The notes beneath the pieces are model-generated. The model searched no databases. It worked only from the letters and a program-made list of their open reading frames with translations, and was not told the origin of the DNA. A DNA stretch of 64,000 nucleotides from Cladopsammia gracilis (Eukaryota > Cnidaria > Anthozoa > Scleractinia > Dendrophylliidae): contig JAJGOT010000294.1 of NCBI GenBank assembly GCA_022457155.1, positions 640,001-704,000 of the forward strand, in the 5' to 3' direction. Each line of letters opens with the position of its first letter. The first letter of the stretch is position 1. Below are positions 1 through 64,000 of this stretch, in pieces. The position numbers and the translations under genes were made by a program.

Positions 1-1
1 C

Positions 2-418
2 AGTAAATCAGGTGGCCATTGCAATGACGTAGCAAAAGGCATTTCAATGAAGATGATAATCTACATTTGTAAGAGTGACACAGGTGCGAAATTACCAGAC
101 AGTAGCATCATTCCCAGGGCCAGCTCCTACTCTATCAAAATGGTGAAAGAAAAGAAGCCCCTGGAGGAGGCTGAAAAAATATTCCAAGAATCATGGAGTA
201 TTTTGTCATGTGACATGTTTTACTCGATAAAATACACCACTATTCTTAACTTGGAGACAGGCAGGCTTGTCCAGGGGTTTGTATGCCCAGCCCGCAATTT
301 TGAAAGTGGAGAGAGCCCTGAGATAAGGTTGGAGAGTACCAGCAAATTGATTAATAATCAGATGGCAGCAAAGGAATCCAGAAAGACAAACAAACTTTGT
401 CAGCCCGGCCATCCATGA
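2..418 (+). CDS. Open reading frame at left edge, unrecognised, 5' end outside window
   Basis: The frame is open from the first bases of the window to a TGA at 416-418, with the first internal ATG at 47. The predicted peptide is hydrophilic and mixed in composition. It contains several cysteines, a Lys/Glu-rich stretch and no evident membrane segment. I do not recognise a family. It could be the last exon of a gene lying mostly to the left, or a chance open frame. It is followed by about 1.5 kb of AT-rich sequence before the next convincing exon at 1953, and I cannot show that the two belong together. Confidence 0.35.
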   Translation, partial: SKSGGHCNDVAKGISMKMIIYICKSDTGAKLPDSSIIPRASSYSIKMVKEKKPLEEAEKIFQESWSILSCDMFYSIKYTTILNLETGRLVQGFVCPARNFESGESPEIRLESTSKLINNQMAAKESRKTNKLCQPGHP

Positions 419-1952
419 GTTTATCTGAACTACATGTACTGTAAGAAACCCTTAATATTTATAGGCCAGATCATGACATCAAGTAGGTTTTTTGCATACC
501 TTACAAGTTGTGGAGGTGGGATAATTAACATATTACTTGACTCACTGAAATGGAGGACAATAGAATGTTTGCCAGTAAGCCGGTTTTAATATGATAATGA
601 GTTCATGAGTAACATGCTAATGAGCTTTTAACATTCTTATGCAGTGACTTCTTTTATACTGAAGGGAGCTTAAGCAACGAGGACGGCAACACCAAGGAAA
701 ACGTCACTGGAAAAAGGGATTTGTGCTATACTTTTTAAACTATATACTTTGCAGTTGTTCCAAGTTGTTTAGTTTGTCTAATATGACTGGATTATGCAGG
801 ATCTTAATTTGTAGGAGCGGCTTTCAAGTTTGTGTGTTCACGTTCTCCAAAAAACCTATAATTTGATTATTTGACGTTGTTGTTTTGCATGGAACAGCAA
901 AAAAAATTGTACCAAAAAATGTAAAATGCACGTGCAGAGGCATTATTTTCGCTCATTAAATCTACATGTAGGGGGTATAAAAGCTCATTAGCATTACTGA
1001 ACTTGTTATCATATTAAAACCGGCTTACGGGCAAACGTTCTAATATGTTCCCAGATATTTACCAAGTTGTGAAGTGGCACCACTATTCCACTGACACTGA
1101 GGTGAATATTGTGTTGAGTATATACCAAACCACCCAAGTGAATTAAGCCTGGACCACAAATAGCTAATAGTGCGCAAAATCCAAACAATGCTTGGAGTTG
1201 AATAGGAAATTGATATCCCAAGTTTGAGTAGCCAGTCAGATTGGTTGCTGATTGGTATATACTAATATTATTGATAACATAATTTTTATGATTCATATCA
1301 AATTAAAATGTAGGATATGTTGTAGAAATAGGATTGAAATGTTACAGTCAACGTACTTCACCCATGAACTCACAACTTCAACTATTCAATGATTAGGTCA
1401 TTCTTCAATTTTTCTTATATCCTGTAATTGAATCATGAATTTTGTTTTTAATATTGATCTTTAAAACGATTTCTTCCACCAGTGATATTGAATGCACTAC
1501 CCAAAATCTGCAAAGTTACAGTAATCTAATTTAAGAATGGAATTTGGGCGTTAATTCATGCATCAGTGAAGGGCATAATGACTGTAAAAATAAGATCTAA
1601 AAGGTTGAGAAACTAGTAAATCTACACATAATTATATACTAGGTATATAGCCCCAGTTGCCTTGTACATGTGGGTGAGTGAGTTCCCTGGATAATTATTA
1701 TTATTGCAATATGTTATTATTACTATTATAAAATAACATGAGATATGCCTAAGACGTGCTAAATATATACATAAAATAATAAAGTTTGTAAAGTTAGAGG
1801 TAGTCAATCATCACAGATATCTGTTTAATGTGTTGTAGTGGCCAATACTTTGAATCATTTGAGCTACAAATTAGGAGTTATCAGTTAACAATAGTTGCAG
1901 AACTTGCTTTACATTATTTTATAAAGAATTTTGTTGTATGCTTTTTTTATAG
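419..1952. other. Non-coding stretch, no gene seen
   Basis: AT-rich sequence with many short poly-T and poly-A runs and no open frame with coding character. It may be intron or 3' flank. I see no clear repeat family or RNA gene here. Confidence 0.4.
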
Positions 1953-2572
1953 ATCCTGCATGTAAATCTGTGACAACAGATCCCCCGACTACTTCCGATC
2001 CAGTGATCATCAATAATAGAACTGACACAAACAAACCAGAGATAGCTACACAGGCTGCAAGGACATCATCTTCAAACAGTAAGTTTAGGGCTCAAAAAAA
2101 GTTTAAAATTTAAGCTTGCCCTTTGGGCAAGCAAGTCTGAAGTTTTACTTGCCGACAAGTGTTTATTAATAGTTGTTACTTAAGCTTAGTTCAAAGGTGG
2201 CTTGTGTCCTTGCCTGTAAGGCAAGTGAGTGGGTAAATTGTCTTGCCCATAACAACAATTTACTTGTCATAGACGACCAGATGGGACCATTTTCAAGCCC
2301 GGAAGTAATGACAAGACAAATAAATTAAGTGCTTTGTTTTTGTGTTAATAAGTTTCTTCATCGCATGCAGTGTTTGTCAGCAAGAAAATACATAATTATA
2401 CAGAAAGAGTTGTTACAGTCAGTTCAACTGTTTAAATTTGTTTGTTTGTGTGTTTGTTTGTTTACTAGATGTTTGGCATCTCCTTGCAATCATATTTGCA
2501 GTGACACTTGCATGTTCTCTTGTGCTTCACAGCATATCCCTGTTCCTTGTGTGGTAAGTTATCAGTTATCAG

Positions 2573-2608
<36 letters not shown>

Positions 2609-3599
2609 TTATCACATTAATTTTATTGTTCCAAACCCTCTCAAAATATCTCAATTGAAATCTAAATCCATACTGCACAAACTCACTAATGGGATGTTCT
2701 GTAAGGTGTAGGGGATAAATATTGTGTGATTAGCTTTTGTGTTTTGCCCCTTTCAAAGCACCAACTGGATTGGAATCTTGAGTGCTCATTGAGTTTATAG
2801 GGTAAAGACCTTGATTGTGCAAGGTTTATTGAAATAATTATTAACCTTAAGTGTCCAAGTTTCGCCTGTTTTTCAACTGAATAAAATTTCAGTTTCAGTG
2901 TAGCCAAATTTAAATTGTTTTACTTAAAGGTATAATGTTTGTACCACACTAGTGCTCACATTCAGAGCATGCCCAGGCTTACCTTGCTGCTTGAGACCAC
3001 CAAGCACAATAATTTTGTTGGTCTGTTCTTAATGTAGCTTGTTGCCGAAGATGAAAGTGTTTGTTCAGTTATCCACTGTTTACCTTTATTGGAATGGAGT
3101 ATATTATATTATTCCGGTTCCGATTTCAACTCCGCTTCCAATTATGTCACTGGTGGGAACCAGCCGGTAACTTTGTGCTTGCTTTTTCTTTCTTTTTTTT
3201 TTTTGCTCTCTTCTACTATCTAAGAGTCTTGGAACAAACAATTAATTGATTTGCATTGAAACCCTGATTAATATTATTTCTGTTTTAAGCAATTTGGCCC
3301 AGATGCATTGCAGATGTATGTAGCTACACGAGAGTACAAGAAGTAAAAAAAAAAATGATTAACTGAATAAATATAAAATATTTTATGTGTTAAAATTACT
3401 TTAGCAACAAGATGTTAGTTATGTTTCAGTGGTGTTACCAGTGACTTTTATTGTTAAACTTGCTTCATCTTTTTACAGCCGCAATAAAACTGCCAGGAAA
3501 ACAGCAGATAAAAATCAACGGATGGGGCAAAATGGCCTGGAAAATGTTGATGCCAGAACCCTATATAGTGTAAATTTAGTGCAAAAAAATATAGTGTAA
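1953..3599 (+). CDS. 3' exons of a single-pass (type I) membrane protein, N-terminus not identified
   Basis: Three exons join in a consistent phase. Exon 1953-2078 (acceptor TTATAG, donor GTAAGT) encodes a Thr/Pro/Ser/Asn-rich extracellular stalk. Exon 2469-2553 (acceptor TACTAG, donor GTAAGT) encodes a transmembrane helix of about 24 residues beginning VWHLLAIIFAVTLACSLVL. Exon 3479-3599 (acceptor TTACAG) encodes a short basic cytoplasmic tail of about 39 residues, rich in Lys, Arg, Asn and Gln, ending in TAA. Phases are 2-nt entry, 1-nt exit, 2-nt entry, 2-nt exit, so the reading frame holds across both junctions. The layout of stalk, one membrane span and short tail is that of a cell-surface receptor or adhesion protein. 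The ectodomain exons must lie to the left and I cannot name the family. Inference rests on splice sites and hydrophobicity only. Confidence 0.6.
2575..2607. repeat. (TTA)n microsatellite
   Basis: About ten perfect TTA/ATT units in the intron between the membrane-helix exon and the tail exon of the membrane protein gene. Confidence 0.9.
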
Positions 3600-3639
3600 A
3601 ATATGTCTCAGTGTAACAAGCTTGTACAATAATGGAATC

Positions 3640-3790
3640 TCTTCATATAGGGTGACCACCTCTATTAAGCGACCACCTCTCCTAAGCTACCCCATTTCCA
3701 AAATACCAATGTCTTTTCCAGTCAATTCACTTTAGTTGCCAGGACCTCTCGTAAGCGACCACCTCTACTAAGCGACCATATTTCCAAAAA
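3640..3790. repeat. AGCGACCACCTC-type simple repeat
   Basis: Imperfect repeats of GCGACCACCTCTNNTAA. The same motif recurs as a tighter array at 4305-4425, and the two flank the 48-bp minisatellite. Confidence 0.6.
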
Positions 3791-3884
3791 CACGGCAATT
3801 ACTAATCTCCTTTGCAGTTCAAAGAGATGGATGTTCTTTAGTGAAACGGGCGACCAAGCCGTTCGAAGACGAAGGGCTGGATGA

Positions 3885-4205
3885 TTTTTTTTTAGCAAAC
3901 GACTGGCTGAACCGTTCAAACAGATTGATGTTTTTAGCGAACGACTGACCAAGCCGTTCAGACGGATTGATGTTTTTAGCGAACGGGTGATCAAGCCGTT
4001 CAAACAGATTGATGTTTTTAGCGAACAGGTGACCGAGCTGTTTGAACGGATTGATGTTTTTAGCGAACGGGTGAACAAGCTGTTCGAGCGGATTGATGTT
4101 TTCAGCGAACGGGTGACCAAGCCGTTCGAATGGATGCAATTTTTTGAACAGCTGACCAAACTGTTCGAACGGATGCAAATTTATTTCGAACGGCTAACAA
4201 ACGGG
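3885..4205. repeat. 48-bp minisatellite, open in both directions
   Basis: Six to seven diverged copies of a 48-bp unit built on TTTTTAGCGAACGGGTGACCAAGCCGTTCNAACGGATTGATG. Because 48 is a multiple of three, open frames run along both strands and give 16-residue peptide repeats. I see no start context, splice sites or conserved domain, so I treat these frames as a by-product of the array. Confidence 0.8.
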
Positions 4206-4304
4206 TTGTAAACGGAATTCCGTTCGAAAACGGAAAGTTGTAATTTGGAAATGTTGGTTTTTGAGGGTAGGGGAAAACCGGAGTACCCGGAGAAAAAACT
4301 CTCG

Positions 4305-4425
4305 GAGCAAGGAGAGGACCACCTCCCGTGAGCGACTTCCACCCGTGAGCGACCACCTCCCGTAAGCGACCACCCTCCCGTGAGCGACCACCCTCCCGTG
4401 AGCGACCCTCTTACCTTTGCATTTT
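4305..4425. repeat. About 21-bp tandem repeat (CCACCCTCCCGTGAGCGA)
   Basis: Five or so units of CGTGAGCGACCACCCTCC, GC-rich against an AT-rich background. Confidence 0.75.
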
Positions 4426-4852
4426 GGGCCGTCACTTACGGCAGGTTTACCTGTAACTAGAAGTTGTACAGGGTAATCTGCAGGTCAGTCATTTATTGTG
4501 ATGTACAAATTCAGGCATGTACAAGGGTTGAGTTTCCTTATCAAAATTAATGTAAAATGTTTCAATAAAATAGGATTGAGAAAATTGTACGAATAAGCCT
4601 GAGAGTGCATCTTTATTTCTCAGTAAGTGAAAAAAAAGAGCTGGAAAAAATGCCTGTTCTTGCAGGGTAGATTTTATAGAAAATCAAGTATTTGTTTGAA
4701 AATGAAAAGCCAGTGATGTGATACTAAATATATAGAAGTATGTTGTAATCCATTCTGGAATGGATGTTAATTTATAAATGTTTGTCAGTTACTTTTTAAG
4801 CAATAGACCACATATTTCTATGGCTTATTTGCTCAATAAACCACTCGGGATG

Positions 4853-5116
4853 TAGCCTCTTCCAGGCGTTCAGTTAGTGGGGCGCGAAAGAAAAATCGGG
4901 CGCAGGAGAAAAAAACGAGGGGAGGCTGGGGAGAGGGGGCGAAAGAACGCCTGTGAAATTATTTTTAAAAAGCTCGTGGTATACCCTCTGATTGGCCCAA
5001 TTTGACACATGTTGTCAACACTGCAGCGTTGCTGTTGTTGCCTCCCCTCGTTTTTTTTCTCCTGCGCCCGATTTTTCTTTCGCGCTCCACTAACTGAACG
5101 CCTGGAAGAGGCTACT
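4853..5116. mobile_element. Foldback MITE, about 75-bp inverted repeats
   Basis: The left arm reads AGCCTCTTCCAGGCGTTCAG and continues through a GGGCGCAGGAGAAAAAAACG block. The right arm is its reverse complement with few changes and ends CTGAACGCCTGGAAGAGGCT. A related but more diverged copy lies at about 17930-18115 in a bystin intron. There is no coding capacity. Confidence 0.8.
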
Positions 5117-5625
5117 CGGGATGTGAGAAGAATACAAGCAAAGGTTGTAAGTGACAAGCCAAAAGGCGAGTGATTTACAAGCTCTTCGAGTGTTATTCCA
5201 ACATATCAAGTGTATTTTTGTACCAATAAACCATAGAAATGGTATGTGTGTTTTTATAACTGCATTTTCCGTGTGGTTTTATTGTCTTCAGTTGTTGTAT
5301 ACAGTTTATATTCTTAATTTTATACCATTGTTAAGTAAAAATTAAAAGTAACGTTAGATAGTAATGTGCAAAAGAATTTACTAGACATAGTTGCTTCCTC
5401 TGTGCAAGGGAGTTGTTTGAGTTTGACAGAGCACTGCTCATCTTTGTTTTCTTTGAGTAAGCTTTGTGCGAAACATAAGTAAATACAAACTAAATAAGCA
5501 ACAAGAAAGCTCGTGATTATCTTATAGATAATAAATTGTATAACTGAATTTCAGTATTGAGAATTAAGTTTTGCCACAATAAATACTGCTTAACTATTCC
5601 ATGCATTAAAGTTTCCTTTTTTTGT

Positions 5626-5875
5626 AAAGGTAAAGGTAAAGTCGCACTCGAGCCACAATGGATCACACGGTCGGAGCTTAACCCGGTTTCTGTAGCATGA
5701 AGCAACTAGGAATATTGCTACTCCCCCCTGGATGGGATGCTAGTCCATCGCAGGGTTACCCCCAGCATTTTATCGCCGGTACCCATTTATACACCTGGGT
5801 GGAGAGAGACAGTGTGGAGTAAAGTTTCTTGTCTAAGGATACAACACGACGGCAGGGACACATGTTTTTGATAGA
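5626..5875 (+). mobile_element. SINE-like dispersed repeat
   Basis: Contains the GGATGGGATGCTAGTCCATCG...CACCTGGGTGGAGAGAGACA consensus that I recognise as a dispersed repeat widespread in invertebrate, including cnidarian, genomes. It is preceded by (GTAAAG)n. Confidence 0.55.
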
Positions 5876-6709
5876 CGACAATGGACAATTGGAATTTAGG
5901 TTTGAAATTTAACGCAGAATTGTGTTGGCACACGCCCCAACACTTCCGAAGTTGAGCTTTAGTGAATAATCATTCAAAGAAAACTTTTAGAATACTTTAT
6001 AATTTCGACAGAATTTCAAGGTTGGACAGCGTCCCTTAAATCCGTCATCTAAAAACGCTACCTTTTGTTCAAACGGGCACACTTTGATCAAGTTTAATTT
6101 TCGGGTAAAATGTCCCGATTTTTTTAGCAGGGACGGATCCGGGAATTTTAGAAAGAGGGGGCCGTAAGAATTTGCATGAGAGACCATAGGCGCGTAAGCG
6201 ACGATTAAGCGCGGTCGTGTGCGCCTTTCTAGATGCATGTCCTCTAAGATGCATTCTGTTGAATTCTGGGCGCTCAAATTTTTCACATTTTTCCAATGAA
6301 CAAGATTAAATGTTGAAATATTCAATGAAGTGCGTTTGGGGTTTTACAAAGGAAATCCAAATAACCAGAGTGGTATGGGATCTAATTAAACTAGAGTCAT
6401 CCATCTCAAAATTACCACCCGATAGACGTTTTCAAAAGAAAATAAACAATCCTAGACAGGGGGCGGGGGAGCGGGTTTTGTGAAATCACTCTATGCATTT
6501 CTATCAAAGGGCCGGAACAAACTCTAATCAAGGGCCGGGACACACTCTAATCAGTTTTTAGCGAGTTTTCCAAGGCACAAGCCGAAGAACTAATTGATTC
6601 AATTTCCAACACATTTCCACCCCGATCTTTCACAGCCAAGGTGCAACTGCATGGTGCACTAGTGTGGAAGAACAGGGGACAAAAACCCCCCCTCCTATAC
6701 TAACCAACT

Positions 6710-6768
6710 CACACGCATTATGCGTGTGACACACGCATTATGCGTGTGCCACACGCGTTATGCGTGTG
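6710..6768. repeat. Three tandem 20-bp palindromes
   Basis: Three tandem copies of CACACGCATTATGCGTGTG, the third carrying CGTT instead of CATT. Each unit is itself self-complementary and could form a hairpin. Confidence 0.85.
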
Positions 6769-7156
6769 TCACACGCCTGCGGATCGAAAACATCGAATTT
6801 GACACGCCTGACTCACAATTCTGGACTACTTGTTAATAACGAGCGAATAAGTTAACTGGCATTTGAACTGTAGTTAGAGATTTTGCTGAGATATCACCGA
6901 GATCTTGGTAATCTCGCCAAGTTATACTTGATCTCGTCAAGATAAGCGCTATCTCGGCAAGATCGCGCCGAGCTTTTGAGCACTGCGACATTCGGCAACC
7001 TTCGGAAATCACCGGAACATCTTCGGGAATCGTCCGAAATGTTTGGAAGTCGCCGGAAAATCTTCGGGAATGTTCGGGAAGTCGTCGGAAATTTTTCGGA
7101 AATTCTGGTAATATGGATACGAAAATCACACGCATTTGACTTACAAAAAGTTAGCA

Positions 7157-7303
7157 GGTATAGAGGCTTTGCACGGCAGCCATGTTGCATGGCAGGAACC
7201 ATAGATTCTTTTCCCTATGGGAAAGAATGTTCTTTCTAATGCAAAACATTTTCACTGTTCCTGCCATGCAACATGGCTGCCGCGCAAAACCTCTATACAC
7301 TCT
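7157..7303. mobile_element. Foldback MITE
   Basis: The left arm GTATAGAGGCTTTGCACGGC...CATGGCAGGAAC is matched by the right arm GTTCCTGCCATGCAACATGG...CCTCTATAC. The arms are about 42 bp and there is no coding content. Confidence 0.85.
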
Positions 7304-7971
7304 CCTCAAAATGTGTGACTGTTTGTATATTTTTAAAATTTTAAGGAAGACGATGGGAATACGAAAAGGTTTTTATTATCCTAAAATATTACAGGGTTTA
7401 TTTATATATACGGTTTAAAATAAACTTAATTACTATAACTTGTTGTGTTCTGTCATCCTTGATAACGTTTTTTTGCCTTACGAGTTATAATGACCCTATA
7501 ATCTGTAAGACCCTGAAGAAGAAAGGCTGTGCCTTTCGAAATATTGGATATTTTACAAATATAGTCGTTTCCGTACCGTTTATCAGCCTTGCTTTTTTTA
7601 TCAAATCGTTTAATTATTTTTTAGCTGATTAGATCCTTTACTACAGGATCCGGTGCTTCTAGTTTCGTTGCGGTGGTCATTGCATTTACAGTTACTTGTC
7701 CTTGATAACGGCGATCTGAAGGGGTATTGCGCTGTCTTTTCAAATCATCACAATTCACCGTTTTCAGCCGCAGAGATGCAGGTAAGATCGCGTTAACCAG
7801 ATTTTCTCCGGTTACGGACCATTCAGTACTCTGTGCGCATAAAATTTTAATATGCTCTTACACAAAGTAATCACCGACCGCTGGTCTCATTTTTTTTTTC
7901 ACGCACGTGGAACTCCAATATGGCGGATGAAGTGTTGTAATCTTGTTTTGAACTGAAATCTAGTCGTCACT

Positions 7972-10900
7972 ATGGGCAAAGATAGAAAGGCAAAGAAGCG
8001 TTCAACTGGCCTGACAGAAGATATCCTTGAATCAAAGACTGTGAAACCATCGGGGAGGCTTAAACAACGAAGAGAAAGGCAAGGCGAATCAGATGACACG
8101 GTGAGGCAGGAAGAAGAATTAGCTTATATGCTTACACTTAGACAGAGCCTAAGCTTATATCTCGTGCAAAGAAAAGGTGTTTGTTCAAACATAATCTGCG
8201 ATCAGGCGTAGTTTTCTATTTCGGCCATCTTGTTACTCCTACGTTATTGACTCAAAAATAGGGCCAGTCTTTTCGTATACAGTGTTTTCTGGGTTAGGGA
8301 ATGGTTAATACCAAGCAGGGCTCGACACTAACTTTTTGGTGTACTGGACATATGCAAATAATTCTCAATTCATCTGAAGTGTGAAGTCAGATTTTAAAGA
8401 GTTTCTTCAGGCCAAAATGGCCTGTGTTCCCAAACTTTTACAGGCCAAAGTGTGATTTTCACTGGCCAATGTCCAGTTGACCACTGTTAGTGTCGAGCCC
8501 TGCCAAGTCTTTGGTCATTATTGTTGAAGGTTTCACGGTCGTGGCCGGGCATCATTTTGAAAGTAGGGCAAACATGGTGGAAACTATAATGTTTGTGTGG
8601 ACATCTGACGGCAGATGTTTCTGGTGTAAGTTAGTTCCTTACAAAATTATGCTTTAAATGAAAAATCTTCACAAACATTAAATCAAAGTGGCTGCCAGCC
8701 ATTTAAACTCAGAAAATGAATTATGAAAGGGTGAGAATATCAAGGCTACTGAACTGAGTTTGTATTTATCCGTTGGTCATTGGTCTACTAGTACTGCCGG
8801 GTTAATACATGTAGGTGCAATGTCCTTTTTCCCCTTTTCTTTTCATTAATGGAAAAGTCCACACCAGGATTCAAACCCAGCGTCATTGGTCCCAGAAAGC
8901 AACACTTAGACCAATTCACCATATAGCATTTTTTTTCTGTTTACAAAAATTACATCAAATTTGATTTGTTATTCAAATTTGCGAACTTAATTAAATAAAA
9001 GAACTGTTTGTTTCAACAGCCAGTAGTTCTCTGGTTGGCACATAAATAACAATAGGTGACATAACAAGAAATATCGCTGTAGGAATAAGTACCTAACAAA
9101 GATTAAATTTTATTATTTCAATGTAGATACGTGTCTCTGTTGAATAATCTATTTGTTTCCATCAAATGACTCCAAATGCAAAACTTCAGAGTAGCACTAT
9201 CCTAATGTAAGGTGCATGTTTATTGAAAGTAATAATAATTAATAAAATGTAACACGGCTTATCACAGAATATTATATATGCGCAAGTGTTATGCACTAGT
9301 CAGCGGAGTTACAAAATGTTTTACAGGAAGCATAGGAACAAAGGAGTGGAATTATCCTCATACCTACAACTCCGAAATGGCTTTGCCATTCTCCAAGTTA
9401 AAAATGATTTTATTTGTAGCCCAGACGGGAAGGTGATATGCTATTACAGATAGTTTTCTTGGTCCCAATGGAATTTGCCTTTTAATGACAATTTGCATAT
9501 CAATATAGTTAAACTAATATTGTTATTGAAGATTGCACCATAATTGGTTTAATAGGGGCTAAATGACTGCAAATCCTAAGACCTAGTGGGTTGATGGAAG
9601 AGGAACCCATAAGAAAAGGTGCGAAGAACTGGGGCAAAATGGCATTTTTTGAGGTTGCAGAAATGATAGCATTCTGCATTTGAGGTTGCAAAAGCTGCCA
9701 GGGAAAGGGTGGCATTTAGAATGAAATGGTTTGGGAAGGGGTACCGGTATGTTCAAGACTTCCCACCTCTCGCTCAAGGTAAAGGTTGCATCTGGTTTTG
9801 TTTCATAATGTACCTTGAGTTATTTTGTAAAAAAAAAACGTAATCTTTTAATTTCATTGTAGTATGTTGAAGAAAAACTCTCTAGAAGGATTCTAGAGCA
9901 AGCAAGAAAACAACAAGATGAACTGGAAGCAGAATTTGGAATGGCATCTGCTTCAGGGAAATCCCTCAAGACAGCACAGACACGGCTTGGTTCTACTGAC
10001 TTGGATGGTCTGGATGCAGAAGAGCTGGAATCTGATGATGGTGATGATGCAGCGTCAGTGTCCAGCGAACAGTTCTATGAAAACATTGTATGTATTACTG
10101 CACTGAAATGACTGTGGGTTAGTTTTAAAGTCAAAGTAAAAGTGAGAAAAAGTGTGCTATTGTTTATGTCAGTTTTAGATATCAGGTTCTGATATCAGCA
10201 TGTACACATAAAGGCACTAGTGGCAGCTGCTTTCAGTCTACCGGTATTTATGATCTTGCTACATATATCCATCCACCCATGAGAAACCTATGATACTGCC
10301 CAGGGCAGACCATAAAATTACATTGTGGGTACTGCATATCTTACTGTCTTCAAACAGTTAAGTGTAGTTTGTTCCTTGGAAGCCCCAAGCACAGCAAGGT
10401 TTATAAATTTATTGTGCAAGCATTGCATGGGAATCGCTTTGATGGCCCCCTATTTTGGCTTTGTTGTACACATATCTTTTGAAGGTGTCTCAAAGTCCAT
10501 TTTTAAAAAATTATCAACTGAAGAAAAAGAAAGGCAAAAAAGGGGAAATAACCAAATAAACAAAAACTACTTTCAAGCAAGTTATCCAATGGATTTAGAG
10601 ACTTAAAATGATATCCATCCATCAAATCCATTGAATATTCTAGATACATGTAAATAGCTTCACTGTCTTAGCTCACAAATTGGAAAAAAAGTTGGCGTCG
10701 AATAACTTGCAAAGCTGCCTAGTGATTTACCGTCACTGTGCAATGATGCAATCATTGATAACTGATACAAGTAAGCATGATCTCTACTAGGCTCGATTTC
10801 CAAATTTTGTTTTCGGTAAATGTGTAGTTCCAGAAAAAATCCATACCCACCCCATGGAAGGTCATTGGAAATTCCTAGGGGGAGGGGGGTCTTAAAAGCC

Positions 10901-13900
10901 AACATTTTAGAAGCAAAGTATGAAGCTAAACTGGAATTTCCTGGGGGGACAGGGGGTGCTAAACAAAAAACCTTCCGTGGGGGGAGTATGGATATTTTCT
11001 GGAACTGCACAATGAGCCTGCGCTCAACACCCCCTGGAGAGGAAATTGAATGCAGAGTGAGCAGTGAAAATTGAGCCTAGATCTTTATGCTGATTGGTGG
11101 AAAGGCTTGTTTTTTGTAATAGTTACAGTAGTTAGGGATAGGGATTAACTGGTGATCCTGCACTCTGCAGAGTTAATCAGGGGTCAATTTTAGAAAACTT
11201 TTACAGGTATAACTTACAAATGTAGCCAATTTTTTCAAGCTCTGAAACAATGGCTACACTTGTAAATTATATGTACACTTGTAAAAGGTTTATTAAATTG
11301 ACCCCAGGCAGTCTCCATACAGGTTATTATTGTGCCAATTGTGAGGTGGAAATCTTTATATTGGACAGAGAGCTTTTGCCTGTAGATTAATTGATTTTCC
11401 CATTGCTTTTATTATTTTGTAGGAGGTTGATGAAGAGGATGAACAAGCATTTGAAGCATTTATGTCGAAAGATACCCCAGCCAGAAGAACTCTGGCAGAT
11501 GTGATTATGGACAAGATCAGAGATAAGAAGACAGAAATAGAGAGCCAAATGTCTGGTATGTTTTAAAATATTTTGCAACAATAAAAAATAATAGTAAGAG
11601 TGTATTATGGTCCATTTGTCTCACAATGTAGTCACTTAGGATGTAAATCATGACATCAGGTGATGAGATCAACTGATAACATATTACCGAGCCTGTGTGG
11701 CAGGCATAAACAGGGAGGGGGTGTGAAAAAGGAGAGGAGAGAAGGGAAGGGATCGCCTGCTATAACAACCAGGCTATTAACATTACGCCCACTGGTTTCC
11801 TTGGAGTCAAAAAATGTCAACTGTGAATATGTTCACCAATCAAACTGGCACACCCTTTTATGCATCAGGCTGACTTCACACGGGAGTTTACTATGTTTAC
11901 TGCACAGATTCCCAGGATGAACAAAGGGGGTATTTATTGCAGGCATTCTTTTCCTCTCTCCCCAGTTCCCTTCTTCCCAGTGCCTGGGCCTTATTGGAGG
12001 TGTTTCTTGGTGTTGCGGTAGCCATTGCTTTTGTGTTGTGGTGTGGGTATTGTTCAGTGTCTTTTGAATCTTTTATTTTACGTCATTTGGTGATTACACC
12101 ATCCGCAACACCAAGAAACTACTCTTATGGGATACTCCACTAAACTAAATAGTCTGTCAATCCCCAAGGTTTTCATCAGAAGGGCATTATGGGATGTCCA
12201 TTTTTTGAAGCAAGACATTTCTTCAATTCAAGGTGCTCCAGTTTTCAATTTGTGGCTTAAAGTCTGTTAATACCTTACCGTACACTGAAACCTCTGATCC
12301 CCATACAAATGGTCTGAAATACATGTAGGTTAAGGTTTGTGCACTCTGTTCTGGAATTGGTTTTTAGCAGGAGCTACTCTTTTTATTATAATTATTTGTC
12401 TCTTGAGAACTGCGGTTTGATTTACCAGTAACTGAAGCAGTTCCTGGGTAACTCTGAAATAGGTTAAGGGTTTCAGGAATTGTGCTGTACACCCCCTGCC
12501 CCCACCACCACCCAAATTTTTGGGAAGTAGCCCCCCCCCCCCCCCCCCCCCCTTAAAAAAACACATGTATGTTTGTTTAGCTCACATTAAAGGAAGTACC
12601 CCAAAGTTGGAGTTTGTTTAAAAATTCCCATTTTCATTTTCATTTTGCTGTGTAACAGAAAGAACAACAACTCCACAGATGGATGAAAGACTAGTTGAAG
12701 TTTTCAAAGGGTGAGTGTAGATTTTTTTGTAAGTCATGAACATCTCTTAAGGTGATTCCTATTATTATTCGACAGTGATAGCCATTTTATCTTATAAGGA
12801 AAAGAGACACCCAAATTATTCAAGCATATTAATTACTTGATGAAAGGGGATTCCGTTAATTAATACTTCATTTTTGTTTTGTTTGTTAGAAAAAAGGACA
12901 GGTGATACATACAGACACTTAACACATTTGATAAATAAATTTGATAAATAAACAAAGATGGAAAATTTTAAGCTTGGTAATGAAATGAGAAAATATAATG
13001 ATGCTAAGCACATGGTACTTTTGATCCTAGCAGTACGCAGGATGCACGCCATAATTTATTTGAACCTATGAACCTATTGTATGGCCTAACTTGCCACAAG
13101 TCTCTTGTAGCTCAGTGGTTAGAGCATCTGACCGGTGTACGGAGGGTCATAGATTGGATTCCTGTCTGTGATTTAGACTTTTTCTTTGTTCCGTGCTCCT
13201 GACACGATAAACAATACATCTTTCTCAATACACATTTGAGCTTGGGAACTCTTGGTACTGAAGGGATTAATTTTTCTCTGTGATCTTTCATAGTGTGGGG
13301 CAGATCTTGGCTAAGTACAGATCAGGAAAGCTTCCGAAGGCATTCAAAGTGATTCCATCTCTCACGAATTGGGAAGATGTAAGTTGTAAATTTCTTTGAA
13401 CAATGTTGATCTTGCATGTTTATTTATTAAGTATGCCTTGCAAGTCAGCCTGTTATATAAGAAATAATAGAAATCAAAGTAAGCAGCAGTATAAGAATCA
13501 CATAACTCTGTTGGTGACCACTTGATTGGCATTGTTGAACTTTTGATCAATGAATTTGAACTCACTTTAAATTAATCATGATGTTCAAAAAATAAAAATA
13601 ACAATGTTCAACATCAGTGGTCCTCAAGCTGATGACAAACATACAGTTTGAAACTTTTGTTTTAGAGAGGATGATAAGATGAATGAAAATATGCAAGTGA
13701 ATAACTCAAGCATCTTTGTTTCCATACAAAGCATATAAGATATTATTGTAAGTTGTAAGTCCCCAATCGTCCCTTTTCAGTGTGTTCTGCTTTCTATCTT
13801 AGTCACACCACAAGATATGTACCTTTTAACCGCAGTTCTGACATGCAAGTCCATCTCCAGTTTTGGAAGGGCTGCTGTCTCTGTATTCCAGTCAAGTACA

Positions 13901-16900
13901 GCCTTTGCTATGTTTTTATCCCTGTTATCTTGAAATGTGGTGTAACCTTGAAATGTGGCCGGGGTGGGGGGGGGGGGGATTTCTTTTTTTTTGCAATATA
14001 AGGGGTGCCCCTCTTCTACAGCTGTAATTGTAGATATATCATTGTGTTATTGTTTGTGCATGCATGTCCTGTTATGAAATGCATAACCCTCATCCTCTGA
14101 TCCGCCCTCCAGGTGCTGTTTTTGACAGAACCTGACAAATGGAGTGCTGCAGCCATGTTCCAGGCAACCAGGATATTTGTGTCAAATTTAAATGCTAAAA
14201 TGGCTCAGAGGTTTGTAAACAACTCGAGTTTTTATTTATATCTGGTTTCGTCAAGGGCAATGTAGAGATTCAGTGTTTTCCGAGGGATCAGTCATTGTGA
14301 TTTGTTAATATATAGCTTTCCTGGTCGTTGAAAACAAAACACAGTTTGAAAAATGCACCGAGCACTCGAGGTAAACATCAATTGCATCATAATCATGCCA
14401 CCTTTTGTCATGGTCTGATCACTTGCGCTTCGGGAAACAATGCAATGTTACCCTCTGACATCAAAATTGTTGCCCACTTTCGCAAAATGTTGTCCACTCA
14501 TGGTGGGAATCAGTTTGTTTGCTAGATGTCATGTGACCATGAATTAACCAATGAACATGTGTTGTATTGAGAAAAAATCCAGCTATATAACAATGTCTCA
14601 TAATTATAATGTAAGCTTTATACAGTGATCTGTTACGTGTACATGTAGTTTACAGTGTATTCCTTTGTTTTATTTCTGTTCTTTCAGGTTTTTTAATTTA
14701 GTATTACTCCCAAGAGTGAGGGATGACATTACCGAGTACAAGCGACTGAACTACCATCTTTACATGGTAAGAAACTAAAAGTCTTGTTGTTCTTACCTTT
14801 AATCCCCGCTATCAAACTTCAAATTCTCATTTCTTGTCCCCTTATAGAAGCACACGCAGTGGGGAGAATTTGTTAAAATAACAATTAAATTCATCTTGCA
14901 TGATGATATCATTAATTCTCATGAACATTTGAGCATTTTATATTAAAAGGGGAAGTTTGAGGCTTAAAGGATTAACTGTATGATTTAAAATACAGATTGG
15001 CACTGATTTCTACCTTTTGTTTCTGTTTACAGTCTTTGAAAAAAGCTCTTTTCAAACCTGCTGCATTCTTCAAGGGAATTTTACTGCCTTTGTGTGAGGT
15101 ATGGTGTGTTGTGGAAATGACATTAAAAGGACTCAGATTAAATTTGCTCAACTTGTAACATGTAAATGTACAGTATGCTTTCTTCAGAGTAGAGTTTTCC
15201 TGGAATCAACATTTCCAGATTAAAAAAATGGATTGTACACAATTAATTTCGTGGTCACTGTTGGGAGTGGAAACGCTAAGAGAAAATTTTGAACAACTGC
15301 TTTGTTTTGGTCAACAGACACGGACATGTACCCTTCGTGAGGCCATCATTGTTGGAAGTTTGATCTCAAAGACAAGTATCCCAGTTCTTCACGCAAGTGC
15401 TGCCATGTTAAAGATTGCCGAGATGGACTATTCAGGTATTTAGTTCCCACTGGCTTGGTTGGGCATGGTATTCCTTATGACATAACTTCTACATGAGTTC
15501 TTAAAGCAATAAAAACGAAAATAGATTGTGTGGGAGAACACAACAGAGCCTGGCTCTAACTAAAGTGCGTCCTTCAAAAGAGTAATAAAAATGCACTTTT
15601 GTATTATCTTTTCTGGTTGGCTAGTGACCACATATTCTGCCACTTTCAATTTAAACTTGCTATTTATGCAATATTGCACATTTTTTCTTCTGCAAACTTG
15701 AGGCAGCAGGAAAACAAATTAAATTCAAAAACCTCAATTCTCTCGACTAACTTACTTAGTCCCATAAAGCTATACCTTAGACCATCAACAATTAAGTCTT
15801 ACTATGGTATCGATATCAGTCCATATTTTATTTAATTGCACAGGTTGTAAAAATCCTGTGCAATTGTGACTAATTTTATTGACTTTATCTGTAACTAAAC
15901 TCTCTAATAAGGCTGACAGCTAGAGCCGGTCCTGAAGGTGTCCAGCTTAGGCAGCGTTCACTGTAAAATGAATGTTTGTTACCCTGTTCGCACCAAGAAG
16001 CCAACAGCGTTCATATGTAATACCTTGGATGATGACATTAACTTGATTACCATGTTTTTAATCCAGGTGCAAACAGTATTTTCCTGCGGCAATTTTTCGA
16101 CAAAAAATATGCGTTACCCTACAGAGTGATAGATGCTGTAGTGTATCACTTTTTACGGTGAGTTTACAGTGATCTGCTTTTTGAACCTTCATTGTTTAAA
16201 TCTTCTCCTTTTTTCCTGACAACCCAGTCTTACTGTTTAACACCGGTTTTTTGTCACCCTTTGGCCTTAACATTAAATAAGGGGCACGCAACGAGAAATG
16301 TTTTGGAAAACTCTTGGAATTGTATTGTACCGTTTTTCCATATCATTCAGTTTAGTGCTTTAAAAAGGAGACTGTGAAAGCTAATATGGTTTGATCTTTT
16401 CGGATCTTTTAGCTGAATATTTCGGCGGAGAAAATTTTACGAGAGAAAGGTTTTTTATCCCTGAATTTACTAGCTTCTTTCAACTTTTTCAAAAATCCTA
16501 ACTGACCTTATTTCATATCCAAAACCACATTTTTATCCCTTCGAAAACAAAAGGTGTTAAATTTTCCGATGTTGCGAAAGTTTGAGGCGACATTTTACTA
16601 AAGAAAACCGAACAGCTTCCGAACATTTTCCGATATCACGACAGTTTGAGGGGGCATTTACTAAGAAAAACTGTAGTTTTTATAGTCTGAGTAATAGATA
16701 GGCTCGACTACTAGCCGCTGTTCGGGAAACGAGCCCGCGCTTGAGAGACCGGACGCGAGAAAGCGGCGGAAATCGAGCCCAAGTAATAGACCAATTTCGA
16801 TATATTAAAATTCATACTTGGCTCCGAGGCTTGGGGGAATAAAACAAAAGAAATCACATTGAGGTTCAGCGTTGAATTATTCATTTCTTTTGTTTTATTC

Positions 16901-19666
16901 CCCCAAGCCTCGGAGCCAAGTATGAATTTTAATACATCGAAATTGGTCTATTAAGAATTTTTAAACTGGACCCGATTGTTCGAAAGGTGGATAGCACTAT
17001 CCACCGGATAAATCACTATCCAGTGGATAACACAATGGATTTTGTTAATACTTATCCACTGGATAGTGATTTATCCGGTGGATAGCGCTATCCACCATTT
17101 GAACAACCGGGCCCTGGCTGTTAAGTGTTCTTGTTTCATCTCACATATTTTTGTTTCAGATTTTTATCCGATCAGCGTTCCCTTCCAGTGTTATGGCATC
17201 AAAGTTTACTCACATTTGTACAAAGGTAAATGAGTGTCACTTTTTAATAACGTACTGGTACTATTTCTGATAAATAAAGAATGTCAACTTCAAGGAGGCT
17301 CATACATTTAAATGAGGAAAAAGTCAATAATATCTTCAATCGAAATAAATCCTTCAACTCAGCGAAATAAAACTTTTTATTTCTTTTATTGTCACAGTAG
17401 AATCACTTGTTTATAGGTATATACATTACTTCAAGAGAAAAATAAGTTGAATTATTTTCTCTTGATTACTAACATTACTTACCATACTCTTTTTAAGAGA
17501 AAGAAAGAAAGATTATTGAAAAAAAAACTTATAGAACATAAAATATCGAATATCAAACATCATGTATGTGAAATGTATGTAAACCTTAAAATCTTCACTC
17601 CAAAATCGAAAAACAATCCTTCAACTCTTTGTGAAATAAAACTCGCTTGATCAGGGCTTACGTCACCATGACACCATTTTGAAGCACTTTCTTTACAGGT
17701 AATCTGTTCATGTTGAAAGACGTTTTGCTATTTCGAACAACAAATTTTTCTCAAATTATATGTTACATCCTGGTTAAAAATATGTATGGTAAAAACTGAT
17801 AGCGACTTGTCTGTTTTTGAGGACTTGCCTGAAAGGGCTTTTTTCACGGAAACCTTTAATATTTGTGATTATTAATTAATGTATGGTAAAAACTTCTAGC
17901 TACTTGTATGTTTGTTAGGACTTGCCTAGCCTGTTACAGGCGTTAAGATTGCGGGGACCAGCTAAAAACCGGCGCACGAACGAGCAGGGAAAATGAAGGG
18001 AGACTGGGGAGAGGAGACTTTTCGCGCCTTTTCCCTCCGTCAGCACTCCGATAAATTTCCTTCGCGCGCCCCTTTTCCTTCGCTCCCTACTAGCTGAACA
18101 CCTGGAACAGCCTAGGGCTTACCTAAAAGAAGTGTTTTAAATTTGTGATTATTTTTCTAACAGATATAAGGAAGATATATCCAGCGAACAGAAGGATGCT
18201 CTGATGGAGTTATGTCGGGTGCATGTCCACACTCAGGTAAAAAAAACTTAAAGAGAGGCGAAATGTTTTAGAGTAAATAACAGAAAGCCCTATAAGGCAC
18301 GCAGATCTTTTCAACACAGCACCCCGTTAGCTAGACCGGCTGACATGATTATCGCTCAAAACTAGAAAGCAGACACGGACAGCTGCTTCGCCCTTATTGG
18401 GGTTCATCAGCGCGTCGAAGCTGAAACACATTGAGACTCAGTGACACTTCGCCTATCTCAAATATGTCATCAGTCGTTCTGACTAGAAGAGAGCTAAGAG
18501 ATGGGACTGGCTATCAGTCACGCCACATTACGTGTGGCAAGCGGCTAAAAATCAATCTTCCCTCCCGTGAACTGATCATGACTGTACTGCGGCCAGAAAC
18601 AAACGGGAATGGCCAAGCCATCCTCCATGATCCAAACATAAATGTAATAATAGATAAAGAGCAAAGAACGTAATCAGAATTCTCAGTTCTTTGAGAACGT
18701 GCGGAGGGTGAGTTTTATTGCTTGTTTTCCACAGTAAGAGTACAGTCGACCCCGCAGGGGAGGTGTAGGGGGTACTCGACACTCGCTTGAGTAGGGAGGT
18801 GCGGATGGGCTGCTCAAACCCTGACCCTGTTTCAGACACAACTCTCTGATTTCCCTACACTGTTTAAGACAGATTTGCGATTTTTAATATGCCGCCTAAA
18901 ACATTTACAAATTGTCTCACTGGCTTTGTTGTCAATGGTAGTCAACGGAAGTGAGCGCCAACAAAATACTGGTTAAATTAATACTAGACAGGCTGTGTAA
19001 AGATACTCCGTTTAAGACAAAAAGTGATGAAATCGATACCCCGTTCAAGACAAAAAACCCTGAAAATCATTCCCGGTGTGGCCGCACGTCCCCGTTAAGC
19101 CATAGTACCCCCGGGAGGCGAACCTCTGCTCTAGGACACCTCCAAAATACAGACACAACTCTGTTACGTGCTTTTTACTTGGTCCTACAGAGAACAACGC
19201 TGGTATGTAAACTCTACATCTGTAGTACGGACACGGCTATAATAAATGTACAGCCACTTGGTCCTACAGTAACAAAAAGTCATATTACTTCCTCTTTAAT
19301 TTGAACACTAGTATAACATATTGCATGGTTTGGTATTCTTTATTTGTTAAGTACAAGGTGGATCTAACTTTTTAGTCTGATCTGCGGATGGAATTGTAAA
19401 GTGTGGCAATTCAAAGTAAAGCTACTGAGCAGTACTTTCCTGTCGTGTTGCTTATTACGCTGTACAAGGTGGTTCTAACTTTTGATCCTAAAGTGTGACC
19501 ATACAAAGGAAAGCCCTTACGTAGTACTCATCACTGCACTGTGGGAAATAAAGTGAATAAAGCTAATTTTCGTATTTTTTTTTTACCGTAGATCACGGCT
19601 GAAGTTCGTCGTGAACTGACTCATTCTAAGTCAAGAGAAGAAGAAGGAGAATCAATGGATCTGTAG
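7972..19666 (+). CDS. BYSL: Bystin (40S ribosomal subunit biogenesis factor), 13 exons
   Basis: Coding exons: 7972-8100, 9863-10087, 11423-11555, 12659-12710, 13294-13378, 14113-14210, 14688-14766, 15033-15098, 15318-15435, 16067-16157, 17160-17225, 18164-18236, 19592-19666. They total 1290 nt (429 residues plus TAG). All introns are GT-AG and the phases fit without a break, so the gene looks functional. Length matches the animal bystin family (about 430-440 residues). Recognisable conserved blocks include [93 protein letters not shown] and [16 protein letters not shown]. Bystin (yeast Enp1) acts in nucleolar and cytoplasmic maturation of the pre-40S particle around 18S rRNA processing. The N-terminal exon is Lys/Arg-rich and exon 2 is acidic, as in the family. 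Introns are loaded with MITEs and SINEs. The start ATG follows a CACT context at 7968. Confidence 0.97.
8315..8506. mobile_element. Short-TIR MITE in bystin intron 1
   Basis: Begins CAGGGCTCGACACTAAC and ends GTTAGTGTCGAGCCCTG. The interior is loosely self-complementary around the ACTGGCC...GGCCAG boxes. Confidence 0.7.
10820..11012. mobile_element. Foldback repeat in bystin intron 2
   Basis: The GTTCCAGAAAAAATCCATAC arm is matched by GTATGGATATTTTCTGGAAC, with purine-rich inner arms (GGAAATTCCTAGGGGGAGG / CTGGAATTTCCTGGGGGG). A related fragment lies near 48130-48215. Confidence 0.65.
11178..11306. mobile_element. Small foldback in bystin intron 2
   Basis: GGGGTCAATTTTAGAAAACTTTTACAGG is matched by its near reverse complement, ending AAATTGACCCC. 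No coding content. Confidence 0.6.
12528..12552. repeat. Poly-C tract
   Basis: Run of about 24 cytosines in bystin intron 3. Length in the assembly should be treated as approximate. Confidence 0.9.
13099..13225 (+). mobile_element. tRNA-derived SINE
   Basis: The head TCTCTTGTAGCTCAGTGGTT carries a good A box (TAGCTCAGTGG). About 45 bp downstream is a degenerate B box (TAGATTGGATTCC), followed by a TTTTTCTTTGTTCC...GACACGA body typical of cnidarian tRNA SINEs. It lies in bystin intron 4. The B box has lost the GGTTC core, so it is probably not transcribed by Pol III. Confidence 0.7.
16785..16953. mobile_element. Foldback MITE in bystin intron 10
   Basis: The arm TAATAGACCAATTTCGATAT...CCAAGTATGAATTTTAATACA... 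folds back almost perfectly over about 70 bp (ending ATCGAAATTGGTCTATTA), around a roughly 25-bp spacer. Confidence 0.85.
16968..17114. mobile_element. Foldback MITE (GGTGGATAG...CTATCCACC family)
   Basis: Nested inverted repeats GGTGGATAGCACTATCCACC and ATCACTATCCAGTGGATAA are mirrored around 17040. The ends resemble GGACCCGATTGTTCG / GAACAACCGGGCCC. It lies directly beside the preceding MITE. Confidence 0.8.
17930..18116. mobile_element. Diverged copy of the 4853-5116 foldback family
   Basis: Ends with AGCCTGTTACAGGCGTT and CTGAACACCTGGAACAGCCTAG. Internal GGGAGACTGGGGAGAGG and CCTTCGCTCCC blocks match the family but the arms are degraded. Confidence 0.5.
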
Positions 19667-20269
19667 ACAGCCCTGCTTGTCATCATTGTATAACTATTGA
19701 AATATTTTCCTCGCCTTCTTACTGAACAATATACGAAGGAAGACTCGGAATTTTAAAGAATCATGAAGTCATTGTTGGCCATAAGATCTCCAGATGGATT
19801 TGTCAGAGGATCCATTTGAAGTCAGCCTGTCACCGTTGTAAAAATTGTAATACTGGGTTTTGAATGTGAAGTTCACGCATGCGCCTCTTCAACCCCACCC
19901 CATGCAGGACCTGCTCCACTTTCAAAACGGCGGCCGGACGTAAAAATCCCTGGAAAGGCTTCCAAAATACTCCAAAAATCTTGGCGTCTTCGTTTCGTTT
20001 GAACAACGGTTTTAGACTGCCAGGAAACCAAATATATGAGTGGTGGGAATGAAATTAAAAAGAGAACCCCAAAGGTACCAAAATCTCGTAATAAGGGCGT
20101 AGCCCCTGTCTGGTGCTAAGGGGTACCAGGTGCTGATTAAAAAAAACATTAACAAGCATTTTCACAGCTTTTGTTAGCTTTTGTTGGCGTCAGTTGACGA
20201 ATCCATACGATTTTATTATAGTCATATACAGTACTGTCGCATAATAGAGTTTTACGTTTGACAACTGCT
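19667..20269. other. Bystin 3' flank, no further gene
   Basis: Presumed bystin 3' UTR followed by intergenic sequence. No clear canonical AATAAA can be assigned and no other coding sequence is seen. Confidence 0.4.
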
Positions 20270-20603
20270 TTGTCTTTCTTCCAGTGATTGACCCTTGTGG
20301 ATCTTAAAGATCTCTACTCACTTGTGTCTAAAACCAAATGCTCAATAAAAATTTCTGATCAAAGAACAGAATTCTTTGATTATTGCAAAGGTGTTAGGCA
20401 AGGTTGTATCCTCTCTCTCATGCTCTTTAATTTATACCTAAATGAAATCCCTTTTCTACTTGACCGAGAAGACACAGATCCTATAGTTTTACCAAACGGA
20501 TCACACCTAAACTGTTTACTCTATGCGGATGACTTAGTGTTGATTTCTCACTCAGCCAAAGGCCTAGAAAAGGCACTTTCCATTCTCTCAGAATATTGCG
20601 ATA

Positions 20604-21071
20604 CAGTAAACACCCGCATATAAGAACACATGATTTTGGAGGTTAGGCTGATCAGGTTCTCATTTTTCGGGTGCTTAGTGAAAAATCAGCCTGAAGATGT
20701 TCTTAAATTGTTCTTAAATTTTGTTGTTGGAATTCAGAACTGTAACAATGCAAAAAAAATGCTTGAGATTAAATTAGCATATTTAATGGAAAAGAAAATG
20801 TAGCACAGTACTGTATGTATCCCTACAAGTAACTATATCATTTGAAGGGAAAAAAGCTCAAAACAAATGCAAAACAGCATCACAGCTGATGAGCTGTAGT
20901 TATTTGGCAGCAGGCCTTCTGTATGATCTGAAATTTTTTTTAATGTCATCCATTTTATAAGAACATTTTATATTTCCAGGCTGATTTTGTTCTTATAAAA
21001 ATGGTGCTTTATTTGCAAAATTTCAGCCTGATGTTCTTAATCCATGTGTTCTTATATGCGGGTGTTTACTG
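20604..21071. mobile_element. MITE with TA target duplication, inserted in the LINE
   Basis: 468 bp starting CAGTAAACACCCGCATATAA and ending in the reverse complement TTATATGCGGGTGTTTACTG, flanked on both sides by TA (20602-20603 and 21072-21073). This is Tc1/mariner-like in target choice. The LINE reverse transcriptase frame is interrupted exactly here. Confidence 0.9.
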
Positions 21072-21154
21072 TAGTTGGTTGTTATCTGTGAATCCAAAGA
21101 AAACAAAAGTTATGATCTTTCGGAAGAAATATAGGAAATCAATTCTTGAAAAAC

Positions 21155-21396
21155 AAGAATTTGGTTTTATCGACTGAGTAAATAGGTAAATTAGCCACCG
21201 TAAAAAGATTCGAGAAAGCTGACATTTCGAGCGCTAGCCCTCCGTCGGAGCGAATCGATTCGTGATTCGAAACGTCAGCTTTCTCGAATCTTTTTACGGT
21301 GGCTAATTTACCTTATCGACTCAGTCGGTAAAACCAAATTCTTGTGCTTCACCCCCGCCGACGCAGCACCACAGTTTCTCTAGAAACTAACCCCAT
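21155..21396. mobile_element. Foldback/SINE-like insertion with 16-bp target duplication, inserted in the LINE
   Basis: The 16-bp sequence TCAATTCTTGAAAAAC occurs at 21139-21154 and 21397-21412. Between them lies a 242-bp element whose first 190 bp fold back on themselves (AAATTAGCCACCGTAAAAAG ... CTTTTTACGGTGGCTAATTT), followed by a non-palindromic 3' tail. A long variable target duplication and asymmetric tail point to LINE-mediated (SINE-like) insertion rather than DDE transposition. Confidence 0.75.
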
Positions 21397-24327
21397 TCAA
21401 TTCTTGAAAAACACTGTTTTCAGATTAATAAACACAAAATAGAAATTGTCAGCAATTACACTTATCTTGGAATCAACTTTTCTACTAACGGAAACTTTAA
21501 AGTCTGTAAATTAAATTCGAAAGATAAGGTAAGACGATCCTTCTTTGCTGCCCGTCGTTATTTAGATTTCTCAAAAGTACCACTTGATATCACAAATAAA
21601 CTTTTTAATTCACTTTTTCTACCCATTCTCCTTTAAGGATCGGAGGTATGAGGGATTTACGATAAAGATGATTTTAACACTTGGGAAAAAGATGTAATTG
21701 AAAAAACACATATTTTCCTTTGTAAACAATCTCTAGGAGTAAATAAGCAATGTCCAAATGTTGCAGCCAGAAATGAACTAGTAGGTAGATTATCTTTGAA
21801 ATTGTTGATGGACTCTTCTATTTTTAAATTTTGGACCCATTTACAAAAATTGTCAGATAATAATATTGCAAAACAATGTTTACACATTTCCAAAGATATG
21901 GCTGATAAAAACCAGCCGGGAATATTACAGAAAATTAAAATTTTATGCAATAAATATAATTCAAGTTCCATGATTTTAAATGAAAACAATGGTAAGGCGT
22001 TTATTTCTCACGTCATTCAAAATATGCGCAAAGCCTTAATTAATCACCAACTCTTACTTCTTAACACTAACAGAAAACTTATTTTTTACAACGCTTTTAA
22101 AACAGACACCAAAAAAGCTGAATCTTTAGATGCTATAAAAAAATCCTCTACACAGAACTGCTATTAATAAATTTCGCTTGGGGAATCATCGACTTCACAT
22201 TGAAACAGGGAGACACACTGTTCCCAAAACTCCCGAAAATTTAAGAATTTGTTCTTTGTGCCAATCTAATGAAGTTGAAAATGAATCTCATGTTATATTC
22301 TCTTGCGCATTGTATAATAAGTTTCGCTCAAAATGTTTTGACGAAGTCATTGAAAAATTAATACAGCTTTTTCAAAGACTTCGATATCAACTCAAAACTT
22401 TTGTTCCTTTTTAACAGCATTGATCCCTTTATTTGTAGATCAGTTGCTGCTGTTATTTTCAATATCATGAATTATAGATACAAAATATTATTTCATAAGT
22501 AAATTTAATTACTTGGGCGTAGCGACCAAGTATTAAAATGCAGTTTGGTCGTCCACAAATGTGCAGTATTGCGCAACTCTGGGGATGGCGGGATTGTTCA
22601 AACCTTCACCGCGATCACACGTCCGAGGCGTTTTTCGTTTTATTTGGTGGGATTCATTTAGTATTAAGTGGAAACGTGGGCAAGGATGTATAAAATAATT
22701 AGTTTATGTAACTATCTTTTCATCTTTCCGGCTCAAAATAACGAGCTTTTTTCGATCGTTGAAAACTGATCAAAACGCTTCGTGCCTGAGCAAAATTGTG
22801 TTGGCAAATGGCGCCGACAGTTCTGCGGTTCATAGTTTTCAAACGCTTAGAACTTTTTTTAGTAAACTTTCAAAACGTTTAGTGAGTTGACAGTGTATTG
22901 TTAATATATGAAACTTTTAATAAACAGTAAAAATGACAACCTTAACTTTGAAGTACTTTGATTAACGTTTGCAAATTTCTCTCGTTTGACCGCAGTGGAG
23001 TACACCTGTTTGTTGATGCGAGGCGAACGTCACAAAGTGCGAGTTGTGTTTTCTCTGTTGCATCTAACAGTTTCATATTCAATATGCGTAAGGAAATTAC
23101 TCAAGAAGACACTGCGAAAGTATTTGGCACTCGCGATTTAATTCTACGATACCTTCATGACGGAAACCCGCTAAAACATGTTTAAACGAACATGAAGAAG
23201 ATAATTTAGACGAATACATACATAGAGCTTATTTAATAAGAAGTGAACAGTGGACAGCGAAGGAAGAAATATAAGCGTGGTAGGAATCCCAATTAATTTC
23301 ACTTCTTTCGGTTGTTTGCTTTTCATTAATTTTGATTTCGTGAAGTTGAAGGAACAGAACAGCCAACTGAAACTTTGGGTGCAAAAATTCACCGCCGAGA
23401 GAAGATGTAAACAAAGCACGCGGTGTCTTGCGAGACGTTTCTTGCGAGTTTTGCTTCCGCTAGCTAGTTAGTTTCTCGGGCGAAAATAACCTTAAAGCGA
23501 TCACTTTTTCATTTATTTTTCTTTTCTGTGTTTCGGATACAGAGGAATAAAAACTGGATATATTTTCGTGTGTCTGATTGCGAGATGTTTTATGAAACAG
23601 CTGCGTTATGCGTTAGTGGAAAGGTTTCAAATTACTTTCACATTATGCAAATTGCAACATTTTTACCTCAACTGAAAAAATATATTTCAAAGGGCTAAAT
23701 TTGTTTCTCTCCTCCTAAATTATCACTTCTGTCGTTAACTTTGATTAAATGTATGTTTCATTCAAACTTTATTACAATAACGGCGGGAATACTTCCAGCA
23801 AAACTTTCAATTGAAAAAGTTGTTTTGACCTCGGGCCGGACCAGGCAATTACATCATGGCTTCGAAAAGCCACTTTGCGGCTACATTTGCATTCACTTCA
23901 AAAGTGTCGGAAACACAGACCAGCTAGTTACAAGATTTAGCTAAAACCAATAACAACCATCGGGAAACTCTGACATACGGCCTTTTTTTTTTTCAACGGT
24001 AAGTACAAAGTAGGCATCGATTTGTATTTTTCAGTATGTACTCGACTTTTGACACAGTGGACACGCTACTTTAATAATTTGCGTGCGATCTCGCACGCTA
24101 AGTGTACTGTGTCTTCTTGTTTTAGACGGTTAACGCGCTTCTTTGTTAGACTGCTCACACTATCCGAATACTCCCTATCATCAAACCGTGAAATAACGTG
24201 CGTGCAGATTCCCAAGACAATTATTCTCCAATATGCCTAATGCATCGACGCCCAAGTATACGCTCTCACAGCGTCTTGTTAGAATTAATATATGTAGCTT
24301 AGGTAATGTCATGTATAGATATGGAAA

Positions 24328-24761
24328 TACCGTCGCTTGCAACTACCTGTCCACACGCGTGACAAAAACATGTTCTGCTGGCCAATCAAAATTCAAAGTT
24401 TTGACAATCAAACTTCAAAGTTTACCCGCCCAAAGTTCACCTGTCTTCGCATCTACGCGCAGCCCTCTTCCAACTTCCCTATGTGAATGAAGTTGTGCGA
24501 GTTCTATCACTTGGTTTCGTAAATCACTTGACAGTGGAACACCTTGCTTGAAATTCCTGCCAAACTTATTTATTGTAAACGCCATGTCTTCAGTTGCCAA
24601 ACGGTGGATAAATCAGCTACGATCATTTGCGTAAGTGGCGCCAAAACCTCCCCAAGTGGGCGGGTAAACTTTGAAGTTTGATTGTCAAAACTTTGAATTT
24701 TGATTGGCCAGCAGAACATGTTTTTGTCACGCGTGTGGACAGGTAGTTGCAAGCGACGGTA
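24328..24761. mobile_element. Foldback element with about 105-bp inverted repeats
   Basis: The left arm TACCGTCGCTTGCAACTACC...GTTTACCCGCCCA matches the right arm TGGGCGGGTAAACT...GGTAGTTGCAAGCGACGGTA nearly perfectly. The spacer is about 220 bp of non-coding DNA. Confidence 0.85.
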
Positions 24762-25059
24762 CCTCAATAAATTGTTGTTGTTGGTGTTGTGTCCTTACAA
24801 AAAAGTGTCACTTTCTCGGCCTTTTGGCAATTTTAATGCTATCATTGCTTGCAGCCTTCTACCTCTTTGACGTCCTTTGTCTGCTAACAGCATCAGTTGC
24901 CGGTCTTATTGCTGGGTTGTAGCCAATGTTTAGTATAAATCGTCTTTGTTCAAGTAAATCCACATGTTTCGGAGGTCCATCAAAGATGTAAATTTTTTTT
25001 AATTTTTATAATTTTTTTTTGTAACAACAGTGGCGGATCCAGCGGGAGGGTCGGGGCGG

Positions 25060-25380
25060 TCCGGACCCCCCCCCCCCCCCCTTTCCCCATCAGACCTGTG
25101 TCTCCCATGTGGTTCATAGAAATAATAAAATAAAATTGTTTTTCCACGAATTGACTGATTGTCAAGTTTTTGACTTAACAAACGCTTTTCGACCCTCAGG
25201 AATACCGGAAATGGCGTTTTAGAGGGTAAAATCGGAAAAAATTTTCCGAGAACATGCACCCGGACCCCCGCTTTCGGAAATTCCTGGATCCGCCCCTGAA
25301 CAAGGAACTAGCGAGCAGCACACAGCAACGAAATCTTGTTGACTCAAGGTTTACTCTGGGGGGGGGGGGGGGAGGGGGTA
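25060..25380. repeat. Poly-C/poly-G containing dispersed repeat
   Basis: Contains a C20 run near 25062-25083 within GGCGGATCCAGCGGGAGGG and a G14 run near 25358-25371. Related G-run repeats (GGGGGTACTC...GGGGATGCTCCGCC) recur at about 53930-54000 and 55268-55330. Confidence 0.6.
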
Positions 25381-25844
25381 CTCATACTCAACAAAGTTTT
25401 GTACGGGGATGCTCCGCCCCGAGGTCCAAACCCTTACCCTTTCATATAGCGTTTTTGACAAGAAAGGTACCCCTTTCATATACCTTTCATTGAAAATGGT
25501 ACCCGTTTGATATAGCCTTGACGCGCGTCTGCTTGATATATTTTGACAGTTTTTCCTACCCTTTTTATCTCGTTAATGCGCTTGCGCATTAAGCGAGATT
25601 TCGAAGTCGAGTACTAAAAAGGGACAAAAGTTGTTAACAAAATTTTGTGGACTTTTGTCCGGGGGGGTTTCTTGTTCCTTCTTTATAGAAGCTATGTTAG
25701 GGCATTGAGGATATGGTTGGTTAAAGCGGTTAGGATTTCAAGAAGGGCGTCACATACTGCCACTAAAATGTTTGGGGAGCACCCCCGGACCTATTGTTAA
25801 TTTCCCTAGGGTATTGGGATGTCAGAACTTGTGATGAACTTGTC

Positions 25845-26470
25845 ATATCTCACATTACGTTACCGCAAAGGTATTAGTTCTTCTTAAATTTCGATATCTC
25901 ACGTTACCTATCAGTTTCAATCATTTGTCGTAAAGCCATTATAGCTACTTTAAAAGGGTAAAAATAGGTTAAATGCGTTTTCTTGGGAAACGTAGTTTGA
26001 GAATTTCACGGTGTATTTTACCTATGGAGAGGTTATAAGAAAGTTAAATGGGACAGGAAAGTTTGTGTGTTAATATGAGCGGTATGGCATGGTAAACATG
26101 TCATAGTTGTGTTGATTTTTTGGCTTATAATGATGACGGTTGAATGGAATTGCGGCAAGCCTTCAATGGCTTAAATTTTTGCGTCTTTTGCGTACTGTTA
26201 CATAATGAAACTGTAATAGCAATTGTCATATTTCACATTACGTCACTGCAAAGATATTAAAATTCTTAGTTTCGATATCTCACGTTACGTATCAATATTT
26301 AAAATTTTCAATCATTTGTCGTAAAGCCATTCAAGCTGCTTTCGAGAATGGTAAAAATAGGTCAAATACGTTTTCTTGGGAAACGTAGTTTGAGAATTTC
26401 ACGGTCTATTTTTACGAATGGAGACGTTATTGGACGGGAAAGTTTGTGTTTTAATATGAGCGATATGGCA
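25845..26470 (+). repeat. Diverged direct duplication of about 240 bp
   Basis: The block TCATATCTCACATTACGTTA ... GTTTGTGTGTTAATATGAGCGGTATGGCA (about 25845-26092) recurs with scattered differences at about 26225-26470, including the exact stretch CGTTTTCTTGGGAAACGTAG. No coding content. Function unknown. Confidence 0.8.
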
Positions 26471-27043
26471 GAGCAAAATAGCATGAACTTTGCGTTTGTA
26501 TGCAATAGTATGGGAAAGACGTCATAGTTTTATTAGTTTAGCTACCGTGCACAAGGAAATTTTGACTGAATTTGTTTTGCGGGAGGAAATTTTTGCGCGT
26601 CGGGACACCTTAAATTTCTGCTGGGAGGAAATGTTTGCGGATTTCTGGTCAAGTATAAATAAAATCCAAGGCATCGGTATTAAACAATTTCACTTCCTGA
26701 CCGGAGGTTTTTATAGTTCTCCTAGTTATATGGTTGCTGTTCTGGCGCCAATATGAGCATAAACAACGAGAAAACTAGTGAGTGAATTATTGTACGTTGT
26801 TGTAAATATGTATCAGTATTATGATAACAGTCTCTGGTTCTTTTGAGGACGTGTGTGGAGTTGAATCGGGAATACAGATGACTGTTGTGCCGGTCGCCTC
26901 GGAGTTATGATAGCAATATATTCACTGTTGAAAAGTTCTTGTTAAGCCGATATACATCATTAAAACAAGTAATTTTTTCTGCGCGAGTATATTTCTGCGG
27001 TGGAAAATTTAATACAAAATAAAGTAATACTGCATAATAATGC

Positions 27044-27049
27044 AACGAC
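27044..27049 (+). other. Left target-site duplication AACGAC
   Basis: Six bases directly repeated at 44824-44829. Only host DNA lies outside. Confidence 0.95.
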
Positions 27050-27440
27050 AGTAGTAATAAGAGGCACCTTAGCTCACTTCACATCACCCATAAAAGTATC
27101 GAATTTTATCCGTTTCATTTCCTCGTTAAATCTTTCAAGATATTTTCAAAAAATCCTCGTTAAATTTCCAAAATTGTCGTTAATTTAGTGTATTTTGGAA
27201 ATTCTCCTCGGTAAAAACCCAGTGGGTAACCATCTTACCCATTTTTGAGAAAAATCTGGCTCACTTTCCAGATAATTCACAACTCGCGAGCTCACTTTCC
27301 AAAAAAACACACACATCCCCTCATGAGCCACTTTCCAAAAAACACACATCCTCACGAGCCATTTTCCAGATCAATAAAACGCAATAATTTGGTATAACCA
27401 TATGGAAGTGTATCCAATCCAGTTTCAACCTTATTCAAAC
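27050..27440 (+). repeat. Polinton left terminal inverted repeat (391 bp)
   Basis: Identical to the reverse complement of 44433-44823. It contains internal repeats: GAGCTCACTTTCCA-like boxes four times (27257-27370) and CCTCGTTAAAT twice (27121-27165). Its inner 89 bp encode the C-terminus and stop codon of PolB. Confidence 0.97.
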
Positions 27441-30400
27441 ATCTTTTATCGTAAACAAACCGAAAGTCTTTCTCTTGATATTGATTAAAAACTTCTTTTG
27501 TTTTTGGATCTCTTGTGATTTTCTGCTCATTGACAAGAGTGATTCTTTCTTTCTGACGGTTGATGATTTCCTTCATTCCTTTCATATTCAGATATTGACT
27601 GTTTTCGTGATTTAGTGTGAAACCTTTTACTTTACAAGTAATTTTACCTTTTGACGTCACATAGCTATAAGATTTTGGGCCAGAACCGCACCACTCAACA
27701 ATTTTATCACCTCCAAGCTCATCCGTTAGTTCACCAAGCATATCACCGGTTTCGATTGTTTTACCTCCCGGCCTTTGTACATACCAACAACTGTCGGTAT
27801 CAAATCCGAGCACCTGTTCTCCGAGAGTATCCAAAACACCGTACAACTTTAGACGCGCATGACTTGTTGTGAATGCGGCAATAAAAATATTTGTGTTGTT
27901 TGCATTATCCACAAACTGATCTTTCAAATCATACGTCATCTGCACCATGTCTTCAGTGAGGAACTGAATGAAAAGATTTTCAATGTTATCATCGAGCAAA
28001 ATTTTGTAAAACTCTTTTGATTCGGTTACATATTTGTGTTGATTCATGTTGTTACGCTGACCAAACTTTCCCCAAAGACTATTCAGACATATTTTCGCAA
28101 TTGCCCTCCTTCCAGGATTAAATTCTATTTTTCCTAACTCAATTCCCAAACGTTCTTTGACAACCTGTCTAAAATGCTCTTCTGACTCATATTTACATCC
28201 AGGACCGGTTTTGAGTTCAGAGCTTTCCAATTTGATCTTCATGAACTTTTTAACATATTCTTTGAAAAGATCGCTAGATGTCTCTTTGAAATTCCAAACC
28301 TCATAAATCTTTTCAATCTTATATCCCTTTTCAAGCGCTTTTTGTATCTCGTTTGTACACCATGTTCCGATAAATGATCTTTCAGAGTTCGTATGTAAAC
28401 ATTCTTGTTGTTTTGTTTCTGCACACGTTCGACAAAGAGGAAACAGCAACTTTTCAGCCTTATCGCATTTTATTTTTACCGGTAAAACAGGATGATAAAG
28501 CCCTCGAGGTGGAACCACTTTACATTTTATGAACCCGAACCATTTTTTATCAAACCTTTTGGGATTGAAAATCTTTTCAGGATGACCGATAGGGTATTCC
28601 TCGTAGAATTGAACTGTTGGATACAGGCTGACAAAATCAGCATACGCACCCGATTCATTCTCTTTGAAATCATGGGTTAGCTTTGTAATATTTGTTCGAC
28701 CACCAAAGAAGGCATCTCTGGGGTTAAGCGGCTCCACAAAATCACGTTTCCAATCGCTTTTCATGAAAGATTTGAATTTGGTATTTCGCAGGAGTTCACA
28801 CTCATAGATTTCAACAAGATTATACCCACTATTAATAATCTTATTATTTTTTTCCATCGTACGACGATGAAGAGTTTTCATATCCATCTGATTTTTGGAA
28901 TTTATCGTATCTGAATCGAAGCATTTATTGCAACCGTGCCAAAAACATCCCTGAAATTCATAGACAGTATTTGTTGCTTCGCAAAATCCATCGACACATG
29001 GTGCACCCTTGATGCACTCAAGTTTTTTCTCACCACCGTTGAGAGCGTGTTGAATCTTAATTCCGTGTTTTTCAGATAGAAAATCTAACCATGCGATGCT
29101 TATTTTCGAATAATTTTCCTGTCGTGTGGTATCTTTTACGACAGCGATTGTTCCTGGTTCCAAATAGTTAGCTCTGAAAATTGTCATGCACACACTTGCG
29201 ATTGTGATATATTGAAGCGGATCGATATTTTCGAGTTCGATAAACTCTTCACGAAACATCATCATCGATCTTCGAAGAATATCAACGTCAGACCTACAAT
29301 AATCGATAAGCTCTTTTTGGAAATCAAAAACATAGTTTTCTTTAACACGAGCATCGTGCCATTCGTGAAAAGCTTTTCTATCATCTTTCTTCATCTGATC
29401 ATAACCATAGTGTTTCTTGCTCGGAATCGGTCCTACATAGTTTTGGTGACACTTTTTGTTGAAATAATGGGGGAAATAACCTTTTTTCAGTTCTTTCAAT
29501 CCAAACGTTTTTGGGAATGATGCTAACCTATTCTGAACAAAATTCAAACTATCTATGAATCTTATTTTGAATGACTTGATCTCCATCGACATTATTTTTG
29601 TACCTGAATATATAATATCGGGTTTTACGATATTTTCTACGCACCATTTCAAGATAAACTGAGCATCATAACCTTTTGAATTATGCGCAATGAAGGTATA
29701 TCCTTTATGCTTCTGCTCCATCTTCTTCTTTCCCTTCTCATCCTCCACCTCATACTCCTCAAACATAAACTTGCAGAACTCTTCAATTGTGTGAAAGACC
29801 CACTCATTTCCTTTAAAATCTTGTACCACAGCTAAATTTACTTCGTGAATACCTGTCTCTTGAACACATTCCAAGTCAAAAAACATATAGTTTTCCGTAT
29901 ATGTTTGGCAAGAGAAACATTCGTATTCTTCAGTACAGCCTGTACATTTTCCTCCTTTGCATTGTGTATTTCTCATAAAACATTCATGGGTTGTTAAATC
30001 GCAGTAAACTTTGCAGTTGGAACATTTTGAATGTCCGCAAATGTGGGTCTTTAGGTTATGAATCGTTCCATCTCTATCTTCTGAAGTTACGATTATTCTC
30101 TCGCATTTCAAACATTTTCCTACATTTTCACACACAATGTCGGGTTCTCCCCATTTTGATCTGTCTCGTTTATGTTCTTCATAACAATCTAATCCAAAAA
30201 AAGATCTATTACACTTGTCGCATGGAATTGGTGGTTTAGAGCACTTTTTTCCGTCAGGAAAAGATTTGAAACAAGCGATACATTTTGTCGGACATCTATG
30301 CTTATCTCTATGTTCATAGGGTTTCTTGCATGTATGACAATAATAATCTTTACAAAGAAACCCCGGCATACTTGTAATGACATCGTAATGATTTTGATTT

Positions 30401-31632
30401 TTCAAAAGGTAGATCTTACTCGCATTTTCAAAAGGAGCGGCTGTGAAAATGATCTCGTTAAACTGGTCAGCATCAACGATATTAATCTCTACTTTCAAGT
30501 GTTCAGAAAATCTTTTCACATCTTCAAGAGTAGACCCAAATAAAATGATCGGAACATTAGCTTCTTCGTGAAGTTTCTTTGCCTCCTCTTCCTGCAGTTT
30601 TCTCGAAGCATTGAATCCGTTTTTCAATTGCGAACTTGTCCATCTATCTTTGTTAATATTTGCCACCGCTGTTACAATTGCTCTGGCAAGACATATACTA
30701 TCACTGTTTTTAATCGTTATGACTGACTTTTTTCTTGAAACATTGTCTTTGGTTACACGCAATCGTCCTTTACCCCGAGGAACCATTATCGTCTGAATCT
30801 CTATCTCAACCTCACTAATCGGTACATCCTTGTATTCAACGAATCTAGCTATCTGTTCGACCAGATCCGTCTCAAGGTTATCTGTGATTGTGATCAGTTT
30901 TGTACTGACCGGTTTTTGCCAACTCGGATGGCTAAGTATCCATCGAATTTTGTCACCGTTTTGTAACCCTCTCTCTCTTATTACTTTCGATCCGATCTCT
31001 AACAATAATATTGCGATATCGATATCGTGCATCGCTGCACGTGGGTTTATTATCTTTACATTGAATTTATCGAAAAACGATTTGAACTTTCTACTTTCCT
31101 TTGAAGATATCTTGATTATCTCATACGAAACTTTATGTTCAACCCCTTTCACGCGAAGCGTGTCAAGCTCGTTGTTGAGCAGCTCTCTTTTTGAAAACAG
31201 CTGTTTTCTCTGCTTTTTGTTATTTTTCAACTTTTTATTAACCTTTTGGAGTTTTTTCTTGAGCCGCTTGATCTGTTTCTCTTTTGTCTTATTATCCGCC
31301 GGAACAACCCCCGAAGGCGCTTCAAAGTTTTTCTCTTCTCTTTTCTGTCTTCGGGTTTGTTTGGGTTTCATCTGATAAGGTTTTGGTCCTGCTTTTGATG
31401 GTCTATGTGTAGCTGATGGGGGAGGTGATGGTTCATCTATAAAAGTAACGATTCCGCGTTGTGGGAGAGGTGAAGGTTCATCTATAAATTCCACAACCCC
31501 TCGTGGTGGTGGAGTATTTAATCTACTTTCAATGAATTCAATCAGCTCCGCCTTCCTCCTATAACGTGAATAACCTTTCATGCGATGCTCACGTGCAAAT
31601 GCCTTAAGCTGTTCAACAGTTTTTGAATCCAT
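27352..31632 (-). CDS. polB: Protein-primed family B DNA polymerase with SAP-like, OTU-like and zinc-ribbon N-terminus
   Basis: 1426 residues, long for a Polinton polymerase. Residues 1-38 form a SAP-like helix-extended-helix motif (putative DNA binding). Residues 110-160 are a basic coiled coil. About 305-420 resembles an OTU-type cysteine protease fold with D311, C314 and H415 in order. Residues 430-580 hold many CxxC pairs (zinc ribbons). Exonuclease motifs: FDLE (D586/E588), AHNSKGYD (N651-D656) and YCRSD (Y778/D782). Polymerase motifs: A, D999-SLYP; B, K1180-xxxNSLWG; C, DTD at 1278-1280. An EFQGCFWHGC insert (892-901) is typical of this group. It should replicate the element by protein priming. 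The ATG is at 31632 and the stop lies inside the left TIR, so the C-terminus is also duplicated in the right TIR. The OTU assignment is from motif order only. Confidence 0.95.
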   Translation of the reverse strand: MDSKTVEQLKAFAREHRMKGYSRYRRKAELIEFIESRLNTPPPRGVVEFIDEPSPLPQRGIVTFIDEPSPPPSATHRPSKAGPKPYQMKPKQTRRQKREEKNFEAPSGVVPADNKTKEKQIKRLKKKLQKVNKKLKNNKKQRKQLFSKRELLNNELDTLRVKGVEHKVSYEIIKISSKESRKFKSFFDKFNVKIINPRAAMHDIDIAILLLEIGSKVIRERGLQNGDKIRWILSHPSWQKPVSTKLITITDNLETDLVEQIARFVEYKDVPISEVEIEIQTIMVPRGKGRLRVTKDNVSRKKSVITIKNSDSICLARAIVTAVANINKDRWTSSQLKNGFNASRKLQEEEAKKLHEEANVPIILFGSTLEDVKRFSEHLKVEINIVDADQFNEIIFTAAPFENASKIYLLKNQNHYDVITSMPGFLCKDYYCHTCKKPYEHRDKHRCPTKCIACFKSFPDGKKCSKPPIPCDKCNRSFFGLDCYEEHKRDRSKWGEPDIVCENVGKCLKCERIIVTSEDRDGTIHNLKTHICGHSKCSNCKVYCDLTTHECFMRNTQCKGGKCTGCTEEYECFSCQTYTENYMFFDLECVQETGIHEVNLAVVQDFKGNEWVFHTIEEFCKFMFEEYEVEDEKGKKKMEQKHKGYTFIAHNSKGYDAQFILKWCVENIVKPDIIYSGTKIMSMEIKSFKIRFIDSLNFVQNRLASFPKTFGLKELKKGYFPHYFNKKCHQNYVGPIPSKKHYGYDQMKKDDRKAFHEWHDARVKENYVFDFQKELIDYCRSDVDILRRSMMMFREEFIELENIDPLQYITIASVCMTIFRANYLEPGTIAVVKDTTRQENYSKISIAWLDFLSEKHGIKIQHALNGGEKKLECIKGAPCVDGFCEATNTVYEFQGCFWHGCNKCFDSDTINSKNQMDMKTLHRRTMEKNNKIINSGYNLVEIYECELLRNTKFKSFMKSDWKRDFVEPLNPRDAFFGGRTNITKLTHDFKENESGAYADFVSLYPTVQFYEEYPIGHPEKIFNPKRFDKKWFGFIKCKVVPPRGLYHPVLPVKIKCDKAEKLLFPLCRTCAETKQQECLHTNSERSFIGTWCTNEIQKALEKGYKIEKIYEVWNFKETSSDLFKEYVKKFMKIKLESSELKTGPGCKYESEEHFRQVVKERLGIELGKIEFNPGRRAIAKICLNSLWGKFGQRNNMNQHKYVTESKEFYKILLDDNIENLFIQFLTEDMVQMTYDLKDQFVDNANNTNIFIAAFTTSHARLKLYGVLDTLGEQVLGFDTDSCWYVQRPGGKTIETGDMLGELTDELGGDKIVEWCGSGPKSYSYVTSKGKITCKVKGFTLNHENSQYLNMKGMKEIINRQKERITLVNEQKITRDPKTKEVFNQYQEKDFRFVYDKRCLNKVETGLDTLPYGYTKLLRFIDLENGS

Positions 31633-31687
31633 GTGTAAACTATGTATTACATCATACCCAAGATTTCTTTATTACCATTTTTTAAAA

Positions 31688-31719
31688 TTTCATTTCATGT
31701 AATTTCATATGAAATGAAA
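31688..31719 (-). terminator. 3' stem-loop after integrase
   Basis: An 11-bp perfect stem TTTCATTTCAT / ATGAAATGAAA with a 10-nt loop, 15 nt beyond the integrase stop (31734) and before the PolB start. It is one of a family of gene-end stem-loops in this element. Confidence 0.6.
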
Positions 31720-31733
31720 AAAAGCTTACATCA

Positions 31734-32717
31734 TTACAAGTCTTTCAGATCTTTCAGATCTATCCAAGAGTTGAATTTTTCTGGATAACCGCTCCACTTT
31801 ACTAACGCTTTACCTTTTCGAGCATCTCGTCGAATCACTTTCTCAATACGGTAAACATCTTGAACACTTGACGAAGTCAATTGCAACTCTTGCTCATAAA
31901 AAGTACCCGTTATCTCCTCACCCATCTCATCCTTTATTTTATAAGTTATCGGATTAGTGTATTGAATCTTATTGATAATAAAAATCTCTTCAGTCCAATT
32001 CGGTGTGTAACCTTTATCGAAAACAGGACGTTTATATTTTGATATTCGAACTTTATCACCAACTTTAAATTTCGGCTTATGCGTATTCATCCGTTTCATC
32101 TTTCCATACAGATTTAAGTAAACAGCACTTTCATTCTTTTTCTTCGACGCTTCCACAGGCGTCATCCCAATACTTCGGTGTTTTGTATTATTGTATTTTT
32201 TCAATATCTTCGGTAACACATCATAATACACGGTATTGTTTTGAACGGTGAACTGCTTAAACATTTTCTGTTTTATCGTACGGTTCCATCTTTCACAAAC
32301 AGTAGATTTTTCTTCATTCTCTGTCGAATATATTGTTATCTTATTTTTATCCAACAGTTCTTTCATATTCTTATTGTAATACTCTTTACCCTTATCAGTC
32401 CATAACATTTTCGGTTTTCTTCCTTCTTTGAATATTGTTTTGAACGCTTCTGTAACGGTCTCTCCCATTTTATTCTTCAGCGGTACAATCCAACCGTATT
32501 TACTGAAAACATCTAACACCATGAGAAGATATCGATATCCCTTATTCCACTTACTTAATTTCTGCATCTCAACAAGGTCAGAACACCATATCTCATCGAT
32601 ACCATTAACAATAACACGCCGCCGAGTAAACTTTCGTCTTATAGGTTTATGCAACTCGTCAGCTAACTTTTCTTGCCACGTCTCTACGTTTTTACTCGGC
32701 GGCCTTATCCGTTTTTT
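31734..32717 (-). CDS. int: Retroviral-type DDE integrase with C-terminal chromodomain, expressed by -1 frameshift?
   Basis: Catalytic triad D (CSDLVEM), D (WTDKGKEYYN) and E (CERWNRT), with 60 and 33 residues between them, followed by an SH3-like region. A chromodomain lies at the C-terminus (YRIEKVI...KALVKWSGY...WIDLKDL). It should insert the element with 6-bp duplications, and the chromodomain may steer it to particular chromatin. There is no ATG before the first catalytic Asp: the first in-frame ATG (the Met of CSDLVEM) comes after it. The family-typical KLADELHKP region is preceded by open codons that reach back into the PLA2 gene, where the heptamer AAAAAAC puts the two frames together by a -1 shift. 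Start given here is that heptamer. Splicing is the alternative. Confidence 0.93.
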   Translation of the reverse strand, partial: KKRIRPPSKNVETWQEKLADELHKPIRRKFTRRRVIVNGIDEIWCSDLVEMQKLSKWNKGYRYLLMVLDVFSKYGWIVPLKNKMGETVTEAFKTIFKEGRKPKMLWTDKGKEYYNKNMKELLDKNKITIYSTENEEKSTVCERWNRTIKQKMFKQFTVQNNTVYYDVLPKILKKYNNTKHRSIGMTPVEASKKKNESAVYLNLYGKMKRMNTHKPKFKVGDKVRISKYKRPVFDKGYTPNWTEEIFIINKIQYTNPITYKIKDEMGEEITGTFYEQELQLTSSSVQDVYRIEKVIRRDARKGKALVKWSGYPEKFNSWIDLKDLKDL

Positions 32718-33304
32718 GAAGCACCCAGTCCAAGTATTCTTTTACCTTTTATAATCCCTTGAACAGCTGCAGTACCCCAGGGGCGATCTTTATATGGAAT
32801 TTTTGAAATTTCATCAAGCATTATATCATCTGCTTTATGTTTGTCTTTCAAACTTTGTGCTTTACTATATGCGATATCATGCTTTTGACAAATAGCATCA
32901 AGGTTATTTATTGGGTCTCTAATCTTTGGGTCATTTGATTTCAAACGCTTTTCTACTTTTGTTCCAGGACCACAGTAATTATATTTTTTAAAAGTTGGTG
33001 TTCGCATATGTAATTCTCCAAATTTTGATAAATGTTTTTGTATATCAACCTCACCACCGCGGTGAAGCGGATCGAGTCTTTTCGATAAGTCTCCTGTGAA
33101 ACTATCCAAACCCTGATCTATATACTTATTAATGCCTGATTTAATCTTTTTCTTTACAAAGTCTGATTTGACGGCTTTTGACGCCGCTATTTTTCCTAAA
33201 TTGTAAAGACTTTTCATACCTGATTTCATAGCTATCTCTCCAAGACTATGACTACCTTCCACATCAAAAAAGCCCCCACCATGTGAGGGCTGAACTAGTT
33301 TCCC
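32705..33304 (-). CDS. Phospholipase A2 domain protein (virion-associated type), entered by -1 frameshift?
   Basis: Carries the secreted/parvovirus-type PLA2 signature: calcium loop YCGPG and catalytic pair HD (CQKHDIAYS), separated by the usual spacing. The N-terminal part is basic and Lys-rich with a Gly/Phe motif. In DNA viruses such a domain opens endosomal membranes during entry, and in Polintons it is considered a virion protein. The open frame starts only two codons before the heptamer GGGAAAC and has no ATG at its beginning. The first in-frame ATG (33229) would drop about 25 residues but keep the PLA2 domain, so internal initiation is possible. In related elements, as I recall, the Cys-rich domain and PLA2 form one protein, which fits readthrough from the gene upstream. 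It ends three codons after a second heptamer leading into integrase. Confidence 0.85.
   Translation of the reverse strand, partial: GKLVQPSHGGGFFDVEGSHSLGEIAMKSGMKSLYNLGKIAASKAVKSDFVKKKIKSGINKYIDQGLDSFTGDLSKRLDPLHRGGEVDIQKHLSKFGELHMRTPTFKKYNYCGPGTKVEKRLKSNDPKIRDPINNLDAICQKHDIAYSKAQSLKDKHKADDIMLDEISKIPYKDRPWGTAAVQGIIKGKRILGLGASKNG
32711..32717 (-). promoter_or_regulatory. Candidate -1 ribosomal frameshift site, PLA2 to integrase
   Basis: On the minus strand A AAA AAC sits in the PLA2 reading phase (codons TCA AAA AAC GGA TAA), one sense codon before the PLA2 stop at 32705-32707. The integrase frame is exactly -1 and is open through the site (previous -1 stop eight codons upstream). Downstream, GCCGC...GTGGC could form a short stem. 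A AAA AAC is one of the most efficient known -1 heptamers in retroviruses. Confidence 0.75.
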
Positions 33305-33453
33305 GAACTCTTAATGAAACGGGTTTTCTTGATTCCACAATTAGCACAAGTGCACCAAAACATTGGTCTACCATTTTTAGCTGTCATATAACCGGATGGT
33401 TCAGTACAGCCAGTTTTTATTTTTTCCTTGACGCAATACGTTAACGGTTCCAT
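33295..33453 (-). CDS. 52-residue Cys-rich protein, DUF5679-like
   Basis: The short protein has Cys at positions 7, 16, 34, 36 and 39, a YCVKEK start and an ANCGIKKTRF end. This layout resembles the small DUF5679 zinc-ribbon domain found in large DNA viruses and Polintons. One Cys of the usual first knuckle appears replaced (CVKE). The ATG directly follows the motif CGTATAATAAA. Its stop codon TAG abuts a GGGAAAC heptamer, so it probably forms the N-terminal domain of a frameshift product with PLA2. The family call is from memory of the pattern. Confidence 0.65.
   Translation of the reverse strand: MEPLTYCVKEKIKTGCTEPSGYMTAKNGRPMFWCTCANCGIKKTRFIKSSGN
33298..33304 (-). promoter_or_regulatory. 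Candidate -1 ribosomal frameshift site, Cys-rich protein to PLA2
   Basis: G GGA AAC in the phase of the upstream 52-residue gene (codons TCG GGA AAC TAG), directly before its stop at 33295-33297. The PLA2 frame is exactly -1, with its preceding stop (TAA, 33311-33313) only two codons upstream of the heptamer. G GGA AAC is a proven slippery sequence in some retroviral gag-pro junctions. Confidence 0.72.
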
Positions 33454-33478
33454 TTTATTATACGAACTGTATAATAAA
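33454..33478 (-). promoter_or_regulatory. Stem-loop between protease and Cys-rich gene, with start-adjacent TATAATAAA
   Basis: Stem TTTATTATAC / GTATAATAAA (10 bp, loop GAACT). The downstream arm, read on the minus strand, is CGTATAATAAA abutting the ATG at 33453. It lies 26 nt after the protease stop. It may act as 3'-end signal for one gene and promoter for the next. Confidence 0.55.
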
Positions 33479-33503
33479 CTTTTTAATTTTAAAATTAATT
33501 GAA

Positions 33504-33962
33504 TTAATTGAAATATTTTTTAATAAACTTTTCATTGTAGTTTTGATTATCGATTTTGAATCTACTCAAGCAATCATAAAATGATTTTTTGTAAATATTA
33601 TCAAGAAAATATAAACAATAATAACCGCATCTTACCGAATTTATAGCTTGAAATGGGTAACCGATATTGTATTGGTATTCCATGCCTAATTTATCAGCAT
33701 AATCAATGAAATCTTGTGGTGGTGGTAAACAAAACGAATCAAAATAATAGATGAGATTTTTATTTTTGACATAACTACATACCCAATGTGTTCCGTTCCC
33801 TATCTTATCATCAAGATTAATTATACAACATCCTGTTTTATGTATATGACTTACCGTTTGATCTCTCGAAAAAATACCCTTGAAATCGGGTATTTTTAAA
33901 TATTTTACCCATAATTCCAGGTCAAAATTACTTAACGGTACATCCCTAAATTTGGGTTTTTT
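33504..33962 (-). CDS. pro: Adenain-like cysteine protease, reached by -1 frameshift from the pVI-like gene?
   Basis: About 150 residues. Catalytic order as in adenovirus-type/Ulp1-fold proteases of Polintons: His in GTHWV, Asp in YYFDSF and Cys in RCGYYCLYF, with the family's PLSNFDLE-W N-terminal block and an IFSRD motif. It would process virion precursor proteins during capsid maturation. The frame is open from exactly the first base of the heptamer AAAAAAC (the preceding -1 stop TGA is at 33963-33965). The first ATG lies after the catalytic His and Asp, so independent initiation would give a dead protein. The frame overlaps the end of the pVI-like gene (stop 33932-33934). Frameshifting is the simplest explanation. 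Splicing cannot be excluded. Confidence 0.9.
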   Translation of the reverse strand, partial: KKPKFRDVPLSNFDLELWVKYLKIPDFKGIFSRDQTVSHIHKTGCCIINLDDKIGNGTHWVCSYVKNKNLIYYFDSFCLPPPQDFIDYADKLGMEYQYNIGYPFQAINSVRCGYYCLYFLDNIYKKSFYDCLSRFKIDNQNYNEKFIKKYFN

Positions 33963-34720
33963 TCACCCCATGATCCCTCAAAAGGCGGTGGATAGTATGG
34001 AAACCTTGGAGAGACCTGTAATCCTCTTCCTCTCGATGATCTCGGTACCTGTAATCCGTAACCTTCACTCGGACCTACAGTCAACCCTTTTCCAAAAAGT
34101 TTTGAAGCTAGCTCTATAGCCATAGGAATTCCAATTGCAGCAAGTGTTCCTAAAAATCCTCCGTTCTGTTGTCTTTTTGTTGCTTTGAACGTTATTCCAC
34201 TACCGGTCTGTAAACCACTACGTATAATATTCTTTTGCCCTTGCGTCAATCCTTTGATACGTAGTAGTTGTGGAAGAAAATCAAACGGGACCGTAATTCC
34301 GTTACCAAAAATCTTATCAATACCTAAACTTCCCAAAGCGCCTAGCGCTCCTGTAGCTAAATGAGGTAATACCTTTGTAGCCGCTTTTGTTGCTAAAGGA
34401 ACCACCTTTGTAGCCGCTTTTGTTGCAAAAGGTAGTAACTTTGCACCGAGTGATAACAGCGAACTCCACAAACTTCCACCTTGTATTACCGCTTTACGAA
34501 TCTGTGTTTTTGATATTTTGATATCAGCACCGGTACCGTTTTTTAGATTTCTCATAATCTTATTAATCTGAGTTTTTGTCAACATCAGCTCGTGCGACCC
34601 TTTCAGATTATTTTTACTCAACCTTATCGTAATTTCTGAATTATCCTCATATGCTTTTTTGAGTTTATGTAGCTGTCCTTGAGACAAATTTACTCCATAT
34701 GCAAAATACGGTGTAGCCAT
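33932..34720 (-). CDS. pVI-like minor virion protein (membrane-active type)
   Basis: 262 residues. The N-terminal third is a charged domain (GQLHKLKKAYEDN...IRLSKNNLKG). The middle is an Ala/Gly-rich hydrophobic region with an internal repeat ATKAATKVVPLATKAATKV, followed by LATGALGALGSLG. The C-terminal third is Gly/Pro/Tyr-rich. In Polintons a protein of this type sits next to the protease and is compared with adenovirus pVI, which is processed by the protease. Here it is also the in-frame upstream partner of the protease through the heptamer at 33956-33962. ATG at 34720. Assignment is by position and composition plus my recollection of cnidarian homologues. Confidence 0.7.
   Translation of the reverse strand: MATPYFAYGVNLSQGQLHKLKKAYEDNSEITIRLSKNNLKGSHELMLTKTQINKIMRNLKNGTGADIKISKTQIRKAVIQGGSLWSSLLSLGAKLLPFATKAATKVVPLATKAATKVLPHLATGALGALGSLGIDKIFGNGITVPFDFLPQLLRIKGLTQGQKNIIRSGLQTGSGITFKATKRQQNGGFLGTLAAIGIPMAIELASKLFGKGLTVGPSEGYGLQVPRSSRGRGLQVSPRFPYYPPPFEGSWGEKNPNLGMYR
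33956..33962 (-). promoter_or_regulatory. Candidate -1 ribosomal frameshift site, pVI-like protein to protease
   Basis: A AAA AAC in the phase of the upstream gene (codons GAA AAA AAC CCA), eight codons before its stop at 33932-33934. The protease frame is exactly -1 and begins to be open at this very site. Confidence 0.75.
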
Positions 34721-34753
34721 TTTTATTTTTACAAAATATAATTTTAATTAGAT

Positions 34754-36052
34754 TTACGCTTTTATTAATATTTTTTCAGATTCGGTGTATATCTCTATCT
34801 CTTTTTCATGTAAGACTAAAGCATTCAATCTATAATTTGTTGGATTGTCTCCGTTTAATTCATATTCAAAAGTAAGTGCAACTGTACCATCTTTTACATC
34901 TTCTTCTTGATATCTAAGATCAAAGTATAGAATTCCAAAAAGATTTCTGAAATTTGACCGGTCAATTATTGCTCCGCTTAAAAAGTCGTTGTAAGCGGAA
35001 CTGTAGGATAACAAAGCTCTGTAAAGTCTTGACTCTTGGATTGAAGAGATATCTAATTGAGGATATATGATACTACCGTTTATTAACAACTTTGCTTTAG
35101 CAAAATATCGATTGTTTGCACCGATACTAAATGTATTGAAAGTAAATATATTTCGCTCCTGATTATTATAGTTTGCTTCGGGAACAACCCATAAAAATAC
35201 ATGCCTCGGTCTCCTAATACCTGTACTTATTTGAAAGGAGCTATTTATAGAGGTTGTTTGTTTTATTTCGGTATGTTCTCTCAAATAGGTCCATTTTTTG
35301 GGTTTCAAATAATCGTTAAGATACTGTTTCATACCTAAACCGTTGAAAATAATTTTTGGACACCACAATCGCAAATTTGTCAAGATCACTTTACTGTCTG
35401 GAGCAGCTCCTTTTCTGAAAATTATATTGCTATCACTTTCAAGTTCTATGAGAAGATTTGTCTTGATGTTCGGGTGAAGTTTATTTTTGAAAGCTGTAAA
35501 ATAGCTGTATAGATTTAACGGAATCGACATTTTGTTAACAGCTGCAGCGTCCGTCAGGATCTTTCTTCTAGCAAAACCTTCGTTATATAGTGCTTGAGCC
35601 GGTCGTGCTTCTGTTGTTCCTGTGGATGAATCTAGATATAAAAACTGATCTTTACCGATCGTATCCGCATAACTTTTTGTATATTTTAAGAGAGAAAGTA
35701 CGTTCGATGTTTCATTGGCTTTTGAGTTATTGTAAACCGTTATCCCACCACATTCAACCTCAATCTTTTTTATAAATGTATGACCGTTAGTTGTGGTACA
35801 ATCTTGATTACCGTTATTCGGTCCTGCTGTTATACCGGTTGTACTATCAGCAAGCGTAACAAGTTTGAAATCTACCTCCAGATATGCGTTATACCAATCG
35901 ATCGGATTTGCTTCTGAAGAGTTATCAACTGTGAATCGATAATTATTCTTAACCTGTCTATTATTATTTGCGACATTATCGATTAGCGGTGTTGCCAAAT
36001 CGTAGGCAACGTATTCATATCGTTTGACTAATTCTGGATTTCTGAAACTCAT
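34754..36052 (-). CDS. MCP: Major capsid protein, double jelly-roll
   Basis: 432 residues, beta-rich, with the Polinton MCP pattern: an N-terminal YDLATPLIDNVANNNRQVKNNYRF-like segment, a PIDWYNAYLEVDF strand motif, a KKIEVECGG loop, a long central region and a C-terminal LTFEYELNGDNPTNYRL block. It would form pseudo-hexameric trimers of an icosahedral capsid. The start codon abuts CGTATAATAAG-A on the minus strand. It is followed by the pVI-like gene (33 nt gap) and preceded by a small virion-type protein. I am confident from overall pattern and neighbourhood rather than from one catalytic motif. Confidence 0.85.
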   Translation of the reverse strand: MSFRNPELVKRYEYVAYDLATPLIDNVANNNRQVKNNYRFTVDNSSEANPIDWYNAYLEVDFKLVTLADSTTGITAGPNNGNQDCTTTNGHTFIKKIEVECGGITVYNNSKANETSNVLSLLKYTKSYADTIGKDQFLYLDSSTGTTEARPAQALYNEGFARRKILTDAAAVNKMSIPLNLYSYFTAFKNKLHPNIKTNLLIELESDSNIIFRKGAAPDSKVILTNLRLWCPKIIFNGLGMKQYLNDYLKPKKWTYLREHTEIKQTTSINSSFQISTGIRRPRHVFLWVVPEANYNNQERNIFTFNTFSIGANNRYFAKAKLLINGSIIYPQLDISSIQESRLYRALLSYSSAYNDFLSGAIIDRSNFRNLFGILYFDLRYQEEDVKDGTVALTFEYELNGDNPTNYRLNALVLHEKEIEIYTESEKILIKA

Positions 36053-36079
36053 TCTTATTATACGTTAGTATAATAAGAA
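36052..36079 (-). promoter_or_regulatory. Stem-loop between 36093-36494 gene and MCP, with start-adjacent TATAATAAG
   Basis: Perfect 12-bp stem TTCTTATTATAC / GTATAATAAGAA with loop GTTA. It lies 14 nt after the stop of the upstream gene, and its last arm overlaps the first base of the MCP start codon. Confidence 0.6.
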
Positions 36080-36092
36080 ATTATTTTTAAAA

Positions 36093-36494
36093 TTAAATCA
36101 AATCATTTACGATATTTCTAATATATTGAAATTTGTCTTCCTTCTTCTCTTTTTTATGCGAAGCTTCTTCGTTTAAAAATTTGATAATATCAACTCCTTT
36201 TGTTTCGCCTGAGATTTGTGGAGGTGGTGGTGCTGGTGCAGCTGCAGCAGGTTCTTTTTTACCTCTCGATGAAAACTTGTCATAGATCTTTTCACCAAGA
36301 AGTTTACCACTCTCTTCTCCAACCTTTTCAGCACCTTTTTCAATAAGTTTTTCTGCTGCTTTACTGGCTAATTTACTCGCTGTTTTTCCTGTTATAGTTT
36401 TACCGATTTTTGCAAAAATATCAGAGAAACCGGAACCATTAATATAAGAAATTTCTCCCGTATCAAAATCTCTTATTCTTCTTTGTTCTTCCAT
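36093..36494 (-). CDS. Small putative virion protein, Ala/Lys-rich
   Basis: 133 residues from the ATG at 36494 (five more codons upstream need a TTG start). It has an N-terminal EEQRRIRDFDTGE segment and a GSGFSDIFAKIG motif. An amphipathic heptad-like helix follows (KTASKLASKAAEKLIEKGAEKVGEESGKLLGEKIYDKF), then an Ala/Pro hinge and a charged C-terminus. No enzyme motif. Similar short helical proteins accompany MCP and penton genes in cnidarian Polintons; a core or scaffold role is only an inference. The sequence GTTTACACATGGA at its start is shared with the PolB start. Confidence 0.65.
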   Translation of the reverse strand: MEEQRRIRDFDTGEISYINGSGFSDIFAKIGKTITGKTASKLASKAAEKLIEKGAEKVGEESGKLLGEKIYDKFSSRGKKEPAAAAPAPPPPQISGETKGVDIIKFLNEEASHKKEKKEDKFQYIRNIVNDLI

Positions 36495-36534
36495 GTGTAA
36501 ACCGTCCAAGTTGTTTTAATTTATATAAATAAAA

Positions 36535-37296
36535 TTATACTTCTTTTAACACTACGGTTATGGAAATATCGATATCGTTCAGATCAACATTTCTATCTTC
36601 GTCATCGACCAAGTAAAAGGTTACTTCGGATATGTCTTTTCTATTCATCTTATGCCATAAATAATTTACTCTCGGGTAGATTTCAAAAGGTAAAGACCTT
36701 GTTTTTGTATTTGTTGAGAATGTGAATAGCGTATTGCTTTGCTTTCCTGAAACGATCGAATCACTCAACAAACTACATTTTAGGTAAAGATTATCGATGC
36801 TGTTACTGATATTAGGGAAATTTTTTCCGTAGGCGGTGCTCGTTAAAACTTTCGATTCGAATCCGAGTAAAATATTAAAATTTCCACTCGAACTGAAATC
36901 GATGTAATAATCGGTAGATAATTGAATAAATACCTTGTAAGTTGTAAGATCAAACAATACGTTAATTCCATATTCTTCTGTGTTGGGTATTTTTCCAATC
37001 GTTTTGTGGATAAAATCATTTATATCTTCATAATCATAAACCCCTGATGGAAAAGTAATCGTTTCATATGTTTTACCTTTATCTTTTGATATTTTTAGTT
37101 TGTCGTTATCGTATTCAGGACGAATGTTATGCCAACTCGCAGTCATGCTAAGATGATCTAATGCTAAAAAACATTGTTTATTATCATCCAATAACAGTTC
37201 AGGAGTAAACCTTACAGTAAAATTTCCAGGTTTATTATTAGGATTTTGTTTTCTTGCATCTATAGATTTGAAAACTAGCGTTCTGTTAACATCCAT
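36535..37296 (-). CDS. mCP: Minor capsid protein, penton-like single jelly-roll
   Basis: 253 residues, beta-strand rich. Begins with the family-type DVNRTLVFKSIDARKQNP opening, has a VRFTPELLL...CFLALDHLSMTASWHNIRPEYDN core and ends with an EVTFYLVDDEDRNVDLN...ITVVLKEV strand pair. It is expected to form the fivefold vertex pentamers and to anchor the fibre. Start codon directly follows CGTATAATAAA. Part of its N-terminal coding region has been copied into the neighbouring 98-residue gene. Confidence 0.8.
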   Translation of the reverse strand: MDVNRTLVFKSIDARKQNPNNKPGNFTVRFTPELLLDDNKQCFLALDHLSMTASWHNIRPEYDNDKLKISKDKGKTYETITFPSGVYDYEDINDFIHKTIGKIPNTEEYGINVLFDLTTYKVFIQLSTDYYIDFSSSGNFNILLGFESKVLTSTAYGKNFPNISNSIDNLYLKCSLLSDSIVSGKQSNTLFTFSTNTKTRSLPFEIYPRVNYLWHKMNRKDISEVTFYLVDDEDRNVDLNDIDISITVVLKEV

Positions 37297-37344
37297 TTTA
37301 TTATACGAAACTTTTTATTTTTAAAAAATTATACTATATATCTC

Positions 37345-37641
37345 TTATACATTTTCTCTTATACATTTTCTCTTATACATTTTCTCATGAATTCTTTTAT
37401 CGAGATATCCTAATTTTATCAGGTCATCGATGAGTTTTGATAACTGATTTGTCAAAACAGATGAATAGATGTCATATTCAGGTCGAATGTTATACCAAGT
37501 CGCAGTCATGTCAAGATGATCCACTTCAAAAAAACATTGATTATAATTGAATCCCAACTCAGGAGTATACGTCACACATCTCCTTCCTAGTTTGTCATAA
37601 TTGTTTTGTTTTTTTCGCATCCATTTCATTATACGATCCAT
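37345..37641 (-). CDS. Chimeric 98-residue gene: piece of penton gene joined to tail of the 37687-38868 gene
   Basis: The first half (VTYTPELGFNYNQCFFEVDHLDMTATWYNIRPEYD) is a diverged copy of penton residues about 28-62. The second half (LTNQLSKLIDDLIKLGYLDKRIHEKMYK) is a diverged copy of the C-terminus of the upstream 393-residue protein. The coding start follows CGTATAATAAA-ATG, and a second promoter-like copy CGTATAATGAAATGG is embedded in its first codons. The 3' end contains a short tandem repeat (CTCTTATACATTTT, three copies at 37340-37385). It is probably a recombination remnant. It could still make a small protein. Confidence 0.6.
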   Translation of the reverse strand: MDRIMKWMRKKQNNYDKLGRRCVTYTPELGFNYNQCFFEVDHLDMTATWYNIRPEYDIYSSVLTNQLSKLIDDLIKLGYLDKRIHEKMYKRKCIRENV

Positions 37642-37666
37642 TTTATTATACGATACGTATAATAAA
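37642..37666 (-). promoter_or_regulatory. Stem-loop after 37687-38868 gene, abutting next start
   Basis: Perfect 11-bp stem TTTATTATACG / CGTATAATAAA with loop ATA, about 20 nt after the stop of the 393-residue gene and directly against the next ATG. Confidence 0.6.
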
Positions 37667-37686
37667 TCTTTAAAATTTTAATCACG

Positions 37687-38868
37687 CTATAATTTCTCAT
37701 GAATATATTTTTTAAACAATTTCTCATGAGCTGTCTTATCTATCGCTCCTATTCTTAACAGCTCATCGATAATCTGTGATAAATCATTTCTCAAAACAGG
37801 TGAATTATTACCAGCAGCCATCGAACCGATTATTATCTTCATCCTATCTGCCAATTTGTTAGGATCATCATAATAAACTATACTTGAACCGACCATTTTC
37901 GATTTACCAGATGATTTATGAGGAGGTAAATTACTCAACATATTTAGATCGTTAAAAACTTTTACAGCGTTCATACTATATCTTGTTTTAGGATTGTATC
38001 TTTTCGTTAGCAGATTAATCAGAGATTTATCAGCATCGGCTTGATAAATTAATTTTCCATATTGATTATAGACGTTCAATTTCAGTTCTTTCATTAATTT
38101 AGGCATGTCGATTAAGAGTCCTCCGTATTGATTATTTTTTTGAATCTTATAAGCGTTTCGTCTTGGTTGTTTGTACCTGCGTACCCCTTCACCTTGTTTT
38201 TGTTTTGTATATTGCGGTAAAATTTTTACATTCTTAATCGTTGTTAAATATCTGTCTAATATATCTCTTGTTCTTTCATATATTTTCAGATCATAATCGA
38301 GTTGTTGTTTTTCTTCTTCTGTCTTTGGTTTTCGCCTTTTCAAACCACCTATCTTTATTCCGACACTTCTGTTTTCATCTTTGGCTTCATTATAAGTTTC
38401 AGATAACTGTTGATCGCTCATCTTAAGTAGCTCGTTAGGTTCGTGAAAAGTTTCTTTCAAAAATTCTAATTCGCTTTCTGTGAACATCTTATTTGGTTCA
38501 GCAGTTATTACTTTAGCCGATGGTGGTGCAGGTATCGGAAGCGTATCCGTTGGTGGTTGGTCACCACTGAAGGGTAGCTCTCTATTCAATGTTAAAATAT
38601 CTTTGTTGGTTTCAACCAAATCTTTGAAACCGCTGGTCAAAGCTAATTGATTTTCTTTTAATTGCTGAATGACTTTGTCCTGTTTTTCATCTGTTTTACG
38701 TTGTTGTTCAATTAGCGGTTCTCTCAGAGTTTTAAAATATTCACTCATCACAACATCGCGAACCTGTTCTTTATTTTTAACCTCATTCTTTACTTTGGTA
38801 ACTGCCTTAGCAATTTTAAAACCTTCAAATTCTAAATCTGCATATTTTTTGATCTTATCGATATCCAT
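37687..38868 (-). CDS. Conserved Polinton protein of unknown function (DUF8207-like?)
   Basis: 393 residues. The N-terminal 110 residues are charged and probably coiled-coil (KIKKYADLEFEG...QQRKTDEKQDKVIQQLKENQ), followed by a Pro-rich linker (about 105-125) and a helical region (residues 130-230). The C-terminal domain begins at NNQYGGLLIDMPKLM and contains LLTKRYNPKTRYS and SSIVYYDDPNKLADRMKIIIGSMAAGNNS. I recognise this C-terminal domain as common in cnidarian Polinton-derived proteins, possibly the Pfam DUF8207 family. Function is not known; an assembly or fibre-base role is conceivable. It is divergently transcribed from the packaging ATPase across a 34-bp tandem repeat. Confidence 0.7.
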   Translation of the reverse strand: MDIDKIKKYADLEFEGFKIAKAVTKVKNEVKNKEQVRDVVMSEYFKTLREPLIEQQRKTDEKQDKVIQQLKENQLALTSGFKDLVETNKDILTLNRELPFSGDQPPTDTLPIPAPPSAKVITAEPNKMFTESELEFLKETFHEPNELLKMSDQQLSETYNEAKDENRSVGIKIGGLKRRKPKTEEEKQQLDYDLKIYERTRDILDRYLTTIKNVKILPQYTKQKQGEGVRRYKQPRRNAYKIQKNNQYGGLLIDMPKLMKELKLNVYNQYGKLIYQADADKSLINLLTKRYNPKTRYSMNAVKVFNDLNMLSNLPPHKSSGKSKMVGSSIVYYDDPNKLADRMKIIIGSMAAGNNSPVLRNDLSQIIDELLRIGAIDKTAHEKLFKKYIHEKL

Positions 38869-38900
38869 AATTTATTTTACATATAAGTTATTTAATTTAT

Positions 38901-38994
38901 CTGTAAAATAAACATTTAAGTTATTTTTAAATATCTGTAAAATAAACACTTAAGTTATTTTTAAATATCTGTAAAATAAACATTTTAAGTTTAT
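38901..38994. promoter_or_regulatory. 34-bp tandem repeat in a divergent promoter region
   Basis: CTGTAAAATAAACATTTAAG plus TTATTTTTAAATAT is repeated at 38901, 38935 and (partial) 38969. A degraded fourth copy is at about 38875-38900. It fills the 143-bp gap between the divergent starts at 38868 and 39012 and likely holds shared control elements. Confidence 0.65.
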
Positions 38995-39011
38995 CTACCT
39001 TATTAAATAAA

Positions 39012-39647
39012 ATGAAAATTCCGAATTACGATGTCGTAAAAAGTAACGATAATAATCGTTCGCTGAATGATTTTCTTAATGAAGATTTCCGTATGTTGAT
39101 AACTGGCCAAACTCGATGTGGAAAAACAAACACCTTAATGCATATTCTTAGAAAGCCGCTCATTTATTATGATAAGATTTATCTATACTCACCAAATCAA
39201 CATCAGGATAAAATTCAAGACTTGCAGAAATTAATGGAAAAAGCCAGTCAAAGAGTTGGATACGATATTTTAGAACTTTACGGAGAAGATGATATTATGG
39301 ATACGACAGACTATCCGAACGATAATAGAAAAGTAGTGGTTTTTGACGATCTAATTAACGCTCCTCAAGCAGTTCAAAACAAAATCGCCAATCATTATAC
39401 AGACGGTCGACATCATAAAATTTCCCCGATCTATCTATCCCAGTCTTACTACGATGTTCCTCAGAAACTCCGACAGAACTGTTCCCACATGATTTTGTAT
39501 CCGCCGACGACTAAAAAACATTTAAATCTGATTGCGCAAGAAAATCTAATAGATCCGGTTCTTTTTGATAAACTCGGTCCATATGAATTCTTATTTTTAG
39601 ACAAAGAAAAGAAAAGTGTTGCTAAGAACTTTGATGAGACTTTTTAA
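39012..39647 (+). CDS. ATPase: A32/FtsK-HerA-like genome packaging ATPase
   Basis: 211 residues. Walker A GQTRCGKT (32-39), Walker B VVVFDD (108-113) and a following SQSYYDVP sensor-type motif are all in family order. It would pump DNA into capsids. Start ATG sits in AAATAAA-ATG context. First gene of the plus-strand block and 40 nt before the fibre-like gene. Length is normal for Polinton ATPases. Confidence 0.93.
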   Translation: MKIPNYDVVKSNDNNRSLNDFLNEDFRMLITGQTRCGKTNTLMHILRKPLIYYDKIYLYSPNQHQDKIQDLQKLMEKASQRVGYDILELYGEDDIMDTTDYPNDNRKVVVFDDLINAPQAVQNKIANHYTDGRHHKISPIYLSQSYYDVPQKLRQNCSHMILYPPTTKKHLNLIAQENLIDPVLFDKLGPYEFLFLDKEKKSVAKNFDETF

Positions 39648-39662
39648 AAATTATATGTAATA

Positions 39663-39674
39663 ACTACTAGTAGT
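39663..39674 (+). other. Palindrome ACTACTAGTAGT after ATPase
   Basis: Perfect 12-bp palindrome 16 nt after the ATPase stop. It also resembles two element termini (ACTACT and AGTAGTAA) placed head to head. It may be a gene-end hairpin or chance. Confidence 0.35.
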
Positions 39675-39686
39675 AACATACTTACG

Positions 39687-41516
39687 ATGGGAATTTTTAA
39701 TAATATCAGAAGATACAGTAATTTCGATATATCGGAATATATAAAAAATTTTAATCAACAAGTGCATGCTCATACCGGTTTGAAATTAGATGTCAATAAC
39801 AATTACGATATTCAACAAAAACGTCTTGTAAATGTTGGTGAAGGAGTGGGAAATGATGATGTGATAACAAAACATCAGATGGACGTGCAACTACGTAGGA
39901 AACCAGATCGGACAGATGTTATTCTTGTTGATGGATCGACTCATATGACTGGTGATTTAGATCTTCGAGGAAATAGATTGATTCTTCCCGGAGAGATCGA
40001 TATGAACAGAAAACTAATCGTAAACATGGACACGGATGAAGATAACGATTTATGTGCTGTCAATATGATAACTCTGAAAAAATTTCATCCCAACGCTCCT
40101 GAACCTACACATGAGGTTGTGAAAAATATCGATCTAAAGCAACGTTTCAATGTTATCCATTCGAAACAACAATCATATCACGATTTAGGAGCAAATTATA
40201 ACAATCTTGTCTCTTACAACGATGTCAAAAATATTTTCTTATCTCGTAAAGAGACGTTTCCGATGGAGACTAGTTTGGATATGGGTAACAATACGGTTTA
40301 CAATGTAAAGGACCCGACGGTCGCCGACCAAGGAGCAAATAAAAGATACGTGGATCATATAATTTCCGGTAAATTGAGTAATCCGTCCGGTGAAGATTTA
40401 GATATGTCAAACCATAAGATTACCAATCTCGGTGATCCGCAAAACAGTTCCGATGCATGTAATAAATCTTATGTGGATGGTAGTGATAGAAAACTCAATC
40501 TCATGATAGGGGATGTGGTAGTTCATACGAATGAGGTAGAAGAAAAGCTCAAAAAATATGTTGACGAATCACATATCAGCAGCTCGTCAGCGCTTTCAGC
40601 GCTGAAAGATGAGTTCCGGTACATAATGGAAAATGTTGACGAAAGCTCATCCGAGCATGATATAACCGTCACCGGTATAGTCGATCTGGTAGAGTCACCA
40701 CATACACTAAACAGAAAAGTTTACAGTCTTTTATTACACAAGCATCCACTAAATAGCTACGCATCAAGAATCGGTTTTAATATGTATAAATTACCAGAGG
40801 GTGAATATACCGTTTGTATCGAATTTATTCCCCCTACGATGAGCGGTGTAAGCGTCGATGTTCAATCGACTTCTCTCAATATAAATAAACAATCGACAAA
40901 AAACTTTAGTAGCTACAGTCGAAGTATTGTAAACATGCATAAGTGGAAAATTTCACCGCCGGAATATATTAGGGTTGATCTAAAATGTAGCGGTTCGCCA
41001 ACATCAGCTTCACAAGCTCAAGCTTACCTTATAATTTACGGAATAAAAGGAAACCATTCAGATGTACCGGTAAGTGTTTACGATACTCCTTATATTTTGG
41101 AAGGTGGGAAAATGCTAATACAGACTACACTCGATATGAATAATCATGCAATTATCAATTCACCAAGTCTCAACAGTTGTGGTGTATTTATCAACGGTCT
41201 TTACAAGAAAACTACGAATAATATTTATGCTCTATTTTTAGGAGAGGTAGAAGAAGAAATGGTTCCGGAAAACTGTAAAATTGTAAAATGTTGTATTAAG
41301 ATCCTCGATACGCTTGAAACATACCCTCCTATTTTTGTGTTTATAAACAATGTAATAGGAAGAGGAGAGGGTGGTAAGAAGCAGGTCTGTCACCTGGATA
41401 GAGATATTATTTTGACTGAGTGTGATACATTTCGGGTGAGAGTACAAAGTGATCAAGGCGATATACCATCAATCAATAAATGTTTGGTAAATCTTCTACT
41501 TGAACCGATCTCTTAA
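39687..41516 (+). CDS. Fibre-like protein with phage tail-fibre-type repeats
   Basis: 609 residues. Several repeats of the form LDMxxNxIxNLxDPxxxxDAxNKxYVD occur at about residues 34-67, 91-127, 197-223 and 238-264, with a partial copy near 475-490. They match the trimerising shaft repeats known from phage tail fibres. A coiled-coil stretch (about 270-315) follows, then a C-terminal region rich in beta strands (about 330-609) that could be the receptor-binding head. In a Polinton virion this is the candidate host-attachment spike on the penton. Lies just after the packaging ATPase. No signal peptide. Confidence 0.7.
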   Translation: MGIFNNIRRYSNFDISEYIKNFNQQVHAHTGLKLDVNNNYDIQQKRLVNVGEGVGNDDVITKHQMDVQLRRKPDRTDVILVDGSTHMTGDLDLRGNRLILPGEIDMNRKLIVNMDTDEDNDLCAVNMITLKKFHPNAPEPTHEVVKNIDLKQRFNVIHSKQQSYHDLGANYNNLVSYNDVKNIFLSRKETFPMETSLDMGNNTVYNVKDPTVADQGANKRYVDHIISGKLSNPSGEDLDMSNHKITNLGDPQNSSDACNKSYVDGSDRKLNLMIGDVVVHTNEVEEKLKKYVDESHISSSSALSALKDEFRYIMENVDESSSEHDITVTGIVDLVESPHTLNRKVYSLLLHKHPLNSYASRIGFNMYKLPEGEYTVCIEFIPPTMSGVSVDVQSTSLNINKQSTKNFSSYSRSIVNMHKWKISPPEYIRVDLKCSGSPTSASQAQAYLIIYGIKGNHSDVPVSVYDTPYILEGGKMLIQTTLDMNNHAIINSPSLNSCGVFINGLYKKTTNNIYALFLGEVEEEMVPENCKIVKCCIKILDTLETYPPIFVFINNVIGRGEGGKKQVCHLDRDIILTECDTFRVRVQSDQGDIPSINKCLVNLLLEPIS

Positions 41517-41529
41517 GTTTCTCATAAAA

Positions 41530-41558
41530 AATTTATTATACGCTACGTATAATAAATT
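41530..41558. terminator. Bidirectional gene-end stem-loop
   Basis: Perfect 13-bp stem AATTTATTATACG / CGTATAATAAATT with loop CTA. It lies 13 nt after the plus-strand stop at 41516 and 17 nt after the minus-strand stop at 41576, so it sits exactly between two converging genes. Confidence 0.65.
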
Positions 41559-41575
41559 AGACGATCTTTCACACA

Positions 41576-41704
41576 CTAGATCTGTTCAAGTGCTTCTACA
41601 ACCTCTCTAGCGATCTCTCGAGATTCCTTGAGCCATTGAGGAGATAAATCTTGAAAGATATGTTCATTTATAAAAGAGACAAGAAAGAAAACGCTTGCAA
41701 TCAT
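41576..41704 (-). CDS. Possible 42-residue small membrane-type protein
   Basis: ATG at 41704, TAG at 41576-41578. The first 17 residues are hydrophobic (MIASVFFLVSFINEHIF), the rest is an acidic amphipathic helix. It is flanked by a stem-loop at its 3' end, like the larger genes. Too short to assign; could be chance. Confidence 0.35.
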   Translation of the reverse strand: MIASVFFLVSFINEHIFQDLSPQWLKESREIAREVVEALEQI

Positions 41705-41740
41705 TTTATGTTTAAAATTTTATTATTATAATTTTAAAAT

Positions 41741-42232
41741 ATGAAACATAAGCGAGATATTTTCACGTTCAATCATATCGATACATCGATTGATGAGGAG
41801 AAACTGTTGGAGATCAAGGCTCTTTACAGATTTTACCATAAGAAGTGGTGGTGTTATAAAAAGACTTATAGACGGTTCAAGCGGATGAATCTATTCTGTA
41901 AACTGAGTAGTTCATTTCTTATTGCGAGCGGAACAATAGCAGGTGGAGTTACGCTAAACCCGGTTACGCTAGGAGTTATTGCTGGTGCGGGATTGTTATT
42001 GAAAACATACGCTGATTACAAGAATTATAATCGAAGGATCGAAATGAGTAAACACGCATATACAACGTATCAGAAAGTATTGATTGACTTACGTTCTTGT
42101 ATGCGGGGAAAACATTTCGATCACGATTCGTTTGTGGATGAGATGAGATTAATCGATGATATGATTAGCGATCTTTGTACGCTTTCTAATGACAGGATTG
42201 AAGAGAAATATGAGAGAATATTCATAACGTGA
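41741..42232 (+). CDS. Small membrane protein with two hydrophobic segments
   Basis: 163 residues. A basic N-terminal helix (YRFYHKKWWCYKKTYRRFKRM) precedes two adjacent hydrophobic stretches (about 52-70 and 73-92: SSSFLIASGTIAGGV and VTLGVIAGAGLLL). A helical C-terminal domain then contains SKHAYTTYQKVLIDLRSCMRG and ends FDHDSFVDEMRLIDDMI. I recognise similar proteins in other cnidarian Polintons but know no function. The overall shape (two TM helices followed by a helical domain) resembles SLATT-type proteins. ATG at 41741 in an AT-rich context. Confidence 0.65.
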   Translation: MKHKRDIFTFNHIDTSIDEEKLLEIKALYRFYHKKWWCYKKTYRRFKRMNLFCKLSSSFLIASGTIAGGVTLNPVTLGVIAGAGLLLKTYADYKNYNRRIEMSKHAYTTYQKVLIDLRSCMRGKHFDHDSFVDEMRLIDDMISDLCTLSNDRIEEKYERIFIT

Positions 42233-42460
42233 AATCATACAGAGGGGTTTGTAAAGTGCACTTTACAATTTCATAACATATTCATAACGTGAAATCATAC
42301 AAAATAGACTGTATGAGTAATCATACAAAGGGATTTGTAAAGTGCACTTTACAGTTTCAACCAATCAGGGTTTGTAAAATACACCCTTCAGTAATCAGTG
42401 ATTTATAACACGTATGTTAATTCTACACGTTTTACCTCATTGAACACGTATGTTAATTCT
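42222..42460. repeat. Repeat and palindrome cluster between converging genes
   Basis: TTCATAACGTGAAATCATAC occurs at 42221-42240 and 42281-42300. The perfect 18-bp palindrome TGTAAAGTGCACTTTACA occurs at 42250-42267 and 42336-42353. AACACGTATGTTAATTCTA occurs twice near 42408-42460. This could be a transcription end zone or a protein-binding control region. Confidence 0.75.
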
Positions 42461-42501
42461 ATTGTTTAATTTTCCTAAGAACGTGCTGATACACACAAAC
42501 G

Positions 42502-42530
42502 ATTTCAAGTCGTGAAACGCGACTTGAAAT
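42502..42530 (-). terminator. 3' stem-loop after 42545-43213 gene
   Basis: Perfect 11-bp stem ATTTCAAGTCG / CGACTTGAAAT, loop TGAAACG, 14 nt after the stop codon. Confidence 0.65.
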
Positions 42531-42544
42531 TGATTTATTTTAGT

Positions 42545-43213
42545 TTAATCTTCTTCGCTTTCTTGAATTGTTAACAACAACTGTCGCTGTTTTAGCGGTT
42601 TAACATATGCTTCATGAACTTTCATCTGTATCGAAACGACACTGTCACTTATGTAAATGCTTTCGATTAACAAAGCTAATTTGACTTTACAATATTGGTT
42701 AAGATAATCGAGCGGATCAGGTTTCTCGTTTCCTTTCGCTGTGAATAGCGATAAAATCTTATCTGACTTTTCCGAATACATGAGTTTAGCATATAATACT
42801 GGTGCACTTGCTTCATGTTTCTTACCTTTCTTGAAATATAATAATGGACTTAATTTATCCGCTATTTCCGGACCATACGCGTCTTCTAATTGTTCAAGAC
42901 AGATATCCTCGAGAAATGATAAACACTTATAAAACTCTTTTTCTTCTGCTGTCGGTTCTTTCTCTTTACTCCATAAACAAACTGGAATAGAGTAACCGAC
43001 TACCTCGTTAGTTACTTTATCCTTTCTTTCATTCACTCCAAAACTGAAGAGAAATGGTGATTCGATCACTAGCGGTCCTTTCTTGTTATTAGGATAATTG
43101 GTTTCAATCTTAATCCTTTGATATTCTGAATCGGTGTTTTTCACCGTGTATGTTACAGCTTCGTGGAAAGTAATATTTTCTTTGCAGAGATTTGAAAGAC
43201 TTGTCAGTTGCAT
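42545..43213 (-). CDS. Putative ssDNA-binding protein (DUF2738 / ASFV CP312R-like)
   Basis: 222 residues, acidic C-terminus (QESEED). The segment LVIESPFLFSFGVNERKD...VGYSIPVCLWSKEKEPTAEEKEFY and the later LYAKLMYS resemble a family found in large DNA viruses and annotated as DUF2738, with proposed single-stranded DNA binding. An acidic tail is also usual for replication SSBs. It is the first of three minus-strand genes by the right TIR, well separated from the virion genes, consistent with an early/replication role. Family call is by remembered pattern, moderate certainty. Confidence 0.5.
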   Translation of the reverse strand: MQLTSLSNLCKENITFHEAVTYTVKNTDSEYQRIKIETNYPNNKKGPLVIESPFLFSFGVNERKDKVTNEVVGYSIPVCLWSKEKEPTAEEKEFYKCLSFLEDICLEQLEDAYGPEIADKLSPLLYFKKGKKHEASAPVLYAKLMYSEKSDKILSLFTAKGNEKPDPLDYLNQYCKVKLALLIESIYISDSVVSIQMKVHEAYVKPLKQRQLLLTIQESEED

Positions 43214-43250
43214 GTTTGTTATATAGTATATTTATTTCTTTAAGACAATT

Positions 43251-43277
43251 TTTCAACTCGCGTTTCACGAGTTGAAA
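43251..43277 (-). terminator. 3' stem-loop after 43293-43838 gene
   Basis: Perfect 10-bp stem TTTCAACTCG / CGAGTTGAAA, loop CGTTTCA, 15 nt after the stop codon. Compared with the 42502 hairpin, the stem differs by paired changes and the loop is its reverse complement. Confidence 0.65.
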
Positions 43278-43292
43278 TTATAATTACGGTTT

Positions 43293-43838
43293 TTAATCTT
43301 CGCTTCCGCTTAATTCAATTTCTTCAATATCATCAAATTTCTCTAACCGCTTTCGTATCTCTTCTATACATTCCTTACATTTGGTTTTTATTTTACCATG
43401 ATTACAGAGGGCTTTTCCACCACATTCAACACAATATCGTTTGTTTTTCCCATGTTTACAGATTCCCTTTCCTCCACATTCTTTGCAGTAATATTTGTTA
43501 TTACCATGTAAACAGATACCATTTCCTCCACATTCCCTACAATAGTATTTGATGTTCCAATGGATACAGATACCATTTCCTCCACATTCTTTACAAGTAT
43601 ACTCTTGTCTACCGTGTTCACAAATCCTTGCTCCTGAACACTCTTTACAACTGTATTTATTTCTTCCGTGAAGACAATGTAAAACTTTACGCTTTGGTGA
43701 TTTCACAGGCTCTTGTCTTTCAACAGCATCTAACGCATCAATTAATTCAGCTTTCCGCATTAGATAATATCCCTTGATTTTCATCTCTTTTGCTAAAAAT
43801 TGCAATTCTTTGAGTGTGCTTTTCGAGTGCTTTTCCAT
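43293..43838 (-). CDS. SAP-like domain plus six C-x-H / C-x2-C zinc repeats
   Basis: 181 residues. Residues 1-38 form a SAP-like motif (LKELQFLAKEMKIKGYYLMRKAELIDAL) clearly related to the N-terminus of this element's PolB. Residues 55-155 hold six tandem units C-x-H-x6-C-x2-C, mostly followed by GG (for example CKHGKNKRYCVECGG), each able to bind zinc through CHCC. Such repeats occur in algal proteins and giant viruses, function unknown. The tail is acidic. A DNA-binding or regulatory role is likely from the SAP motif and basic repeats. Confidence 0.75.
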   Translation of the reverse strand: MEKHSKSTLKELQFLAKEMKIKGYYLMRKAELIDALDAVERQEPVKSPKRKVLHCLHGRNKYSCKECSGARICEHGRQEYTCKECGGNGICIHWNIKYYCRECGGNGICLHGNNKYYCKECGGKGICKHGKNKRYCVECGGKALCNHGKIKTKCKECIEEIRKRLEKFDDIEEIELSGSED

Positions 43839-43875
43839 TGCTTTTATTTAGTATATTTTATTTCTTTAATTCCAT

Positions 43876-43902
43876 TTTCATCTCTAGTTTTTAGAGATGA
43901 AA
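43876..43902 (-). terminator. 3' stem-loop after 43913-44095 gene
   Basis: Perfect 11-bp stem TTTCATCTCTA / TAGAGATGAAA, loop GTTTT, 10 nt after the stop codon. Confidence 0.65.
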
Positions 43903-43912
43903 TTATATATGT

Positions 43913-44095
43913 TCATTTAGCATCTTTCAGAACAAGAAACTTGACCAAATCCTTTGGATTCAAACGTTTCACCTGTTCTATATCTATATCTATCACTCCA
44001 AAATTATTCTTTTTCTCATAATTATACATATATTGTATGCTATTATCAATCTTCGAAGTGCTTTGAGTAAAAACTCCTTTCCTTCCTCTTCCCAT
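43913..44095 (-). CDS. 60-residue protein, unrecognised
   Basis: Basic N-terminus (MGRGRKG), then a mixed segment and a helix (VKRLNPKDLVKFLVLKDAK). The start ATG is preceded on the minus strand by GTATAATAAAAAAAGCA, and the gene ends 10 nt before a stem-loop of the common type, which supports it being a real gene. Nearest gene to the right TIR. Confidence 0.5.
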   Translation of the reverse strand: MGRGRKGVFTQSTSKIDNSIQYMYNYEKKNNFGVIDIDIEQVKRLNPKDLVKFLVLKDAK

Positions 44096-44099
44096 TGCT

Positions 44100-44432
44100 T
44101 TTTTTATTATACACTTTTTATTTCTTTAATTCCATTTTTTACATATAAAAATTCCTCACTCCAACTCACTAACATTGCTTGAGTGGTATCTCTTTGAGGT
44201 AGTCTCTTTAGGTAGTGGCGATTTTTTTTCTTCCATGGAACTCGTCAGCGTTGCTTGAGTGGTATCTCTTTGGGATAGTCTCTGTTCACACGTTCGTATG
44301 TGTGCTTCTTTACTTCCTCAAAAATGTGAAATAACATCACCCTCTTTAACTGTAAATGTCTAGTTATATTATGTTACGAAATGGAGTAACATAATAAAGT
44401 CTTGTTAAGCGATAACTCAGGATCGCTTGTTT
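44100..44432. other. Right subterminal region of the Polinton: repeats and stem-loops, no gene
   Basis: A 37-bp direct repeat built on GTTGCTTGAGTGGTATCTCT occurs at about 44175 and 44252. An 11-bp stem TATTATGTTAC / GTAACATAATA lies at 44367-44396, and a 7-bp stem AAGCGAT / ATCGCTT at 44407-44428 next to the TIR. Likely upstream control region of the right gene block. Confidence 0.55.
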
Positions 44433-44823
44433 GTTTGAATAAGGTTGAAACTGGATTGGATACACTTCCATATGGTTATACCAAATTATTGCGTTTTATT
44501 GATCTGGAAAATGGCTCGTGAGGATGTGTGTTTTTTGGAAAGTGGCTCATGAGGGGATGTGTGTGTTTTTTTGGAAAGTGAGCTCGCGAGTTGTGAATTA
44601 TCTGGAAAGTGAGCCAGATTTTTCTCAAAAATGGGTAAGATGGTTACCCACTGGGTTTTTACCGAGGAGAATTTCCAAAATACACTAAATTAACGACAAT
44701 TTTGGAAATTTAACGAGGATTTTTTGAAAATATCTTGAAAGATTTAACGAGGAAATGAAACGGATAAAATTCGATACTTTTATGGGTGATGTGAAGTGAG
44801 CTAAGGTGCCTCTTATTACTACT
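44433..44823 (-). repeat. Polinton right terminal inverted repeat (391 bp)
   Basis: Exact inverted copy of the left repeat. The inner part (44433-44521) therefore carries an orphan copy of the last PolB codons. Confidence 0.97.
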
Positions 44824-44829
44824 AACGAC
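44824..44829 (+). other. Right target-site duplication AACGAC
   Basis: Matches 27044-27049 exactly. Confidence 0.95.
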
Positions 44830-46047
44830 GGACAACCTTTGCCTGTATCTCCGGCAGATCAGAAAAAGGTTTTGAAAAATACTGCGGTCAGGAATCCCGC
44901 ATGTTTGATTACTTTAGTACAAATTTTATAATTTGAGAAATTGGGGCGCTAAGTTTCATGATGTCACTTTCCGGGAAACTTGATAAAGAGTGTACAGCTA
45001 TTATGCTGGAGATTCAAATATTTCAAACCGGATGTAATGGAGATACTGCCTAGCTCCGAGAAACACATTACACTTACACGCGGAATAAACTCTGAGGAGC
45101 TATTAAAAAACAATTGCAAGATCCCACTATTTCAATATATGACTATCGCATAAGACTTGGATCTTAATAGAATATTTTACGAAATTTTACTGCGGTCGTG
45201 ACCCCGGGGGTCGTCAAGAAGACACTGTCAACACTATATTTTGAGGTTTAAAGCAGACCCATTTAATCTCTAATAGTTATTAAACACATGATACCGGAAA
45301 TAGAAAGCTCTCGACTTTCGAATAAAAAAAGACAGAACTACTATATATTCGCAAATAACCCATTCATGTATAACATTAACTTATGCAGCCATTTCTTTTT
45401 CAACTCTCCACAAAAGAAAAATCAATGTCCGCTTCACTTTCCAAAACATTTCATATCGCGTGAAATATTTCCTTTAACAAGCATTGACAACTAAGCGGAA
45501 AACAGATATTTCAGCCCACCCACATCTGACGTCTGAGTTATCAAAAGTTTCTCTGGCTTTTGTTGATAATTTTGTCCGATGGATTATGAATGTTCTGCGA
45601 TACTTGTTATCTTTGTGGAATGTCCGGTTTCCGGAAGATTATAAAGAACAGGAAAGAGCGAATCTCAAAACTGTCTTAAAAATGAAATTAAGGTTGGAAA
45701 AATATATATTTGCTCAATTCTTTCTTTGACGAATAGAGGAATTCTAAGGATATGCACTTTTTTGTCTTGACTTCCTGACTGAATTTAAGTCTTAAAATAG
45801 CAATGAATATGCGTGAACGGAATCTGATCGATCAATGACAGACATTGTAGCGACCATAGGTCATGGATCAGTTCTTTTCTTCTTTAAAATCTCCGTAAAA
45901 TTCTTAGATGTTTATATCTTATATATATAAAGATCTACAAACGCGGATAAGCGTAAACATTAATCCGATGCGTTGTGGCACACAAAAAAAAATTTAAATT
46001 GGATGATCGCACAGGCAGACCAATCGTGATGTGAGTGACTCGAAGCC
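44830..46047. other. Gap between the two large elements, no gene seen
   Basis: AT-rich host or old repeat DNA with only short open frames lacking coding features. Confidence 0.45.
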
Positions 46048-46055
46048 AGTACACG
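46048..46055 (+). other. Left target-site duplication CAGTACAC of second transposon
   Basis: Repeated at 51787-51794, immediately outside the inverted repeats. Confidence 0.85.
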
Positions 46056-46451
46056 GTTCATGCTCCATATAGCAAGTCACCGGTGACGTCAAAGCCAGAC
46101 AACGCCGTTAGCGCATCTCTTCATCGGATCATTTTGGATCGTTTGGATCTTTTAGATCGATCGGTAGATCGCTGGATCGATGGATCACTAGATCGATAGA
46201 TCAGTAGATCGATAGATCAGTAGATCGATAGATCGGTGGATCGATGGATCAATAGATCGATAGATCAGTCGATCGATCGGTAGATCGCTGGATCGATGGA
46301 TCAATAGATCGATAGATCAGTAGATCGATAGATCGGTAGATCGCTGGATCGATGGATCAATAGATCAATGGATCGCTGGAGCGGGGAACTGGAAACTGGA
46401 GACCAAGGCAAACGAGAGGGCTCTGGGACGAGAATGCGAGTAAGCAAAGAT
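46056..46451 (+). repeat. Left TIR with GATCNNTN octamer array
   Basis: A unique outer part (46056-46133) is followed by about 30 tandem octamers of the type GATCGATA / GATCAGTA / GATCGGTG (46134-46378), then GGAGCGGGGAACTGGAAACT...GAATGCGAGTAAGCAAAGATG. The transposase ATG is at its inner edge. Confidence 0.9.
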
Positions 46452-47700
46452 GGCGTCCGCCGGCAGGATAGTCACAAAAATTAGCTTTTCAACAGCGTTG
46501 CTGCTTGTTTGTTTGGTCCCAAGCCTTATTTCTGTTAAGGTGGACGAAGAAACCAAAGCGTTTATTCGCCTTGTCATCGAAAATTGTGATAGAGAAGAGG
46601 TTTGCGTTTCGACTGGCCCTGTTCATGCGATTCCACGTGGAACACGTATCAGGAATGCAGTCGGGTGTTCGCCCAGAGCATTTTTAGTGCAAGATATTTT
46701 GCTGTGGGATCCTTTGAGGTATTTTCCGGAACTAATCCTGCTCTGTCCGTCTTGCCATGAGAAAAATGTTGTAGAGCATTTGCACCCAATCCGCTGGCAG
46801 CAATGACTACGATCAGCCACGGCTCCTTTCGGGTCTGCGAAATGACGTGTTTCTTGTTGGCAGGGTCTACTTATGCAGAAATAAGCATCAAATCCTCAGT
46901 CACGATCAAGGTGTTTTATCTCAAGTGGAAGCTGATTTTCAAGCACCGTTTATTTTATTTCATAAGAGTGGAGTCACGCGAGAGTTGTGTAGATTTTTTA
47001 TCTCGCATATAAACGCTGGAATGACCATCGCAGATGTCCAAGTCCTATGGCAGCAAAGTCTATTTGACGAATATGGTCTAAGGAAGGTGTGTTTCCTTAA
47101 CGAAAAGACTGAGAGGTCAGAAAGTTTTCCGAAGTTTTTAGCCAAAGGTAACAAGGTTGGCGAGAAAGTTGCTTTGGCTTGTTACCTACATGAGTATTTT
47201 GAAAAAGAACAACTCTACCATGGGAGAATGTGTCAAATGACTGCTTATTCATTAAGTGCCGACCACACATTTAAAGTGTCCTCTAATATAGGCTTTTGGT
47301 GTGAAGGGAAGTGGATTAAGTTGTATGATAGTTTATTCATAGTCATGAATGAGATCAGAGTTGTATTATCGTGGAAACTCTGCAAGGGGACCGCGTTCCA
47401 TAAGGTTGAAGATCTTTTGATTAATTTAAAGGACAGGCTTAACTCTCAGGGTTGTATTATTCGTCATTTCTATGTTGATAACTGCTGTCAGTGGAGGCAA
47501 AAACTTAACTCTGTATTCAATGGTGTATCGATAAAGCTGGACCCTTTTCATGCCATTCAGAGAGTGACATCAAAAATACCAAAAAAGGGAGGAGATGGCC
47601 CACTGCGAAGACTGCGTGCACAAATTGTGCATGATTTTAAATTGATTTTGAGGGATCCAACAGATATTGGCTCTAAAAGAACCAAGCCAACTCCTACAAA
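46450..47700 (+). pseudogene. DDE transposase (DUF6729-type N-terminus), frameshifted and 3'-truncated
   Basis: The first segment (46450-46803) includes DILLWDPLRYFPELILLCPSC, a zinc-type module typical of the DUF6729 family, and stops at a TGA at 46804. The second segment continues in another frame (open from before 46813, with LRNDVFLVGRVYLC). It carries candidate catalytic Asp residues in SADHTFKVSSN and HFYVDNCCQW, followed by KLDPFHAIQRV. So a small indel near 46795 breaks the gene. At 47700 the frame reaches a possible donor (AAAG|GTATTA), but I find no downstream exon with the rest, including the expected third acidic residue. The copy is therefore probably non-autonomous for transposase. 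Confidence 0.75.
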
Positions 47701-47759
47701 GGTATTATTCTACTTGCAGTCATGTCATTTATTTTGTTCCTGTTTCATGTCACTATAAA

Positions 47760-48251
47760 TCAAAACAAATTAATATGTACAAATATGACCAGGTAATGGT
47801 AACTATAACAGAATTTCAATTTCATGATTACTTCTTTACTTCTTGGTTCGCTTTAAATAAACTTGAAAAACTTAACAACACATTTTCTCCAGCAGAATAG
47901 TAATTTAAAAACGGGTGACAGTAGTACAGTAACTGTTTCTAAAGAGACAATTTTTGACCCGGTTAGAAAGTCTGAGTTATAATCTGTCTGGCAGCAAATA
48001 GTCTATAAAAACAATATTAACATTTCTATTTGACTTTTTGGGAATTGCAACTTTTAACTGCAGTAATCTGCTAATGTGTACCAGTACTTCCAAAAATCTA
48101 CATACCTCAGCTCCCCACACAGAAGGCATTGAAATCTCCTGGGGTTGGCTCTTGGAGAACAGAAATTTACGGGGAGGGTGGTCTTGAAAAAAACCTTCCA
48201 TATGGGAAAGTATACAATGTATATTTTATGGAATTTAAAAACATGGACAGT
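47760..48251. other. Interior of transposon without gene
   Basis: Between the truncated transposase and the ATPase 3' end. AT-rich, with a purine-rich fragment near 48130-48215 related to the 10820 foldback. Confidence 0.4.
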
Positions 48252-50512
48252 CTATAGTTGTACATTTTGTGACGTAAAATATCCTCTCAACTCTTGAAGC
48301 TTTGGATGGTTGTCCAGCATCGTTTCTTTCTGGGATGATGTTAGGAGGTCATCAGCCTTGAGAAATGTCTCCTTGTATTGCTCCAAAGACATATTCAGGT
48401 TCCCCAGATGATGTTCTGAATGGATAAGGGTGCTTGGAAGAGTCTTGTGGAAGACTGTTGACTTCCCAACTTTCTTCACCTGACCAAGAGATGCCGTCTG
48501 TAGGTTCCTCATACATTCCTCAGTTTTCTTCGGTGTTGGGCGCGAGCTAGATGAAAAGCTGTTGTACACTCTCTTTGAACTGCAGTAAGGACCAGGCAAT
48601 GTTATAATTCTCTGCTTTACATCTTCATCTGTTACCGACATCCATACTGTTGTGCTGCCTTGCTTGACCTGCAAACACTGTAAAAATATAATGATATTTT
48701 GAATCAATACCTACCCCTCCCCTAACCTAACATTAACACTTACTTCTTTCTTTGGGCTAAATGTTAGGCTTGGGGAGGGGTCGGTGGGAAGTTTCCCAGA
48801 AACGATCATTGATCCAATATTTAATACACATTTCCATGAAAATACATCACAGGACAGATCTGAGGAAATGAATTGTACAGTGTTGGATAGAGATAAATCG
48901 AATGCCATCAGTATTGTAGATCTGTAGCTCCTTCACAGGGCGGGAAAAAAATTGCAGCATAAGACTACATTTTTTTGTGCCAGTTTTTCTCCCACAATGG
49001 TGTCTCCCAAACCTTAACCATCAGAAAAATGATAACTGGGATCATTCATTTATGCACTCACTCACTCACTCACTCACTCACTATTTCTTTCTTTCTTTTT
49101 TTATTTATTTGTTAAAATTTTCCACTTACAAAACCCTTAATGGGATTTGGGTTACTGGGATTGGGAATCACAGAAACAAACAGAATGAAAAAGTGGGAAT
49201 GGGGCTGGGATTCCGGGTAAAAAGTGGACTACAAAAATGGTAGAAATAGGATTTGGGCAGAAACTAGGATTTGTAAGCCATCAACCAGCCCCCCACCCCC
49301 CCCCCCCCCCACCCTTACACACACTCACACAAACACACACTATGAACTGCAACTTATAAATATAATTCATCATATCCAATTTGGCAAACTTACCGCTTCC
49401 GCAACCCCACCGAAGGAAAGAAGTGTATCATGTAACGTGAGTGCGTAGCCCATGGTTTTCTCACTTATCACTCTAGGCGTAGGAGCTGTCAGTTGCTGCA
49501 GGGCGATGTCCAAACGGTGCCACAAGATATGCATGTTGAGCGCTAACCTGATTGCGTTCTTGTTGGACTTTGCGTTGCATTCAGGATTGAAAATCCCAGC
49601 AGCAGATTGCGTGGCTTCTTGGTTTTTCCCCTTGCAGTACTTATAGAATAGCTCTCTTGCTCCAGCACTTAAAGTGTATTCTATAGCTATATCTTGGTGG
49701 TGTTCGACGTATATTTGTTCGTACACTGTTCCGAGGCTCTTCACAGCACTTTCCTCCGCAAGCTGTGTTGAGAACATTTCTATTTCCTCCATCTCCCTCT
49801 GCACGCGTTCTTGGCACAGGACGAGGATCCTGTCGGCTAGGCCGTTTTTACAGGAAACGACCTTGGGCCAGATTTCGGTCAGAAATCGCCGTGGCGTCGT
49901 GAAGGTCGACATGCTCATCCTAGCACGTTGTACCCCTACGCGTTTTCCCTTTCCCTTGACAGTGTACCAGTAGTCACCGTCGTACAGTTTGCAGATACGC
50001 TCCATAGTAAGTGAGGTTTGGGAGGCAGACTTGGAAGTACTGATCAATTTCTGCATGAATGTATAGCCTTCGTCGATGCAAAGAAGGGGTACATGTGCTC
50101 TGTCGGCCCCTGTCTGAAAGTTAACAAAATGGTTGAACAAGCCATTCGAAGACGTCTCGTCAACCAAAATGCTTCGCTGGACGCGCGGCTCCAAGTGCGA
50201 GATGAGCGGGTCTACACAGGCGATGTTACAGGCTGGAGTTTTGCCCGCTCCAGACGGGGCAAGACCAACGAAAAACAAATTGCCATTTTCTTTCCAAGAA
50301 TCGAAGAGTTTTACCGTGGTGTCCCCTAATAGTGATCCTGTACACGGTAAAATTCCAGTGAGGAGCAAATCACGCGTTGTGCCATGGCTCTTGGCGAAGA
50401 TATCCAGCCAATCTTTGATATTTCGAGGGGCTATTTCATCCCAGGGAATCTTGATGTCTGCCATTTTTGACTCTAAATCAGCGACGGATTGTATCTCAGC
50501 GAAAGAACTCAT
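48252..50512 (-). CDS. DUF3987-type P-loop ATPase (primase/helicase-like), two exons
   Basis: Exon 1 is 49394-50512 (373 codons from the ATG, donor GTAAGT). Exon 2 is 48252-48668 (acceptor TTTGCAG, ends TAG). The joined frame is phase 0, about 511 residues. Walker A is GLAPSGAGKT at residues 83-92, Walker B is VPLLCIDE near 141-148, and the ERICKLYDGDYW and RARMSMSTFTTPR segments resemble the phage and plasmid DUF3987 ATPases that accompany primases. Exon 2 is Ser/Thr/Lys-rich. It is intact although the transposase beside it is broken. It may aid replication or unwinding of the transposon. This is inference. Confidence 0.75.
49056..49082. repeat. (ACTC)n microsatellite in ATPase intron
   Basis: About six CACT units. 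A poly-C tract followed by (AC)n lies at 49292-49340. Confidence 0.85.
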
Positions 50513-50743
50513 ATCAAATATCAAAACGTTGCAAAAACAAGTGGCAAAAGGACAAGGACTTCGAGCGCGTTCGTGAACAGCTTAAAATCCGCGCGAAAAC
50601 ACCATCTTTGCAACAAGATCTCCTCTCTGAATTAACGATTATCGTTAATTCTTAAATTGCTCCGAATTAACGATTATAGTTAATTCCGAACACTGTTTCC
50701 CAGGACATTTCAGAAAAGAAGAAATAAAAAAAACATGTTATTT

Positions 50744-50813
50744 GGACTGCGGGATTCGAACCCGGAACTACCGCTACTAGGAACGTCTTCTTACCACTAG
50801 ACTACCAAGGCGA
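50744..50813 (-). tRNA. tRNA-like sequence, probably pseudo-tRNA
   Basis: Minus strand. A box TAGTCTAGTGG, B box GGTTCGAATCC with an intact T-stem (CGGG/CCCG). The acceptor arms do not pair well, so not a functional tRNA call. Confidence 0.5.
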
Positions 50814-51054
50814 TGGGAAATTTTATCTGCAAGATATTTATTTGAGTCTTGCATAGAATATCATTGATCTACAGTGATTAGGCCTAAGCGCTGATTTCAA
50901 ATGGTTAGCTTTTTTGTTGAGGTTTGGTGATCATGCCTTTCCATTTACTTTCTAAAATTATTTTCAAGCGAGTGATTTTATAGGCTTACTACAGGGTGTA
51001 GAATAAGCGCATGAATTTTATAATGTTAAAAAATTGATGTTTGCTCAACCAGCA

Positions 51055-51133
51055 GCGTGGTGGTCCAGTGGTTAGAAGAGAGGATAAGTCAGCGAAGGGT
51101 CGTAGGGTCGTAGGTTCGAGTCCTGTCCGAACA
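51055..51133 (+). tRNA. tRNA-like sequence, probably pseudo-tRNA
   Basis: A box TGGTCCAGTGG, B box GGTTCGAGTCC, with a duplicated GGGTCGTA between them. The acceptor stem is not convincing. Confidence 0.45.
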
Positions 51134-51276
51134 CTAAGGATTGTTCTTTTTCAACAAAAATGCTGATTTCCCAGAATTCCTTTCAGACTGTCAGTGTTCG
51201 GAATTAACTATAATCGTTAATTCGGAGCAATTTAAGAATTAACGATAATCGTCAATTCAGAGAGGAGGACGGGTTG

Positions 51277-51786
51277 CATCTTTGCTTACTCGCATTCTCG
51301 TCCCAGAGCCCTCTCGTTTGCCTTGGTCTCCAGTTTCCAGTTCCCCGCTCCAGCGATCTACTGATCTATTGATCCATCGATCCAGCGATCTATCGATCTA
51401 CTGATCTATCGATCTATTGATCCATCGATCCAGCGATCTACCGATCTACCGATCTATCGATCTACTGATCTATCGATCTATTGATCCATCGATCCAGCGA
51501 TCTACCGATCTATCGATCTACTGATCTATCGATCTATTGATCCATCGATCCAGCGATCTACCGATCGATCGACTGATCTATCGATCTATTGATCCATCGA
51601 TCCACCGATCTATCGATCTACTGATCTATCGATCTACTGATCTATCGATCTAGTGATCCATCGATCCAGCGATCTACCGATCGATCTAAAAGATCCAAAC
51701 GATCCAAAATGATCCGATGAAGAGATGCGCTAACGGCGTTGTCTGGCTTTGACGTCACCGGTGACTTGCTATATGGAGCATGAACC
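51277..51786 (-). repeat. Right TIR with expanded GATC octamer array
   Basis: Inverted copy of the left TIR. The octamer array (about 51352-51690) is longer than the left one by roughly 110 bp. Confidence 0.9.
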
Positions 51787-51794
51787 CAGTACAC
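51787..51794 (+). other. Right target-site duplication CAGTACAC of second transposon
   Basis: Matches 46048-46055. Confidence 0.85.
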
Positions 51795-54700
51795 AGTAAT
51801 GAAATATACTAGGTAATAATACGATTTGTCACGGAATTGATAAGCGATAGAAAAATCGAAAATATTACACACTAAAGTCTTCTCACCTTTACTTTATTGT
51901 CTCTTGATGTATCCTGACCGGTTTAAATGCATTTTTACAACTTTTGTCACTCGCCCCACTATCCACTATAAAAGAAGGGAAGGCTGGAGACCTCTGAGCG
52001 AACCCTCGCCACGCGAAAGCCAATAAATTCTAAACAATTCAACTCAAGCTCCCCGAATTGCCACCAGTGAGGCCGCAGGTTAAATGTCTACCCGTGCGAT
52101 TCGTGCTAGCTTCCAAATTCCCTTTCACGGTCTCTAAAAGGGCTCCGTTTTGGAGCGATTCTGGCCATCTTCGCTTCGCCATTGTCCGCGATCCAAACGG
52201 CTGCACCACGAAATTCGAATACTAAAGCTTAGCGACCGCGTCACAGAGACAAAATGACATTCACCCGAGGGGAGGGTCGTTACTTTTGCCCTCGCGCAAA
52301 TTGACACCGTCGGGGGAGCCGGTGCGTGTAATTCGAACGGAAACCACACGCGTGACCTGTCACTTATTTGTCTTTATTTGATAAAGTGCAATTTTTCATC
52401 AAGATCAAAAGAAAAGTCTCTTTTTAAAATAAAAATGCTCGAAGGAAAATTATTAAGCTTGTTAAAACCAATTTGCGCCAAAAAAATCAAAAATCAAAGG
52501 TCACGGATATGTATGTGTTTACCGGGAGTCTAGGGTGTACTCTAACTGCACGTCCGATCCAAGAGAGAGGAAGATGGGGGCCTTGGGAACGAGGTTGGTA
52601 GACGTTTCAATAACAAATTGATCGTTACATGTAAAACAGACCGTTGGCCGTCGGGTGTTGATATGAACGATATGGTCAATAATGTTTAATTTTTATTGGT
52701 AAATTGCACAACCTTCTAAAGTCGCTGTCGTAATTTGTCGTATTTTTGAAGCGGAATCGAGCCGTTTCTCGCTGTTCAGAACGTCTCATGTCGGCAATTT
52801 TCGGGGCCACGTCGCTTGTCGTTCTTACCAAGGCTTCTTTAAGCCGAGATGTTTTGAAAACAGCTTCGGCTATAAAAGGAAACGAAATCTAATCGCCAGC
52901 TCTATTCCTACAAGAGACACCATTCTGCCCGAAGGTACACAATTTTTTAGTTGACGGAAAAAGCGACAAGTAAAATATTTTCATTTGCCTTTTTTACAAT
53001 AGTCTACCTTAGTGAAGTATTTAGATAAAACATTCCTTTTTTACTGAAGTCTTTTTACTGAACTTATTCACATGCACAAAGTTCTTGTTTTGTCTCATAC
53101 ATCCACATATACACTGCACATATTAATTGGCTGTTTAAAAACATTGCTAGTAAATCAATTTTAATCCCAAATGAAAATCGTTGCAATATGTTTTAGTTTT
53201 GTTTAAATATCAATAAATAAAGATAGTAAATATTTTTTAACCTTCGAACATCTTTCCCAAATTTCGATTGATAAGAAAATCGCCATTGTAATGCCATACA
53301 AGTCATTGCTTCTAAAATACTGTGACTGATACAAAACAAAGAAAATTAACTAAGTAAAAGGGCTCTCTAAAGATAGATTGAATCTAAGTAGTTTTGCCAC
53401 CCCCATCCCTCCTCATAATTTCCCCCCGTAGCAACCAAATTGGCCTCGGCTCATTCGCTTAATATAATCAAGTTGAAGTTTCCCCTCAGCTGTAAAATGA
53501 AGACTATTTTGAACAAATACGCTAAATTAACATGAAAATTATTTACATTCATACTCGTGATTATTTTGTTGCTCATGACTTTTATTGATTTGGTGGCTCG
53601 TAAAAGAGCCCTTAAGTCCTCTATGACTGCAATGTCTAACTCTACGATTAGACCTACAGGTATTTTCAATCTTTCAACTTCAATAAACCATTTAGCAGCT
53701 TTACACATATTACCTATCACGTCTTTACTACATTTACCTATCAAAGGCACCCAACTTTTCCAATTCTTGTTGTTGTTGTTGTTGTTGTTGTTTATTAACC
53801 TTACATTCTCTCGCATTAACGAGATGGCTTTAAGAGCGCTTTGATTTATACTTCAACTGGTGTTTTCGCTACCCTTTCTTTCAGTATTCGTGAAACCCCT
53901 ACCTTTTCATATACGGTTTCAACTCGTGAAATCCCTACCCTTTCATCTACCTCCAGCCTCAAAAAGGTACCCCTTTTGGGCGGAGCATCCCCGTATAGCC
54001 CATGATAGGGAGTATCCCATCCCCAGGCCGACCGATTTCGTCTGATAACTACAGACTTCGTCAGGGAGTTTGAAACAAGATTACATGGGGAACTTATTTA
54101 TAAATAACGTTTACAATACAAATTACGTTCCCGTAAGCCCGGGTGTGAACAACAAAACAACCACAAGAAATACGTGCAGGATATGACTAAAATCCTGAGT
54201 AGAATATGTGATGTTTAATTTTGTGGCTTACGGATTCAACCGTTAAATCCGCTAACGGAAGTGGCCAACAGTCTTACAAAGATTTTGTTTAATGTTCAGT
54301 CTGTCTGGCTGAACCGAAAACTAAAAATAGGAGTACAGACCAAAGTCACTAATGTTTCACGTTTGCCATTATGCGTTTGGAACAAGAGAAATTTCATTTG
54401 ACTATTGTGTATTTGAATGAGCGTATGATTTCTTCAGTTTGGACTTGGTGACAATTATTTTGACATTAAACATTCGTTCTTGTCGCTTGTGGCGATAAAA
54501 CATATGTCCCTGTTGTGCAGTCCTCTGGAACAGTCTACCCTCAGCTGCTAGGCAGGCAACATCTCTGACTAATTTCCGACGATTCTTAATTAATTCCGAC
54601 ACGGCATTCATGTAAAACAGGCTTTATTTTAGTTTACTTTTCTTTAATAGTTAGTTATATTTTTAAATTATAGAAGATTAATTTACATACATAGTTTCGT

Positions 54701-55600
54701 ATTAAGTTGTAGTTTATATCAAGAGATTATAATTGTCCTATTATTTTCTCTTGTTTATATTAAATTGTTAATGCCTGATGTATTTACCCGGACACCCGGA
54801 TAATACGGACACTTTAGCGTGTGCCTTCGGTGTCCGTATAACCGGGTTCCACCGGTTCAGTTTCAACACTGCCCTCGGTCATACCTACTTTGGGTATGTT
54901 ACCTTTTACTAGCTCTAAGGGTTACGAAAAGATAGAAATTTTACCATGTACCGTTCAAAATCTGTAATGAAATCAGAACGTTTTCGATGAGACCGACTTC
55001 ATTGCCGCTAAAACTTGTGAAAATGGAAATGAAATTTACAATTAACAGTGACGCACCCTTGTTATAATGAGACTAGTAGCTCTAGTGCCTTTTAGGGGCT
55101 GTTTTCAAAATTCCCGACGAGCGATCTTTCTCCCCCTGAGCAGCTGAAATCAGGCACAAATGCATCAGGGGAGCCAGTTATCAGTATCAAGTTACGGTGA
55201 CCTGCAGACAGGCGGTTTACAGTCCCCTACTTTTCCATGTGTTCGTCGAGTTCGATCATTTAGTTCTCCGGGGGGGGGGGGGGGTACTCCCATATATAAG
55301 CTATACGGGTATGTGCCGCTGGATGGGGTCTCAGTTTCGCACACTAAGTTTGAGATGGGGTATACTTTTTCCGTTCAATTTTCGTCATTTTTGTCATTTT
55401 TTTTCCGGTACATTTTTCATCTGGAACCTGGCCTGTGGAAGTTTCACTCGATTTAATGAGCGTGTATGGGTTTGACGCCTAATTCTGTCAGTGTAAACAA
55501 ACCCCCTTTTTTGTATAAAGAGCCTTTTACCAAATTTTTAACAGTTAAAACTGTTTGGTCTGAGATGGGGGTAGTGAAAATAGAAATTTTAGGTCTGAGA
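51795..55600. other. Gene-poor region
   Basis: No supported gene. A TATAAAAG box (about 51967) followed within 60 bp by AATAAA (about 52022) could be a remnant LTR or a promoter. (GTT)n lies at 53767-53792. The GGGGATGCTCCGCC dispersed repeat lies at about 53860-54000 and again, with a G15 run, at 55268-55360. Confidence 0.4.
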
Positions 55601-55639
55601 TGGGGTAATAATAATAAGAAACATAGAATGCACGATCAC

Positions 55640-57300
55640 TGCAACAAACCGATGAGAATGGCCGGATCTGGATCAGCTGCTCTACTCCTATATCCGGCAA
55701 CATTTTAATCTACCGGGACACTCTACTAAGGATATGCAACTTATACCACTGGAATTAATTAACAATTATTGGATGAGGTTGAGCATGATAGCGATAATTA
55801 TCAAGGCCAAAGTTTGTGTTATCTGCCGAAGCCGAAGGCTGAGGCGGATAACACAAACTGAGGCCTTGATAATTATCGCTATCATGCGAAAACCGAATCC
55901 AATAATTGTTTTATTATGCATATTCCTGAGCTGCACTTGTAAAGACAAGAGCGCGCACAAAAAAGTGATCAATGCACAGCAGTCAACTTGTAAGTAAACA
56001 ACTTACGTCACTTCTGCATGCATAAAACTATTGTCTGTAGGTATGACGTCACTTCTGCATGCATAAAACTATTGTCTGTAGGTATGACGTAACAGAAACA
56101 GCAAGCAATAATTAGCTGCGTGCTTATAGCCAATCAAAATCGAGCTAGTGACACCAATGTATAATAATTAACAATTATTGGATGAGGTTGAGCATGATAG
56201 CGATAATTATCAAGGCCAAAGTTTGTGTTATCTGCCGAAGCCGAAGGCTGAGGCGGATAACACAAACTGAGGCCTTGATAATTATCGCTATCATGCGAAA
56301 ACCGAATCCAATAATTGTTTTATTATGCATATTCCTGAGCTGCACTTGTAAAGACAAGAGCGCGCACAAAAAAGTGATCAATGCACAGCAGTCAACTTGT
56401 AAGTAAACAACTTACGTCACTTCTGCATGCATAAAACTATTGTCTGTAGGTATGACGTCACTTCTGCATGCATAAAACTATTGTCTGTAGGTATGACGTA
56501 ACAGAAACAGCAAGCAATAATTAGCTGCGTGCTTATAGCCAATCAAAATCGAGCTAGTGACACCAATGTATAATAATACGTATTATTATACATTGGTGTC
56601 ACTAGCTCGATTTTGATTGGCTATAAGCACGCAGCTAATTATTGCTTGCTGTTTCTGTTACGTCATACCTACAGACAATAGTTTTATGCATGCAGAAGTG
56701 ACGTCATACCTACAGACAATAGTTTTATGCATGCAGAAGTGACGTAAGTTGTTTACTTACAAGTTGACTGCTGTGCATTGATCACTTTTTTGTGCGCGCT
56801 CTTGTCTTTACAAGTGCAGCTCAGGAATATGCATAATAAAACAATTATTGGATTCGGTTTTCGCATGATAGCGATAATTATCAAGGCCTCAGTTTGTGTT
56901 ATCCGCCTCAGCCTTCGGCTTCGGCAGATAACACAAACTTTGGCCTTGATAATTATCGCTATCATGCTCAACCTCATCCAATAATTGTTAAATAGCAGAG
57001 ACTCTGTACGAAAAGCGCGTGAAGCATTTCTCATAGACAAAGCAAAGACGTTAGAACAACTTGGAATCAACAGACGCGACGAACTTCATTAATTAACTTT
57101 CTCATCACTAGTCAGTTTAGTTTATCACCCGTCAAATCCTTCACCAATCATATTCATTGTTTTTGTTATTCTTTAGTTTTTTCAAAACCACTTGTATAAC
57201 AGTTTTACAGTTGTAATCATTTATAGTGCTAGCCCCTGAAGAAGCTTTGTTTTGCAAAGCGAAATATTGGGCACTATTATATTCCACTTTTATTTTCATT
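55640..57300 (+). pseudogene. Penelope-like element tail (GIY-YIG endonuclease C-terminus and 3' UTR), interrupted
   Basis: The segment around 55706-55760 encodes HFNLPGHSTKDMQLIPLE. After the inserted composite (55761-56990) the reading continues with SVRKAREAFLIDKAKTLEQL to INRRDELH and a stop near 57092. This is the C-terminal part of a Penelope-type GIY-YIG endonuclease. The 3' UTR-like CCTGAAGAAGC...GCGAAATATTGGGC follows at 57235-57272. Only the tail remains. A similar 3' tail (CCCTGAAGAAGAAAGG...CGAAATATTGG) is at 7510-7550. Confidence 0.65.
55761..56990. mobile_element. Composite of three 409-bp foldback units: two tandem, one inverted (perfect 820-bp palindrome)
   Basis: The unit starts AACAATTATTGGATGAGGTT and ends GACACCAATGTATAATAATTA. 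It occurs at 55761-56169, 56170-56579 and, inverted, 56580-56990. The second and third form a perfect inverted repeat centred on ACGT at 56578-56581. The first 160 bp of each unit fold back on themselves (CAATTATTGG...CCAATAATTG). Each unit also holds a 42-bp tandem duplication (ACTTCTGCATGCATAAAACT...). Flanked by TTAA on both sides. Confidence 0.9.
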
Positions 57301-58069
57301 TATTTGCTTCTGCTTCTGCTTCTGTTTTTCTGCCGTAAGGATCAGTTTGCCGTTTTTTTGCTTCACTAATAATAATAATGACTTTATTAACGTGTCAGTC
57401 AAAATCTAGCAGAGGGGATTCCACACTGCAAATAGGGGACACCTAACTATCTAGAATATAATCTAAAAAATACAAAAACGAATCAATAAAAATTTGAGAC
57501 TAGAATCTACTAAGACTAGAATTAAAAACTACCATTGATAACTCACTAACATAAACACCACAAAACTCTAATTCTAATCATCAAAATTCTAAAAAATCTT
57601 GTAATTAAAAATATAATTAAGAAAATTTAAAATCATGAATTACAAAGGTAGCAGCCACTACATCCATCCAAGATGTCACTCAAATCAAGACATCGTATCC
57701 GGGTCTTAAACTGAGTAAGACTGGTAGCCGATCTGTCTTTGCTTTATATCTTACTCCAGAGGCTTGGACCTAAGTAACAGTAGGGGTTCTTCGGTCCCAG
57801 CGAAACACCCCTTTTTACCGTATACCAAACGAGCTGGCTCGTTCGTCTCGTTCAGCCCTCCACTGCCGAGCCAAACGAGCCACCAAATACGTAGACTCGA
57901 TACCTAAACGAGTTATTTTTGGTTCTTTAATCAAACAAGCCAAACAAGCCAAACGAGCCACCAAACACATAACGTTCAAAATGTGGCCATGCTTTCTGTA
58001 ATAGCCTGCGAACAAGCTCTCGGGCGGTCCTTCAGGCGCTTCTCAGGCGCTCCTTCTGCCCTCCCCCTT

Positions 58070-58155
58070 TCCCTGTCCATCCCCCTGTCCCTCCCCTCCC
58101 CCTCCCCCTCCCCCTGCCCCTGCCCCTGCCCCTGCCCCTGCCCCTGCCCCTCCCC
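58070..58155. repeat. (CCCCTG/CCCCTC)n low-complexity tract
   Basis: Hexamer units CCCCTC and CCCCTG in tandem. Confidence 0.9.
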
Positions 58156-58199
58156 CAATCCCCGCCCCCGACCCAGGAGCTTGCTCGCAGGCTGTTCTG

Positions 58200-58396
58200 T
58201 AATAGGCCATTTGCACGATGACGTCATTTGACTACTACTACTACCACCAGAATCCTTCAGTTTTTTGTTTTGTAATGCAAATTAGGGCTATTGTTATTTA
58301 AACCGCACTGGGATTACAAAATTTAAATAAGAAAGGAAAAACGAAATGAGTTCTGGTAGTAGTAGTCAAATGACGTTATCGTGCAAATGGCCTATT
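58200..58396. mobile_element. Foldback MITE
   Basis: AATAGGCCATTTGCACGATG...CTACTACTACTACC is mirrored by GGTAGTAGTAGTCAAATGAC...GCAAATGGCCTATT. Confidence 0.85.
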
Positions 58397-58795
58397 GCTC
58401 CTATACCAAATGCGAGTATAAACCTGTTTGTTTGGCTTAGCCCATTTCCGAAGCAAGAATTGATGGCCGCTTCTTGATAAGTATAAACAAAGTACTTCAT
58501 CTTAACACTCTTCTGTCAATCCTTTTACAAACAGAATAACTAAAGGCTTTCGTAATTATTTCTTTTTTTGTCGTAAAAACATCAGACAAACATCAAGTTG
58601 TTTTTCTATTTCGTAATTTCTTTACCGCGCCTATTTTCACAGGAAAAGAATCCCCTGACAGTTATAATAAGCCAATTAAACTCAAGGAAAGCCAGTCAAA
58701 GTGATTGACAGTCGGAAATGCGCGGGTTTTCATATCGTAAAAGCCAGCGATTTTTACTTGCGGTCGCTTTTCGTGGAGAGCCCTCGTCTTGCAGG

Positions 58796-58853
58796 ATGAA
58801 GGAATTTTATTGCGCTTTGCTTTTAATTGGGATCTTTGCTGCGTTTAGTCAAG
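58796..58853 (+). CDS. First coding exon of a secreted or membrane protein (signal peptide)
   Basis: The ATG in GCAGG-ATG context is followed by 19 codons with a lysine, a hydrophobic core and small residues (MKEFYCALLLIGIFAAFSQ), then a donor CAAG|GTATGT in phase 1. A signal peptide ending at an early phase-1 intron is the usual first exon of secreted animal proteins. I find no second exon before 64000, so the gene would have a long first intron and continue past the edge. The family cannot be told. Confidence 0.55.
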
Positions 58854-60889
58854 GTATGTAAGATTTCTATAACTTCTGTAGTTAGGTTCAGTTTGTTGGA
58901 ACGAAGCATCGATTTGTGTATTCTTTTGTCAACAGCGCGTGCATTCCATCGAAAAGCAGCGTGCTGCAGATTTTCTCGCCTGATGTAAAACTGCGCGTTA
59001 AAATTTTCGTATAAAGCTGTACCTTTCACATGCATTCCTTATTTGTCATCGCCGGCTGTTCAGTTGCTGAACATCAGCAAATTGCTGCTTTGCTGTTTTA
59101 AATAGCAATATAGCGTTGTGAGTTTTTTTCACCCAAAGCTTCTCGCGCTTAGCAATCAGCGATGAAAAGCTTGAAACATGTACCCACTTGCTTGTCATCA
59201 TCATGCATTTAAGAGTTTATAGTTTTCTTTTGGTCATAATGGATCAACAAGTTGTTGCTTTGCTATTAAAAGGCAGAGGTGGAGAACGCAGATAGAGTAT
59301 GTTAATGCGTAGAAACGATCGGTTATAAACGTTTACGCTTAAGCTTATATTATTTTACCTCAAAATTTTATCTATTTCTGCTCGCTGCGTTAATAATAGT
59401 AGTTCATCCCATCTCGTGATCAAGTTGCAGCTGTTGTGGGATCCGAGAGAATTTATGTGAGAGTGTTTATATTATCATACAATTCAAAGTTAAAAAACCT
59501 GGACATTGGGTGTTCATATTTTGGAAATGTATTAAGAGGTTAAAGTTCTTAATCGCTTGTGAGATTGTTAACTTCGATTTATTTGCGCGATCAAGATTGT
59601 CTCGAACCCAGACGTGACCTTTCAATTTTCCCACTTTTTGCTTTAAGAGCTTTGAATTCTTGTTTATTTCGAGGACAGTGGGTTTATGTCACATAGACCT
59701 AAAAGTTTTGACGCCATTCTGGCGTGCAAGAGCAGTCGCAACAGACATTTCTAGCAGTGCCCGCATATAAAGCTGAATTTATTTATACTGCGTAATGTTC
59801 TGAAGATACATGTATTATTGAAATTATTTGACAAGAAAATAAAATCATACTTGTTTGCATTTAAAAAAAAGTCTCACATCATCCCATGACAGAAGCCTTG
59901 TCTGGTCTCTTAAAATATTTGTATCGTAAACTGAGCTTTTACATCTCCAGTGTTCACTGGTTGAGGTCACAGTAGAAAAAGATCACTGTTGTAAACTCAA
60001 GTTTACCATGATAACAGCTGCATTTTTTAGTTTACTAATTGGTAAACTTAACTCTGGTTAATTGTCATGACAATAGCGGAAAGAAAAAAAGATGACCTGA
60101 TTACAGGTAACCAAAAAAGAAAAATAGGTGGGTATATCTATCTAAATTCGCTTGTTTTGTTCACAGTTTGTGGTTATATTTAAGGAAAACAGTGATTAAT
60201 AACTTAAATTAATTAAATGAATGGCTTTGAGCACGCTCTCATGGCATGTATTAATCATTAGATTAACTTTTCATATCTCACATTACGATCAGGCGAATGC
60301 ATGGAAAGTTTCAAATGTGTTTTTAAGTGGACCTGTCAGGTTTACTGTGATAAAGAAGTAGTTATGCAGTTTACCATGGTAAAGCCCTTTTTACTATGGT
60401 AAAGTATTCAGCTGTAATACTGATGGGGAGGTGCGAAGACCTAATTTGCAATTTGAGTACCTTTTTGGGTTAGAATTTTTTTAGTGACATGTTTGGGATG
60501 AAAGGTTTTGGTGAGTACTCTTTTGGTGGTCATCAAAAAGTGTAACCTTTTTATGCAGAAAGAAAAGTGACTTTTTGGGCGTTGGACTGTTTTTGGGTCT
60601 GGTGCTTGTAATTTGGTGTTCATTTACACCTCCCCATCACTGTTATTACCTGAGTATGCCCCCCCCCTCCGCTGGGTGTTAAACTTATCCCTGAAGCAAT
60701 TTGGGCAACATGTGAAAATAAGAGGGTACGTGGGGTCTACGTAAAGTGGCTATTGTAGTTCAGTGTTTTTGTTAAGGTTTGCAATGACAGGGAGAAAACT
60801 GTGAATAACAGGGACTATATTGGGTTTTGTAGTTGGGACACCCCCTCCCATTGGATGTCCAGGATTGCACGCAGCTACAAAATTTACTA

Positions 60890-61180
60890 TTTTTGCGATT
60901 TTTCATTTCAGCTTACGAATTTTACAAAATTAACAAATTTTCATTACAGATCTTGCGAATTTTACAAAATTTGCGAAAATTACGAAAAATCGCTAGCTCA
61001 ACGATTTTTCGGTAGTGTGTGATGCTAATTTACTCGCAAGCCCACAGCAGCTTGCGGATTTTACAAAATTTGCGAAATTTGCGAAAAATCGCTTGCTACG
61101 ATTTTTCGTTACAGATCTCCGAGTTTTACAAAATTTGCGAAAGTTATGAAAAATCGCTAGTTCAACAATTTTTCGGTAGT
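60890..61180. repeat. Repeated block ACAAAATTTGCGAAA...CGATTTTTCG
   Basis: Three to four diverged copies of TTTTACAAAATTTGCGAAAA with CGATTTTTCGGTAGTGTGTGATGCTAAT (also at 61392-61530), separated by the 61190 MITE. Confidence 0.7.
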
Positions 61181-61189
61181 GTGTGATGC

Positions 61190-61375
61190 TAATAGAGCGT
61201 ATGCACTCACGTGGCAAGCAGCTATGCAAATTTATTGGAACAAAAGAAAGTGTTAACATAAGAAAAGCGTTCAAATCCCACAGGATTGTTTTGGTACACC
61301 AACATGGCCGCCGTTCTATTGTTTTGGTACACCAATATGGCCGCCGTGACGTCATGTGCATACGCTCTATTAACT
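61190..61375. mobile_element. MITE with AATAGAGCGTATGCACnnACGT ends
   Basis: Left end TAATAGAGCGTATGCACTCACG, right end GACGTCATGTGCATACGCTCTATTA. The interior has two direct copies of TTGTTTTGGTACACCAA(C/T)ATGG. It splits the surrounding repeat block. Confidence 0.8.
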
Positions 61376-61534
61376 CGCAACCCCACAGCCAGCTTGCGGA
61401 TTTTACAAAATTTGCGAAAAATCGCTTGCTCGACGATTTTTCGGAGGCGAGTTGCGAAATTTTGCACTTCTTTGTGATGCTAATGAACTCACAACCCCAC
61501 ACTTCTAGCTTGCGGATTTTACAAAATTTGTGAA

Positions 61535-61995
61535 AATTGCGAATTTTCGCAGTTTTCGTATTTTCGCAGTTTTCGTCAGTATCTTCTGCCTTCTCTCTCA
61601 TCCCCTTTTTCCTGGGATGACAAATTTTACTATTTTTCGTAGTTTTTGTTATTTTCGTAGTTTTCGCAGTATTCGTAGTTTTCACAGTTTTGTTGGTACC
61701 TTCTGCCTCCTCTCTCATCTCTTTTTTCCTGGGATGACGAATTTTACTATTTTTCTTAGTTTTCGTAATTTTCGCAGTTTTCGTTGTTTTCGCAGTTTTC
61801 GTTGGTACCTTCTGCCTCCTTTCTCGTCCCCTTTCTCCTGGGATGACGAATTTTACTATTTTTCGCAGTTTTCGCAATTTTTCGCAGTTTTCTTAGTTTT
61901 CTCAGTTTTCGTCAGTACCTTCTGTCTCCTCTGTCGTCTCCTTTTTCCTGGGATGACAAATCTTACTATTTTTTGTAGTTCTCGTAATTTTTGCA
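61535..61995. repeat. Minisatellite, four units of about 110-117 bp
   Basis: CCTGGGATGAC recurs at 61611, 61728, 61837 and 61947 within units of CTTCTGCCTCCTCTCTCATC...TTTCGCAGTTTTCGT. It causes a long Lys/Thr-rich open frame on the minus strand that I do not regard as a gene. Confidence 0.85.
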
Positions 61996-62825
61996 GTTTT
62001 CACCCAACCATAGCAAAAATTAGTTAATTTAGTAATTTTCATAGACTTGAAATACATGTAGCTGGGTAAAGGTCCTGGTGTCCTTGTCCTTGTCCTTGTC
62101 CTTGTCCTAAACCCTGGTAGTTTGATCAATTGCCAAATGAGTGACTGGGTGCATAAATTGAATTTTGATATTTTTTAGAAGAGATTAGACTAAAACATCC
62201 CACATCTTAGGGAAAAATTGTTTTGACTTGCAGAGTCATTCAGATGCCTAGTAATCAAAATTAGTATATTATTATTATTATATTTTGTGAAAGTACAGGA
62301 TCTTTTGGCCTTATTGGTTTTATTTTACTTTAACTTACATGAAACCGTCATTACTTTAGTAAAAGAGTGCTTTCTTGGCTCAAAAGCACAATTTGTGAGT
62401 GAAAAATGTCAAAATTCAACTTACAGGCTCTTTATACACCTAGCTGTTCAATAATTATTGCAAGATATGTAGAGGTTCTCCTTATACTGCATGGATTCTC
62501 TGTCAGATTGCATAAGTTGACCTTTTTGTAGCTGTTTAAAATAGCACTGTAAAAAGAGCATTTTTGAGTGTGGCAGAATGAGTGACATGACTGTCTATAG
62601 AGAATTCTAAGTGCGACGACAAAATGGGCGAAATAACTGCTTTATTTGTGATCACACATTCAGTATGGTTGTCATTATAATTTTTACACTCTAGTAATAA
62701 TTTCAAACTGCTGTTCCAATATCATGGTGGTGCAATTGAACACCTCTCTCTTACGGAGAGTTTATTATTGGTCACAGACATACCAAGATTGATACAATCC
62801 TTACCTCAACATTATGAACACTTTA

Positions 62826-63454
62826 CAGTCAAAATACTCAGTGCGTAACCGTTCTGCTTATTATTTGGGAATGACTTTCATTAATCGGGTGCGGATTGCA
62901 TTATTGAAATCAAAATTTAGGTTTTAAATTCATTATTGAAATCTTCCAACAACAGCCTCATTCTAAATAACAAATGTTGATCGGTTTATTTACTGACATT
63001 GGTCAAAAGTTCACAGGCGAAATATGCAACCATTGGTTGACATTGGTTTCAGAGAATTTGGTTGCTTGGACTTCATAGGAAATTATCCTCACTTTCGATG
63101 AAAATTTTTCTTTCATTCCCAGCACACTAGCATTTTAAGAATTCTTCTTCAGAGTATTGTAAATGCAGGGCTTCTTTACGTAAAAAAAAATACTCAGTGA
63201 TAAATTTTTGTTGAGCAAACAGAAATAGGTCAGGTGTGTCAAGCTGCCAAACTGTTGCCTGCTTTGCACGTGAACATTTGCCTGATGTCAATAACAAACC
63301 AATCAGCATTTGTTATTTCGAATGAGGCTACCGTTGGAAGTTTCCAATAATCAATTTTAAACCTGAATTTTGATTTCAATAATGCAATCCGTTCCCGATT
63401 TATGAAAGTCATAAATCCCAAATAACAAGCAGAATGCGCTGAGTACTTTGACTG
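62826..63454. mobile_element. MITE with TA target duplication, about 190-bp TIRs
   Basis: Begins CAGTCAAAATACTCAGTGCG and ends in the diverged reverse complement CGCTGAGTACTTTGACTG, with TA on both sides. The arms stay similar for about 190 bp (ACAAATGTTGATCGGTTTATT / AATAACAAACCAATCAGCATTTGT). No transposase. Confidence 0.8.
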
Positions 63455-64000
63455 TAATCTGTCCCTGTAGTGTTAAAGTTAAGGAGGCTCCAGTATACTA
63501 CACTAGAAAAGGAATGCTAAATATTTCTTTATTTTTAGACCATTCACTTTCCAGGATGTATTTAAAAGTGGAGTGTGTTTGTGGTTTAGTATGTTAGACC
63601 AAAGGAGAGGGAAAAAGGTAGTTAGTTGTGGTATGTGGAAAGAAGATGAAGGATTTCCGTTGATGAATTAATGGTAGACAATTTGAAGAATTAACACTAG
63701 ACAATATTCTATACCATTCTTGATGATCCTCCCCAAAATGACCTCAAATGTCTGATTTGTTTTAACCCTTTAAGCTCCAGTAGTGATCAGCATCAAATGT
63801 TGTCTTGTAATATAAATCATTCAAAGAGATCATGGGAATTATGATCACCCAAAATAAATGCTCTTGATTTTAATGACTTCTCCTCACTACTCCTATAAGA
63901 AATGTATGGGACAAGAAAGGAGAATTTGTACTTTCTTATAAAAGAAGCCAACAACAACGACAACAAAAAGTCTTTATTTTCAGCCTTTCCCCTACTTCTC

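Follow-up and report, generated by a model that had tools for sequence, protein, structure and literature searches.

The gag-pro-pol chain of betaretroviruses carries the rve integrase at its far end, and -1 frameshift sites in general are expected to be followed, after some 5-9 nt, by a stem-loop or pseudoknot. In bacterial IS elements the shift takes place on bacterial ribosomes, and its usual site is A AAA AAG. Betaretroviruses such as MMTV and MPMV/SRV-1 rely on double frameshifting at two successive -1 sites, and their gag-pro junctions use A AAA AAC or G GGA AAC heptamers, several with 7-nt spacers, and are listed with pseudoknots (PMC3835772). Among DNA mobile elements, the transposases of bacterial IS elements and of Oxytricha TBE transposons use or would need a frameshift, and the part of PMC5009743 that deals with them describes no double site with virion proteins. 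Few eukaryotic DNA viruses with programmed frameshifting are known (PMC8310308). Within adintoviruses, -1 frameshifting has been suggested at some Penton 3′ ends and Hexon-adenain fusions, from KnotInFrame predictions (PMC11071296), and in Sf Mavericks the integrase is given as a separate ORF (PMC5803895).

The element considered here lies in a window of 64,000 nucleotides from Cladopsammia gracilis (contig JAJGOT010000294.1). It is a recently inserted Polinton, with identical 392-bp terminal inverted repeats (TIRs) and a 6-bp target duplication, the length typical of Polintons. It shares PolB, an rve integrase with a chromodomain, an A32-like packaging ATPase, a double jelly-roll capsid protein and TIRs with Polintons/Mavericks and adintoviruses. 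Its features are as follows.

27044-27049 and 44824-44829: target duplication AACGAC, outside the left and the right TIR, respectively
27050..27441: left TIR, 392 bp, identical to the right TIR
27352..31668, minus strand: type B DNA polymerase (PF03175, E 2e-54)
31734..32741, minus strand: integrase ORF with rve domain and chromodomain (PF00665, PF00385), -1 to PLA2, no Met before residue 59
32705..33310, minus strand: phospholipase A2-like (PLA2) ORF (PF08398), -1 to DUF5679
33295..33453, minus strand: DUF5679 zinc-ribbon-like protein, 52 aa (PF18930), zero-frame product of the putative double-frameshift cassette
33504..33962, minus strand: adenain-like cysteine protease ORF (weak matches), -1 to the upstream protein, no Met before residue 94
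33932..34720, minus strand: Gly/Ala-rich protein, between the capsid protein and the protease, upstream partner of junction J1
34754..36064, minus strand: double jelly-roll capsid protein (PF21738)
38946..39647, plus strand: A32-like packaging ATPase (PF04665)
44432..44823: right TIR

The polymerase is assigned to the protein-primed type of family B by its PF03175 match, the priming mode being putative, and no reverse transcriptase is found among the element's Pfam matches. The protease ORF scores 18.6 bits against PF00770 (cut-off 21.3), and its PDB matches, S273R (E 0.0085) and adenain (E 0.077), are weak. The Gly/Ala-rich protein, for which a Pfam search gave no match, is probably a virion protein.

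Three junctions are at issue: J1 (virion protein to protease), J2 (DUF5679 to PLA2) and J3 (PLA2 to integrase). The sequence-only reading had placed protease, PLA2 and integrase each in the -1 frame of the gene upstream, with an in-phase slippery heptamer in every overlap. Both observations are borne out, with overlaps of 31, 16 and 37 nt, respectively; downstream RNA stems at J2 and J3 are an addition to them.

33956..33962, minus strand: in-phase slippery heptamer of J1, A AAA AAC, with the upstream ORF's stop 7 codons further on
33298..33304, minus strand: J2 slippery heptamer G GGA AAC, abutting the TAG stop
33271..33291, minus strand: J2 hairpin AGCCCTCAC-ATG-GTGGGGGCT, 9 bp, 6 nt downstream of the heptamer
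32711..32717, minus strand: slippery heptamer of J3, A AAA AAC, separated from the PLA2 stop by one codon
32691..32703, minus strand: 5′ arm of the 13-bp J3 stem, 7 nt downstream of the heptamer
32618..32630, minus strand: 3′ arm of the J3 stem, with a 60-nt loop between the arms

At J1, the upstream stop lies at 33934-33932 and the -1 ORF opens at 33962; same-phase C CCA AAT and A AAT TTA follow A AAA AAC, down to 33947. At J2, DUF5679 runs from an ATG at 33453 to the TAG at 33297-33295 and the PLA2 ORF opens at 33310, while at J3 the PLA2 stop lies at 32707-32705 and the integrase ORF opens at 32741. An ATG ahead of the catalytic residues is indeed missing from the protease, whose first Met is residue 94 against a putative catalytic His 59, and from the integrase, with Met 59 against Asp 55; we take these residues to be catalytic by analogy with adenain and rve integrases. 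Unlike these two, the PLA2 ORF has its first Met at residue 28, ahead of its domain. Chance is an improbable source of the heptamers, as had been argued: stretches as long as the three overlaps, drawn from the element's own CDS with the DUF5679 ORF left out, hold an in-phase XXXYYYZ in 3.8%, 1.8% and 4.6% of cases (product 3e-5), and AAAAAAC stands in phase at 4 of 5029 codon positions, two of which are J1 and J3. Against 2406 background positions in the element, the sites themselves included, the J3 stem (-22.7 kcal/mol) ranks in the top 0.08% and the J2 stem (-15.4 kcal/mol) in the top 0.42%; shuffle z-scores for the window folds are moderate and depend on length.

Conservation was assessed at 101 loci, the window and a further 100 copies in the 878-Mb genome that contains it, grouped into five families; the copies share ancestry and have recombined, and all counts are of non-independent events. 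With that proviso, phase, heptamer class, spacer and stems recur at J2 and J3 across the families. Each of the two junctions is -1 in 97 of the 101 loci. The 97 such J2 copies carry GGGAAAC (73), TTTAAAC (8), AAAAAAC (1), GGAAAAC (14) or another heptamer (1), so that 82 follow the XXXAAAC pattern and the 14 GGAAAAC copies fall outside it in the strict sense; at J3 there are 80 AAAAAAC, 15 GGGAAAC and 2 without a heptamer. The J2 codons vary (TCG GGA AAC, AAT TTA AAC, AAA AAA AAC and others), which means that the pattern is kept while the peptide changes.

When spacers of 4-10 nt were allowed, the best J2 stem began 6 nt after the heptamer in 72 of 82 copies, 5 nt in 4 and 7 nt in 6, thus within 5-7 nt in all 82. 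At J3 the spacer was 7 nt in 82 of 95 and 8 nt in one; the 12 remaining sites (family B; L040, L041) have a weak stem of about -7 kcal/mol, at 6 nt in 8 and 10 nt in 4, so that 91 of 95 fall within 6-8 nt. When 2525 background positions are ranked by stem strength, 96% of the J2 stems and 87% of the J3 stems come in the top 5%. Among 40 distinct J2 sequences, 95.0% of hairpin cells are paired, against 44-62% when the hairpin is slid; there are 28 double-change cells, and none of 500 shuffles reaches either this paired fraction or this count. One pair alone occurs as UG 18, GC 12, CG 6, UA 3 and other 1. Among 37 distinct J3 sequences, 97.2% of cells are paired, against 32-51% when slid; C-G becomes U-A in two copies, and RNAalifold returns the same 10-bp core. 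Counted by pairs that show a double change, there is no excess at J2 (3 observed, 3.6 in shuffles) or at J3 (number reached by 54 of 500 shuffles), and the number of pair types does not exceed shuffles in these stem covariation tests. Genome-wide, the J2 cassette pattern has 898 matches and another J3 hairpin, that of family E, has 664, with none for either reversed-pattern control; of 20 family E copies that were read, 19 have the -1 arrangement, an AAAAAAC heptamer and a spacer of 6 nt.

Taken at the level of sequence, J2 and J3 very probably serve as sites of programmed -1 frameshifting, and DUF5679, PLA2 and integrase are in all likelihood read through two consecutive shifts in the betaretroviral gag-pro-pol manner. 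Frames, phase, heptamer class, spacing, structure, purifying selection and the lack of a conserved AUG are all read directly from the copies. The frameshift interpretation of the sequence-only reading is thus strengthened for J2 and J3, but it holds only in part for J1.

J1 is -1 in 82 of 94 resolvable copies. In 40 of these 82, AAAAAAC stands where it does in the window, the stop following after 7 codons, and the overlap is 31 nt in 39 copies. J1 may be an additional -1 site of this lineage, the third, with little structure. It is nevertheless a real possibility that J1 is not a frameshift site and that the protease is made otherwise, or through polymerase slippage on the A-run: the frame is +1 in 6 copies and fused in another 6, and no conserved stem was found among the copies, the window's TACCGTT/AACGGTA stem not being kept. 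Against this, the heptamer keeps its place, the window's -1 protease frame opens at the A-run, and a Met ahead of the His is absent from 39 of the 78 protease ORFs and present in the other 39.

Separate translation of the downstream ORFs, whether by initiating internally, by reinitiating past the stop codon or through leaky scanning, is very unlikely. The in-frame ATG of the window PLA2 would suit it, as would the Met found before the catalytic residue in 33 of 95 integrases and in half of the proteases, yet 62 of the 95 integrases have none before the catalytic Asp, the in-phase heptamer and stem would be left without a role, and fused relatives exist as one protein. Stop-codon readthrough at J2 was rejected because it would leave the ribosome in the zero frame and PLA2 lies in -1; all three stop codons (TAG, TAA, TGA) also occur there. 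Small spliced introns joining the frames are barely plausible. Frame-joining GT-AG pairs at least 40 nt apart are present in every -1 copy tested (97 at J2, 95 at J3, 43 at J1), but the conservation of any one GT-AG position pair does not exceed 67% of copies at J2, 61% at J3 and 79% at J1 (a near-identical group), a weak test, as positions were compared without realigning indels, and splicing leaves the in-phase XXXAAAC, the near-constant spacers and the covarying stems unexplained.

Some copies do run in one continuous frame (2 of 101 at J2, 2 of 101 at J3), further copies have open PLA2-integrase frames, and fused homologs (P0100 and P0018 among them) occur in the protein database, so that a fused protein can arise without slippage. 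The sequence-only reading had named one-frame relatives lacking a heptamer as evidence against it; one-frame relatives exist, but most fused linkers still carry in-phase XXXYYYZ heptamers (10 of 12, AAAAAAC in 4), with hairpins behind 7 of the 8 located, and the signals therefore outlive the split or do not require it. That the breaks are decay, assembly faults or homopolymer sequencing errors in one continuous gene, with A-runs mimicking slippery sites, is scarcely credible and already contradicted at J2 and J3, even if two of the window's heptamers are A-runs, continuous frames occur and collapsed multicopy viral insertions can show false frameshifts in assemblies (PMC10120064): 97 of 101 copies and 19 of the 20 family E copies read share the break, 81 of 97 J2 sites are GGGAAAC or TTTAAAC with no long homopolymer, near-constant spacers and a covarying hairpin are unexpected from errors, purifying selection acts (median dN/dS 0.22-0.30), PLA2 reaches 195 aa or more in 94 of 97 copies, the integrase frame stays open as far as the retrieved sequence extends in 90 of 97, and the TIRs are identical.

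The probable two-site frameshift cassette resembles the betaretroviral one in its successive -1 sites, heptamers, 7-nt spacer and terminal rve integrase. It differs in belonging to a dsDNA element, in having a DUF5679 protein and PLA2 rather than Gag as leading products, and in stimulators that look like plain stem-loops. The three heptamer types of J2 and J3 are among the most shifty on mammalian ribosomes (PMC5009743). The earlier statement that nothing of the kind was described in Polintons was too strong, given the adintovirus suggestion, which concerns the same virus group and whose capsid-protease case resembles J1; that suggestion is a KnotInFrame prediction for Penton and Hexon, and the relevant part of PMC11071296 mentions neither PLA2 and integrase junctions nor comparative structure nor a double frameshift. 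Viral contigs searched with integrase, PLA2 and virion-protein alignments yielded only one distant Polinton-like contig of different layout (L001), a PLA2 search of genome contigs gave six bacterial contigs with PLA2-like matches (in L006, which was inspected, no Polinton was seen), and phage records gave no match.

Altogether, these findings suggest a model in which most ribosomes would end after the 52-aa DUF5679 protein, while a fraction, paused by the hairpin that starts 6 nt downstream of G GGA AAC, would move back one base and add PLA2. A fraction of the latter would slip again at A AAA AAC before the long stem and add the integrase, so that DUF5679, DUF5679-PLA2 and DUF5679-PLA2-integrase would appear in falling amounts. 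The integrase would be made only at the C-terminus of a scarce three-domain polyprotein, which the adenain-like protease would presumably cleave afterwards. Slippage itself, its rate, the processing and the entry of products into particles are what we infer from the sequence features. The dosage control put forward in the sequence-only reading, and its packaging of PLA2 and integrase, are likewise hypothetical.

The pattern would place in a dsDNA virus-like transposon two successive -1 sites, with RNA structure covarying among copies and hundreds of pattern-matching places in the assembly. Annotation of the integrase as an independent gene would miss such an arrangement. In contrast to the integrase of Sf Mavericks, the one described here would lie behind two frameshifts. 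Tentatively, DUF5679-PLA2-integrase could be a virion-borne entry-and-integration polyprotein, incorporated in a few copies per particle through the abundant DUF5679 protein. If so, the incoming particle would bring a membrane-breaching PLA2 and an integrase in fixed low stoichiometry, as retroviruses do with Gag-Pol, and Polintons would be integrating DNA viruses with a retroviral packaging logic, without reverse transcription.

The three junctions lie within an element of 17.8 kb that is bordered at both ends by a 6-bp target duplication, AACGAC, and whose terminal inverted repeats are identical to each other:

27050-27441: terminal inverted repeat, 392 bp
44432-44823: terminal inverted repeat, 392 bp

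The element encodes a type B polymerase, an A32-like ATPase, a double jelly-roll capsid protein, an rve-chromodomain integrase, a PLA2-like protein, a DUF5679 protein and an adenain-like protease (a weak match), and is classed as a Polinton, judging from these genes and ends. Named homologs in a list of 120 integrases come from Stylophora coral adintovirus, Stylophora pistillata and Oculina patagonica, which points to a stony coral as the probable host. Among its other products, the protein at 43293-43847 (minus strand) matches Rho_N and contains repeated motifs with Cys residues, and a weaker Rho_N match, below the cut-off, lies at the start of the DNA polymerase reading frame. A short reading frame at 37345-37677 (minus strand) appears chimeric by eye, its start resembling a 259-aa protein (36535-37314) and its end a 394-aa protein (37687-38871). 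Outside the Polinton, inverted repeats at 21184-21313 and 24320-24769 (47 bp at 98% and 113 bp at 97%) are possibly other transposons.

The sequence-only reading held that the downstream frame lies at -1 and that a slippery heptamer is present at all three junctions, and this is what was found at J1 (virion protein to protease), J2 (DUF5679 to PLA2) and J3 (PLA2 to integrase). The zero and -1 reading frames overlap by 31, 16 and 37 nt, respectively, so that the heptamer lies just past the opening of the -1 frame and a little ahead of the end of the zero frame. In stretches of these lengths from the element's coding sequence, the chance of an in-phase XXXYYYZ heptamer is 3.8, 1.8 and 4.6%, with a product of 3e-5. 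Downstream of the heptamer, J2 carries a 9-bp hairpin starting after 6 nt and J3 a perfect 13-bp stem with a 60-nt loop starting after 7 nt, which rank in the top 0.42% and 0.08% for stem strength among 2406 coding-region positions of the element, the sites included; the J1 stem is unremarkable, an equally strong one being found at 9% of positions. Compared with shuffles, the J2 fold gives z of -2.2 at 40 nt, about -1 at 60 and 80 nt and -1.9 at 120 nt, while J3 remains within -0.8 to +0.7 for lengths of 80 nt or less and reaches -2.5 at 120 nt, the length at which its far arm is included, and J1 gives -2.5 at 120 nt only; a further run gave -1.2 for J2. These shuffle signals are moderate and depend on the length folded.

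The conservation of phase and heptamer was examined in copies from the same assembly (878 Mb, 1469 contigs), where at least 150 PLA2 matches were obtained (the best 150 of 2311 candidates scored); 100 of the other 149, picked non-randomly by rank and variety, were read together with the window, giving 101 loci. The -1 relation holds in 97 of 101 at J2 and likewise at J3, two copies being +1 and two fused into one frame in each case, and the slippery heptamer is mostly kept. At J2, the 97 copies carry GGGAAAC (73), GGAAAAC (14), TTTAAAC (8), AAAAAAC (1) or only AAAAAAA (1); at J3, AAAAAAC (80), GGGAAAC (15) or none (2), both of the latter lacking an overlap. The J2 codons vary from TCG GGA AAC to AAT TTA AAC and AAA AAA AAC, which alters the peptide and leaves the slippery class constant. 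GGAAAAC violates the strict XXXYYYZ rule; the MMTV pro-pol heptamer, G GAU UUA, is a comparable exception. In 12 copies (L075, L080-L082, L091, L099-L105), GGAAAAC at J2 accompanies GGGAAAC at J3, with hairpin sequences at both junctions. Reading frames are open as far as tested in 77 of 82 copies for protease, 94 of 97 for PLA2 and 90 of 97 for integrase, and the median pairwise dN/dS of moderately diverged pairs is 0.22, 0.30 and 0.25, respectively.

The J2 hairpin position holds differing sequences, among them AGCCCTCAC/GTGGGGGCT, AGCCCCCAC/GTGGGGGCT and AGCCCGCC/GGCGGGCT, and in the family B copies GCCAGTCA with TGRCTGGC around a GAAA or GAGA loop. Among 40 distinct sequences, 95.0% of cells are paired versus 44-62% when the arms are slid, 28 cells show double changes, and covariation is 0.303 versus 0.134 in shuffles; paired fraction, double-change cells and covariation are each reached by 0 of 500 shuffles, the three pairs with a double change by 481 and the ten further pair types by 404. 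The outermost pair is unpaired in 10 and the innermost in 6 of the 40. Covariation was also computed in a 19-sequence version, and family B alone (6 distinct sequences) varies only between U-A and U-G, with one cell unpaired. At J3, 97.2% of cells are paired versus 32-51% (37 distinct sequences), and RNAalifold recovers the same 10-bp core. One pair switches from C-G to U-A, in L034 and L035. Of 500 shuffles, 54 attain the observed number of pairs with double change, and all 500 attain that of pair types. In five aligned copies, a deletion starts directly past the GC-rich arm and leaves it intact. Twelve copies (L040, L041, L043-L048, L050-L053) have a short, weak J3 stem (7 bp, about -7 kcal/mol), although the GAAA- or GAGA-looped J2 hairpin of family B is strong. 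The shuffle tests leave kinship among the copies in place, and the exchange of hairpins and heptamers for equivalents is a stronger argument than these statistics. Seven copies of families C and D share 78-98% identity with the window over the 40 nt past the J2 stop but 53-58% in their PLA2 proteins, so the candidate frameshift cassette was probably spread by recombination.

At J1, the frame is -1 in 82 of the 101 loci, fused in 6, +1 in 6 and without a call in 7. AAAAAAC stands 7 codons ahead of the stop in 40 of the 82 -1 copies. In the window (33947-33962) it opens a row with CCCAAAT and AAATTTA, all three being in-phase XXXYYYZ heptamers; among the 82, window included, AAATTTA follows in 39 and CCCAAAT in 36. 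In other copies, the overlap is longer and contains runs rich in A or G. A conserved J1 stem was sought among the copies and none was found, that of the window not being kept. On balance, we lean towards J1 being a frameshift site. In adenovirus, a virion-protein peptide activates the protease, and by analogy, speculatively, joining a virion protein to the protease would be a plausible arrangement.

When a fused protein from the database served as query, 16 further loci were obtained. Seven of them (L077, L121-L125, L128) have a -1 J2 with GGGAAAC ahead of the stop, which is TGA in six; two carry GGAAAAC, two are -1 without that motif, three are fused and two unreadable. Six of these loci belong to a fifth family, E, with a distinct J3 hairpin, whose pattern has 664 matches in the genome (control 0). 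Twenty places were selected among the first 100 entries of that listing: 19 combine a -1 frame with AAAAAAC and a 6-nt spacer, the PLA2 frame being supported by few motifs in two of them, and one is +1. The J2 cassette pattern with variable stem letters has 898 matches (control 0), a pattern count in which frames play no part. Counts of this size suggest that Polintons are very numerous in this assembly. In the protein database, 103 PLA2 homologs were found, of which 26 stop short of the compared point; 53 of the 77 reaching past the LGLG motif have [STPA]KN there, which NNA AAA AAC would encode, and the other 24, which fit less simply, comprise 11 with another K-N and 13 without.

Relatives in one uninterrupted frame and lacking the heptamer would speak against this reading. 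One-frame relatives do exist: in database homologs and in some genome copies, a single frame spans either PLA2 plus integrase or the full set of three domains. The heptamer, however, persists: of 12 copies chosen for the fusion check (10 with open frames, 2 with one stop), 10 have a linker that retains an XXXYYYZ heptamer in phase (AAAAAAC in four), and a hairpin stands behind the A-run in seven of the eight copies in which that run was located. The fused copies appear to descend from the split form, the reverse direction being a possibility, and the existence of fused relatives shows that the joined polypeptide occurs in nature.

The claim that no frameshifting had been described in Polintons stands in part. 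The accessible text of PMC11071296 suggests it in the same virus group for Penton and Hexon-adenain, but for PLA2 or integrase no mention was found in the literature searched, which leaves many subscription papers outside. In the portions available of PMC8097293, PMC5803895, PMC10120064, PMC12721341 and PMC12567637, "frameshift" denotes mutations, sequencing errors or another virus, and the word is absent from PMC11071308 and PMC12220804.

The cassette conforms to the sequence criteria for candidate -1 frameshift sites. In logic, heptamers and spacing, the chain is similar to betaretroviral gag-pro-pol. Most ribosomes would yield the 52-aa DUF5679 protein alone; a fraction would slip at J2 and append PLA2, and a fraction of these would slip again at J3 and append the integrase.
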